A DNA stretch of 64,000 bases. Source: Sphagnum magellanicum (Eukaryota > Streptophyta > Sphagnopsida > Sphagnales > Sphagnaceae). The position numbers and the translations under genes are program-made. This document shows positions 1 through 64,000 of this stretch, in pieces (within the stretch, counting starts at the first letter, position 1; every line of letters begins with the position of its first letter). The notes beneath the pieces were generated by a model. The model was not told the DNA's origin and did no database searches. It worked only from the letters and a program-made list of their open reading frames with translations. The stretch covers positions 18,848,001-18,912,000 of the forward strand of contig CM038910.1 of the NCBI GenBank assembly GCA_021904315.1, in the 5' to 3' direction.

Positions 1-1222
1 TTTTGGTTTATAACAACTCCATGGAGGAGCATGCGGAACACCTTCAAAAGGTGCTCGAAAGGTTGAAAGAAAACAAGTTGTATGCCAAGTTTGAGAAATG
101 CGAGTTTGGAGTTTCGGAAGTGGATTTCCTTGGGCATAGGATCAAGAAGGTTTGAAAATGGATGACCACAAGGTGAAGGCAATTTTGGATTGGGAATCGC
201 CTAGGTCAATTCCCACCTTAAAATCCTTTTTAGGATTGGCCTCCTATTATCACAAGTTCATCAAGAAATTTGTAAAGATAGTCACACCTTTGACAAACCT
301 TTTGAAGAAGTCATCAGGGACTTATGAATGGGAGGAGGCATGTAATGAGGCCTTTGAAACCTTGAAAGGCATTTTGGTGAAAGCGCTCGTGTTGAAGTTG
401 CCCAATTTTGACAAGGATTTTGAAATCCATTCCGATGTGTCCGACTTTGCCATAGGAGGAGTCCTAATGCAAGATGGAAGGCTGGTGGCTTTTGAAAGTA
501 AAAAGTTGAATGAGACAAAACGAAGGTGGCCAACCCATGAGAAAGAAATGTGGGCCGTGATACATTGTCTCAAAACTTGGGGCCATTACATAAGCTCCAA
601 GGATGTGGTGGTGTGGACCGACAATGTGACCTTGAAGTACTTTGCCACTCAACCCAAGTTGTCCTCAAAACAAATGAGATGGCAAGACACATTGGCCTTG
701 TTCAATGTGGACACATTCGGCACAAGCCTCGGAAGGGAAACATGGTGCCCGATGCCTTAAGTCAAAAACACCAACTTAAAGTGGTGTATGTGGGGGAAAC
801 AAAGTTCCAAAAGGAAGTTTGACTTGGGAGCCATCGTGATGAGTTTGCCAAGGAAAGGAATTAAGACATTCAAAAGGGGATCAAGTCCCACTTCCACTTG
901 CGAAAATGGAGTATTGTGGTATAAGCAAAATCGGCTCTATGTTCCAAAAGGGAGGTTAAGGGATGTGCTTTTGAAGAAATGTCATGATAGGCCCCTTGCG
1001 GGCCATGGTGGTGCAAAGCGCACCACCACATTCCTCAAGAAGTCCTACTATTGGCCCAACTTGAAAGAGGATGCAAAAGAATATGTGAAGACTTGCTTGA
1101 CTTGCTAACAAAATCGAGTACTCAATAAGAAACAAGCCGGATTATTGCAACCATTACCCATTCCGGAAGGACCGTGGGAAAGTGTCTCCATGGATTTCAT
1201 GATGAATTTGCCAATCAAGGTA
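1..1222 (+). pseudogene. Ty3/gypsy retrotransposon pol fragment (RT end, RNase H, integrase start)
   Basis: Broken polyprotein of an LTR retrotransposon. The first 150 bases encode the end of reverse transcriptase ([17 protein letters not shown]), followed by the thumb/connection region. RNase H follows at about 410-700, with its acidic residues visible in EIHSDVSDFAIGG, THEKEMWAVI and VVWTDN. The integrase zinc-binding module (H-H-C-C, ending YVKTCLTC) lies at about 985-1105. The start of the integrase core (MDFMMNLP) is at about 1190. Breaks: an in-frame TGA near 154, a shift to another frame at about 705-820 and back, and a TAA at 1106. Homology ends abruptly near 1222, before the rest of the integrase core, and no LTR is visible. 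Reading order and the GLLQPLPIPEGPWES linker are typical of plant gypsy elements; the clade is not assigned. Confidence 0.9.
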
Positions 1223-2057
1223 CCAACCACACTAGAGAAGATGGGAAACAAGCCAATTCTTGAACAGGTCCTTCCAGATTATAATGTTATGAGCCTTGGG
1301 GTCATGCCAGATGTCCAAAAGATTGGGGAGCTGATCAATGGCAAGTTAAACCCACTTGACAACCTCCTTGCTCTCGGATTACTGCTCCTAAGATTTGCTT
1401 CTCCGGATTCCATCCTTAAGCTTGAACTCCTGAAAAAAATAAATTTTCCATATCATTAACCTCCACTACTATATATGTGAGGAAAGAGATCATATTCAGA
1501 ACCATTTTCACAATTAAAGAAAATAAAAAACCATTACAACTTGAACACCTCAATTTCAAGCTACAAGAACAAGAACGTAATAAGAAGGAACATCTTTGAA
1601 AAAAAAATGGAAAAAAAAATCATCTAGAAATAAAATATTTGATGCCAAAAGGTGGCCTTGTGTAACCATTTGTTGAATTGGGAGTTAGAAAAGCCGAGCT
1701 TAAGGAATTTTTTGGCCTCCCTTAGAACAACAAATTCATTCCACATCTTGAGTTATGTTAACAAATAAGAAATCTAATCAAGTGCAAACATAAATCTTTA
1801 TTGAAAGGAAACTAAAACAGGATGTTCACAACATGGAACATAACATCAAGAATTTTTCAAGATTCTTGTCACATCAAAGACACAAACTTGTGCAATGTAG
1901 AAAAGAGAACCAAACCATCAACACCAAGGTATTTAACTAAAAGACTAAACCAAAAATAGCCAAATAGTTAATTTTAGTAAAGAAATTGTTCAACCTTTTC
2001 CTACTCCAGTAACTAATGAAAACCTAACTAGTTGAGTTTGAATTTTCAACATTCCTT
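1223..2057. other. Intergenic, no supported gene
   Basis: AT-rich sequence with poly-A patches (about 1590-1615). The first 230 bases stay open in the gypsy frame, but the peptide no longer resembles integrase, so this is probably unrelated sequence joined at a deletion breakpoint. Confidence 0.6.
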
Positions 2058-2346
2058 CTCAAGCTCAAGTCCATTTCTAGTACACCAAACATTTTTCTAA
2101 ATTTCCTAGCTTGTTTATACTTGAAGCCTCTATGAAAATGTCAACAACTTGATCCCCAATACTGACATGAATACGGTTAATTTCTCATGCTATAACTTTT
2201 TTTTTGGCAAAGTGATAATGCACTTCAATGTGCTTTGTCCTAACATGATAGACCGGATTATTAGCAAGTAGTATGCTATTGATGTTATCACAATAAATAA
2301 CAACAGGAACATCCACTGTGATGCACTCCCAACTCCTTGAAATACT
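2058..2346 (-). pseudogene. Ty1/copia RNase H C-terminal fragment
   Basis: Translated on the minus strand, this short stretch gives the hallmark end of copia polyproteins: VVIYCDNINSILLANNP, then HVRTKHIEVHYHF, then VSIGDQVVDIF. These correspond to the RNase H D-N motif, the R-T-K-H-I-E motif and the D-Q-x-A-D-I-F motif of the family. It is broken by an in-frame stop after the HF block (KKKVIA then stop) and by a one-base frame change just upstream of the IYCDN motif. No LTR or upstream pol is recognisable on the 3' side. It is an isolated fragment in antisense orientation to the gypsy relic. Confidence 0.85.
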
Positions 2347-3497
2347 CAAATGTGAATCCAAGTAAAAGACAATGGAAGAAGGAGAAGTCGGGGCAAGCTC
2401 CTTAGCTCACGACACTTTGAGGGGTAGAAGGGCATGTTGGAGCTCCGGGATGGGACTAGGAAGAGTTAACAAGCTTCACTCACTCACACAGGCCTGCACA
2501 CAACCCACACAAAGTGGTTAGTGCATAGTTGGAGCACCTTTGGTGCTAGGACGAGCCACGGGCAACACGGACCACTAGATTCACCACGGCCTGGACTTGG
2601 GGGAAACCACCACCTTCCCCCCTTATAGTATACTTTGTGCCTGGCCATGAAGCCCACATCCAAATGGTTTTTCTCTCTCTCGACTCCCAAGTGGGAGTCT
2701 CGAAATCATGTCAGTTGGGACTCCCGCAACTTTGGAGCCCCATAACTTTGCAAGAAAACCTTGGATCGAAATATAGTCTAATGAAAAGTTGTAGCTCTTG
2801 TCAAAATCTTTTCAACAATATGTTGCACACCCTTTGCAGCCAAGTAAATCGGATCGATTCTTAACTTTTTCTAGTCGGGAGTCAAACTGACAGTTTGACT
2901 TGCAGCCCTTCTTTTGGTCATAACTTGTGTTTCAAATGTCCAAATGAGCAATGCGAGCCCATTTTAGACATGTACGTTCTAAGAGCTTTTCAATGATATA
3001 AATAACGCCAAAATCCATTGAATTTTAACCCTTGAAATTTCTCTCTGAAGTTTCAGGAGTCCACTGGGACTCCATCTCCCAAAGTGGGAGTTGCCTTGGG
3101 TTCACTCCTTCATACTCCCTCACACTTTCTTACAATCCCGGGAGTATGTGATGTGACTCATGGGCTTCTTCTTGGCCCACACCCTTGCGACCTCTTTGTG
3201 TTGTATAATTGGATGAATAGGGCCTTTATGTCTATATCCAAGGCTGGCAAACCCTTTAGGGCCACAAAAGAAATGCATCTTGCTATTTTTTAGGCCTTGA
3301 TTGATGTCTACTCAAAGATGTTTTCCTCTATTGTAAATTTATCTACATCCACAAGTATGTGCCCTTCCTCCAAAATTTCATTTTCAATCTTTACATCAAA
3401 GATTATGTCTAACCATCTTTCACCTTGCAAGTAACATTATCAAGGCCTACCAAAGCCTTGGGCGCCACATCTTAGCTTTGGAGTAAACCTTAAACCC
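2347..3497. other. Possible retroelement-derived non-coding sequence
   Basis: More GC-rich than its surroundings, with short open frames that match nothing I recognise. It contains short inverted repeats such as GACTCCCAAGTGGGAGTC near 2680 and related CCCA/TGGG blocks near 3065-3090. It could be LTR or leader sequence of the neighbouring copia fragment; this is not established. Confidence 0.35.
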
Positions 3498-3650
3498 CAC
3501 TACCACAAAAGTGTCCTTGTATGCCAAGTGATTTCACTGGATTTTGAGTGAATTCATTGGTTGTAATGAACGGGGACCAATGAGGAAGTAGTGAATTCAC
3601 TAATCTAATGAACATGGACTAATGAACTAAACCCACATTTTGTAGTAGTG
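3498..3650. mobile_element. CACTA-type MITE (about 153 bp)
   Basis: The left end reads CACTACCACAAAAGTG and the right end reads, in reverse complement, CACTACTACAAAATGTGGG. These are terminal inverted repeats starting with the CACTA signature. The interior is short, AT-rich and non-coding, with internal repeats of GTGAATTCA and ATGAAC blocks. A clean 3-bp target duplication is not visible, so the insertion is old or slightly eroded. Confidence 0.6.
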
Positions 3651-5439
3651 TATGGAGGTGCTAGAACCTTTCATTGAAATGGCCACACCCGAACATGATG
3701 TCAAGCATGTTCACAACTTCGATATTAACTCTCTTGTCAAGAAACATTTGAGGAGGTTGCTTAATTGTGAATAAGTTGTCCACTTGCATCAATATTACGC
3801 ATTCCTTCAATTGTTTTTGTTGTATGCCTCATATTTTCCTCTCTCTTTATTTGCAAAGTGTTGTCTCCATTAAGAAACTTATTTTCATTCCAAGATGATG
3901 AAATGCTCCAAGATTCTATCATTTCTTTTTTGCTACCATCATGTGCCAAGGCTCAAGCGCTGGCTTTAGAGTCCTTGGCTTCACTTTATTCACAGATAAT
4001 TTCTCAAGGTTATGATACAAGAGTTAAAATTTATATCGATGATGAAGCATTAAAAGATATTTAGGATTTTTTTTGAGCTCGAGTGTGGATCATTGGGTTT
4101 ATGAACCCATTTTGTGGTCCTAAGGTTGGGTGGAAAGCTCTAATGATGTTTTTATGTTTTGCACTATACTTTTTTTTTATGTCAATTTTCACACGAAGCT
4201 CCTTTTAAATCATCTTCTTGGAACTCTTGTAATATCTATATTGAATCTCATACATACCACAATGTTAGAATAAGATTTGTCAAACAAAAGTGACACTATA
4301 ATGTTATTTGGGTGACAGCACACTTTTGGTGACCCCCTTTGGGGCACTTTTGGGTTCAATATTTGGAATATATGTTGTGAAATATTTTAGGGGAAATAAA
4401 ATTTAAATTGTAGGGACCTAAGTAACCTACCTTTAGTATTAAGGTATAATCTTCATTTCAAAACTAACTTTAATGTGGTTTTCATGATGGGAAGCAAGAA
4501 GTGAGTCCTAACTAATCTAATGCCTAGATTTTAAGTGATCAAGGCTAACACTCATCGCTTGTTGGAAATCATTGGATTTTAAGGGTTAGTTTTTTGCAAT
4601 TTGGGTTTATGACTCCAAGTGGGCAACTACTCTAAGCATGTGGTGAAGCTCGGTGTCATTCTTTGACCTATGGTGCTTGATGTTTGGCAATGGTGTTGTG
4701 AAAGTCAATGCAGACAATGTTATTTTTGTAAGGCAAGCATCAAGGTTTAACATTCACATTGTTCAATGTGAGCCATCACTAATTCTATAGGTAAGTTGTC
4801 AACTTTATGTCCTTCGACCGTGCAACTTGTTTAAAATTTGTTGAAGGTTTTCATGCATTCATCATCTTGCTAAAAATTGAGCTAAAACAAGCTCCTAGGT
4901 GTAATTCTAAACCCATTTAATTAATGGTAATTATTTTGGTTCAACTGTTCCATTTTTTGTTTGTTACTAGTGAGTATTGTAGATTAATTCATCTTTGATA
5001 AGGATAATCAATGTTCTCCATAAAATTCAACAAATTTCAATTCCATTGTTTGGGAGAATGTTTTATGAAATTTGTCTATGAAAAACCAAAAAGGAGCTAT
5101 CTTTTTTTATTTGCATTGTTGTTTGTCAATTATCATGTAAGTTTATTTCAAATTGAACTTTTCCTTCTTGAGATTACAAACTTTTGATTCCTTCAATGTT
5201 CATACATAATAGAAGATTAGGTTATACATCAATGTGTTAGATGAGTTTAGTTTGATTTCTATAGATATCTAAAGCTTTCCTTTTACACTTTTGTGATTCT
5301 TCTAGATTTAGATGTCACATCATTAAACAACTTTTGAATTATAATGTTTAGCTAGGCCATTGCCCCAAAACTTGCATAAATATGAAGATTGACAATGCTA
5401 GGTTTTTGTTGTGGGGGGTGTTCCAACGTCACCATGAGG
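3651..5439. other. AT-rich intergenic DNA
   Basis: Short open frames only, the longest about 68 codons, none with recognisable motifs. No RNA gene or terminal repeat seen. Confidence 0.6.
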
Positions 5440-6570
5440 AGTAAATGTCAAAAGACCAAACTATCAAAGAGGATGAAATTGACACAACACAAATTGTGGA
5501 AGAAGAGACCCTTGAAGACGTCGAGATCAAAATTGGTAAGTTGTTGAAAAACTAACCCTAGCTCCTACTGCAATTGACTTTCATGAGTTCAAATAGAACT
5601 ATGGGTTGCCTAATGAAGGTGTCAACCCACATAGAATCAACTCCAAAGATGTGGAAGCAGAAGTGAGAGGTATTTAAACTAATTAGGGGTAGGAGTCGTT
5701 ACTCATTTGTTGATTGCCATGACCAAAATGTTAAATAGGATAAAGGAGATTTATCTTGTCATATACGTTAAAGAAAATGTCCCCAAAAGCAAATTGATTG
5801 GCAAGGAGTTTGCTAGGGGGATAGTTGCAAAAATTGTGAAGGGGAAGAAGGTGAGTTGGGTTGGATTTGCTCATGAGACCAACGCAAATCAATAATCAAA
5901 GTGGTCATCTTGGATGGAAAAGTGTGTTGAAAAGAAGGTTGCAATATTGGGTATGATTGTGTTAGAAGTGAAGATAGAAGATGGATTGTGGGTTTAGTGA
6001 AGGAAGAGAAAAAGGGCAAATAAAACGTTTTTGAAACACCCCCTGTTATGATAGTGGGGGAGATTAGCCCTTGGTTGGGAAAGAGAAAACAAAAGTAGTT
6101 GAATTGATGAGCATTGTGGGGATGGAACTGGAATCCAAAAAGGTTGAAATGGTCAAGTTGAAAAGCCAAAAGGAGGAATTGAGGCTAAATTTAGCCAAGT
6201 GAAATTGGTTTTGGATTATATGTAGTCAATTGTTGCTGCTATAGAGAAGAAGCTTGAAACAATCCTTGTAGCTAAAGATCATGTTGATCCTGATTAGGAA
6301 AAATTACAAAAAATGACATGTGAGTTTTATAGGTCCACAATGAATAATATGAAGGTGGATTATGAGGATCTTATGACAAAGGTTGAAGATCAGGATAGTT
6401 GCATCACCAAATCTGTCCAAAAATAGTTATTTTTAGAAATGGCTTTTGATGCACTAAATAATCAAGTGTTGTTTTTGAAGAAAGGAAAGAAGGGGATATT
6501 TATTCACCTTCAACCTATGTGCAGTACAGAGGATTCACCCGATCTCAACCTTGAATCTTTAAAGGTAAAC
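5440..6570 (+). pseudogene. Unidentified decayed coding stretch with coiled-coil character
   Basis: Several + strand segments look protein-coding but switch frame and contain stops. Between about 5455 and 5720 the text is acidic; 5707-5895 encodes a basic segment (KSKLIGKEFARGIVAKI). At about 6090-6190 there is a charged heptad-like segment (MELESKKVEMVKLKSQ). At about 6240-6560 there is another (FYRSTMNNMKVDYEDLMTK). I do not recognise the family. The heptad spacing of hydrophobic residues suggests a coiled coil. It may be an upstream part of the SUVR relic to its right or an unrelated gene; nothing in the sequence decides this. Confidence 0.35.
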
Positions 6571-7744
6571 ACATGTATGTATTATTTGTGCTTACCCTTT
6601 TCCTTTTAATGATATCATTGTTTCTAGTTGTCGCCACCTCTACCACCCTTGGTGTGCAAGCATTTGGTTCAAAATTCATTCCCATTGTAAAGATCCTTTG
6701 TGTGGAAGTCTTGTACACCCAAATTGGTACAAGAGTTTTGGATTTACAAAGTTTGATAATGAACTAGAGGAGAAGTATTTGACTTGGATTGTGAGCTTGT
6801 TTAAACTATGGTTGCACAACAAAGACAAATTTTTGCTTCAGTTCATCTCCTTACCATGGGTAAGTTTTTTTTCTTACAAATTTGAAGTTTGTGTGGTTTC
6901 TTTTCGTGTTTCAAAGTTACGGACTGAACTAAAAGATCATAGGAAAAAAATTCAATATTTTTAACATGTGGCATTTATGTGATTTCTACTTGTCAAGTGT
7001 ATATTGACAAAGGTGACAATATATAAGTTGTGGATTGGACTTATCTATCTATGTTGGGTTTTTGAATTAATATTTAAAGCAAAAGGGTGCCTTGTTCAAA
7101 TTTTTTTGTTGTTTTACATCTTTCCATAGTCACACAAATAATGTTGTACATTATTCATGGATGATTAATGAACATACAAGTGTTGATAGCAAAGTTGATA
7201 GTATTTTGATAGATGTAATAAACTATAATAGTACTTCTATGTTGTAAGTATGCATGTTCCACTATACTAAAAGTTCCCACATCATATTATGCATACTAAT
7301 AATAATGTTGTGATCAACATGTATAATGTGTTAGAATATCTAAGTGTATTTGATGTTACTCATGTATGTGGTATGATGTACATTTATGTAGCTTATGCGA
7401 TGTTTAAACTACATTTGCAATGAACGTGTTATATTATAGGGTATGTGAATTACAATCTTGTATGTGAAAATGTACATCTATGTAGTCCATTTAAGGTGTA
7501 GACTACATAAGGTTTTCAAGACAATATGTCTAATATGTATTGGAAACAACTTGAAAACAAGTAAGAAATGAAACATTCAAAGTTCATTAAATGGAACAAT
7601 CATATTAACTAACAAGAAATCACAAAGGTTGTATGCTTCAAATGCTACAATCACAAAACTATGGCTTGCAACTACTAACAAGGCTTGAAGGTTCTACGTG
7701 GACTCAAAACCATGAAAGGAGAAAATGAAAAACAACCAAAACCA
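6571..7744. other. AT-rich intergenic DNA
   Basis: No supported gene. Short repeated words (CTACAT, TATGTAGTC, TATGTGTTG) recur here and again at 8040-8460, suggesting remnants of one dispersed repeat. Confidence 0.45.
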
Positions 7745-7890
7745 CTCCATTATATACTATCTCCTAACCCTAAAGTAGCCGCCACTTAACCCTAACCTAG
7801 CTGCCACCAAACCCTAACCCTAGCCACCACTTCACCCTAACCTAGCCGCCACCTAATCCTAGTCGCCACCAAACCATAACCCTAGCCGTC
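7745..7890. repeat. Minisatellite with telomere-like CCCTAA words
   Basis: About five imperfect units of roughly 30 bp built from ACCCTAACC, TAGCCGCCACC and AAACCCTAA. The plant telomere hexamer/heptamer motif CCCTAA(A) appears in most units, but separated by the GCCGCCACC block, so this is a minisatellite rather than a true telomere tract. Confidence 0.65.
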
Positions 7891-8699
7891 GCTAAGTCCT
7901 AAGTAGTTTTCACTTCTAAACATTAACCTAATTACTACAAGGATGTGAATACTATTCATCTTTTTGATGAATGTTTAACACATTCATCAACATTGGGAAT
8001 TAGAAACAAATAGTATTTCTAACAATATGTGTTAGGATCTTTCACGATGTAAATCTTCTCTAGTCTATATGGTGGTTAGACTACATTTGAACTATGTGTT
8101 GTATTGCAAGGTTTATGTACTATTAGGTTGTATGTGGCAGACAATACATCAACTATATATCTATGTAGTCTATGTGAAGTATATACTACATATGAATTAA
8201 ACATACATGCTACAGTAAGGTTTTTTAAACTCTACATGTAGTACATCATGGTTGGATGTTTATTAATCTACATTAGGTCTTGTACATATAATGCAACTAG
8301 ATTTAAACTACATTTTGTACCTATCATTGTGCATGTCGAATTATAAAGGTTGAATGGATGTTAGTCTATGTGGGTTTTATAAAATGTTATTATGAATGTA
8401 CATGACAAAATCCAATGGTTGTTTGGTCATTATATATTCTATGTGTTTTCTTATGACAAGTGTTTGTATCTTGTTGTGTACATTTTGGATTACTACATGG
8501 TTTGGATTGTTTTATTCTCACTTGCAAGTCTAGTAATGTTTTCAATTTGTAACTAGCATATAACACCATGTTTTCATGTGAGGAGGCTTGACAACTTAGG
8601 TGATTGTTTTCAAACATATGGATGATTGAAATTTTCCTTTTCTAAATGTCCATAAGGTCATCACAAAAGGTGTTATGTGCTCCATCATCAACATGCACC

Positions 8700-9586
8700 A
8701 CTAGATGGTTAGTGTTGGAAAAACTAGCCAAGTAGGAATGCCACAAATTACAAAACCTTCTCTGCAAGCTATTTTTTTTCTTGATCCCAAGTTGATAATT
8801 AAGAACAATGGTCCACTTGTTCGGATTTCACCTAGATGTCAATTTCAGGTCCTTATAAATACAAATGGAACTCAACCTATTCCCAAAACCTTTTGTCAAT
8901 TTTGAACCCAATCTTGACAGACCCCACTCTTATTCACGCTTCTCTTAGTAAGGGTAAAAAAGTTGTTGGAAGTTCATCTTCAATTGATGAAAATGAAAAG
9001 TCTAATGACGAGGCTAAAAATGAGAAAACTACTTCCTCCATCCAAAAAAATGAAGTGTAGATTAACAACAAAGATAAAGCAAAGGGTCAAGGTGAAGAAA
9101 ATTCAGATGGGTTACCCATTAGTAACTTTGTTGCAAAAAAAACTTAGTAAGAAAGGAAGGAGTCAAAAGGATGGGAGTCAAAGGGGAGGAAGTCAAAAGG
9201 AAAAGTTTTAGAAGGATGGGAATGTTCAAAATGAAACAATCCAAAAAGATGGGAGTGGTCAAAATGCAAGGAATCAAAAAGTTGGGAGTTTCAAGGAGAT
9301 CAATCAACAAAGTTCCCCACATGCAAAGGTTATGAAAACAAGTGTTGAAAACACATCATTGTGTTTAGGAGCTATGGATTTAAGGAGCATATATGGTGAG
9401 GGAAATGATGGGTTGAACTTCAAGTCACATGAAGTAATTGAAATCTTGCAAACTTTAGAGAAGAGTGATGAAAATGGATACAAGGTTGTTAAGTTGGCAG
9501 TAACTAGTGATGAAGTTCATGGCAATAATCATGACGGCTTAGAGCAAAAGGAAGAATTGATTATCCTTAAAAAGAATGATAAATAA
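8700..9586 (+). pseudogene. Hydrophilic Lys/Ser/Glu-rich coding remnant, possibly the N-terminal part of the SUVR gene
   Basis: An open stretch runs at 8836-9060 in one frame and 8963-9586 in another. The second contains a single TAG (9209-9211) in an otherwise open run of about 207 codons. Composition is rich in K, S, Q, N and E, with short tandem repeats of SQKDGSQ type (about 9150-9250) and no fold-defining motif. SUVR-type methyltransferases carry long low-complexity linkers before the pre-SET domain, and this stretch lies on the same strand about 750 bases upstream of the first recognisable pre-SET sequence. The link is therefore plausible but unproven. Confidence 0.35.
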
Positions 9587-10329
9587 ATCAATTGCAAAAG
9601 GAGAGGATAAATAGCTGGTGGCCATGAAGGGACAATCAACAAAGGAGAAGCCCAAAACTTGAACTCAAGGTCTAGTAGATGTATATAAGTTGCAGTTTGC
9701 ATCAAAGAAGCATAAAATGAATGGTGGAAAGATGAAGGGAAATTCTCAAGGCCCATCTAATAAGGTATCAGTTAAGATTAAGGATGTTTCCAAAATTTAG
9801 AGCCAATTGGGATGATGACGATATCTATAAATGGATTTTAGGGTTCTACCTAGTTATGTAACAAGTGGTTGTGACATGGGTGTTATAATGGCCATGCCCA
9901 CTATGTCATTAGATAGTTTACATCGGCAAAAAAGGTTTTGATTTTGTTCACAATTTGCAAAGTTGCATATCAATATTAGAATTTTGATGATTAGAACTTT
10001 AAAAGTTGGATGCTAGGTTGTTGTTTTTGTTTGGACATAACCTAGATTTTTGAACCAAAATTATGGCAGTATGTCACATTTCTTTTATTAGGGTACTATT
10101 TATCACCTCCTTTGGTTTATAACCAAACTGTATTATGGTTCAAAATCAAATTTTAATAACCAAATGAATTTTGATTTTTTCTTTTGTTATTGTAGGTTCA
10201 AACCCAATTTACATTGACTAGTGTAAATTGTTCCATGTGGTTCATTGCATTGTTTTGTACATATGTTTGTTATTATGATTTAGTGAGCATGTGTGGTTGT
10301 AGAATGTAAATCCTTACAACCAAAGGTTC

Positions 10330-11760
10330 ACCATAGATCTCAACCTTTGGGATTTGATTGATGGATTGGAATGTGTTCATGTGTCCCTTTTAGTCAACCC
10401 ATAAAACAGGGTTGTTCCTTATCCTTTCATATATGTTGGAACTACCATTGTCCATCCTAATGTGCTAGAGATTTCTAACAGTTGCAAAGGGCCTTCTCCT
10501 ATGGATTATTGTTCAACTTGCCCTTCCAACTGTCTTGATTTGCTAAGTAGTTGTAAATGTGTCATATATTTTGGTGGGAATTGTGTGTACACTAGTCATG
10601 GGTTATTCTACCAACAACACATAAATAAGGTACATGTGGATTCAAGTTCACATTTTATTACTTATTCATTTTGTCCTTGATTAAATTATGCACTATGTTA
10701 TTCATTTTGCTATTATGTGTACCATGGACCATGAAAGAACAAAAACTATTGATTATTGGTGTGTGTATGTCTCAATGTTTAGGCTTGGTTGGAGCTAATG
10801 ACATCAAATATTGTCAATTTGGGGAGTGTATCAATTCATGCAATGAAATTCAACCTCAATTTTGTAAGGGCCACATTTTGCTAGACTTCATTCATGAATG
10901 CCAAGATCTGTGTTAGTGTACCCTAAAATGTGGGAATTCAGTTGTGCAACAATAAATGCAATATTGCCTAAAGGTATGTTGACGTATTCAATGATTTCAA
11001 CTATATACAATAGTATATTGGCATCCTATATACTAGTATATTAGGTACAACAATATGTAACCTGAGTATATGGATCTAATATATATCAAGTATGTGAAAT
11101 AAATTGTTGACTGTTTCAACATTTTTGGGTTAATGGATATTAGTAATAATAAAAAGTGGACTAATTAACTAATTGTGATTTGGTTGATGAAGGTTTTTTG
11201 GGCAAACCAAAAAAAAGGTTGGGCAATTAGAACACTAGAGGACCTACCAATTGTTGCGAATCAAAGAATGCATGGAGCATGGTGATTACACATATCATTA
11301 TGCAATTCACTTGGATGCAAATTGGGGTTCTGAAGAGGAAATTAATGATGGCAAGGCATTATGTTTGGATGGGCAATATTTTGGGAACATTTCAAGGTTC
11401 TTAAATCACAAGTGTGAAGATGCAACTCTCATAGACATGCTTATGAAAATGGGGCACCATGTGACAAAATATTATCATGTAAAAGTGTTGGAATCATATG
11501 GCCTTTCATCATGCCTTTTGATCTTGGTGGTATCAATCAAAATTCCAAGTATATGAATGCATAATAATTCTGAATGGTTTTTCCATGTGGCTTTCTTTAC
11601 ATGTCAAAATGTGGAAGCAAGTGAAGAGTTGACTTGGGATTACGGAATTGATTCCCAAACAAGTCGTTCCCCATTCCACCATTTACATGCCATTGTGATA
11701 GCAAGTTTTGTAGAAGGTGCCAATTGCAACAAGACTAGATTCTTGCTAAGTCATATAAAA
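10330..11760 (+). pseudogene. SUVR-type (SU(VAR)3-9-related) SET-domain histone methyltransferase pseudogene
   Basis: Relic of a nuclear histone H3 lysine methyltransferase of the plant SUVR1/2/4 type. In order: a segment before pre-SET (LWDLIDGLECVHVSLL, about 10345); the start of pre-SET with its cysteines (YCSTCPSNCLDLLSSCKC, about 10504) and GGNCVYTSHGL; the second half of pre-SET (FCKGHILLDFIHEC, CTLKCGN, about 10860-10945); the start of SET (KKGWAIRTLEDLP, about 11208); the SET core with the substrate-binding block ALCLDGQYFGNISRFLNHKC (about 11359-11418); the catalytic-region ELTWDYGID (about 11629); and post-SET cysteines (CHCDSKFCRR, about 11681-11710, in a shifted frame). Intron-like borders remain (donor after 10629; donor near 10974; acceptor AG before about 11193). 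Breaks: a TAG between the pre-SET cysteines near 10915, loss of the CEYVGE-type segment, a stop and about 110 bp of intervening sequence before AFFT, and a frameshift before post-SET. It cannot make a complete enzyme. Confidence 0.85.
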
Positions 11761-11787
11761 TATAGTCATCATCAATTGTAAGTACTA

Positions 11788-11936
11788 GTAGAAATTTTGT
11801 CTTTTGCAACTTGTCTTATGCAACTAAAAAATGTCGCATGCAACTGCACATGTTGCATGCAACTCCAAAATAGTTGCATGTGAGATTTTTTTGTTGCATA
11901 AGACAAGTTGCAAAAGACAAAATTTCTAGTAATGAA
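11788..11936. mobile_element. Foldback MITE with long terminal inverted repeats
   Basis: The left arm (TAGAAATTTTGTCTTTTGCA onward, continuing to about 11824) is an almost perfect reverse complement of the right arm (about 11892-11935). The arms are about 38-40 bp and contain TTGCAACTTGTCTTATGCAAC. The loop is about 65 bp with further GTTGCATGC palindromes. Ends resemble ACTAGTAGAAAT, a CACTA-like terminus. The whole element can fold into one long hairpin, as expected for a non-autonomous MITE and as a potential small-RNA source. Confidence 0.75.
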
Positions 11937-11939
11937 ATA

Positions 11940-12780
11940 TGATACAGTAGCAACCATGTTTATGGTATTGTGGTAAGCACAAGGTAAAATAGGATACATA
12001 TTTTATGGCACTTTATTATATCTTGTGAGGAACATTTCTTTTACCATTATATTACATTCGTAGTTCCTTCACAATGGGCTAAAAATTAAATTTGTTTATA
12101 AGGGACCCATGAGTTCTTGAGATGAACATATTTTGATATTCTTGTATAAACATAGTTAATTTGGAGGTGTAAACTTAATTTGTATCAATGAGGTATTGAA
12201 CATGGGCCTATCTACTTCAATCATTTAATAATTAGAATAAATTGGATGTATAATTTTGTTATAGTTAGTTATATGGCTAATTAATGAACACTAGTGTTTA
12301 CATGGTGTGTTGTGGATTGATAATGCATTTTATTGGGGTGAAGGCTTTTTGGAATAATACAGGTATGAAATTGATGGATATGAGTAGGACAAGTGTTAAA
12401 TAGAAAGCTAAATAATTGTTGTTTACATAATGTGGGCAATCATAAGGTGTTGCCTCAAGTGATACCTATTTTTGAATCGACATGCATAGTTACATCTTCA
12501 TGCTATTGGTATATATGTGAGTTTTACTTTTGACATGATAAATAATTTGCCAAATTAGCCACCTTTAACATGGATTAATACATAATCGGCTTCACCTCTA
12601 ATATGAATGACAAAACCAGATAAAAAACCAAACAAATGACATTATGCATGAAATGTACATCATGCATTGAAAACAATGTCTTTCAAGCTAACTACATGCT
12701 CTAGGCTTGTTTTAATAACCTCAAGTGTTTCCTCTAATAATTGACAGACTATATTCCCTCCTTTCACTCTATGACAAGTT
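11940..12780. other. AT-rich intergenic DNA
   Basis: No coding signal, repeats or RNA gene recognised. Confidence 0.55.
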
Positions 12781-13530
12781 GGTAGCATAGGGAATTTACA
12801 AGCCAATACCAAATCACATCTGTGAATGCTATTTGAAAGTTGGAAAGGTATACATAACTAAGCTCACCACGTCCCAACTTTTGGTAATAAATACCAACTT
12901 CAAATTTGTCGCCTCGTGAACAAGTAAATGTTTCTTACACAACATGTTTGGGCTTTTGAAATTGTAAAATATAGAAGTCAACATCTTCATCATTACCTTC
13001 TTCAATTGCAACCATGAAATTCTCACCAACCTAGAGAAAATGTCTTATAGACTTTCCATTAATTAGGCCATCCACTCCAAGATCTCCATCTTCCTCCATG
13101 TTTCCCTACACAAATTGTGTGTCTTTGGGTTGTAATTTGATAAGTGTCCATTGTTGGACATGACTTTGATTCCCACAATTGTGCCATTCACTTTCAAGAC
13201 AAGTAGTACAAAAACAGGCAAAAGGCTTCACCATGAGCCTTGTTGGATCAAAAGGGCAAAAAATATGGATGGAATGGAATTCCCTTGATCTTGGAATATT
13301 GTCATAAGTATGTGGGTTGGACTTGCCAACCTACTTTAACTACACATTCCAAAAAAATCTAGGTACAATTGATCGAAAGGTGTCATATATAACTACGTGC
13401 TCAAAGGGTGTCATATGAAGTGGACATTGTGCTAGTGAGGAAATCAACACAATCTTTTGCATTTTGGAGCCTCTTAGATTACAGCATTGTTCCATCCTCA
13501 AAGCCCTTTTCCTTACAACACCTACACCAT
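12781..13530 (-). pseudogene. Degenerate ORF of unknown, probably transposon-associated family
   Basis: On the minus strand a long coding-like frame with a few stops can be followed. It reads in order IVLISSLAQCPLHMTPFEH (about 13450), then NPHTYDNIPRSREFHSI and the cysteine-bearing block PFACFCTTCLESEWHNC, then QQWTLIKLQPKDTQF, stops, then ENFMVAIEEGNDEDVDFYI, GDKFEVGIYYQKLG and ELSYVYLSNFQIAF. The Cys/His spacing suggests a small metal-binding module, and the following part looks like a compact beta-rich domain. I have the impression of similar ORFs among repetitive plant sequences but cannot name the family. Stops are TAG or TAA at positions explicable by C-to-T change. Confidence 0.5.
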
Positions 13531-15700
13531 CCCATTCTCCTTTCTTGTGTCCTATGCTAAAAAAACTCTAGCTCATTTTGCACCCATTAGTGAGTCCTAG
13601 GTACCTACACACAGAATACATGGCTTTAGAGCCCTTAAACTAGCATGTGCACTTGCCTGACCATACCAAATGTTGGGTAGGTTTAATTCCCTGATGGGTG
13701 ATTTCACAATATAGTGGTTCAATAATAGCAAAAATTACACGTTTTATAAGTCCATGCAAGATTTTTTTAAATGATTCAAATGGACATGGTTGTTACTTTT
13801 TAAAATATTATTATTCTAGTTTTTGAATAATACACGTTCAATCACCTACAAAGCTTTTTAAATCTATGTGAAAACTTGTATTTAATGTAACCAATGTCAT
13901 TTTTTAATTTAAACGTCCTAAAAGGAAAACCCACAAAGTCTAAAGAAATAATGCCCCATCTAAATTTTTAAAAAAATATGCTTTTGGGACAAAGAAATTG
14001 AAAAAAAAATAAAATTTGCAACTCATATGGACTTATGAAAATATGTTTTAACCACTCAAAAGTCCCTAACTTTTCAAAAGTCCATTATTATATAATCAAA
14101 CTACTTCAAGAGTTTAATTATGTACTTTCGATTTGTCGAATGTGCTAGCTACAAATTGTCTTTTAAAGGTTGTAGTAAACTATTGAGAAAGTCTTCATCA
14201 AACATATAAATCAATATCACATAGATTTTGTAGTCCTATAAGCGATTCCTTGTTGCTTAATATCCATTTTATACTCCATATTCTACATCAATGGACTTCA
14301 TTTCTTTCTTCTAGACAACAAGGTACAAGTCCAAGTCTTGAGTTTGATAAGCCATGTCTAATGTCTTTTTCAAAATGGAGCAAAACAATTGAGAGCGGAA
14401 AACTTGTGAAGAAAACTCATAACATGGCAAAAGAACATTTTGTTATTGATAATGTGTGCATGAAAACTCATGGATAATGTGTACCCACTTTTCTAATAAT
14501 TAGAACATGGTTTGCATTGGATTATAATAATTTCTTAACATGTGTAACAATAGCCACAAACTTGTTGGATTTTATGACAACGATAATTAGATTTTATACG
14601 GTAAATGGCATTGCTAGGTTCAATTAGATTTTATATGGAGAGTGGCATTGCTAGTAGGTTCATGATAGATATTCATAACATCGTACTTATCGATTTCTTG
14701 CATTCTTTTTTTACATTCTTACAATGATGCCCTTAATTATCTAACCTTTTGTAGGATACATTTGCAAATTGTGCATCATTTTTTCAGTGTGTTTTTAAAA
14801 TAGTTGTTTCACAACAATGTTGTTAGAACGGTTGAAATATCTTTTGTCAAAAGATTTTTGTATTATATAGATAATTATTATATCTGACTACCTATGTATT
14901 GCTCATAAATTCATGTTACAACTATGTTTAACTTGTCTCCCATTAAAACAACTAGGATGACAACGACCATGAATGACATGGCAGTGCAAAATATGCTTCT
15001 GCTAATATATAACATTTTGCCACATAGGACATGTATGAAACAAGGGGGCATGATTTTTGATAAAGGCGCCAAAAACATATTTTTGCTTTAACACATGGGG
15101 CACCAACCTTGGGTAGATTTTTGTACTTACGTTTAATTGAACAAAGACATTGTTGTTGGATGTCCATGTGGCAAATCCATGTGCTAGTGATGATGTGTGA
15201 ATTATTGTTGATGTGGTAGGAATATACTTTTGTCAAGGTATATTTTGACATGTCATCAAAATCAGTCAAAGAATATTCAAGTTGACATGGATGGAATATA
15301 ATTGGAATATACCTTCTAGTTCTTGTTCATAGGTTCATGCTCTCGCTCACACACTCACCACAAAACAATCCCTAGGTCACATGTATGCATTCATCCTTTT
15401 AGGTCTAGTTTTCAATAATGTATTTTGTGAAAATAGGGGATTCTTTTGTCCTTCCTTCATGACATAAATCTTGCCAAGGGTGCCCCCATATGTTGAATGT
15501 TAATTTCATCAAGTTTTTGCCTTCACATTGTTTGTAAAAACTATTGCTGCAATTGTTATTGCTTGTTAACTTCATGGTTACAAGTATTTGTTGGATCCAT
15601 GGCACCCCCAAATAGTTAGCAAATTTCAAGTTTGGCCTTTTTTTTTGGAAATGGTGGGTTTGCCACATTGGGTTCAATTTTAGCCCTAAAATCAATAACA
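13531..15700. other. AT-rich intergenic DNA with a short tandem duplication
   Basis: No supported gene. At about 14585-14660 a unit of roughly 50 bp (ATTAGATTTTATA followed by TGGCATTGCTAG) is repeated twice in tandem. Minus-strand open frames at 14952-15269 and 15405-15992 have no recognisable domain; the latter overlaps the start of the hAT relic in antisense. Confidence 0.5.
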
Positions 15701-15739
15701 AAAAAATGTTGCATGTTGAAAATGTGATATTAACATTTG

Positions 15740-18170
15740 ATTCACAAGCTATTGGCCCAAGTTCAAGTACAACTATTATTGACATTGACATTAATGAGCC
15801 CGAGTTTAAGTTCCTTGATGTGTAGCCTTCCAAAAAAAGGAAACTCAAGTGGCAAGTCCAAAGGCATTTTTGCGACACTTGGGGTACCAAGTTCCCATGG
15901 GCAGAGGCTATGGGGGAAGATGGAAGAATGCAACATGTGTAGTGTAGGATTTGCATTGGTGTGGAGTAGAGGGAGAAGTTATTAGTTCCCAAGTTAGATA
16001 AGCTTTACAAACATAGTGGAAGAAGAAAATGTAGGCATGGAAAACTTGGGTTAAAGGTAGGTGAATATTACACTAGTTTTCATAGCCAACATGCAAAAAA
16101 TGAATGCATCTATGGCATTATAGGTCCTAATTCTATCCTTGAGCAAGTGTAGAATGCAAAAAGGGTTGATAAAAAGAAAAAATACCTTTAATTTGTTAAT
16201 GTTTTCCATCTTTTGCAACAAGGCAAGCCCCTAATAGATTATGGATGCATGCAAGGGTTTTGTCGATTTATTAAGGTTGAAAAGATTTTGAGGATCCATT
16301 GGACTAATTCCATTGGTTGGGAAATGGCAAGTACTTATTCAATTCCACTATTAAATTGTTGTTTTTTGTGCATTGTACCTAATGCACATTCTTGAAAATC
16401 TTTTTGAACCACCATCATTGTCATTAATATTTGGTTTGTGATTAGGGAATGGTAGACACTATGCATAATTTTTTTGGCTACAACTAGACATGCCATTCAA
16501 AATGCAAGATTTGAATCCTTAAGTTGTGATGAAATCACAACAATGGATAACCAAAGTTGGATATTAGTTCATTATTACGTGGTTCAAAATTGGCGCATGG
16601 TACCCATATTCTTGAATTTGTAGCAAGTCACTGAAGGAGGTGGGTTTGACAACTTACTTGCCATATTTGTGAATTTTATAGTTATTATGGTGAACTATCT
16701 AAAAGGGACTTGGCAATAGAATTGGTTTGTTTTGGTGTGGATGGTGCTATTGCCTTTTAGGGATTGAAAACGAGGGTGACAATGCAACTCATTGAAAAAC
16801 ATGCACCATTTGTCATTGGTATCCATTGCATGGCACATAGGTGCAACCTACCTATGTAATCTTTAATTTCTTCCCTACCATTGGTTGCAAAAGTTCAGGG
16901 CTTACTACAAGGCATGTATGTGTATTTTTCATTATCTTAAAAGGTAGTTGAAGCATGTGAAATTGGTAGAAGTATTACAAATTACAAACAAAAGGATTGA
17001 AAATCCTTCACAATGTTAAGACATGGAGTGGATTAATATGCTTGCACCCAACAAGCGTGTTTTAGCTTAATATAAAAGTCTTGTTGTCAAGATGGGTGAT
17101 GATATGGCCAAGAATGCATTTGCCAAAAACAAGTATGAACTCTTGTGTGATTGTGACATTGTTTTGGGATTAACTTGTGTACTACCCATGTTAGAGGCAG
17201 TTCAAAGTTTATCCAAGCTACCTAGGGTAGAGATACCTTTGTTTACAACTTAGTGACCTCTATCATTTTGTGTATTGGTGTTCTAAATGCTATGTATGTA
17301 GACCCATTGAAGAGGTGTGATCACCCCTAATTTGCCACGTTCAATGAATTGGTGCAAAATGTGTGTGATGTTGTACACATGGTCTAGTATTTGGAGCCAC
17401 AAATTAATGTTAAGTATGTAACATTTTAATTCAATGGTTGTTTAGTCATATTGCATAAGACATGTGCCATTACTAGTGTAGTGTTTATGGTGACTAAAGA
17501 TAACTAGGAGATTGTTGTGCAATTTGTAAAAGATCAGTGTGTAGGTGTAGTTTTTGAGTTGATAAAAAACTTGCAAGGTGCTTCCCTACCCATGACCTCA
17601 TGAATGCAATTGAGCTTATTTATCACCAATATTGGGCAGTAGTTGATGCAAAGGCCATTTTTGTTAAACACTTGGCAATTTTGAAAGCAAAATTTTTTGG
17701 GTGATGTTAAATCAAAATTTTTAAGGTGACCCTAAATCAAAAAGCCCAAATGTTACTTTGGTTGTTGGTGTGTTGGATGGTGCATTACTTGACCAACAAG
17801 CTTTTTTTTTACCATAACCATAAAGAACAATAGTCATGGTGCCTTGCATCTGCCACTTGATTACAACCCTACAACTAAGATGTGGGCATGATTGGTTACA
17901 ATTGCCATTGTGGTTCATAAGTGGTTAAAGTTTTTGAAGCTAATGGAGATTGCCATTGTCATGATTATAGGCAATGTGGAAGATGAGAGGACTTTTTCCA
18001 TAGTCAATTTCATGAAATCTAGGTTTCTCAACCATTTGGCCACACACTTGGACTTGGTGGTTCAGATGTATGTGCAAAAGTTTTATAGGTTGGAAACTTT
18101 CCTCTTCTACATAACAATAAAAAATGGGGAAAGGAGAAGTTGTAGTTGGAGAAAAATAGGTGGTTAGAAA
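15740..18170 (+). pseudogene. hAT-superfamily transposase-like pseudogene (BED-like finger to dimerisation region)
   Basis: A decayed gene of the plant hAT-derived family related to zinc-finger protein 862-like proteins. The N-terminal DNA-binding part (about 15830-16100) reads KRKLKWQVQRHFCDTWG, KFPWAEAMGEDGRMQH, CRICIGVE, KLDKLYKHSGRRKCRHG and YYTSFHSQHAKNE, a BED-like zinc finger, broken by three TAG codons. The middle region is scattered over frames: DYGCMQGFCRFIKVE (16240), GIHCMAHRCNLPM (about 16820-16855), LPLVAKVQGLLQGMYVYFS (about 16880), NKRVLA (about 17050) and LLCDCDIVLGLTCVLPM (about 17140-17190). The C-terminal hAT dimerisation motif is clear at about 17965-18110: NVEDERTFSIVNFMKSRFLN then HLATHLDLVVQMYVQKFY. 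More than ten stops and several frameshifts show long inactivity. Terminal inverted repeats were not found. Confidence 0.85.
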
Positions 18171-18766
18171 TATGGCATTAGTGATGGTTTACTAGTGTGT
18201 AGTATTGCTAGTTTTGTGTAGCATTAACAAGAAAAAAATATGGTTTTTTGTACAAACATTTTGCAAGTGCAAGGTTAGGGTATTTTTGTACCACATTTAT
18301 AGTGTCTATGCCTCGATTTTAAGGCAATGTGGGGTGGGGAAATTAGTAATCCCTAAGGTTGGATTTTATTCTAATCACCTAATTGTGCAATCATGACATT
18401 TTCTTTTGGTTCTTGTCATATGATTATTTTTTGGATGTGATTTTTAATTTTTGTGCGTGAAATGTTTGGGTTTTTATAGTTGAGGTTGTTTATTTTGAAA
18501 TAAAATTTGACATAATAAATTCAACGCATCATAATACAATTGAATTAACAAATTGCATTTATTGTTGGCATTCTACAACAAATGTCACCAGTAGAAAACA
18601 CCCCCTTTTGCAACTACATTTTCAACTATTGTTCAACTATAAACAAAGTAAAAAACTACACATATAGTTGCAATTTATTTTTTGTAACTGCTAACTAGTA
18701 ATGTCGAAAAGTAGAAGTTGAGAGTGAAATTACAATTGAAAGTGTATGCCATGTGTCAACACTACA
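18171..18766. other. AT-rich intergenic DNA
   Basis: No supported gene. A weak CACTA-like start (CACCAGTAGAAAAC at about 18587) and a reverse-oriented CTAGTAATG at about 18702 could bound a small non-autonomous element, but the arms do not match well. Confidence 0.35.
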
Positions 18767-18767
18767 A

Positions 18768-19180
18768 CAATAGCCACTATGTGCCATTACTTACCAGTTT
18801 AGTTGAAAATTGTTCCCAATATAGTTGAAGGATGTTGTCAACTGCATTTGACTAATGGATGAACTTCATCTATTAACTAAACATGACATCAGCTAAAAAT
18901 ATAATTACAATTTCAACTAGGTTGCAACTATGTAAGTTGAAACATTTCAACTATGTTGCAACTATGTAAATTGAACATTTGGCTAGTGGTTTGGTGACAC
19001 ATGGCACATTAGCAATGTTAACATGTGGCACATTCAGAAAATGTGGGGTCAATGCATAGTTAAATGACACATGGCATGTTCACAAATTTTGGGGTCAACA
19101 AATAGTTAAATGACAGGTGGCACATCCACATCAAAAATTTAGGCCACATGGTGCCTAAGAATAAGTTAGCTCTAAACTTA
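18768..19180. mobile_element. Probable CACTA-like non-autonomous element end with subterminal repeats
   Basis: Begins CACTACAACAATAGCC, a CACTA-type terminus. It is followed by many short subterminal repeats: AGTTGCAACTATGTAA-type words (about 18915-18975) and GACACATGGCAC-type words (about 18990-19130). Arrays of short subterminal repeats are typical of CACTA/Spm ends. The opposite terminus was not identified, so the extent is approximate. Confidence 0.4.
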
Positions 19181-20750
19181 GGCACCTAGGTTAAACCTAA
19201 ACATAGGCCATTTAATCTAGATTTAAATTAAGGCTAAATCTAAACATCTATGTTAAGCCTAGACCTAAACCACATTGCAATTAATAAATGAAGTCCTATT
19301 TCATTTGGTTTAACTTTTAAGGTTGAACCTTTTTTATTGGTTCATCTCAAATGGTTATTAAAATTTCATGTTTATTGTGTTTTCTAATAATCCTAGTGCA
19401 CTCATTTATATAATTTGGATTCATGGAATGGAAACCAAACAATATGAAATAAAAGTTTTAGTTGTAACTTAGGGAAAACACACTTATCACCGAACACTTA
19501 ACGATATTGGATCATTATGACTCTCTTGTCCATGGTTTGTTCCTTTTGAAACTTAAAACAATTTTGTAATCCTCCACCTGGCATATCAAAATCTGAAAAA
19601 AATGCTATAATCTAATGGAAAATGAACAAGATATGCCCTTTTAAAATGAAGGGGGTTGTGCTTTGGATTTTTTCATGCGTCCAATATGATTTTGAAGTTT
19701 CAGCTCTTCAATTATTATTATTTTTATTTTTGATTTAAAACAAGTTTTATGGATTTTGAGATAGTGCATTTGTAGCCTTTGAAATCGTTCAAAATGAATG
19801 AGAAATGAGCAAGATATAGTTGTTAGAAGTAAAGGGTGTCTAGAGACAAAATTTGAAACAAAATATCATTCTTTCTCTTCCTACGTTCTCTATTTTGTTC
19901 CTTTCATTTTGAAGTTCAAAAAACATTTGTAGCTCTTTGTTTTACGCTTCCAATGACATAAAAACATTCAATTTGACATTAAAATGAGGGAAAACTTGAA
20001 AGTGTTCCGTGATAGAGTATCATTTGCTTTCTACCTTAGTTATAACCTAGTTGCAATTTAATTGCAATTCATCAAATAGTTATAATCTAGTTGTACAAGT
20101 TAGTCTAAGCTTAGTTGGGTTTGGACCTAACTAATAATCTACCTAACCTAGGTCTAGGTACTTACTTTAATTATTTATAGTAATTATTCATCAACTATTT
20201 TTAACTATATAGTTGTATAATTAAGTAACTAAACATATTATCATCATTTATTAAATAATATGGCGATTAGTTTTTTTTTTGAAAAATCAGCAATTAAATT
20301 TATTTATTTATTCAATAATTAATTATCACTGATTTTTTTAAAAATTCGAGATTCATTATAAATTCTTATTAACATTTCATTAAAAAAAAACTCAAATACA
20401 AATATTCAATAATAGATTTTATATGATTATAATGTTGTGATAATTAATAATTAACTACAATTACAACAATAACATTAATAATAATATTGTAACTAGTAAT
20501 TAGGTTAGCTTGGTTATTTAATTATTTTTATTCGTATTTTTATCTAACTTGTTGGAACTATTAAATGACCTAGTATAGTAAATATTAAATAAGAAAAAAT
20601 ATTTTATAGTATAGTAGTGTTAAATGAAAATAATTTCTGAAATTATATGATAATTTATTAATTATATTTACTAATTATTATAATTATAATTATTATTTAA
20701 TCATAAATAAATAAATAAATAAATATAATAGATGAAAAAATTACAGATGT
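19181..20750. other. AT-rich intergenic DNA
   Basis: No gene recognised. Becomes extremely AT-rich after about 20160, with homopolymer runs. Confidence 0.55.
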
Positions 20751-21600
20751 ATTGAACATATTTTTTAAAAAAACCTAAATATCCTTACTTGATATGTTGT
20801 AAACTAAAAGTGAATTTACATAAAAATTATAAATAATGCATGTATTGAACATAACATTATTAAGTTGACTTATATTTCAGAATTTCCTTAAAATTTATTT
20901 TCAAATCAAAGTGTTATATTTATATGCACAAAAAAATTCATCATACATGTCATCATTCATGGATACAAAAAAATTTGCATGTACCTTAATAATTAATGAA
21001 TTTTTATTGTAATTTTTAAAGTATTTTAAGACATCATATGTATAAAAATGAATAAACATTAAAGTTCCAAAAAAATATGAATTATGTATCATTACTTGAT
21101 TTGTTGTAAATTAACATTTGATTTACAAATAAATAATAAATTACATATATTGAACTTACATTATTACGAATTCATATTTCAAAATTTCCTTAAAATTTAT
21201 TTTTAAACTAAATGTTTATATTTATATGCACAAAAAAAATTTGCATCGTACATAAACATTCATTTCCACAAATATAATTTACATGTAGTTTAATGTTTAA
21301 TGAATTTTTATTGCAATTTAAAGAAAATATTGAGATATCATGTCTATAAAAATGAATAAACATTACATTTCCACAGAAAAATTAATTATGTATCATTATT
21401 TGATATGTTGTAAACTAGAATCCAATTTACATATAAATAATAATTAGGTGTACTGAACATGCATTATTACAAATTTATATTTCAGAATTCTCTTAAATTT
21501 CCTTCAATCAAATTTTATTATTTGTGTGTACAAAAAATATTTGCATCATACATAAACATTCATTTTATACAAAGATAATTTACACATAGTTTAATCTATT
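20751..21600. repeat. AT-rich tandem repeat, period about 300 bp, three copies
   Basis: The landmark TATATGCACA-type word occurs at about 20921, 21223 and 21523 and the landmark ACTTGATATGTTGTAA-type word at about 20786, 21093 and 21393, a regular spacing of 300-307 bp. Units diverge by substitutions and small indels. A fourth copy of the same unit is found displaced at 22490-22800. Confidence 0.75.
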
Positions 21601-22470
21601 AATGAAGGTAAATAATTTGTTTTGTTTTATTCTATCATGTTGAAATTTCCTAAACAAAATTACTTCATATAATGCTATTGATATTTTTGAAAACCTAACA
21701 ATGAATAGGGGTGCATTGACTTGGGTTGAAATGTTTTGGAGCTACAATGCAAAGGTTATTGATTATTGAACCATTTTCTTAATAAACATGAATGAAATCA
21801 TAAATATATTTTTTATTTGAATCCAAAGGTGTAGTTGGTGTTGTTGAAAAATAATCACTAAGTTAGATTTAAACAAATTTATTTTTTAATTTTCATATTT
21901 AAGGTGTGGGAGATATTAAAATTTGAATGAATTTTGTTGGTGAAAATTCAAACAAATTACAACAAATTGGGTTTATAAGGGAAAATGAGTTAAGTGTGTT
22001 CACATTTGGGGCCAACAACACATTTTACTTTATTTATCCATGAAGGAAGGTAGTTTGTTTTGTTTTGTCATAATGATATCTCTCAAACCATGGTGTCTTA
22101 GGTTATGTTATGGAACTTGTCATCAAAAAGTTTTCAATGAATCAAGGTGCAACGATTTGGTTTAAAATCTTTGGAGCTACAATGTGGAATCTATTGATTA
22201 TTGAACCATTTTTTCATTGAATTTTAAAAAAACCAAGATTGAAAACTATATTGGAATTTGGGGGCGTTCTTGGTGTTATTGGAAAGCCCTCACCAAGTTC
22301 AATTTAATAAAGTTGATTTCATAATTTTGAGACCTAAATTGTGAACAATATTATTGAATTTTTGGTGGGTATGTATTGTTGTTGGAAATTCAAACAAATT
22401 GCAAAAAGGAGTTTGGAAGGAAAATTCAATTGAATGCATTCAAACTTGGGCCAATGACATAGGGTACATT
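21601..22470. repeat. Two tandem copies of a roughly 430-bp repeat inserted in the 300-bp array
   Basis: Two diverged units start at about 21600 and 22028, each opening with ATGAAGG followed by TTTGTTTTGTTTT. Both contain in the same order GGTGCA...TTTGG, GAGCTACAATG, TTGATTATTGAACCATTTT, then GGTGTTnTTGGAAA-type text, ending with AATTCAAACAAATT. A third copy, much richer in CpG, lies at 33146-33500. Non-coding; family unknown. Confidence 0.65.
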
Positions 22471-22489
22471 AGTGTTTAATGAATAATAT

Positions 22490-22805
22490 CATAATTTTAA
22501 ACAAATATTGACTTATCATGTGTCTAAAAATGAATAAACATTATAGTTGCACAATAATATTAATTATGTATCATTACTTGATATGTTGTAATGATTTACA
22601 TAAAAATAATAAATTACATGTGTATTAAACATAAACATTAGTTCTAACATATTTAAAAAAATTTCTTAAACTTTATTTTCAAAATAAAGTTTAATATTTT
22701 ATATGCACAAAAAAAACCGTTCATTTATACAAATAAAATTTACATGTAATTTAATGTTATCATAATTTTAAATAAATATTACAATATTATATGTATAAAA
22801 TTAAA
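22490..22805. repeat. Displaced fourth copy of the 300-bp AT-rich repeat
   Basis: Carries the same ordered landmarks as the array at 20751-21600: TGTATAAA/TGAATAAACATTA, ACTTGATATGTTGTAA (22575), TATATGCACA (about 22699), then TTTACATGTAATTTAATG. It resumes the array after the 430-bp repeats, which therefore interrupt it. Confidence 0.65.
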
Positions 22806-25580
22806 GTTGCCTATTGGTTGTTTAACCTAGCTGAAAAAGATAGTTGCAAACAAGACCATATTTCATCCATCCTTTGGTACATTTTATCATCCAAAATAGT
22901 TGAACATTAGTCAATGTTTTGACTGTGTGCCAACGAAAGAACCTTAGATGCCAAGATTATTTAAAAAATAACCCTTTAGTTGAAACATGCTTCACATTGT
23001 TTACCAACATAGTGTGTAGATCCTCTTCCACTTTAATCAAGGAGTATCTTTAAATGGATTGGGGTTCAACCCCTCTGGAAGAGTTCCTTTTAAATCATTT
23101 CATATGGTGTGTTTTTTTGCTATTTTGGTGTATACTAATGTTGGTATTTGAAAATATTAGTGTTTGCAGTCATATTAACATGCACCAAAAGTAGTCATAA
23201 CCACTACTTAATTTTTTGAAAATTTGATCATAAGAAAATAAAAAAATAAAAAAAGATTATAAAAAAAATGTTATTGTGAATATATTATGTACATGTCATA
23301 AAAATTTGGAATCAATCTAAAGAGTGAAAAATACGTATAAGGACTTTTAACCTCTTGTAACTAGTGTTTAAAAGCTGCATAAAAATAGTTTAAAACAGTT
23401 TTGACACTAAAAGCACAATTTGAAAATATTTTTTAATGACATATTTTTAAATATTTTTTAATATACACCTTAACATAATAATATTAAGAAAAATTTAAAG
23501 ATTTTTAATATTTTTTTGAAAGATGTATTAAAAATATTCCAAGAAGATTTTAAGAATAAAACAATGGTCTAAGGGGGCACGTGTGGCTCCTAATAGAGTG
23601 GTTGGACCCTAGTATTTGTAGTTTTGGTTATAAATTGTGCACAACTATGTAGCACAATTTTCATCTTTCCTTGTACATAAGTTGCATGTTTATAGTCTTG
23701 ATGTTCATTGGTGTAGCACATTTTTTGTCATGCAAATTTTATTAGTAGCACTCTCCTTGCTTGTGTTTTTGATTAGTTCACATAGGAACCTTCATGCTAT
23801 GAACATTCATGTTGCCAACAAAATATTACTTGCAAAATAATCTTTGGCCAACATTTCACACATCTTATACTACTATAGCCAACTGTCATACATTTTGTTA
23901 AACTTCCTTGCCACATGTTTCAATAAACAAAGGTAGGAAAATGCCAATGATGCCCTATCAAAAAAATGAAAAAAAAAACACAAATTGGCACCCAAATTTT
24001 GAAAAACAATAATAACCCACCTGGAAGTTATGAGAAAAAAAACCTACCAACATTAGATTCATGTTTTATCTCTTGCCAAAAGGACTAGAGTGAATTGACA
24101 ACCATTAGTGTAGCATGAGTAAACAAGAAAAATAATTTTTCAATAAATAGTCTTGCGGCATGGCAATGAAAAATCATAAATTAATTTTTTCCTATGTTAT
24201 TTTTCAAAAGGGATAATATTACAATCTAGGTGTAACAAAAAAGAAGGGCATAACATCTTCACTTGTTAAAATGCTTGAAGTTTGCCATAAGCACTCATCC
24301 TTAAGAATAGAATGAAAAAACTTTAAATTTGAAGCTCATCTTTGGAATAGAAACACATTATGATATGTGGAGCAAACTATCAAATTTGACCTAAGAACAT
24401 CAAATGGATAAGGTCAATCTAAATCTCCTTTCAATTGGACTATTGGAGTCTTATGATGTGGCAATCATTTAAACATCTATAGACAATCCTTGTTCACCTT
24501 CTATTAGATCCCAAGAAAAAATGTATGTTGCATTCCCTATAACTAGAGCAAAGAGGATACTAATAGACACGGGTCCTAAGCAACTAGATCCTTGAAAATG
24601 ATTAGCAATTGGCACCTCAAAAAAATTTAGTAGCCCAAAACTATGCCTAAAGCTCCCATAAAACTAGGTACTTGATCCCCAACTCTTCACAAAAAAAACA
24701 TTGCCAACAAATTGGGATGAACATAACTTAGACAAAAATTGCCACAAATAGATTAGCCCCTTCTTGATCCCCTAGAGCTTGTCATTAGTTCCATTGATGT
24801 TCCTAAACCTAATTATACCCATCTACCCTACGTCTCCTCCTTTGCATAATGAAAATTAAAAAAATTGTTGCATGAGCAAAAAGATCCTCACATGAAGGTT
24901 TTCCTCCTTTGGATGTGCTAAAGCAAAAACACACTTAATCACTCCCAACAAACTCATTTGTGACCTTCAAAACCTCTATTGAGTTGGAAATTTGGTACTT
25001 ATCTTCTCCACATTCTACCTCTTATGCTTCCTTCCATCATTCCATCTCTAGCTCCGAAGTCCTTGCAACCACACACACACATCAAAATAAAATAATAGCT
25101 AAGTTTTATTCCAAAAGCTTCACTCCTTAATAACACACACCATTGCCACCACAACTTTCACAAATTGCATCCCACTCAAGTGAATGATAAACAACAAAAT
25201 ACAAGTTGATTGTTGGCGCATAGACAAAGATAGATAATCCAATGTTCACACTATGAACCCTATAAATAAATAGAATTATTTCAAGGCCACATGGGTATCT
25301 TATGAAATTGAAGAGAGCAATAGTGAATTGCATGTGAGGTGCGAGAGTGATAATACAAATGCAAAAAGAAATTGTGGATCACATGTAGGGTAAAATCCAA
25401 GGAGGCAAGAGCCAAATGCAAGCCTCATTTGGTAGCGTTATTGCCTGCTTTACATTTTGGTATCGACTTTATGTTTTTTCATAAAGCACATTGTGAACAC
25501 AGAGTGTCCACTTATGGGGTGGAGGAATATTTGTGCAATAGCGTACCCTCCAGTTACACTACAATAAATCTAAGAGGTTT
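22806..25580. other. AT-rich intergenic DNA
   Basis: No supported gene; short open frames below 75 codons without motifs. A short (AC)n tract lies near 25069-25081. Confidence 0.55.
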
Positions 25581-26240
25581 TTAGTTTTTACATTATATGA
25601 ACTCCTCCCCAGGTTACTAGAGATAGAGAATTTCTGCTAATGTTTTTGGTCATACGGTAAACCTGCCCCCACAGGTTGCTGGGGATGAAAATTTTCTGTG
25701 AGTGCTTTTACACTGGGTAAGAAATATCCCTGGTGGCAATAATGGCTGAAACTTGTGAAGCCCGTTCCTTGCGTGGGTAGGTCGCTAGCTTGCATTAGAA
25801 CACAATCCACCTCAAGCTTACATGCTGTGTATCTTGCCTAGGTTAAGTACTGAGCGCTGTTCACCTGGCAACCGTGGTGAACCCAGTAGGGCCAGCTGCC
25901 ACCTCTGCGAGAGGTGCCAGTTGGTTCTGTCAAGGCTCTTCCACATAACAAGTGTTGTGTCATTGATTCACATTGCAAGTGAAAGTGTTATAACCGAAAG
26001 TGGAACCGGCTGTTGACTATTGGCTGACCTTCCAAGAAAGAAACACGAAACAACCAAAAAAAAAGTGACACGAAACAACATAAAAAAACTAATTGAATAC
26101 GAACCCAAAACCGGTTCTAGTACCTTGGCTTACTAGTAAATTCCAAGTTAAGAAAAGTTTATTCATTGAAGCAAAGAAGGCCATGTCGACAATTAATTCA
26201 ATGAACCTGGACTTAAAAGAGGCCCCAGTAGCGTGCCTTG
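25581..26240. other. GC-richer non-coding segment, possible retroelement LTR or TRIM
   Basis: Composition changes sharply from the flanking AT-rich DNA. Two related direct repeats of about 70 bp occur (CCCCAGGTTACTAGAGATAG at about 25608 and CACAGGTTGCTGGGGATGAA at about 25671). No long ORF, no tRNA primer-binding site and no matching second LTR were found, so the assignment is tentative. It also lies 560-1200 bases upstream of the MFS gene and may contain part of its promoter. Confidence 0.3.
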
Positions 26241-26799
26241 GTAGCTAGTTGCAGACCACAGTACGACAAAGACGAAATTCAATTGTATTAAATGCGGTGA
26301 TAAAGGGGTTGCAGAATTACACTATAGAATACAGTGTAGAATTGGCAAGATTTGAAAAATTGTGTGGGAATGGTTCGTCCAGCGCGGAATTGGAACGAGT
26401 CGTTTGGAATCATTCCATGCGTTTTTTCCTGAGTCCGTTTGGACTGCACCAACTGATATGTCTGCGTCGGTAGTTAGCGCGAATGGAGAATTATGCATGG
26501 TGATGATATATTCTCGAAGGCGTGGAAGGAATCCAGTTCGAGTCCTTGAAGGTTGATTGATTGTGGCAGTCATGCTATTTCCGTTTGAAATTAGTACCCA
26601 TCTTCTAAAACGAAGCGTAGTGTTTTGTTTTCCAAAGTACCCCAATGATCTTCGATAAGCAAGCAAGCAAGCCAGCAAGCGGCCCATTTTTTCATTTAGT
26701 ACCCCATCTCCGAAAAGGAAGCGGCATTTTGGAAATTTGAAGATTGGAAACGGCACTCTGTCAGTCTGGTAATTTATACGCAGCTGTTAGAAATTAGGC

Positions 26800-29446
26800 A
26801 TGGGTCGCTGCTGGGAATTGGCGAGGCAAGTGGTGACCAGCAGGTGGTTTGTAGTAGCCGTAGGAATCTGGATCCAAAGCACTGGAGGGACATCCTACTG
26901 TTTTGGGATCTACTCACAAAGCCTGAAGATTGCGATGGGTTACGACCAGGAGACTTTGAACACGATCGCAGTATTCAAGACCTTGGGAGCGTCTGTTGGT
27001 ATAGTGTCGGGCTTGGTGTACGATGTTGCGCCGCCATGGTTGGTGCTCGCTATTGGTGCTGTGCAGAGCGTGTTTGGGTATCTCATGATGTGGCTTGCCG
27101 TCACTGCTCGGATCGCTCCTCCTCCTCTCTGGCAAATGTGCGCCTTCATGTGTGTTGCCACCAACAGTGCCACTTTCTTCACCACAGCGGTAGTGGTCAC
27201 TTGTGTCAAGAACTTCCCGAACAACAGGGGTATGGTCATTGGCCTTATGAAGGTGCATCTTATTTTCTCTTCTTTTCAGTAATTATTTTTGTTGCCACCA
27301 GCTGATTGATGAAACCCATTACATCCCTTTCATTAAGAACAAGTTCCTTGTATGATTTTGAGTGTGCATATTCCTGGCTGGAGTTCTTGCAGGGGTTTGT
27401 CGGACTGGGGGCTGCCATAATGACACAGCTATTCTATGGTCTTCACCCCAGTGACCCGAAGTCTTTTCTACTGATGGCCGCATGTCTGCCAGCTTCGGTG
27501 TCCCTGCTATTCATGGCAGTCATCAGGCCCATACCTGCCAGTGAACGAGATCTGGTGCAAGATCAGGAAGCTGGAGGGAACTTCAAGCTATTCTCTTTGG
27601 TTTCAATCCTATTGGCAGTGTATCTCATGGGGGTGATCATACTGCAGAACGTTGTATTAATAGGCAGCTCTGCTGTGAGCCTGGTGATATGTGTTGTCAT
27701 TCTTTTTCTTCTTCTTCTCCACTTTGGAGTTGTTATCAATTTTGAGATCAAAACCTATAATGACCAGCTCAGACTTAAGGAGCCTCTGCTTAATGTCCAT
27801 GAAAGCTGGAGATCAAACTCATTTCCTGGTTCACCATTTGGGCCAGAAGTGGATCAAGAGTTTTCAGTAGCAGACTTGACAGACTGCTACAACCATTCGG
27901 GAGATGGTGACATTCAATCCTGCAACAGGAGGCACAATAACTCAATTCCAGGATCTGTGAAACAACCTTCTCCATCAGAAGCTGGCGTAACAAGTAAGTT
28001 ACTATCCCTTCAGGATATCCTGCCACACAGACAATCAAGCAACATCATCTAGAGTCACTGTGAAACAGATTCCAGCTTGTTTCTAGTAGTTCTGAGATGT
28101 TAGTCCAACCCAAGTTGTGAACAGAGAAGGTAGATCAGGTTATGTAATGGACTTACAATCAGGTGATCAATTGGAGGTGTTTGGTAGTTCAATACATCCT
28201 CATACTACAGGCTCTCTAATATGGCAAGATTAATTGTTCTACCATGGATGGCATTCTATGAGCTCTAACTGCCAACAGTTGAATAGTTGAATAGTTTTGA
28301 ACATCTGACAATATAGCTGCAATGGTCAGCCCTAAATCTGACACAAATTGCAATGAATGATTTGCATAAACCCTAATTTTCAGAAACTGATTGAAGGACC
28401 TGATGAAAGTTTGGTGAGGCACTTCCTCCTTACTACTGATCTCTCCTCTGTGTCTCCTTTGATAGGTATATCAAGAGCTGTGTAAGTGATTTCACCAGAT
28501 TGTGATAGTCCCAATAATAGACAGTTGACGTTGCTTTTGCAGGTGCAGAATATTCCAGGAAAGCTCCACAGAGAGGGGAAGAGCATACAGTGATGGAGGC
28601 TTTTGTGTCATTTGACTTCTGGTTACTGCTAATGATCATGATATGTTCCATGGGCTCAGGGACAACTGCCATGGATAACATGGGTCAAATTGGGTTGTCC
28701 TTGGGATACACACAAGTTCAAATCAGCACTCTTGTTTCATTACTCAGCATCTGGAACTTTCTTGGTCGGTTTGGAGGAGGGTATATTTCAGAGCTTGTCC
28801 TCCATTCCAAAGACATTCCAAGAACGTTTTGCCTCGCACTCTCACTGGTGAGTCTTTGACTCAATGTTTTGTATGTTGTAGTTTGTTTCATGGAATCTGA
28901 AACACTGAACACACACCAAACTTCAGATGATTTAAACCCCTGGAGGTGCCTGACACTAAATATATTGTGCAGGCTATTCTGTGTGGGGGACATCTTGTAA
29001 TGGCATCTGCCTTTCCAGGCTCACTTTATGTAGGCTCCATCATTGTGGGTTTATGCTATGGAGCCCAATGGACACTCATGCCTGCAATAACCTCTGAAAT
29101 TTTCGGTTTTAGCCACTTTGGGACATTGTTCAACACCTTAGGAGTGGCAAGTCCAGTTGGTGCATATGTCTTGTCAGTAAAGGTTGCAGGATACCTTTAT
29201 GACATTGAAGCAAAGAAGGAGCATGATGTGCAGCAGATGGAGAGGAGAGTTATAATGGGCATTGGAGACCCTGGGCCTCTGCTATGTCATGGAGCTCACT
29301 GCTTCCGCCTCACTTTCATCATCCTTGCATGTGTGTGTCTTTTTGGGTGTTTCATCAGTTGGTTCCTGTTGATCCGAACAAGACATCTCTACCATCACAT
29401 ACATCAAAAGTTGCAAAGTGTAAATCATGTACAATCACTTCCTTGA
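26800..29446 (+). CDS. Nodulin-like MFS transporter (four exons, 610 codons)
   Basis: Predicted plasma- or endomembrane transporter of the plant nodulin-like/NFD4-type major facilitator group; the substrate cannot be read from sequence. Exons: 26800-27252, 27393-27993, 28543-28847 and 28973-29446. All introns have GT and AG borders and the phases join (453+601+305+474 nt), giving 610 residues plus a TGA stop, a usual length for the family. The ATG is supported by an in-frame TAG at 26788-26790. The N-terminal nodulin-like domain is clear: QVVTSRWFVVAVGIWIQS, the glycine-rich loop GGTSYCFGIYSQSLK, GYDQETLNTIAVFKTLG, then FPNNRGMVIGLMK joined to GFVGLGAAIMTQLFYG. A hydrophilic loop (about residues 250-360) separates the two halves. 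The C-terminal half carries FDFWLLLMIMICSMGSG, NFLGRFGGGYISE and CYGAQWTLMPAITSEIFG. No stops or frameshifts were seen. It is the only clearly intact conserved gene in the window. Confidence 0.93.
27253..27392 (+). other. Intron 1 of the MFS gene
   Basis: Donor AAG|GTGCAT, acceptor TTCTTGCAG|GGG, 140 bp, phase 0. Skipping it joins GMVIGLMK directly to GFVGLGA, the conserved family sequence. Confidence 0.9.
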
Positions 29447-32400
29447 TTTGGAAAGGTAGCGTTTTCCAATTTTGGTTGGGTCACAAGTTTAACTACCCAT
29501 TTGTAGCATCCTTCACACCTGTAGGTAGGTTTAGGGCTTAGGGGCTAGGGTTTAGGATTTAGGGTAGGTTTGGTTGGAAAACAATGTAATTTTCTTGCTG
29601 GTTAAGACCATTGGAGATTATTTTATTATTATGTTTTAGATGGCTTGTCTGGTAGTTTTAGTATGGCAGGTGAAGTCACTAGGACTATCTCATCTTTAAA
29701 CCCTGGCACAATTGATGAGAAGGGCTAAGTTTTGCCACCTTCAGATGAAAGCAAATTGATGTTTTTCCAAGTAAAGGTGGTACCAACTCATTATGTCCAA
29801 CAGTATAGGCAATAACTTGCTGGTCAGTACGATACTGACCTATCTCAGGTGCAAACAGAAGACAACAATGGATGGTGGAGTGATCTGACTATGTGACAGG
29901 GTCTTTTTGTGTGTGTGTTAAGGTGTCAAGGTAAAGGCATTCCAAAAATAAGGGGCCTAGGATAAGGTGGTGGTAGGTGTAAGGGGTGCTCCTGAAGGCA
30001 TAAGGTGTGCCTCCTGTTTTTTAGGAGGCATTAGATTTCATATGCAGTCCACTACTGTTCCATGTGCGAAAAGAGTGGTCTCAAAGGAATGAGTGGGACA
30101 AGTTTTGCCCAATTTGTGTCTTCTCCAGGTCAAGCTTGTAAATGTCCCCAGCTGTGGAATCAATACTGACTTCAAAATTCCTTCAAGTTCACAACATGGC
30201 ATACAGGCAACAAATGCTGTGGTTACCTGATGTTCAGTTGCTCTTAGATCCAAGTTTTTGAAATAAGACATTCTGACTAGCTGTGCCTCTTCTGGATGCT
30301 CCACACAAGACCATATTTCAGCTATAATTTTTGCTGCAGATTGCAAGATGAACTTTTGCTACTTAGTATCTGACAAAGTACCCTTGGTGTGACTGCCATC
30401 AACCACTCGTGGGAAAACAATGAATAACACTTCCATTTAAGTACTCACATTGATAATATATATTTTCAAATACGAGTTTGTATCTGAAATGAAAAATTGG
30501 ATAAATCAGTGATGTTGAATCAATTAAATATGTTGGGATGTGAGATTGAGAACATCAGTCTCTCATGAATCATGCAAGTATAGGCAATCAAAATCATGGA
30601 ATGTTTTCAAACTGTAAATAACTTGCAAGAAATTCACTTTGTGTTTCTACTGGGTTTTATATCTTTGAACAAGTCAATAACAGTCCAGTGCTTGTTACAA
30701 TCTCTAATGCACTTCAAAAGGAAAATTCTAAAAATTGCACACCTTCCATTTACCCACTACCTTTTGTCAATGCTCCAAACCAAGTAATTTTTTCTCTTTT
30801 CTTTTACTCATCAGTTTTTTTGCTTACTTTCTGAATCAGTTAAATTAAACTGAAATTTCCAAAAAAGCACATGGCAAGCATAACCAGGAGGAAAAATTTC
30901 TTGCATTTCCCTTTTGTATCCAAGTAAGAAACCAAATGCAAAGAAGGGCTTCAAAAGTTTGAGCGCACTTGGACAAAGGCTGTTTGTATAGCCCTTAGTT
31001 AAATGGATGAAGTTCATTAGCATGTCATCACATTGCTGATCATGCATACAGTCATGGATGAATGAATGGTGTTGGACAAAGAAGATGAGAAATACCTTTC
31101 ATATGAAAGGTAGCACATATTTATTGCATGAAATGAGTTTTTATTAGGGTTTATTTGTCACCAAATTCAAAGCTTTTTCATGTTGGCGGCATTTACACCT
31201 CCAATGAATGTTTCTAGAGTCTCGACTATTGCGTTTCAAAATCAAACTCATTTGCTACATATGGACGAAAGCCCAGCTGATCTAGTAGTGAATGACAAAG
31301 GGGCAAATTTTCCTTCTTTTCTTCCCCATCTTTCATGTCATGATGAAATTGGGAGGAAGAAATAACCCTTTGTTTCATCTCTCCTAAGATCCTTCAAAAT
31401 GTAGATGGAACAGTTCAAGGATTTCCTACAATATGTCATACTGTTCCTGGTCATTTTATCTCCTGTACACCAGGCAGGGGCAGCTCAATGTTTCATAATT
31501 GAGTGTTTTCAAATGGCCTGCAATTTTATGTACACATACATGTTTACACTTTTGCCTGTGAGGTGATAATATCCAGCACATATAGTCACAAGATTGTGAT
31601 TATGAATGAATGCTTCAGACTATTTCTCCTTCAAATTGACATGTTCTATTGTACATAGGTTCACTGTACATACTAACCAGAGACCTGTGTACAAAGCTGG
31701 GAAAGACTGAAATAAGTGGTAGGTAAGGCCCACTGATGGGGGCATCGCCAGAGTAAGGCACCCACCCAAGGCAGCAGCACCTTATTCTGGTAACACCCCT
31801 GTCCATGGCCTTACTATGTGAACCTGTCATGCCGAGGTCTGACAGTCAAGATCCTTTCATTGCACCCAGAAAAAAACAGCATGCACTTACGAAGTGTAAG
31901 AGCCCACCCAGAAACCTCCCCATGTCAGGAGGAGTCTTACGGATTTAAGGCGCCTCCCAAAACACAGAATTCTCTGACAGGTCATTATGGTATAGAATTC
32001 AAGCACCTTGTGTTTATGGAAAATTTTGGTATCTCGAACCTCTAGGCACAGTTTGTTTAGGATACTACAACCTGGGTGCCAGAGGACCAGATTCTCTTCT
32101 GCATCTTATTATGTTCTCCTGTTCATCCTTGTTTGCAGCATCCATGAGATTTATTGCACTTCCTGGTCCTTCATGGCCTTGCCTTCAGATGCATCGGTTT
32201 TGTTAAGTAAACCGAGGCCTTACCTCTTTGTATGCACATCTTCAGAGTAGGGTGGAACTACTGCCATTTGCAAGTGTTATCATGCTGCAGATGGGAAATG
32301 CATATTTCTTTATATCATTTACCAGGATCACTTTTTCATTGACTCGTTTGATTCTTTGAGGGCATTGTGGGTGACAGAGGTGTTGCTGTACTTGCTTTCA

Positions 32401-33145
32401 CAGAGGCAAGGTGTTGGACCTTACCTCTCTCAAATTGAACCACTGTTTCATATCCAATGCTGATCTGCATCTGACCTCTGAGTTGCCCCTCTTTCTGACA
32501 TGCCTACTTGAATCTGCAAATTCTCATGCTGACTTTGCATATGTGTCTTTTGTTGTTGGAAGGCTTGTTTGAACCTAATGATCCAATGATTCAGAATTAG
32601 CGTGTTGCCTCTATATGGAGTGTTTTTTCATTTGGCAGAGCTAGAGTTTCTAGGGTTAGACCGGCACTTTGAACTGCATCTCCAATAAAAATCAGCTTTG
32701 TCGATTATAAGAAAGTTGTCATTGGAATCAATGACAACAATCAAACCAAGCTTGAAGCAACCATCCTATGTACTATGCACACAATTGCAAGGATTCAAAG
32801 AGAATGGAGACAAATGAAGCAAGGCCATCCAGGCTCAGGCGGGTTTTGTTTTCTCTCCAAACATGAAATAGTTATAAGAAAGCTAATGATCATGATTGCC
32901 ACAATGCTGTTAAACAGAAGTTAGAACAAGTGGCTCATCTGGTTTTTTCCTTTGTAGCAAGTCCACATCAGCAACAGTTAAAATTGGAAATGTTCCATGA
33001 AGTCCCCCCAAGAATGAACTCATAGTTCAGAGTAGCATTTGGTGAACATTCCTCAAAGTATGAGACCAAATGAAAACTACATCCTTCTGTTGTCTCTCCC
33101 TTGCATGCTTCAATAAATACTTCAATCACAGTAAGGGTGTAATTT
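29447..33145. other. Intergenic DNA, no supported gene
   Basis: Immediately downstream of the transporter. A degenerate TTTAGGG-rich patch lies at about 29526-29570. A minus-strand open frame of 102 codons (30038-30346) has no recognisable motif. A GC-richer block at about 31690-31960 shares short words with 53560-53900 and 39040-39190, suggesting a dispersed short repeat that I could not delimit. Confidence 0.5.
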
Positions 33146-33500
33146 ATCTATGAAGGAAGGTAGTTTGTTTTGTTTTGTTTGTTTGTCACATGGAGATCTC
33201 CCAAGCCGCGGCGCCTCTTGCAACGCTCTTGGTATTGTCGAAAAACCGTCGATGAGTAGGGGTGCACCGAGTTGGTTTCGTAATGTTTCAACTTCCGGTG
33301 AAGTTCTTGAATATTGAACAATTTTTCAATGAAAGTTCATTTGAATCATTTATAGGAGAATTTGGGCACGCTCTTCATATTGTTGCACAGGCCAGGGTGA
33401 TGAAATGGGATTTCTTGGAGGTGATTTGGAAATTTTTAGACCTAAGGTGTGAGAGATATTGAATTTTGAGTTATTTTTGTTAAACGGAATTCAATTAAAT
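33146..33500 (+). repeat. CpG-rich copy of the 430-bp dispersed repeat
   Basis: Opens with TATGAAGGAAGGTAGTTTG, the same start as the copy at 22028, and follows it through GGGTGCA, TTGAATATTGAACAATTTTT and CCTAAGGTGTGAGAGATATT. Where the other copies read CCATGGTGTCTTAG this one reads CCGCGGCGCCTCTT, so it has kept CpG sites the others have lost to TG/CA. It is probably the youngest or least methylated copy. Confidence 0.6.
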
Positions 33501-35004
33501 TATAAAAGCACTGGACTGAAAACAGCTGCAAATTACCCAAGCTTGAAAGTATTCATTGACAACCATATAAAAATTTAAAGTATCTTTCCCCAACAGCACC
33601 AACTAAAATCACAAAACAATTGTACATGAACAGAAAGAGGGAAATCCTCAAAGTATCCTATTAAAGTAGAGCAAGAAAAATGAGCACATGTCTGAAATAC
33701 ACATGATAGAATCAATGCACCAATTTTTTGTACAGCCCAGGGAAATAATATGATAAAACTCTTATAAATACTTCCATCTTCTCAGTGCATTGCAAGAATA
33801 ATAGTGCAGACAAACATGTCTTGCAAAAATAAAGAAATGAGGTAGAGAAAGGACTAAGCTTCGGATGATTAGCACAAGACTTCAATGGTAGAAAACATCA
33901 GAGACCATAATGTTCTTAGAAGTAGGTCATGACAAATTATAAAGCCTGTAATTGCTACCACATTTACATCTCTGATTTCCTTCCTAAAAAACTTGGACAA
34001 AAAATTTAGTGTAAAGGTCCCATGTCTGTCTGGCATAAATCTATTTGGGGATTCCTTATTTGACATGCATGCCCCAGTTAGGTGTATCACAATATTAAGG
34101 TGTCTACTGTATCACAATATGAGGTTGAACCTGTTAGGTATCACTCTACATCCATAACCTGCTCAGCACATGGATGCATCACAGAATATTGTTTGTGGAT
34201 ATGAATCACTAACCTAGCTTTACATCCATAACCTGCTGAGCATGTGGATGTCTCACAACACCAATATGCAGGTTGTGTCGAGTAACCAACCAGCTCTCAC
34301 GGATTACCTAGTCGTTTGAATGCTAGTAATTAGAAGCTAGTCACATTGGAGTTATCACATTAAATATATATACAATTTGTCAAAAAGGCAATTAGGGTCT
34401 CCCCTTGTGCATTTAAATATTCGTTCTCTGAAAGTATGATGACTACTACAAATAGAAACAGTTTTCCAACATTGAGAGTGTTAGAAATTAGCCTTCATGA
34501 ATTCATATGAATTGCAGAAGTACCCAAACCTTTTAAAACACTTTGATAGATTAATGATGAACCAGAATTAGTGTAGTGTGTCCACCAAGCTCCATTCTCA
34601 GTTCATAGAACTCCATGAAACTTGTAATTTTGACAGACCTGGTATTAGGGTCATGGAGACATGTATTTGTATAACTATACTTCTTTTCATTTTTGCTTCA
34701 GAGTACACACAATACATTAAACCATAGAGCGGAAGGCACAAGACTCGTCAACTAGACTACCATGCTCTAGTTCACAACTACATACACCACACTGTTATAT
34801 ATATACGACACACAAACTAGACATTGATCAGAAGCTTGAAGATACATGACTGTCTCTGGTCTTATTTATGTAGATTCTCTCCTAGCTCCCATTTTTTGCC
34901 TAGAAACATTCATAACAACAGTTTGCAGCCCCTGTAGAACGTGATTCAGATCTAGTTTATATAACTTGAATTCTGCATCTTTCAGCAATCACAAAGCAGC
35001 ATTT
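33501..35004. other. Intergenic DNA with a local duplication
   Basis: No gene recognised. At about 34135-34280 the block TACATCCATAACCTGCTnAGCA followed by TGGATG and TCACA occurs twice, about 70 bases apart. Confidence 0.5.
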
Positions 35005-36305
35005 TTATGACTTCGTTGCCACCCAAAGAAGCTTGGACTTTTTTAGCTCGTGCAGCAATGAAGAGATCAGCTGCTTGAAATGATTGGGATATTCAACCAG
35101 CAGCCAGTACTCTGTTTGGATCCAAATGAGGTCATGCTGGATTTTCCAGTGGCAGGCCTCAGCTCCACGAGGAATATCCAAAGCTGCAAATGCAGGGTGC
35201 TCAGAGGCCCACAATGTTGTGTCCATGTGACAGGAACTAAGGTTGTGCAAGCTGCCTTGGGAGCTTCAGATGGTTCTATTACTCATGATGTTGTGGCAGA
35301 CGACTATGTTCTTGCCCTCCCCCAAGCTTCTCTTTTTGAAGCTCAGGATCTTAACTGGTGCCTTTGTTGTTGGAGCTGAAGTAGGGGCTTCTCCATTAGA
35401 CAGAACTTCCACTTTGTCACCCACCTCTGAGGCAACAAAGGCAGCCATTGCTTCTACTGAAGTTGGGCAAGCTCTCTGTTCACCAGGCAAGGCAGGGCTT
35501 TAGCAAAGGTAAGTTGCAGTCGCCGTGATGGCTGCCATTCTTGTGTTCTTGCCAATGTTGATTGCAGCGAGTAGCTCTGGCAAGTTGGCTGTTGTTAGAG
35601 CAGGAAAGGTCTCAGCGACATTATTGGGTTCGAAAGTTCCAAGAGGGATCGGATTGAAGAGGTTGTCTGCCAAGTGCATATACTCTCCATTCTCAAGCTG
35701 TTCTTCAAGAAAGAAATCCAGTTGGAAGTCGTTGATGGTAGTGACGCCTATAGCACGGGAGGCATGTTTGTGACCCTGTGTGGTGGTAGTAGTACTGGTG
35801 GCATTGGCAGCTTTTGTTGCGTAAGAATGTATGTCAATGTCCTCATCACATATAAGTCCAGCAACATTACAGAACATGGCGCTCGTAGTAGGAAAGTTCA
35901 TTGCGCTCTTGACAACAGCTACATATTCATCAGCTGTGGTAGTACCTTCCATTGGGGACACAGAGACTTTCAGAGTTGAAGGAATCGAAACTGATGGTAA
36001 CATCCGCTCCCAGAATATGAATGCAGGTGTGCGAGCCGCCGCTACGACGGTCGCCGAATCAAGCTGATGCTCATGTAGGCCTGCCATGTACAAAATACAA
36101 TAAATCAATCTGCATTTATACAAATAACGCAATGTACCTCCTAGCATGAATTCTTTATCCTCAGGAGATTGTAGCAAGACGAATATTGCTTCACTTTAAG
36201 ATTCAAAATTCTTCACTTGTTTAATGGAACTTGTGACTGCAGACGGGGTAAAGTGTGTACCAGCATCCCCACAAGAAGAACAGCAACAACTCCCACTCCA
36301 ATCAT
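35005..36305 (-). pseudogene. BURP-domain protein pseudogene
   Basis: BURP proteins are secreted or cell-wall/vacuolar plant proteins (RD22, USP, PG1-beta and BNM2 types). A possible first exon at 36261-36305 encodes MIGVGVVAVLLVGML, signal-peptide-like, with a GT donor, although its phase does not match the next exon. The main exon starts after an AG acceptor at 36080: TPAFIFWERMLPSVSIP is the conserved start of the mature protein. FQLDFFLEEQLENGEYMHLA, then VAETFPALTTANLPELLAAI, form the first part of the BURP domain; LPGEQRACPTSVEAMAAFVA and KNIVVCH follow. The CH repeats continue as SSCHMDTTLWASEHPAF and EACHWKIQHDLIWI. Everything stays in one frame, but TAA at 35500-35502 and TGA at 35266-35268 interrupt it. 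The segment between the VVCH and SSCH repeats is about 20 residues short and lacks the usual YAVFYCH block. It cannot yield a normal BURP protein. Confidence 0.85.
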
Positions 36306-38605
36306 TCGTAAGTATCAAGTAAGCAGCAAGTAGCTGGTTACTTGATACTTAACAATATTTACATCATTCAATATTGTATTTAGCTAGATTGTGTTTAGAC
36401 TTGCTCAACACACCATGACCTTTTCATTCTTTTACTTTTTTTTGTTTTCTTTTTGAAACATTACCAAGTTAAGAGCATTTCCAATTGCTTGCCTGTCCGT
36501 TTAAAAAATATACTTGTCCAGAACAGACAATAGAATGCATAGTCTAGGTACGAAAAGGTTAGTTGAAATATTTACCCTTTCCTGAGGGCAGTTGAGACCC
36601 AACAGCTGCATAAACATGGATATATGAAAGCCACCCAAGTTAGAGAAATTGTTAGTTTCTGTTTGGGCACCCACCAGAAATGTCTTAAATTAATCTATTT
36701 GTATATTACCCAAAATCCGCAGCAACATGGATATAGGAAAGCCACCCAAGTTACAGAAATTATAAGTTTATTTCTGTTTGGACACCCACCAAAACTGCAT
36801 TATTTAATGTATTTGTATATTTACCTACGTTCACCTTCTGGGTTTTCTTAATGGGAAAACTTGCACACCAAGTTTGGATCTTGATCATGCCACGCAATCA
36901 AATGGTTTATATTCTAGCCTCAGTCAAGGTCATCTTGTTAGTATCATCGCTTCCAATACAGTAGCTCAGAATGACAATACACAGTTTGGTGCCAAAATCA
37001 CTTATGTAAATTAGGTAATTTTCATTCCAGTGAGGCTTTCTGTGATGTTGCATTAGGACCCAGGTGGCAACTGATTTTCTCAGCAATGACTGATTTAACT
37101 AGGTGCCACCATGGATCCACCTATCATCTTGAATGGTAACCTTGGAAGCAGGATTGTTGATTGTTTGAGCAAAAATTTTCCTTGAAAATATGTGAATTTT
37201 CCTAATGATTTTTCCAACTGCTTCAAGGACATGTCAATATCCATGGGGTTATAAGGTCCATGATAAATTTCTCAACCAAAAACCTATGGAAATTGGAATG
37301 TAATCATCCTCATTACAAGCTTCTTATGTGCAATACAATGTTAGTTTGAAATATTTTATTCAATTTCATCCATATGCAGTCCCACACTATATAGTGTCTT
37401 AATCCTATTAAAACAAATCCATCCACAATATAATTTTCTGTTGGGTTCATTCTACTGTTAGTAACAGTCTTGCACACAAGCAATGCCACTCGGTAAGTCA
37501 GTTAATTCTAGCATTCTTGTAACTGATTTTGGAGTCCATCAGAGTTACATCTTTGCATAAAGGAGGCCTTTCCACAAACCTAACCAAAAAAGCTCTAGTA
37601 TTTTGCTTGTAACTTGCATGTTCCACCCAGCTTCCCTTCCAATAAAGAAGCTGCTAGTGGTATTTCTCTTTCCAAAATTCATGTTGTACAACTATAATGT
37701 AACATCTGAGTCTCAATTCACTTTGATTTACATTCAAGGTTACCAAAATGAGAAATTTCAAAATGTGTAAATGCTCTATGCTTTTTTTGGTGTTCTTGCT
37801 ACTACAATGGTATTCTTATTCTTGTTAGAAATGTCAGAGGATTGTCAAGGATGCCAAAATATTATTCTCAAATTCAAACATTTCCAATTTTCCATTAGCA
37901 GCCAACAAAAGCTTGAGGACCTTGTTCTCCACTGTTTTAATGTGTTTCCCAACATCTGTCCAGAGTGCCCAACGTTCCCCACTAAGATTAGGATACTGAT
38001 TGATGTAAATCAAACATAAATCTACTTTGACATTTTATGCAAAAGCTCAGACTAGATGACTGCACCAAGAGATGCTAAATTTGACAGAAAACAACCCCAT
38101 AATTCAATTCAAGCTTTATTTACAAGTCATAGTTTCCCATTTAATCTGGATTGCATCCACCCACCCTAACTCTAAATTAAAAAACTTGGGACAAACCCTA
38201 ACCCAAACTAGCTACCTCCAAAAGACTTAGTAGCTTAACTATAGAGTCACCGCAAGCACCTCTATATATAGCTTGAGATATAATTGTTGTAAAGCTCCTT
38301 GCACAAATCTGCGAGCACCTGTAGAATCTAGATACAGCTTGAGAAGGAAATGTTGAAAGGCTCCTTAAATAAATCCACTAGCTTAACGGCTCAAAAACTG
38401 GGCGTTGCCAGTTAGGGGTGGCTGGTTGATCCATTATCTATAAATATGTCATTCCAATTCAATGATTTTTTTTCTAAATCCAGAAGCCAACTTTATTTCT
38501 TTTATTGACCAAACATCTCTACTTTGCAACCTTGGGAAACAAACTTCTATAAAACTTCTATACAGACCTAATCTGATAAACATCCAAATGCTTACAAATT
38601 TTATT
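36306..38605. other. Intergenic DNA with a tandem duplication
   Basis: No gene recognised. At 36613-36835 a unit of about 111 bp (ACATGGATATA, GAAAGCCACCCAAGTTA, TTTCTGTTTGG, CACCCACCA, GTATTTGTATATT) is present twice in tandem with modest divergence. Confidence 0.6.
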
Positions 38606-38695
38606 TTAATTTTTTTGGGCATTGGGCTCGTTCTTTGCTCCTACTTTCTGATCATCATGGTTTTCTGGCACAGGTTTTGGACCCTTTGCAAAATG
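38606..38695 (-). pseudogene. Possible terminal exon of the DRC11/IQCA1 relic
   Basis: Acceptor TTGTTGTGCAG at the right border, phase 0, 29 codons ending in TAA at 38606-38608: HFAKGPKPVPENHDDQKVG then a charged tail. DRC11/IQCA1 proteins end in short charged tails, but the sequence is too poorly conserved to be sure. Confidence 0.4.
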
Positions 38696-39382
38696 CTGCA
38701 CAACAATCCATGTGATGAAATGAGGGAAAGTTTAGTATTAAGGTAAAGCAACAGGAGAAATTTCCTAGTGTATTTGAAGCAGTGATCCTTTGTCAGTGTT
38801 TTACTGTAGCTAAAGTGCCCATAAAGCATAGGAAGATTTAGCCAAATTTGGCTAAAAACAGACATGAAAGTTACAAAATATAAACAATATGTTTTTAGCT
38901 ACCTACTTGAACCAAATATAGCAATTTGGTTTCTATTAAATTCTAAGAATTATTTCATTTTAGAATTTAATTTCACTTTTTGGCTATATTTTGCCAGTTT
39001 AAAAAAAGGCTTTTGGAGGGCCTAACCTCATATCAGTGAATATCCCTAAAAGACGAAGGATCTTAAGCCTGCCATTTAGGAGTGGGAGGGATCTTAGGTC
39101 TACTTATATGTGTAAGGTCTGTCATGCTCCTAACTACCTAGTAGGCTTAAGATCCTTCTCACTGCTACTGCCTAGCCCAAGGCCCCTTATTGCAGAATGC
39201 CCCACCCTAGGGCTTTACACTACAATATTTCCACCAATGATAATACACACACAAATCTATAGCTTTTGTAACTGACATTCAACATCCATCTTGTTTATTA
39301 AGAAGCTCTTTGAAGCTGGAATCAGATCTCACCAAAGGCTAGCCAGGTCACAAACATGGATGCAAGGAAAGTTTGCACTTAC

Positions 39383-39472
39383 ACAACAAGCTGTGTGAAG
39401 TGTCAGGTCAATAGGGTTGAATTTGTGGAAATGATGAAGAAACTCATCTTCCAACAAGGGTTCTCTTGCAAC
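39383..39472 (-). pseudogene. DRC11/IQCA1 exon: C-terminal helical segment
   Basis: 90 nt, acceptor TACCCCACAG, donor TGT|GTAAGT, phase 0. Encodes VAREPLLEDEFLHHFHKF then NPIDLTLHTACC, continuing directly from QCVRK and aligning with the family's P-L-x-x-x-E-F-I-x-x-x-x-x-x-N-P-V segment. Confidence 0.78.
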
Positions 39473-40201
39473 CTGTGGGGTACACAATTCCAGAAGTTCT
39501 AGATTCACATCAGGTTTAGTTTTTTGGTTGGATGTGCACAAGATCTGTACTTCTAATCACTGAAAAACTTTGAGAGAAAGATTGCATTCTAAGTGTTGAA
39601 CACAGCCTTTTTGTTCTCCATTGTGTCATGTAGCCATAGTGGTGATCTTCCATAAGTGGATTTAGCCAAATCTAGCTATGAAAAAAATGTGTCAGTAAAA
39701 TTTTTTAGCATCCTTCTATGTTTTTGGCTACCTACACCTAGAACTTCATGTCGAATCTGGTGATTTTCTCTTAATTCAAATAAAATCTAAATTTGATTAC
39801 TAGAAAACACAAAAAATGACTTTTTTCTGCAGCTTGGAAAAAAAAGAAGTCAACTGTTGCAAATTTGCCAACCAAAAAACGCTAGTTCAACATCACTAAG
39901 AATCAATTCACTGTGGGCTTGTGAACAAACATCACATTAATTTGCTAGTACCCAACTGCAGAACAGTTACATCTGCAGCAGTAGCTAGTTTGTATAGTGA
40001 TCTATGTGTGAACAAAGGGGCCAAAAGAGAACCAGTTCCAAAACTCTGTTGTCATATTGAGTTGAAGAGTGATGATGCAATAAATCCTTGATTTTGAAGC
40101 AAAAGAATTATACAAGTCCATCTGCACCACTCCTAAACAAACAAGTTTTTGAAGGATTGTGCAGAACTTTCACATTGTGATAGACCTATTACAAAATGTA
40201 C

Positions 40202-40477
40202 CTTGCGGACACATTGTGGAGTTAGGACTAATTTACAAATGTCATCTATAGCACCAATGCTGTAGTCAACAGAAAGAGTGGCAAGTGTGGAGACACTAAA
40301 ATGGTGAGTAACAGCTCCTACATATCGTTCGATAAGACCTCGCCACAATGCCAACCTAGCTCCGTAGTCTGGATATGGACAATACACCCATTGTTAAAAG
40401 AACGTGCAAATATCCTTAGTGATCTTTGATGGTCCCTTCTTGCCTTGTAAATTCTGCACACTAGGCCATTCTTCATC
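40202..40477 (-). pseudogene. DRC11/IQCA1 exon: AAA lid region with premature TAA
   Basis: 276 nt (92 codons), acceptor TTTGGAG, donor AAG|GTACAT. Encodes DEEWPSVQNLQGKKGPSK, DICTFF, stop (40394-40396), QWVYCPYPDYGARLALW, GLIERYVGAVTHHF, VDYSIGAIDDICKLVLTP, QCVRK. The P-x-P-D-Y-x-x-R-x-x-L-W motif is diagnostic for this AAA subfamily. Confidence 0.88.
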
Positions 40478-40601
40478 CTCCAAAAATTGTTCATGAAATA
40501 AAAGGAGCATCTGATGTAAAGTGCAGTGTAGCAAAATTTATTAATTTTTAAAATTTATTTCTAGGAGTTTTGTTGATCCAAATAATGGGACAACAATATA
40601 A

Positions 40602-40745
40602 CTGAGGATTACTAGTGGTGCCTAAGAAAAGCACACAGTTGCCCGGTAAAACTGCACTGATTTCCTTCATGAAAAGCTTCTTGATACGGTTTGGTTTATC
40701 TTTGAGGCCATATAACTTGATCACCTTCTTGTCCGTCACAAACAC
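40602..40745 (-). pseudogene. DRC11/IQCA1 exon: post-Walker B segment, donor lost
   Basis: 144 nt, acceptor GCCCTCTAG. Encodes VFVTDKKVIKLYGLKDKPN, RIKKLFMKEISAVLP, GNCVLFLGTTSNPQ, matching the family's P-x-R-I/L-K-K, V-L-x-x-G-T-T. The next bases are TTATAT where a GT donor is needed to reach the following phase-0 exon, so this splice site appears mutated. Confidence 0.85.
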
Positions 40746-40960
40746 CTAGAGGGCGAAGAAAACACATCAACTGTAGAGAGATGGCAACAGCTGGGTGCTC
40801 TCTCATCTTTCCTCATCTGCTCACTCACTTGATCGACTTCAACTTTGGGTGTCATTGGTTGGTGGTTCTGAAATACCCCGTTCTAGTGCTGATGAAATCT
40901 TGCTATTAAAGAATGCTTATTGAAAGCTAGCTTCCAATTTTGAGGGTTGAAAGAACAGAC

Positions 40961-41126
40961 TTGATTAACATGTTCAACATAAATTACAGAAGGTGCCATA
41001 ATTTTGCCAATCTTGAAACACATGTAACAACATGGCTATTGGTTTGGCTCCTGTGTATTTTCCATCTATTACACTTGATGACAAGTTTATAAATGTTCTG
41101 CCCACTGGCCTACAAACTGCATGAGC
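40961..41126 (-). pseudogene. DRC11/IQCA1 exon: after Walker A through Walker B region, with a 2-nt deletion
   Basis: Starts after CATTTGCAG with AHAVCRPVGRTFINLSSS, DGKYTGAKPIAMLLH, then changes frame at about 41018-41021 to FKIGKIMAPSVIYVEHVNQ. Exon length is 166 nt where phase 0 at both ends requires 168, so two bases are missing. The Walker B segment reads PSVIYVEH, lacking the usual D-E/D-D acidic pair. Donor is the weak CAA|GTCTGT. Confidence 0.87.
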
Positions 41127-41382
41127 CTGCAAATGATCATTGAATTTAAAATCTTAGTGATCATTTCTATGTGTCCATCCAGCCAATCACCAAACATAAA
41201 AGAGGACTAGAGTTTAGTCTGCTTCCCTATGAGCACACCTCCATTTTGACACAAAATAATACTAAAATGTTGTTCAGAGACATTTGAAAATTCATCAAAT
41301 AGTTGGTATTGCTCATCTATGCTATAGAAGATCTAGTCTCATGATATGGATATAGATCACATTCAGTTTCTTCAGCCAAAAC

Positions 41383-41404
41383 ACACACACACACACACAC
41401 ACAC
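41383..41404. repeat. (AC)n microsatellite
   Basis: Eleven AC dinucleotides directly between the P-loop exon and the next exon of the DRC11 relic, within its intron. Confidence 0.9.
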
Positions 41405-41505
41405 AATATTGTACAGAACGTGACATGATACAGAATTTCTTTGTACTTTGTTCTACTAACAAAACTATGATAATGAGATTCAGAAGATGAATTATAGGTA
41501 CTCAC

Positions 41506-41624
41506 CAAAAGGGTTTTGCCTGTGTGAGGCCCTCCAAATAAGAGAAGTGACTTCACAATTGCATTCTTGTTCACTAGTACTGAGGCCAATGGCAACACCC
41601 CATATTCAATCACTAACCATTTGC
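41506..41624 (-). pseudogene. DRC11/IQCA1 exon: AAA P-loop
   Basis: 119 nt, acceptor TTTGGCAG, donor TTG|GTGAGT. Encodes WLVIEYGVLPLASVLVNKN then IVKSLLLFGGPHTGKTLL. The Walker A motif GGPHTGKT is intact, and the preceding Y-G-V-L-P-L-A-S matches the family's Y-G-I-L-P-L-G-S. Confidence 0.9.
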
Positions 41625-42680
41625 CTGCCAAAGGTCAGTCAAGGGTGGGTTTCATGGGTGGTTTACATTAATTCTGCAACAAGCTTCTTTTTAACTTCTA
41701 TGTTATTGATCTTTAGTTTCTCTTTTTTGTGTTTCTCTTCTTGTTATATGCATGCACATATAAAAAACCTTCAGAATAATATCTATGATTCTATGAAAGA
41801 AAGGAAAGGGGTAAGGTGGCCCAAATAGCTGACTTAATTGGGAAGCAACATGACTCTGATTTTGGTTGAGAAATTGATTAGCAGATTATGAAAATGAAAT
41901 TTGACAACCCAAATTTTAAGACAAAACCAATAAGGCTGGTTCTTTTCATGACCATATGGTTGTCTGAAATGGCTCTTATAACCAAATTCAGACTGGTGCA
42001 GGAGTTCTCTGATAGGTACCAGTTTCCTCCTGGTATTTCAATTTTGCAGACACCCATATACCAGGACCAGACAAGTGTTGGGCAGTTTTTTGATTCTGGA
42101 CCAAACCTCTCCTGGAGGTCATACCACATATAAAGAGGTGAATAGCTAGGGTGTTCTTAGGAATGTCATAGTGTGATTCACATTAATTACATCATGGGTG
42201 CCCTCACAACTTTTTTATTTATTTTAATGGAGCCATATTGATTGGCTCACCTGCAATTGTTTTGGAACTTTGGGGCATGCCCCCAATAGAAGTACCTCTT
42301 TGGACCCCCAGTTGCAAAATAGAAACAAATGTGCACCCTTGCATTATAGTTTATTTATAGGGGAGTTTGAACTTTGGGCAAAGCATATGGGTTAAACACC
42401 CAGGTGCTATTGGCTGACTTGCAACATTTCTACAAAAACAACATCATCATCATCTTAAATTATTATTATTTCATTCCTGGTTTATTTCCTTCCCATTCTT
42501 GGTGGGCAGAAAGCTGCAGTGTCAGACTCAGCAGAGGGATGGTGTGCAGCTGGCAACCTCGGAGCTTCTAGGGTGTCCATCCCCATGGACGACCGGACGG
42601 ATGGACAGAGGGACGACGGGACGGATGACGGGACGCACGGATTCAGGGGAGGCTTCATTTCTCATCTCGACGTCCTTTAC

Positions 42681-42720
42681 TAGTAATAGTGTGGGCCCCG
42701 TGCATAATGCACAGGTGTGT
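42681..42720 (-). repeat. Helitron 3' terminal hairpin, copy 1
   Basis: CCGTGCATAATGCACAGG palindrome at 42698-42715. On the minus strand it is followed by GGGCCCACACTATTACTAG, where the canonical CTAG end is altered to CTAT or displaced. Confidence 0.75.
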
Positions 42721-44002
42721 TATATACCCCGTAGAGCCCCCCCCCCCCCCCCGCGGTCCTTCCCATTTTCCACTTCGGTTCTTTACCCCGTCGACCCCCC
42801 CCCCCTTCCGCCGGTCCTTCCCATTTTCCACTTCGGTTCTTTACCCCGTCGCCCCGGTCCTTCGCATTTCCCACTTCGGTTCTTTAACTTGTCGATCCCC
42901 CCGGCCGATCCTTGGCATTTCCCACTCCGGTTCTGTAACCCGTCGATCCCCCCGGCCGGTCCTTGGCATTTCCCACTCCGGTTCTTTAACCCGTTGATCC
43001 CCCCGGCCGGTCCTTCGCATTTCCCACTCCGATTATTTAACCCGTCGATCCCCCCCGACCGGAGCATATGGGTATTACAAAAAAATCTAATACCCACCCC
43101 ACATTGGTATTCTTTTTGTCCACAACAACAGTTTCTGAAACCAAATTCCTTAGGTAGGTGCAATGGCAAGGATCCCCAGCTTTAATTCATCATACATGGT
43201 GATTATTTATGCACCGTCCAGCAAGCAAGCAGCACATTGAGGATGATGATGTATCTAAATAGGGACATGGATGGAGGGCCATTCCTGGTTTATTTCCTTC
43301 CCATTCTTGGTGGGCAGAAAGCTGCAGTGTTAGACTCAGTAGAGGGATGGAGGGATGGTGTGCAGCCGGCAACCTCGGAGCTTCCAAGGTGTCGACTGGA
43401 CGGATGGACAGATGGACAACAGGATGGATGACGAATGAATGGATGAAAATATATATTTGTTCTGTTTGGACGGATGGACTGGACGGATGACAGGATGGAC
43501 GACCGGACGGATTCAGGGGAAGCTTCATTTCTCCGTCGATCCCCTCGGCCGGTCCTTCGCATTTCCCACTCCGATTATTTAACCCGTCGATCCCCTCGAC
43601 CGGAGCATATGGGTATTACAAAAAAATCTAATACCCACCCCACATTGGTATTCTTTTTGTCCACAACAACAGTTTCTGAAACCAACCAATGGTGCGCTAA
43701 ATATGTTCCCATAGGTTCCCCAAACTCTTGTTCCCGGCTTAAAAACCCCGGCTGGATGTAAGAGGGAGAGGAGGAGGAGGAGGAGGAGGAGCAGCAGCAG
43801 AAGCCACTTTTGGTGGCAGCACATGGAAGGTCACCCACGCCTTTTCCGTTGCCACTGTTCGTCCAGCTTAAAAACCCAGAACCAATGAGTCCGGCTGGAT
43901 GGATGACGGGACGGATTGAGGGGAAGCGGACCAAATGCACGGATTTAAGGGAAGCTTCATTTATGCGCGAATATGCGACCATCCTTCCTTTACTATAAGT
44001 AA
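42684..44002 (-). mobile_element. Composite non-autonomous Helitron E (about 1.3 kb)
   Basis: From the 5' region at 44002 (ACTTATAGTAAAGGAAGGAT on minus) to the 3' hairpin at 42698-42715. It contains a (GAG)n/(CAG)n tract at about 43767-43803, two copies of the TACAAAAAAATC...TTTCTGAAACCAA block (43076 and 43616), an internal 5'-type region at about 43380-43530 and six 52-bp units at 42736-43058. It is probably itself a fusion of two or more copies. Confidence 0.6.
42736..43058. repeat. 52-bp GC-rich minisatellite, six units (Helitron E)
   Basis: Units as in Helitron D, preceded by a C16-18 run at about 42737. Open frames of 102-228 codons crossing it are proline-rich repeat translations. 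Confidence 0.88.
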
Positions 44003-44035
44003 CTAGTGTGGGCCTCGTGCATAATGCACAAGTGA
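44003..44035 (-). repeat. Helitron 3' terminal hairpin with CTAG end, copy 2
   Basis: Minus strand: palindrome GTGCATTATGCAC, then GAGGCCCACACTAG, then T. This fits the Helitron rule of a short hairpin about 10 nt before CTRR and insertion before T. Confidence 0.85.
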
Positions 44036-44052
44036 GTTATATACCTCGTAGA

Positions 44053-44413
44053 GCCCCCCCCACCGGTCCTTCCCATTTTCCACTCCGGTTCTTTACCCCG
44101 TCGACCCCCCCCCCTTCCGTCGGTCCTTCCCATTTCCCACTCTGGTTTTTTAACCCGTCGAGCCCCCCCGGCCGGTCCTTCGCATTTCCCACTCCGGTTC
44201 TTTAACCCGTCGAGCCCCCCCGGCCGGTCCTTGGCATTTCCCACTCCGGTTCTTTAACCCGTCGATCCCCCCCGGCCGGTCCTTGGCATTTCCCACTCCG
44301 ATTATTTAACCCGTCGATCCCCCCGGCCGGTCCTTCGCATTTCCCACTCTGGTTCTTTAACCCGTTGATTCCCCCCAGCCGGTCCTTCGCATTTCCCACT
44401 CCGACTATTTAAT
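44053..44413. repeat. 52-bp GC-rich minisatellite, seven units (Helitron D)
   Basis: Longest array of the family unit GGTCCTTCGCATTTCCCACT plus CCGGTTCTTTAACCCGTCGA plus C7-9. On the minus strand it translates to repeats of NRSGKCEGPAGG and KEPEWEM types in different frames; there is no start or gene context to support translation. Confidence 0.9.
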
Positions 44414-44523
44414 GATTCTGTGATTTTGTTATTTTTTATATACCCTAACCCAGTGATTCTTTTGATTCTGAAAATTTTCAAATACCCAGAACCAATGAGT
44501 CCGGCTGGATGGATGACTGGACG

Positions 44524-44558
44524 GTGTGAGCCCCGTGCATAATGCACGGGTGTGTTAT
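44524..44558 (-). repeat. Helitron 3' terminal hairpin, copy 3 (perfect palindrome)
   Basis: CCCGTGCAT-A-ATGCACGGG at 44532-44550, 9-bp arms with a one-base loop. The expected CTAG is missing; the sequence runs into GGTGTGAG and then the next element. Confidence 0.78.
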
Positions 44559-45432
44559 TTCAACAATGTTTGGTTGATGTTTTTGGTTTTTTAAAAAAAC
44601 TTTTCTTTTCAAACAACTGTCGATCCCCACTCCGCCAGTCCTTCACATTTCCCACTCCGGTTCTTTAACCCGTTGATCCCCCCCACCGCCGCGGTCCTTC
44701 ACATTTCTCACTCCGGTTCTTTACCCTGTCGACCCCCCCCGCCCGATCCTTCGCATTTCCCACTCCGATTCTTTAACTCATCGATCCCGTCAAGTAGTGG
44801 TAGCAGTGGTTGATGATACATATTACAAAATTACAACTACAAACTACATTTCCAAAACCTCTCTATATACCACATTGCTAGGTTTTTTTGGGGGGAATTT
44901 ATTTTCATTGTTTCAACCTGAAATCTATTTTTTCTACACATTCTAACATTTTTTGTGGAAAGGAATGGCCCTAATCGCCAAATTTTGGCATTCCATATAT
45001 TGGAACTATGGGAACAATGTAAGGTAGTCTACATATAACAAAGGATATGGCACTCCCGCCCCAAAATAAAAGCACAGAGGTGCTTCCCTTTGGCCCCCTT
45101 TATAGTTTATATATATAAGTTTTTTTGGGGGCACATCAAAGAGCCCGATGAATTGGCACCCACACTGGTAAAAACCCTGACATTTTTTAGGATGCTTCTA
45201 ACCCTGGTAAATATGGCATCCCTAATATTAAATAAGTACCCCCAGTTTATATGGTGACGAACAGTTTTGGAAATAGAAATTTCATGCAGCCAATGGGAAG
45301 GCTCAGCATGCATGTTCTGTTTGGATGGATAGAGGACGGATGACGGGACGGATTCAGGGGAAGCCGACCAAATGCACGGCTTCAAGGGAAGCTTCATTTG
45401 GTCAGCCTCACGAATATGCGACCATCGTTCCT
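44524..45432 (-). mobile_element. Non-autonomous Helitron C (about 0.9 kb)
   Basis: The 5' part abuts the CTAG of Helitron B (AGGAACGATGGTCGCATATT on the minus strand). It ends at the perfect hairpin CCCGTGCATAATGCACGGG (44532-44550). It shares 44560-44990 with Helitron A (47560-47990) nearly base for base, including three 52-bp units at 44620-44788 and the GATACATATTACAAAATTAC block at 44814. Confidence 0.72.
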
Positions 45433-45465
45433 CTAGTGTGTGCCCCGTGCTTAAGGCACAGGTGT
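45433..45465 (-). repeat. Helitron 3' terminal hairpin with CTAG end, copy 4
   Basis: CCCGTGCTTAAGGCACAGG; minus strand continues GGCACACACTAG and then the 5' part of Helitron C. Confidence 0.82.
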
Positions 45466-45483
45466 GTGTTTGAAATAAATCAA

Positions 45484-45710
45484 ACTCCGGTTCTTTAACC
45501 CGTCGATAGCCCCTCGGCCGGTCCTTTGCATTTCTCACTCCGGTTCTTTGACCCGTTGATCCCCCCCGGCCGGTCTTCCGCATTTCCCACTCCGGTTCTC
45601 TAACTGTCGATCCCCCCCCCGGCCGGTCCTTCGCATTTCCCCGGCCGGTCCTTTAACTCGTTGATCCCCCTCGCCCGGCCCTTCGCATTTCCCACTCCGG
45701 TTCTTTAATG
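45484..45710. repeat. 52-bp GC-rich minisatellite, about 4.5 units (Helitron B)
   Basis: Same unit as at 47620, with an internal partial unit around 45628-45660 where two CCGGCCGGTCCTT words are only about 20 bp apart. Confidence 0.85.
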
Positions 45711-46339
45711 ATTCTGTGATTTTGTTTTTTTTATGAAATACCGTAACCCAGTGATTCTTTTGATTCTGAAAATTTTCAAATACCCAGAACCAATGGTTCT
45801 TTCATTCTGTTTTTTTTCCTCCAAATAGTCAAAGCATATGGGTATTACAAAAAAATCAAATACCCACCCCACACTGGTATTCTTTTTGTCCACAACAACA
45901 GTTTCTGAAACCAACCAATGGTGCATTAAATATGTTCCCATAGGTTCCCCAAACTCTTGTTCCCAATAGCACCACACATGACACCTTATGTTAGTCACAT
46001 CTTTTGTCAAAAGGTATATACTTGTCTTTACGTCAGTCATATCCTTTGTCGTAAGGTTGTTTTTTTTCTTCTTTCGGGTTTATTTCCTTCCCATTCCGTA
46101 GTCTTTACGTCAGTCATATCCTTTGTCCAAAGGTTTTTTTTTCTTCTTCTTCCTGGTTGATTTCCTTCCCATTCCGTAGCCACTGTCCGTACCGAGCAGA
46201 GTCAGGGGAGGCTGTCAGCTTGTGTTGAGACCTGGAAAAGCTCCTTCATTTTGCCACTCAGTGTTGTGATCCTTTAGCTCATCTTCTTCCCCGCTTCAAT
46301 GCTGAAGGTGTCCAAAACACAACAAAAAGTTCCAAAAAC

Positions 46340-46640
46340 CTGAGAGAAATCAACACCCACAAAAATTACAAGAATTGAGACAAATAAACACAGTCACAAA
46401 TTGCAACAAAAACTGAGACAAAAATCAACACACATAAAAATTGCAACAAAAACTGAAACAAAAATTGACAGACATAAGATTTGCAACAAAAACTCAGACA
46501 AATCAACTCACATCAAAATTGCAGTAACTGAAAGAAATCAATATACTAAAAAATTGCAACAAAAATTGAGAGAAAATAAAAAACACATAAAATTTGCAAA
46601 AACTGCAACAAAATCACACACACACAAAATCACTTGACTC
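46340..46640. repeat. A-rich minisatellite, unit about 40 bp
   Basis: About seven imperfect units combining AAATTGCAACAAAAACTGAG, ACAAAAATCAACAC and ACATAAA. The 78-codon open frame across it is simply the translation of this repeat. Confidence 0.75.
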
Positions 46641-46699
46641 CGATTGGACATAGAAAAGAACAAAACAAAAGGAAGAGCTCAGGAAAGTCCAATATATGT

Positions 46700-46806
46700 A
46701 CCGTCCTCAATATCCACATGTAATAACTCTCTAGCAGCTTCCTCTAGGTGCAACTAATCCTGATACTCCAGAAACTCTTCAAGATCGGCGGAATCTTGAT
46801 CTCGCG
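46700..46806 (-). pseudogene. Coding-like fragment inside Helitron B (possible gene capture)
   Basis: On the minus strand a 35-codon acidic stretch reads DQDSADLEEFLEYQD, TAG, LHLEEAARELLHVDIEDG. Its composition and helical periodicity look protein-coding, unlike the surrounding minisatellites. Helitrons commonly capture pieces of host genes, but I do not recognise the donor, and the fragment is too short for confidence. Confidence 0.35.
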
Positions 46807-47523
46807 TTTGATCTTACCATGCCATCATCAACACCCAGGCACAAAAAAGTAACCCTTGTCAGATATTAATGCAAAATACTATTATAGCAGGCATAAAATC
46901 TTTGAAGAACCTGTCTCAACCATGTAGACTTCAAATTTCCGAACGGCAGAGCCAACAAAAAAGAAAGAAACCCTCCTCACCCCCATTGCACAGTTAGGGC
47001 TTCATAGTCGCAGTAGTCTTTGGGACATTGGACATTCACGGCCGCACACACTCGGGCCTTGGACATAACACCCGGCCGTCGTATCAACTTTCCTTCCTTT
47101 TGAGCTAGTGACGGAAGGCTGAAGATGCCTGAGATGAAGTAGTTCTTTGATAGAGCAATCTGGTTGTGGTTGTGATCAGTTTCCGTCTTGGTGGGCAGAA
47201 AGCTGCAGTGTCAGACTCAGGAGAGGGGTGGTGTGCAGCCGGCAACCTCATCGGTGCATTACAAAATTGACCGGAAAACAACAGAAAAAAACATTATTTA
47301 TGCAACATCCAGCAAGCAAGCAGCACATGGAGGATGATGATATATCTAAATAGGGACATGGATGGAGGGCCATTCCTGGTTTATTTCCTTCCCATTCTTG
47401 GTGGCCAGAAATTTGCTGTGCAGTGTTAGATGTATTTTAAAAAAATATGGGAAAGATAACACACCTGTCCACACACACGGATGGACAGAGGAGGGATGGC
47501 GGGACGAATGACGGGATGCGCGG

Positions 47524-47558
47524 GTGTGAGCCCCATGCATAATGCACGGGTGTGTTAT
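47524..47558 (-). repeat. Helitron 3' terminal hairpin, copy 5
   Basis: CCCATGCATAATGCACGGG, one mismatch in the stem; joined directly to GCGCGGGATGACGGGACG-type 5' sequence of the next copy without CTAG. Confidence 0.75.
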
Positions 47559-47619
47559 TTCAACAATGTTTGGTCGATGTTTTTGGTTTTTTAAAAAAAC
47601 TTTTCTTTTCAAACAACTG

Positions 47620-47790
47620 TCGATCCCCACTCCGCCAGTCCTTCACATTTCCCACTCTGGTTCTTTAACCCGTCGATCCCCCCCCTCGCCTCGGTCCTTC
47701 ACATTTCTCACTCCGGTTCTTTACCCCATCGACCCCCCCTCACCCAATCCTTCGCATTTCTCACTCTGATTCTTTAACCCGTCGATCCCG
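47620..47790. repeat. 52-bp GC-rich minisatellite, three units (Helitron A)
   Basis: Units of the form GGTCCTTCGCATTTCCCACT, CCGGTTCTTTAACCCGTCGA and a C-run, between the terminal hairpin and the shared subterminal block. Same unit as the arrays at 42736, 44053, 44620 and 45484. Confidence 0.88.
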
Positions 47791-48031
47791 TCAAGTAGTA
47801 GTAGCAGTGGTTGACGATACATATTACAAAATTACAACTACAAACTACATTTCCAAAACCTCTCTATATACCACATTGCTAGGTTCTTTTTGGGGGAATT
47901 TATTTTCATTGTTTCAACCTGAAATCTATTTTTTCTACACATTCTAATATTTTTTGTGAAAAGGAATGGCCCTAATTGCCAAATTTTGGCATTCCATCTT
48001 GCCGAAAACCGGGTACCATTACGTCAATCAC

Positions 48032-48873
48032 AACCCGTATGGTTCCTTGCACGTATGCACTCCACCAGGCAGGCAACCTGGCTCCCTCCCTCCTTCCCTC
48101 GCTCCCGTGTGTGTGTCTCGTTCTCTTTCTCTCCCCGGCGGTTCTTTATATTTTTCCAATTGCTGCAAAAAGAAAAAAAAAAGATAAAAAAGGCCCAAGA
48201 AGAAAGTGAGAGCAAGGAAAAAAAATGGCCCAAGAAAAAAGTGAGAGCAAGGAAAAAGAAAAACATGATAAGAAAAAGGCTCAAGGGAAAAAAAAAAAAA
48301 AAAAAAAAAAACTACTGACCAAGTAAAAAAAGAGAGAAAAAAAAAGGCCCATGAAAAAAGTGAACCCGTATGGTTTCGTCCACGTATGCACTCCACCGGG
48401 CAGGCAACCTGGCTCCCTCCCTCCTTCCCTCGCTCCCGTGTGTGTGTCTCGTTCTCTTTCTCTCCCCGGCGGTTCTTTATATTTTTCCAATTGCTGCTAA
48501 AAGAAAAAAAAGAGGATAAAAAAGGCCCAAGAAGAAAGTGAGAGCAAGGAAAAAAAATGGCCCAAGAAAAAAGTGAGAGCAAGGAAAAAAAAAAACATGA
48601 TAAGAAAAAGGCTCAAGGGAAAAAAAAAAAAAAAAAAAACTACTGACCAAGTAAAAAAAGAGAGAAAAAAAAAGGCCCATGAAAAAAGTGAACCCGTATG
48701 GTTCCGTCCACGTATGCACTCCACCGGGCAGGCAACCTGGCTCCCTCCCTCCTTCCCTCGCTCCCGTGTGTGTGTCTCGTTCTCTTTCTCTCCCCGGCGG
48801 TTCTTTATATTTTTCCAATTGCTGCTAAAAGAAAAAAAAGAGGATAAAAAAGGCCCAAGAAGAAAGTGAGAGC
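48032..48873. repeat. 330-bp tandem repeat, about 2.5 copies
   Basis: Units start with AACCCGTATGGTTCC-type text at 48032, 48363 and 48692 (spacing 331 and 329). Each has a pyrimidine-rich half (CTCCCTCCCTCCTTCC and GTGTGTGTCTCGTTCTC) and a purine-rich half with long A runs and repeated GGCCCAAGAAGAAAGTGAGA. Copies are almost identical, indicating recent amplification or homogenisation. Open frames across it on both strands are low-complexity artefacts. Confidence 0.9.
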
Positions 48874-49020
48874 CATCCACTGGATGGCTGAACACCGGTT
48901 TCCATCAGATCACAGTGGGCCAGAGCGAGCGGCTTCAGGGCCGGCTTCATCGCGCGGCTTCAGGGGCGACTTCATCGCGCGGAGTTAAGGGAGGCTTCAT
49001 CCTTCTTTTAATATAAGAGA

Positions 49021-50563
49021 TAACCAGCAAGGCCAAAATTTGGAATACTCCCCCCAGCACTGACTTGGAAAATAGAGTTTTGGCAGTACTTGCCCTGATA
49101 AAAAATAATGTCAAAGAACCAACAACGAATTGGCAGCTCATTCATGACAAGTGGCTGTCCTTCAAGGGTTTTGAAATACCTGGAACCGGCAGTTCTTTTG
49201 ATTCTGCTGTTTTCAAATAACCAGAACAGGCTGGTTCTTTGTTTCTGATTTTTTCTCAAATACCTGGAACTGGCAATTCTTTGAAAAATCAAAGAACCAC
49301 CCAACACTGGAACAGACTGTTACAAAATATACCAGAGCAACACTGGTTCTAACCTGAGCCATACTTATCCATCTCCCAAAGCTCAATGGGGTCAAAATTT
49401 GTGCCACGCAATTGTTCTTGGGGGATAAACTCATCAAAGGTATGTGCACAACAAACTTGCCTTCTTTCACAAGCTCAATGTGTATAGACTCCATGAATTG
49501 TTTCTCTGACAAGTCCTTCTTGTGCTTGGGTTTTTTCTTTGTCTGGTGGTGGAGCTTTTGCTTCAGCCTCCTTCTTTTCCTTCGCTCTTGCCACCTTGTC
49601 TTTTTTCTCCTGTACAAGAAACGCCTGCCCATTTCTGAGAGTTCAAGTACTATTTCATAAAGTTACTCATCAGATTCTTCTTTTGTACAACACCCAGAAT
49701 CTCAAGTCTCCTAGTGGTCCAGCATTTTGAGGAACTTTGTATAAACAACATTGCATGATGAGTCTTTTGTCTCCTAGTGCACCTGGCTAAGTGTTGTTGA
49801 ATTTAACATCTCTAGAATGGGGGCAAAAACATATATAGATTTAAAGAAGAAACTATATGTTGGTCTATACATAAAAAGGGGTTGGAGGTTAGAACATTCC
49901 TCAATTTCAGTGCTACACATAAAAAGAATGATTTTACACTAATCTAGTTCTACTTTGGCAAGCTTCAATCTCAAGCTTCAATATAGCAACCTTCTAATTT
50001 TACAAAGCTCCCTTGTCCAGTCAAGTGTACTCGGTGCAAGGAATTGGAGAAGGTGGGTGTTATTTGTTTGTTGTTCACAAAATCCAACATGAATTTTTTC
50101 ACACATTGATCTACAAATCGTTTGTCCAGTCAAAGTGTACTTTGTGCAAGGAATTGGAGAAGGACTAGGTGGTGGTGGTGGTGTTCTGCTGCTGCTGCTG
50201 CTGCACAAAACCAACAATTTTCACACAATGCACAAATCCTAGGATCAGAACAGCAAGCCTGCAGATTAGTGGGAATATTACAGCTCCATCCAGGTTGTCT
50301 CCATCCTGATCATGAAAGGACTTGTAACCATCTTTCCTTGAATCTGTGTTTTGTGGAAGAGGAAGGCAGCAAAAGAAGAGTCCCACAAGGTTTAAGGAGA
50401 GCTCAAATCTCTCTTGGTCAGGAGAGGAGAGAGAGGAAGCTAATGGAATCAGGAGCCTGTCCCAGAACAGGGAATTCAGATACAGAGACTTTGGGATGTT
50501 AGATCAGAACTGTTTGAAGCTCCAGGAACACATGAGATCTGATCTGGGGTCTCGTATTCTACT
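49021..50563. other. Spacer between the Helitron array and the small ORF
   Basis: The first 300 bases repeat the words GGTTCTTTGATTCTG and CCAGAACC that also occur inside Helitrons B and D, so the array probably inserted into or beside an older copy. (GGT)n at 50170-50184 and (GCT)n at 50187-50203 microsatellites. A direct duplication of TTGTCCAGTCAA(A)GTGTACT...GCAAGGAATTGGAGAAGG occurs at about 50012 and 50122. Confidence 0.5.
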
Positions 50564-51214
50564 ATGAGGATGAAAGTGACATGGACAAACAGTGTGAGAA
50601 CAATCCTGACAAGGGCAGTGGTACAGTTCCAGAGGAGAGCATCTAGTATAAACTATGGGCCAGCTGAGAGACATGATCAGCATCCCAAACCTGATGGTGG
50701 TAGTGCAGACTTGAAGAAATCAAATGGTGAAGTGGTAGCTGAGAGACATCATGATGATCCCACAAGCAGTTGTCCAGGTATGACAACAAAGTCAAATGGT
50801 GAAGTGGTTGAGCAATCATCAGGCACTGTGGCCAGCAGTGATGGAACCAGCGTACCTGATGAGCCCTTGAAAATGATGCATCAGGAGCCTGACACAGGAG
50901 TTCAGATAATTCCTTTGCTGGAGCCATGGGAGTTACCACTCTGGCCCATAGCCGGAATGGCAAGTTTAACTGCAGGGCTAGCATTTGTGATTATGTATAA
51001 AGAATTTCTGGATGAGTCCCCAGCTGCAGTGCTAATTGACAAGAGGATGAAGGTGGTGGGTGGTCAGACACCGCAGGCTGAGCTAGATGGCAGCCCAGAA
51101 TGGACTTGGAAGAAGAAGGCTCAGAAGTATGCACAAGAGAGTCCATTGCAGCATCTGTCAAAGAAGGGGAACAGCATATCTCCAAATGAGCATGATCATC
51201 AGCTGCACAAGTAA
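50564..51214 (+). CDS. Hypothetical protein with possible mitochondrial presequence and one membrane segment (216 aa)
   Basis: Single open frame, antisense to and within the gap of the DRC11 relic. An in-frame TGA at 50540-50542 lies upstream, so the start is one of two ATGs (50564 or 50570) unless an upstream exon exists. The N terminus is basic and amphipathic without acids (KVTWTNSVRTILTRAVV, FQRRASS), typical of mitochondrial targeting. Then comes a disordered stretch with an imperfect repeat KSNGEVV at about 52-58 and 76-82. A hydrophobic segment LWPIAGMASLTAGLAFVIMY lies at about 126-145, followed by a charged C-terminal tail (WTWKKKAQKYAQESP). I do not recognise the family. Base composition is even and non-repetitive, and a possible poly(A) signal (GCAATAATTC) lies near 51465. 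It could be a real small gene or a chance ORF. Confidence 0.5.
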   Translation: MRMKVTWTNSVRTILTRAVVQFQRRASSINYGPAERHDQHPKPDGGSADLKKSNGEVVAERHHDDPTSSCPGMTTKSNGEVVEQSSGTVASSDGTSVPDEPLKMMHQEPDTGVQIIPLLEPWELPLWPIAGMASLTAGLAFVIMYKEFLDESPAAVLIDKRMKVVGGQTPQAELDGSPEWTWKKKAQKYAQESPLQHLSKKGNSISPNEHDHQLHK

Positions 51215-52072
51215 TGGATGCAGGAACCTGGCTGCAACTGTACACTGATGTGCGCCTGCAGATAAGAGCACTATTGCAGTTCTTGAGACAGCAACTTTAA
51301 GGATTCCATACCCAAGCCATCTGACTAAACCTTCCACCTGTATCAGGTGATTGTACTCATGAGACTGTGATCTGGCCCTGTCTGATCAATCAGTTTTGCA
51401 TTTTCCTCTGCCTCATGATGAATGAGGTGCAATAGTGTTGTACCTTGTGAAAATGTGCGAAATGCAATAATTCTCAAATGGGTAGTACGGTGGTGACAAC
51501 TGTTCAAACCTGTTGTTTCTCAGCTTTGAGTTATGCCTTGAGTTCTTTCTCTTTGCCTTCCTTATTGGCTTCAACAGAATTTTGATTGCCACTTTCTTAT
51601 CTTGTGCAAGCTTCTTCTTCAGTCAGACAAGAAGCTCTCAAGAACCCATATCAACATCCAACCTCACCTGTGCAGAAATTTATATGAAATCTTTAGTTTG
51701 AAACACTGGGCTCGCCTAGTGTAGGTGGTCTTTCTGTTCATGTTTGTCTTAATAATCTCTCAAAGCAAAGCAACTAAGAATTTGAATTTTCTTACTCTAG
51801 TGCAAACCTTCCACTATCAATTTGGACTTCAAACTAATTAAGTTCCAAGGTCTGTAGTTTGGAGCCAAGATCTCATATGCATTTAGCTCTCTCCATTTTC
51901 TAAGAAATGTGTTTTTGATGTGTTTCAAGGTGTTTGTAGCATATTGAATTTTATTTTTTTTGGGGCTGAAGTTTTAAAGTGATATGTCTAACCAAGTCCT
52001 GTAAGGTTATCAGTAATGCATCTAAAGTCCCTTCTAGAGCTTGACAGATTCACTTCTATAGGAGTTTTGTAC

Positions 52073-52454
52073 CTGCTCAAAGACCAAGGGACGTTAAGTG
52101 TTTTTAAGAACATCAGGGATGAACTTTTGCTCATGATTATCAAAATCATCTTTGTCATGCCAATTGTTGAGATAAGCTTCACAGGCAGCTTTGACATGAT
52201 GCCAAAAGGCATTGGGACACTTGGGTATAGGCTCACCACCTTCTTCTTCATCCTGAGGCTCGGGCATGTGAATGCCCTCTTTTGTTTTCTTTTTCTTCCT
52301 CCCACTATCTTTCTCCCCTTTCTTCTTTTTCTCATCTTCAGGTCTCCACATTGCCAGGGGTGGATCAATGATGTCTTTGCTTCCTCCAGCCCCTACCTTG
52401 GGAAAAGGAGGGTAGAAATTTGTATCCAGGTCTCAATTCTTATTCAGCCACATG
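52073..52454 (-). pseudogene. DRC11/IQCA1 exon: Lys-rich linker and W-x(3)-KDD segment, with two stops
   Basis: 382 nt with a pyrimidine-tract acceptor (CCTCCATTAG) and donor CAG|GTACAA. Encodes MWLNKN, stop, DLDTNFYPPFPKVGAGGSKD, then a Lys/Glu-rich stretch (KKKKGEKDSGRKKKK), then YLNNWHDKDDFDNHEQKF, stop, RPLVFEQ. The family shows the same order: a W-containing helix, a short F-P-x-Y-P...GGS segment, a Lys-rich run and a W-x-x-R/K-D-E-S-x-N motif. The first stop is explicable as CGA to TGA. Both stops lie in an otherwise uninterrupted conserved frame. Confidence 0.85.
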
Positions 52455-55054
52455 CTAATGGAGGGACACCCAATTAGAGGTATTCCATAATTTCTCCATG
52501 TATAGTATATATATGGAAAAATTAACTATGGAATGGCTAACAATAACTTGTCTGGCCAGTTCATGATCCAACTCACACCAGGGAAGAGTTTCAGTCAATG
52601 GATTCTGTGAGGCAAGAAGTGAATAGGACTTATTACTGGCATAATCTTGTGCATCTCTTGGGCTTCCATATCCATCACCTCTTTCTTGATATCCAGAATT
52701 GCATTTGTTTCTTCTTGCTTGTTTATCTCTCAGATCCCCCATCTCCTCTCAGCATTCTCTTCCAAATCAATTTGTGGGTCTTGTGGGTTCCTTGGAATGC
52801 GATTATTCATATCTGTAAAGAACATTCCATTGGGGTGTCACAGAGTTTGAGCTTTGAGGGTCCTCAAAATTTCCTTAGTCATCTAAACCCACACCACAAT
52901 AAACAAGGGTTTTGAGTTTCCATACATTTTGTTTGAATGTAAATGAATTGTAGACAGGTTGAGGGTGGAGGTTTGAGAATTAAAGCTCTTACGAATCAAA
53001 GTCATCTCATCAACACACAGTAAGCAGCCTCCCAATGAAACCTCGAGTCCTTTTGTCAATTTCACAGTCAATGCCAACAAATGTGGTTCAAATTAATACT
53101 CAAAAGTAGCATACACTTTGCATATGCAAGGATGTCTATGATAGTCAGGAGTTTTGTCATCACAAATTGAAAAATCTCTAAACTGGGAAAATTTCAACAG
53201 TCACAGAGCCTTTGTTTGTTTTTGTCATTTCATTAAAAGAGCATCCAACCACAATTTTGGGTCTGTATTTATCATGACAAACATGAAGAGCTATGAAGCA
53301 AACACCTTCAAGTTCAAATGGTGTACAGCTGATAGGGGTATCAGTTGAAGGATACATGCATTGCATAAATTGGGCAGCACTGATTTTGGAGTGAGATTTG
53401 ATGCCTTGTCACTGATTCTCAAGTTCTTGTTCTTTTACAGCCCTGCAATCCCACTGAAGTTACATTAGTTACACCTTCACTACTCGATTGTTGTGTAGGA
53501 TTCAATTCAAGTCAAAAGAGGTCTGTTGCTTTTGGGCACCTTCAAAAAGCACATGGTGCATGATTAACCCAAAAAAGCACCATACAGTAAAGCCCCAAGG
53601 TAGGGTATTCCCAAAATAAGAGCACTTGGATGAGGCAATAGCAGCGTCCAGCCCCACATTTTGGGTGTGTCCCTCACACCCATCATATAGCATGAGGTGA
53701 GCATTAACATGAACTTAAACAAATGTAGATCACAAGGCATAGGAGGGGAAGGGTTCTTACACTACTCCTTGGGAGTGGGAGAGAAATCATGCTTACTTAT
53801 AATTTCCCTCCCACCCTTAAGGAGTAGGTGTAAAATACGTCCTCTTTTCTAGGAGGGATACTCATGGATATAAGATGCCCTCCAAATACACTAGGAAATA
53901 TCTCTGAGTGCTTTAAGCTTTAGTGTGTGTTTGCACAACTTGACATGAATGATAACTACCCACACACCATGCTTTGATAAATTTTCCATGTATATGTGTC
54001 ATCAAACTTTGAATCAAAAACAATGAGCTCTGTACAAAAACTATGGCCACAGCTCAACACACACTCATGAAATTTATTTATGAGATGAATATCATGCAGG
54101 CTCAAAACAATAACATTCTTTGAGACATCTGACAGAGGAAATGACCTACTTCTGTTTGATAATGTCGACAATCAAGAATCTGTCTTGTCTTCCCCTCTCC
54201 TCAGCCTGCAGCATGGATCAATAAGATCCAAATGAATCATTCCAAACCATCAAAACCCTATGAGACAAAGCAAAATTGCTACCGCCTCGGATTACATCTC
54301 AATTCTCTTGCTTGGCTCAACATCATGGACCTTCCTTTGTCTTCTTCCATTCATTGTTAGCAAATGTTTCTGAGATTCAAATCTGCAAATGATGTGTTCT
54401 TTAGTCCTACAAGTTCTTAGGACCTACTTGTCCTCTTAGAATTATGACAATCAAGACAACATATGTAAAACAGCATGGCAGATTGGTCTACCACCCATCA
54501 TTCAGTTTTGAAACAGAACTCTCTTTGGGACAATAGCAACTGTACTACTAGTCATATGCACTTGTGAATTTAAAAAGCACATTTTGCACCTGCAGGAGTG
54601 AAACAGACTCAAATCCAGTCATTGGTGGAGGCAGCTCTATGATTTCTCTCCTATTTGTACGGTTTTGAAAATCCTGTGCTCCTTTGTCTTCAGCTTCTTT
54701 TATTGCAGTCTCGTTCTGCCTCAGCTAAGGCAATTTCCCTTTTCTACCAAGGCACCTTTCACAAGACTTAGTTTCTGGATTTGGAGGATCCAACAAGACC
54801 CATTTGCAGCTCTGACAATTTCCTTTCAGGAATTTCAACACCCATTGACCAAGTTTAGGCTCTAATTGATTTCAATTTACTTAATTTTCAGTTTCCCAAA
54901 TGACCACCAGATGTCATGCTCCCAGTATGGCCACTTGCAATTTAGCACATGAATTTGAACCATCACAAAAACAAAGCAGAAGATACTTTAAAAGTTACTT
55001 TTGAGTACACAATTTTGGCATGCAGACAACTACAATTGTTGCTCACAAGCTTAC
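52455..55054. other. Presumed intron of the DRC11 relic plus unassigned sequence
   Basis: The IQ-motif exon(s) should lie here. A minus-strand segment at about 52990-53070 (RTRGFIGRLLT, and in another frame VDEMTLIRK) vaguely resembles the IQ helix and following E-E-M-x-F segment, but this is too weak to call. A GC-richer block at 53560-53900 resembles the dispersed block at 31690-31960. Confidence 0.35.
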
Positions 55055-55153
55055 CAAATACTCATCACAGGCTTTGAGGTATGTAGCAGTATCACTCGTG
55101 AGAAAATGTGCTGGAACTATGTCCAAAGCATCTAGACCTAATGTCATTTCTGC
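55055..55153 (-). pseudogene. DRC11/IQCA1 exon: segment after the N-terminal helical region
   Basis: Acceptor TGACCCAG, donor TTG|GTAAGC, 99 nt, phase 0. Encodes EMTLGLDALDIVPAHFL then TYLKACDEYL, aligning with the family's D-L-K-L-x-P-x-x-L-x-V-P-x-P-x-Y-F-type segment. No stop in this exon. Confidence 0.65.
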
Positions 55154-56316
55154 CTGGGTCATGAAAATTGCAATTACCATGAATTCCTGCCTATTTCGTT
55201 TTTGACTCTTCATGAACCCAGTAACTACCACTACTATCACTTGGGCTGATGATATATGTAGCTTCTTTTAGGAGGGTTGGTCCACCCAACAAAAATTGCA
55301 AATTTTGGCTTCTAATAATCCTATCACTTATGCCACCTTATTGTTACATTTTTTGATTACAGGGTGGGTTACATCTTCAGCAACACATTTCTGCAAAACT
55401 CGAGAAGTGGCTTAAATTATCCCATGAGTTCACTGTGTAGCAAAGTTTTTGAATAGAAAATTGTGTAGATGGTTGTGCCTTTAATTTTTATGACAGTAAT
55501 TTGTAATATTTCCAATGTTTGGATATGAATTGACTTGCCAGTATATCATCAAAGTTGAAGTATTGCTTATTCCCATTTAGTCCCACCATCCACTGCCACC
55601 AAACAAGCCAATCATCACAAACAGAGTCTGAAACTTGTACAAATCTTTTCTATCTTCTTGTTTCAAAACTAAAGAATCCTGACTCTGAATCCCTTGGCAA
55701 CAGTGTGTGGGTGGTTGCATCAGGGCTTACATTAGTGAGAATGTAGAGAAATCCTTACTCCTTTTACTTCCAACATGTGTCCAATGCATGCTTCCAATGC
55801 TTTCTTTACATCCCACCTTTTTTGAGGATGCGCCATCTGTGCTCACAACCAAACATAGAACTGGTAAGACTTGTTCTCCATTCTCTCTAGTCAGGAGCAA
55901 AATTGGAACAAGTTCACTAATCACAATTTGTTGCTTCAAAGAGCTTGTCCTGCAAATGCTTGAAACTAGCAGTTCTATTTTATTTGCATTGGACACTATA
56001 CACTACTGCAAGGAATCATGACCACCCCAGCTGAATAAGTAAGAGTGCACTAAGATTATGCTGGCAACATTTGTGTGAGTCAGAATAAGAATGGATGGCA
56101 GCTTATGACAATCAGTAGAAAACACATATCACACTTACAATTGCCAAATAGGTAGCTCTCCAAGTTTATTGCACATAGGAGAAGCAATGTACATAAAATT
56201 CACTACTTAGACAACTTCAGGTGTTTCTGGAGCTAGTAAAAAAAATCTCGGAAGTAAAGCTGATCAGCAAATGTCTTGCAAGAGCTCTCAATAAACTGGG
56301 GTTACAATGTACGAAC

Positions 56317-56391
56317 CTGATCATAACAATCCTCCAATTTTCTGTAAGCTTGGATATACCATATGTAGACTTTGGAAAATTGTGGCAGTGT
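56317..56391 (-). pseudogene. DRC11/IQCA1 exon: N-terminal region
   Basis: Flanked by TTCCTTGCAG acceptor and CAG|GTTCGT donor, 75 nt, phase 0. Encodes TLPQFSKVYIWYIQAYRK followed by LEDCYDQ, matching the conserved Y-x-K-Y-I-Q-x-F-R-K-L-E-x-C-Y-D-Q block near the N terminus of DRC11/IQCA1. Confidence 0.85.
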
Positions 56392-56601
56392 CTGCAAGGA
56401 AAAAAAATATGACATGATATTCATCACTTCAGATGAGTTCAAAGCTCTGTCTCATAAAGTATCCTGCACTATAGGCAGGAAAAAAAAACACAGTCTTTCC
56501 AGACATTTTGACAGAAAACTGTAAAATTGGACAGGGAGCCACCAGACATGGGACGATTAACCTAGATCTCATTTTTTTGGTTTGCATGTGCACCCATTCC
56601 A

Positions 56602-56754
56602 GGGTTTTTCTGGCCAAGCCATGCTATGCAGCACAACCATCATGTGAACGTAAACAATGATTCTTTTGTTATTATAAGGGTTTTTCTGGCCAAGCCATGC
56701 TATGCAGCACAACCATCATGTGAACGTAAACAATGATTCTTCTGTTGTTATATG
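56602..56754. repeat. 76-bp tandem duplication
   Basis: AGGGTTTTTCTGGCCAAGCC through TGTGAACGTAAACAATGATTC is present twice at 56602 and 56678, with about three differences. A minus-strand frame (56672-56905) reads WLHLTGPSEWQEAILDLVEL, coding-like but unrecognised. Confidence 0.85.
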
Positions 56755-56905
56755 AGTTTTCATCTGTGAGCTTCAATCCAAGAGCAAATGAAACACACAC
56801 CATAGGCCATTCTTCAAGGTTTTTGGGGAATTCTATCTTCAAAAGTTCCACAAGATCAAGTATTGCCTCCTGCCACTCTGAAGGTCCTGTCAAATGCAGC
56901 CACAA

Positions 56906-59125
56906 ACCCTAGAAAAATTGGTGCCAAATTTTCTGATGTTTCCCTCTTTAGGAATCTTGGGTATGTCTAGTATTTTCTCAATTGTACTTCAACATTTTTG
57001 CATGGTTTTTCGCTTCAAATCATTCCTGATCTCCTCAAACTGAAACCAAATTAGGACAATGCTGAATCAAATCTCTTTTTTCTATTTCAGAATGCGCCTT
57101 ATTTTCAGAGAAGTTATTAGCACTGCCAAATATTGCAGAGGCCAAAAGCACTGTTTGTAAATCTGAGTTAAGTTGCAAGATTGAAAATACTGTAAATTTG
57201 AATTTGGCAACCAGAAATTGGGATCACCAAGAAAAATGCAACTACAAAGACTGGAGGCAAATTTGAAGAAAAATATAGCACTGGAAATATGGAGAAGTTT
57301 TGAAAACATACTCATGAGACATGATGTCAAAAAACTGTGTGTAGGCAGATAATTTCTGTGATCAATTGTTGTATGGAGTGAGGAATCTCACAACAGCTTT
57401 TTGGCAAAAGAAATGCTCATGAATTTATATCAATGCATCAAGAACTTGTCAAAGAAATGAGCAAGGTCTCTCTCCAGCTTTCAAAGGGAGCCCAACCATT
57501 TGCTCTTACTCTTAAATTTCAAGCTTGAAGTTTCATTTGCAGGTCTGTGTGTACTTGCACATTTCTTTAAGAGAAGAAAGCACCCTAGGGTCTTTCAGCT
57601 GAAGTGACAGGTATTACAGTTATTCTTATCCACAATGCTCATTGCTGAATGGCAGATGAAACAGGTAAGTACTGTCTTTGCCCCTTCTGGAACTAAACCC
57701 ACATCCCCAAATGCAGGCACCTAACAAATTGGTTACTAGGGTTCAAGTGTCAGGTGAACATGACAGGTGATACCTGTCACTTGCACTGTCACTGCATGCC
57801 AACAGACTCCAAAATTGTCAGCTGAATGGCCATGAAATGGCAACCATGCAGCCTTGAGTCCGACCAGTGTTGGGCAGGGTATTAGAAATGGCACCAAACA
57901 CTCCTCCAGTTCTCAGCGTGGTTCTTTAATCTCATATATGCAGTTCTCAAACAATCAAATGACCAATTCTGGTATATAGTGATGAAGGACAATGTTGAGA
58001 ATCTTGCATTGCCTTTGAATGAAGTTGGAATTTCTTAGTTTTTGCATAGCAATGGAGGAACTCGTACTTTCAACTGCAAGAGTTTTCCTGCAAAAGGTAA
58101 GCATGTAAGATTTACAAGGATTGGTGCAGGTTTGAACTCTCATTTTGTGGCAACTTATTCACGGGATAGAGATAAGTTGGCCTCTTGCAACCAATCAAAC
58201 CTTTATGACTTACAGAAGGTTTAGTCATCTTGGTAGGACTTTCCACTATTTCATTTTTTCCAAATGTGGGCAAAGCACAACACAGTGTGCAGGCTAAGTG
58301 CATGATAAAAATTGCCAAGTAGAAATTTCAGCATGGCAATTGCAACTGTGCAGATCTATGTGTATTTTTGAGGACATGTGTTCAAGTTGACTGCCAAACC
58401 CAAGGACTCAAAGGCTTTGTGGTAGGATCCTCTCTGTCTTGTGCACTTTGAGCAACAGTCATGGTAAAAATGAGGCATTTTTGAAATTGCCAAGTCCTTT
58501 CCATCTTCAGCTGAAAGATACTTGAATTTCATCTGCTGTAACATATTGAGAAGTCATGGATTTAAGCTTCTGCATCAAGTTTGTGGTACTATATATGCAC
58601 CTTCATATCAAGATTGATAATATCTTTATAACATCTTTCAACTGTTATGGTGGATAGTGGGCGTGTTGGTGGATGTGCTCATATTCCAATTCAGCATCAA
58701 ACCATCTCTTTAGTGATTGCATGCATCTTCCTTGTGGGTTGATCTTGAAGTCTACAACTTCATTTACAATATTTGTTGTTTTGTTATAAATTGTAACAGT
58801 CTTTACTCCTTCACAGGGCACAATTGTCAAATCCAGCCTTCAATCAAAGCATGATGTTCCAAGCTGTTCACTCAAACTCCAAAGGGGATTCGTTAATCAT
58901 CATCTCTCCACATGTGGGTTCCAAAGTCTAATTTTACAAACATGAAAGTCTGGGGTGGCAGATTATGTCATTTTCTTGACCACACTACATGACATAATCT
59001 TCTGCCAATGATCATACAGTCATAATAGTGACCAAAATGTGTCTATTGAATGACTTTTTTTTTATTCATTGAATCTGCCACCCCCTTAATGTCATTGAAA
59101 TTGCCTCACCCTTGCCCATTATGTT
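56906..59125. other. Intergenic DNA, no supported gene
   Basis: Minus-strand open frames of 60-80 codons (for example 58645-58830) have coding-like composition but no recognised motif; they may be remnants of upstream exons of the DRC11 relic. Confidence 0.4.
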
Positions 59126-59128
59126 AGA

Positions 59129-59162
59129 CTAGTGTGTGCCCCGTGCCTAAGGCACAGGTGTG
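59129..59162 (-). repeat. Helitron 3' terminal hairpin with CTAG end, copy 6
   Basis: CCCGTGCCTAAGGCACAGG with CTAG at 59129-59132; flanked on the minus-strand 3' side by TCTAAC of unique sequence. Confidence 0.82.
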
Positions 59163-59776
59163 TGTGTGTCAGGGAGGAGAAGCAAATTTTCTTTTGATTT
59201 TCCCACCTTCCTTCCTTTCCCTCTTCCTTTATGTTTTTCCTTTCCACCTTCCTTGGTATGTTTTATGTTCCCTTATGTTCCCAAATAATTCCCAATAGCA
59301 CCATTTTTTGACAAAAAATATCACAAATGTTTTACCTTGTCAAGTAAGTATTTCAAGGGAGAGGATATACCAATGCCCACTACCACTTTTTACAACCGTT
59401 GGATATATGACACTGACATGGGAGATTAATCCTCTTAGGAAAAATTAGAATACACCAAGATTAGGGAGATTTCCTGGGTCCTGGCGGCTTGATTTCGTAT
59501 GGCCTCCTCCATCGTTGGATTTACTGCCTAGATCTAACGTCTCTGCTAACACGTCTACATGAACAGGTACATAGTAGCAAGCTAGCTAGCTTAGCTATAA
59601 CGTCCTCCCTGTCTTTCCCATAAATCCTGTCTTTCCTATAATCATCGTTTCCCCTTTCCTCACCGGCTTCACAGATTCATGCCTCACCTCCCTAATTGGC
59701 ATGCTTCTAGTTTTAAATAGATGGATGACGGGATGGATGGACGGATTCAGGGGAAGCCGACCAAATGGATGGATTT
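59129..59776 (-). mobile_element. Small non-autonomous Helitron fragment abutting the coding Helitron
   Basis: Left border is a canonical 3' end on the minus strand (hairpin at 59139-59158, then GGCACACACTAG and T). Right border is the 5'-type sequence TTAAATCCATCCATTTGGTC, directly fused to the 3' hairpin of the next element at 59780. The 5' terminal bases are missing, as in the array at 42.5-49 kb. No coding capacity. Confidence 0.7.
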
Positions 59777-59802
59777 AAGCCCCGTGCATAATGCACAGGT
59801 GT
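59777..59802 (-). repeat. Helitron 3' terminal hairpin, copy 7 (coding element)
   Basis: CCCGTGCATAATGCACAGG; on the minus strand GGGGC is followed at once by TTAAATCCATCC, the 5'-type sequence of the next copy, so the GGCCCACACTAG end is absent at this junction. Confidence 0.8.
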
Positions 59803-59889
59803 GTGTATTTGATGGTACATATTACAAAATTACAACTACAAACTACAGGTCTAAAACGTCTTTATATACGACATTTCACATGTATCTAT

Positions 59890-62800
59890 CGGGACCCTAG
59901 CTGTTGAAAATCTTGATGTTTACACTACTTGTGACTCGTGAAATAACAACATACAACTAACCATGGGAATAGACCGGAAACGGCAAATATACCCCAACGT
60001 TATTGAATGTCTGACCTTGACTCTTGTTGATTGTGATCACAAACGCCACTCGAATTGGAAATTGATGACGACGCAAAACAAATGGCCAATTAATCCCGGA
60101 GGGGGACATGATGATGCGGGGTATGAACACATGTTTGCCGACATTGTTCCCTGTGATGATCTCCACTTCAATGACACGCTGACCCAATCTCTTGACAATC
60201 AACCTGGTACCATTGCACAATCCTATTGATTGATTGAAATTGCGCAACAAAAGAATTGGCACGCCCACTTTGAGTTACAACTCATGATTTGCGATACCGC
60301 TGAATCACAAAGTGTTTAGAAATTCCACCGGATATAATGAATCCATTGAAACTCCTGCAGCAACACTTGCACCTCCTTCTGTTGGAGTCAAAGAATTTGC
60401 GCTTAAGTACGTGTGCGATTCTTCAGATAGCGATTCTAAAATTGCATTGTTGACTTCATCAACGTTAGTATTTTTGGGGGCTAAAATGTTGCGTTGCATA
60501 AGATACATGGCATCTCCAAAGTGGCACCGGTGATCCGGATAGACGGTTAGGATTAGTCCTCTTAAGCTGCAATCTTCTGTTGGCAGCCTCATATGGAATG
60601 GAATCTCGATCCAATCTAGATCGACACCTTCTTCTTCTGTAATGGTAGGAAGATTACCGTCTCCAACATTCAACACCCATTTGGCAAACTCTCGTTACTC
60701 TTCAGAATTGGTTGCCATGACTCGCATGTTGATATGAAGATGAAGAATTATAACATGTTGCCAAAGATGCAACCGAGGCAAGGAAGCACTGACAATGTCT
60801 TCTCGTCCCCCCTTGGGAATTACAGGCAAGATCTGTCGAAAATCCCCACCAAGGACCACAATTTTCCCACCAAAGATTTTATTGTCTGCGTGTGCGTCAT
60901 CCAATTGCATCAAATCACGCAGGGTGCGATCAACAGCTTCGAAAGCTCGACGATGCATCATCGGCGCCTCATCCCAAATGATCAGGTCAGTTTTACGCAC
61001 TAACTCGGCCACTTTCATCTGTTATGTGATGTTGCAAGTTGACTCATCGTGCAGATCAATCGGAATCTTAAATCTTGAATGGGCGGTCCTACCGCCTGGA
61101 AGTAACAAAGATGTGATTCCTGATGAGGCAACTGCAAGCATGATTTTGCCTTGCCCTCGTAGACGGGACAGAAGTGTTATCCAAACAAATGTTTTACCGG
61201 TTCCACCACTGCCATACATGAAGAACAGTTTGCCCTCTTTGTTTGTCACGGCATTCAAAATAGTTTCATATGCGTTGCGTTGATCATCATTGAGCCTATC
61301 TTCTACATTGTCTGCATCTGTGGTTAATGAATGCCGATCATAAGCTAGTTCTTCTTGGACCAATCGGTTTCCTCCATGAATAGAAGGGATGTAATTAGAC
61401 TTGGAAAGGGTTGGAAAATCTTCTAGGCGGTGTCCATTGCGCATGAGAACCTGATCGATCTCATACAATGCACGATCCTTCAACGCATCCTCAGAAAGGG
61501 TAATAGTTGGATCAGCACGCTCGTAGCGTGTCATTGCTTGAATGTCATCACTCAAAAACTCCCAATGTGCATCCCATAGCTGTCTGGGATTCATGACCTC
61601 GCAAAACATCAACATGGAGGCAAACATGTCACGCAGCTGTCGTCCCAAGGCCCAAACGCCGGCTTCTTCCAAGGCTTAATGCCATTCATTGTCGTCTGCA
61701 AGCAAACCCATCGCAATGCATGCATCTTTGAATGTGTCGTGCATTTTGTCATCCACTGTTTGCAAATGCTCGTAGGATGTGGCACCTTTGACGCAATTCA
61801 GCAGCATTCACAAATAGTAACGTTCACCTGATGTCGGGTGTGCATAATACATCCGACCAATGGCAAAGCCTCTCTTGCGCATTGTCCATCGCTTTAGCTT
61901 CCGATTCCACACCCATTGCTGAAGGAATTGATCGAACGTAAGGATTTGTGCAACTTCCGATTCTTGGTTTGTTTTGAACCATTTTGTGAGCATCGTTTTG
62001 GAAATGGCTAACCGTGTTGCCACTTCCTGCACATCATCGTCATCGTGAACAACACCATTTACTGATTGGGCAAATGGTATTGCAGACGCTCAACGGTAGG
62101 AAACCGCTCATGCATATCAAACTTGAAGATGCGCCACGCTGCTTCCGATGCAGATACATAGCGACAGTCAAGATATTTTTTAATTTCATCAATATCGACC
62201 ACATTTCCTTTGGTGACATTGTCGCTCTGGCGCGAGATCTCAACAGTCGCACGATCATGTCCTTTATATACATACTTGAATAGATACTTGACTGCACGAA
62301 TATTGTTGTAGACCTCAACGTTGATGTGCACATCGTATTTGGTCAATAAATAGACATTGTGCGGTACCACCCAACGATTGTCCAATTCAATGCCATGAAC
62401 CACAACTGTGTTCCCCGTATCTCTATGCCAATAAATAGGGTATTCGTTTACATCCGTCACCGTTTCGGATTAGAACTTGCGTGGATATTGTTTTTTGCAT
62501 TTGCCTTCTTCCATGCATAGGGCATTTGGAAACGCAGCTCCACATGGACCGTGCATCGTGCATCTGGCAACCGTCTCGTGGGCCAACTTGTTCGTTTTTG
62601 AATTTAGGAATTCAACACTGATCATGCGGTCTACATCCTCAACCGTGTGTGGCTTGCAGTCTTCGGTAAAAAAAATGAGACTGTGTGCATGCGACAGCCC
62701 ATGCTTTTGAAACTCAACGACATAGATTCCCGCAATCGTGCATCCCAAAATATGGTTCTTGTGAATGTCATTGATCAACTCCTTCAACTTGATTTTGAAC

Positions 62801-64000
62801 ATTCGGGTTACCAAATCCGGTCGATCCTCAGGTTGCTGTCCGAGCAATAACGCTCTTCTGATTTCAAGCCATTGGGATTGCAAGTGAATGTAACAAACGC
62901 ATCCGGATAGCCGGTCCATCTACAAATTGCCATGGCATCTTGATAATTCTGAACCATGTGATGTGGACCTACTATGAAAGAAGATGGCAGAATGATCCTC
63001 TGTCCGATGGCAACAACGCTAGTGTCACCTGCAGCGATGGCATCTTGAAGGGCTTGATAAAGATTCGCACGAAGTTTTTTTTGATTCAGGCGTAGATACT
63101 TCAAGTGATTTTGTTCTATAACCGCATAAGCATCCACAATGTATTGTTGCTACAATCGGCCACCCCGAAGCAACGCAATGCCATCGTTGTCTCAATGTTG
63201 AAGTCGATAACCATAAAATTCCGCCATTGTCACATTACAATGCTTTCTTTGAAGCTCAGATTCTTCCACATGGTCTTCATCCAAATCTGCATCAGCAATA
63301 ACACCATTGAGCTGAATATTCGGATGTCATCCATCTTCACCGTAAGGAAATAGCAACGGATAATGTAGAGCCATGTATCAGACATGTAGTTCAGAAATGC
63401 GCTGAAACGGGCCAGCTTGTTGAGCAAGGACGACGTCACGTCTGTCTACAGCCTCAGAACCATCTCCTACCATCAATTCAGCGACTTCATTAGCCATTGA
63501 CACATTGTATCGGCGGGCATCCTTTGTTCGAGAGGCAATGAGACGCCGTTTCAGATCCATGGGAACACCTTCTGTTGCCATCATATCCCTTGCCATTTTG
63601 AACACTTTAACATGGGGATTAATATTATACATCATGGTCAACAACCAATCCAACGTCGTTGGATCAAGCGAGGGCATAACAGCATGTCGGTTTTGATGTT
63701 CGCATTTCGTATCATGAATGTACAACTGTGCAAACTATGGCCGTTGTCCTTCGACAGGACATAGGGATCAATTTTGTGATAAAGTTCACCTTGAATGCAA
63801 AAGGAGTACGGTCCAGGCCCTCTTGTTACCGACTCATCAACTTTGGCACCAAGCGAAGTGAATGCCAACACCGAATTATACATGCGAATCTAATCTCGAA
63901 ATTTGACGACATTGTTCTCTTTGCTGGTTAAAAGAACTTCCAGTTCTTGTGGTGTTGTAGGAAGATTCAGTAACAGAACTTTGCCATTTTCATAACACAG
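59890..64000 (-). pseudogene. Helitron RepHel protein (HUH endonuclease plus Pif1-like helicase), C-terminal and central parts, with stops
   Basis: Order on the minus strand: ENGKVLLLNLPTTPQELEVL near the window edge; MYNSVLAFTSLGAKVDES (63882); Helitron-like N domain FKMARDMMATEG; MALHYPLLFPYGEDG (about 63370); the Rep segment FVTFTCNP (about 62890) and, after a one-base deletion near 62872, WLEIRRALLLG; the HUH motif GLSHAHSLIFF (about 62690); the catalytic tyrosine region AVKYLFKYVYKGHD (about 62290-62250); KRGFAIGRMYYAHPTSGERY (about 61870-61815). Helicase motifs follow: I GSGGTGKT (about 61200), [21 protein letters not shown] (about 60980), [22 protein letters not shown] (about 60870), then VGVPILLLRNFNQSIGLCNG (about 60265), VI VAFVITINKSQGQTF (about 60030) and YVVISRVTS (about 59950). 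About a dozen in-frame stops and at least one frameshift make it inactive. The upstream zinc finger lies outside the window. Confidence 0.93.

What the first reader, a model, noticed from the sequence alone, without database searches (positions are those of the whole stretch)
38606..56391. Decaying gene for the flagellar protein DRC11/IQCA1
Eight or nine exons with preserved splice borders encode diagnostic segments (GGPHTGKT Walker A, YCPYPDYGARLALW, WHDKDDFDN, YIQAYRKLEDCYDQ), yet three stops, a 2-nt deletion, a dead donor and a degenerate Walker B (PSVIYVEH) disable it. DRC11 only makes sense in organisms building motile flagella, in plants the sperm. A relic preserved this well suggests either slow-evolving DNA after loss of motile sperm, or a recently inactivated paralogue in a lineage that still swims.
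Basis: partly seen in the sequence, partly recalled or inferred. Interest (0 to 1): 0.85.

Follow-up and report, generated by a model that had tools for sequence, protein, structure and literature searches.

The report
Dead ancient duplicate of sperm-tail gene
This is the wreck of an old second copy of DRC11, a gene for a part of the sperm flagellum, in a plant genome (probably a peat moss) that still has one apparently working copy; the death of a duplicate is ordinary, but this one seems to have been kept under selection for a very long time before it was lost.

Summary
Confirmed, and larger than reported. The minus strand from about 56,899 to 38,606 holds a colinear, intron-bearing relic of DRC11/IQCA1; each of the 19 exons of an open relative can be placed on it. 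The odd Walker B is not a lesion in itself.

The genome is held (439 Mb, 31 contigs). Contig C3 carries a DRC11 gene open over 19 exons (861 aa; start exon not located). C2 carries a third, younger, partly deleted copy. Dynein heavy chain, radial spoke 3 and DRC1/2 families are present.

New here: relic and C3 gene share 61% of residues and are near saturation at fourfold sites (d about 1.2), yet dN is 0.27; the stop count fits only about 0.09 neutral substitutions per site. The relic was thus a constrained second DRC11 for most of its history and died late. If the genome is Sphagnum (inferred), the pair predates both peat-moss genome duplications.

The parts
56801..56878 (-). Relic exon 1 (26 codons aligned; tblastx match reaches 56899; a 5-nt loss near its start is possible)
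56317..56391 (-). Relic exon 2, open, 17/25 residues as in the C3 gene (YIQAYRKLEDCYDQ)
55759..55836 (-). Relic exon 3, open, 17/26
55539..55592 (-). Relic exon 4, open, 12/18; followed by a GC donor shared with the C3 gene
55055..55153 (-). Relic exon 5, open
54590..54694 (-). Relic exon 6, open; 5' border uncertain
54152..54205 (-). Relic exon 7, open
53370..53441 (-). Relic exon 8; in-frame TGA at 53411-53409; borders uncertain
52994..53048 (-). Relic exon 9; frameshift near 53015; 5' border uncertain
52637..52810 (-). Relic exon 10; in-frame TGA at 52732-52730
52073..52453 (-). Relic exon 11 (WHDKDDFDN); TGA at 52435-52433, TAA at 52096-52094; no AG at the homologous acceptor position
51510..51667 (-). 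Relic exon 12; stops at 51640-51638, 51625-51623, 51533-51531; frameshift near 51574
49354..49609 (-). Relic exon 13; three frameshifts near 49543, 49458, 49366
41626..49353 (-). Relic intron 13, about 7.7 kb against 288 bp in the C3 gene, much of it tandem repeats
41506..41625 (-). Relic exon 14 (Walker A GGPHTGKT); one base short near its start
40961..41126 (-). Relic exon 15 (PSVIYVEH); 2-nt deletion near 41018
40605..40745 (-). Relic exon 16, open; its donor lacks GT
40202..40438 (-). Relic exon 17 (YCPYPDYGARLALW); in-frame TAA at 40396-40394
39383..39472 (-). Relic exon 18, open, 12/30
38606..38695 (-). Relic last exon with its own TAA at 38608-38606; first part matches the last exon of the C3 gene

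Best explanation
A non-processed pseudogene of a second, ancient DRC11 gene in a flagellate land plant, most likely a Sphagnum peat moss. Working DRC11 is an AAA+ subunit of the nexin-dynein regulatory complex on axonemal doublets (known role, not tested here). SHOWN: an exon-intron DRC11 gene is present with 8 stops, 7 frameshifts and 2 lost splice sites; a paralogue open over 19 exons is on C3, a younger wreck on C2, and axonemal gene families remain in the genome. SHOWN by calculation: relic and C3 gene are far apart at silent sites but much less in protein, and the stop count fits a short neutral phase. INFERRED: both genes were maintained side by side for most of their history; the relic lost its job late, the C3 gene carries on alone, and the relic has since collected lesions while one intron swelled with repeats.
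For: Each of 19 exons of the C3 gene placed in order on the window; 497 of 811 codon pairs with the same residue. Null scores far lower. 13 of 18 intron positions identical to the C3 gene in the aligner's output, the other 5 within 4 codons (my count). Eight stops, frameshifts. C3 gene: no internal stop in 861 codons; its six best PDB hits are the six chains found by DRC11 baits. Axonemal families. pS 0.795, pN 0.229, dN 0.273; d4 1.17 (0.86-1.80); at d = 0.58, 0 of 200 simulations had 8 or fewer stops. Relative rate 67 against 40 changes (z 2.61).
Against: No transcript data. The silent-site distance is close to saturation, so the age ratio is rough. The neutral phase rests on 8 stops and an assumed mutation spectrum. 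The relative-rate excess is not significant with 8th8_L as outgroup (43 against 31, z 1.39) and was smaller in my first alignment (59 against 46). The start exon was found in neither copy. Borders of exons 8 and 9 are uncertain in both. Some dynein rows hold stops (for instance C12 and C8:11.36 Mb), which I did not resolve. Species inferred.
Confidence: 0.85

Rival explanations
1. Relic of the only DRC11 in a lineage that lost motile sperm, preserved because its DNA evolves slowly.
For: DRC11 has no known role outside motile axonemes (recalled). Many seed plants lost flagellar genes (PMC9023351, passages seen).
Against: A DRC11 gene open over 19 exons on C3; dynein heavy chain, radial spoke 3 and DRC1/2 families present.
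Confidence: 0.03
2. A copy that died at or soon after duplication and has decayed ever since.
For: It carries many lesions, and its protein has changed more than the C3 copy (67 against 40).
Against: With fourfold distance 1.17, lifelong neutrality predicts about 30 stops; 8 are seen (0 of 200 simulations). dN 0.27 is far below the silent distance.
Confidence: 0.05
3. A young duplicate of the C3 gene, like the one on C2.
For: Same exon plan, including a shared GC donor.
Against: 61% residue identity (497/811). DNA matches to C3 are exon-sized pieces of 67-82% identity, whereas the C2 copy matches at 80-90% across introns.
Confidence: 0.02
4. Still a gene: a shortened or rearranged product is made from the open exons.
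For: Many splice signals persist, and exons 2 to 7, 16 and 18 are open.
Against: Reading-frame lesions in exons 8 to 15 and 17; exon-16 donor and exon-11 acceptor lost. No open chain takes in the whole AAA domain.
Confidence: 0.04

Closest known systems
DRC11 / IQCA1 (PDB chains 8glv_Ea, 8j07_11, 9fqr_Ok; organisms recalled: Chlamydomonas and mammals)
   Same: Same order of segments from the N-terminal LEDxYDQ..HPQKR region to the AAA domain; 249 of 698 columns as in 8glv_Ea
   Different: Interrupted by stops and frameshifts; no recognisable IQ motif even in the open C3 paralogue (Pfam finds only AAA)
Open DRC11 gene on C3:24099448-24092460 of the same genome
   Same: Same 19-exon plan; 497 of 811 codon pairs with the same residue
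   Different: No internal stop or frameshift; short introns; near-saturated silent distance from the relic
C2:12115139-12118215 DRC11 fragment of the same genome
   Same: Also a broken, intron-bearing DRC11 copy; 4 stops in the codons compared
   Different: A younger copy of the C3 gene, 80-90% DNA identity in five blocks with pieces missing

Membership tests
DRC11/IQCA1 | Best match among solved proteins is DRC11 | tested here: met
   Relic exon 17: best PDB hits 8glv_Ea, 9fqr_Ok, 8j07_11. C3 paralogue: best six of 98 hits (60 shown) are the chains that the DRC11 baits found
DRC11/IQCA1 | N-terminal region and AAA domain in one gene, in the known order | tested here: met
   Colinear exons 1-19 on the minus strand; AAA PF00004 in the C3 protein, E 2.7e-15
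DRC11/IQCA1 | IQ motif | tested here: inconclusive
   Pfam finds no IQ in the C3 protein; the region is short and poorly conserved, with uncertain exon borders
DRC11/IQCA1 | Product sits in the nexin-dynein regulatory complex | not testable with these tools
   No proteomics or structure available for this organism
Pseudogene | Several independent disabling lesions | tested here: met
   8 stops, 7 frameshifts, 2 lost splice sites
Pseudogene | No functional transcript | not testable with these tools
   No RNA data
Processed (reverse-transcribed) pseudogene | Introns missing | tested here: not met
   Introns at the homologous places
Whole-genome-duplication pair | Copies on homologous chromosomes with Ks near a duplication peak | tested here: inconclusive
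   If contig numbers are Sphagnum chromosome numbers, C4 and C3 belong to different ancestral groups, and d4 1.17 exceeds the peaks 0.406 and 0.643; the numbering is inferred

The most novel reading that the evidence does not exclude
Mosses, or a wider group of land plants, long kept two separately constrained DRC11 proteins, perhaps for different positions or waveforms in the sperm axoneme, and the peat-moss lineage lost one of them tens of millions of years ago while it kept swimming sperm. The duplication would be older than both Sphagnum genome duplications, and other mosses should still carry the second gene.
Probability: 0.45. Interest if true: 0.5.

Novelty: new member of a known kind. 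Interest (0 to 1): 0.35.

Why it matters
Gene death after duplication is common, and this is a clear case of it. It matters modestly for two reasons. First, DRC11 seems to have existed here as two long-lived, constrained copies, so one nexin-dynein subunit may have been specialised in plant sperm. Second, an open paralogue beside a relic with many lesions lets the loss be timed against peat-moss diversification. It also warns that a DRC11 relic alone is no sign of lost flagella.

Tried and rejected
Rejected: loss of motile sperm. Rejected: a processed copy (introns kept). Rejected: Walker B as a lesion. Replaced: my first estimate from the distant profile alone (549 codons, 4 stops), which undercounted lesions. 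Replaced: my early reading of exon 13 as one open frame; the paralogue shows three frameshifts. Led nowhere: Rfam and tRNA scans of the window, no hits. Flanks: in the 40 tblastx rows shown between 31 kb of C3 and the window, the matches with convincing length were DRC11 exons and one stretch that looks like a repeat; I did not test synteny further. Papers: in the listings (30 of 105 shown; 3 of 3; 12 of 114; 10 of 63) I saw none on DRC11 copies in plants, judging by titles and starts of abstracts only; others (15 of 31; 12 of 88) served for context. Not run: genome contigs and viral-contig scans, structure prediction; the DRC4 family search was unanswered and not repeated.
Full report
What is there. 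The quoted motifs lie on the minus strand. DRC11 reference sequences were taken from PDB chains. Profile search and tblastn found colinear pieces from exon 1 to the AAA domain. A spliced aligner written for this case scored 6501 on the minus strand and 843 on the plus strand, and 679-880 on 20 Markov sequences.

The genome. The window is C4:18848001-18912000 of a 438,994,042-base, 31-contig genome. A search with the C-terminal half of 8glv_Ea gave 60 matches at E up to 10, among them open DRC11 exons on C3:24093239-24096007 and broken ones on C2. A search with the joined C3 protein gave 56 matches at E up to 0.01 (53 of 77 first-look candidates were scored, so the list may be incomplete). Those that look like DRC11 fall on C3 near 24.09 Mb, C4 (this window) and C2 near 12.11 Mb; the others match only the AAA region and are, by my reading, other AAA ATPases. 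Three C3 rows report stops; the rows reach beyond the exon borders, and I place those stops in the intron edges (compare, where the joined exons have none).

The open gene. On C3, 19 exons from 24099448 to 24092460 join into 861 codons with one stop, the last codon. Splice borders are GT-AG except two GC donors, after exons 4 and 12. The borders of exons 8 and 9 come from the aligner and are uncertain. A further first exon with the start codon must lie upstream and was not located. The protein's six best of 98 PDB hits (60 shown) are the six chains found by the DRC11 baits. Its only Pfam family is AAA. Expression was not tested.

The relic. Aligned to that protein the window scores 22,300; the plus strand scores 3,189 and 20 Markov sequences 2,553-3,128. 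The 19 exons are placed in order. There are 811 codon pairs, 497 with the same residue. Stops start at 53411, 52732, 52435, 52096, 51640, 51625, 51533 and 40396. Six frameshifts lie near 53015, 51574, 49543, 49458, 49366 and 41018. A seventh, one base, lies at the start of exon 14, where the aligner had hidden it in an extra intron. The exon-16 donor has no GT, and the exon-11 acceptor has no AG at the homologous position, the next AG lying some bases inside. A 5-nt loss in exon 1 is possible. Intron 13 is about 7.7 kb against 288 bp on C3 and holds tandem arrays.

How long dead. Between relic and C3 gene pS is 0.795 (saturated) and pN 0.229 (dN 0.273), and 70 of 166 fourfold sites agree. That gives d4 1.17, bootstrap 0.86-1.80. 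Simulated neutral decay gave on average 7.4 stops at d = 0.08, 8.9 at 0.10, 15.8 at 0.20 and 29.6 at 0.58; at 0.58, 0 of 200 runs had 8 or fewer. So the neutral phase is about 0.09 (about 0.035-0.2 from the Poisson range of 8, my arithmetic), some 15% of a branch of about 0.58. Relative-rate tests: 67 changes on the relic against 40 on the C3 gene with 8glv_Ea as outgroup (z 2.61), 58 against 35 with 8j07_11 (z 2.38), 43 against 31 with 8th8_L (z 1.39, not significant). At 143 columns invariant in these three, the relic keeps 82 and the C3 gene 100. An earlier, less complete alignment gave a smaller contrast: 59 against 46, 53 against 41 and 37 against 36. The relic was thus constrained for most of its life and decayed late.

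Lineage. Dynein heavy chain AAA_6 gave 35 rows, which I group into 9 places; some rows contain stops, and one place (C8:11.36 Mb) is a single row with two. This search also rang, below the cut-off, in 3 of 14 control genomes. Radial_spoke_3 gave 4 rows at 2 places and NYD-SP28 (DRC1/2) 2 rows at 1 place; both rang in 0 of 14 controls. The assembly size equals the 439 Mb published for Sphagnum divinum (PMC9946827, part 1 of 3 of the Results read). C20 is 4,721,453 bases; the paper gives 4.7 Mb for chr. 20 but 5.4 Mb for that of S. divinum (part 1 of 2 of its section 8 read). The match is therefore strong but not exact, and the species is inferred. If contig numbers are chromosome numbers, C4 belongs to ancestral group C and C3 to group B, so the pair would predate both duplications. 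The NFD4-like neighbour in the window has its best paralogue on C15 (73%), in group C like C4, which fits. With the published Ks peaks and ages (0.406 at 102-122 Ma, 0.643 at 189-247 Ma), my arithmetic puts the inactivation near 50-60 Ma (about 20-135) and the duplication near 320-400 Ma (wide error). These dates are inference.

Third copy. C2:12115139-12118215 matches C3 in five blocks of 80-90% identity, introns included, with pieces missing. In 318 comparable codons dS is 0.17 and dN 0.091, with 4 further stop codons; noncoding identity is 0.865 (1,995 bases) and coding 0.899 (980 bases).

Literature. I saw no paper on DRC11 copies in plants in the listings, of which only parts were shown.

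Noticed in passing
G000:C20:1597865-1600171 (L018, L038): Dynein heavy chain AAA_6 exons on the small 4.72-Mb contig C20. If C20 is the V sex chromosome of Sphagnum (PMC9946827), a sperm-motility gene sits on the male chromosome; one row holds a TGA.
   Followed up: partly
G000:C2:12115139-12118215 (L016): A third DRC11 copy, a young broken duplicate of the C3 gene with introns.
   Followed up: yes
window 26791-29446 (+): NFD4 / nodulin-like transporter gene, open pieces with Pfam PF06813 and PF23262; best paralogue on C15, 73%.
   Followed up: partly
window 60305-62919 (-): Open frames of a Helitron-like element (PIF1 helicase PF05970 at 61022-61675; 'Helitron' is my reading).
   Followed up: no
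window 20001-24000: Very AT-rich stretch, 23.6% GC, with a 304-bp unit repeated about 2.4 times at 20872-21606.
   Followed up: no
window 17414-18122 and G000:C3 24105877-24106559: Several tblastx pieces of 47-68% identity shared by the two flanks; probably a repeat.
   Followed up: no
window 48032-48873: A 328-bp unit repeated 2.6 times at about 97% inside relic intron 13, so a young expansion.
   Followed up: no
window 56601-56752: A 76-bp unit repeated twice at 97% in relic intron 1.
   Followed up: no
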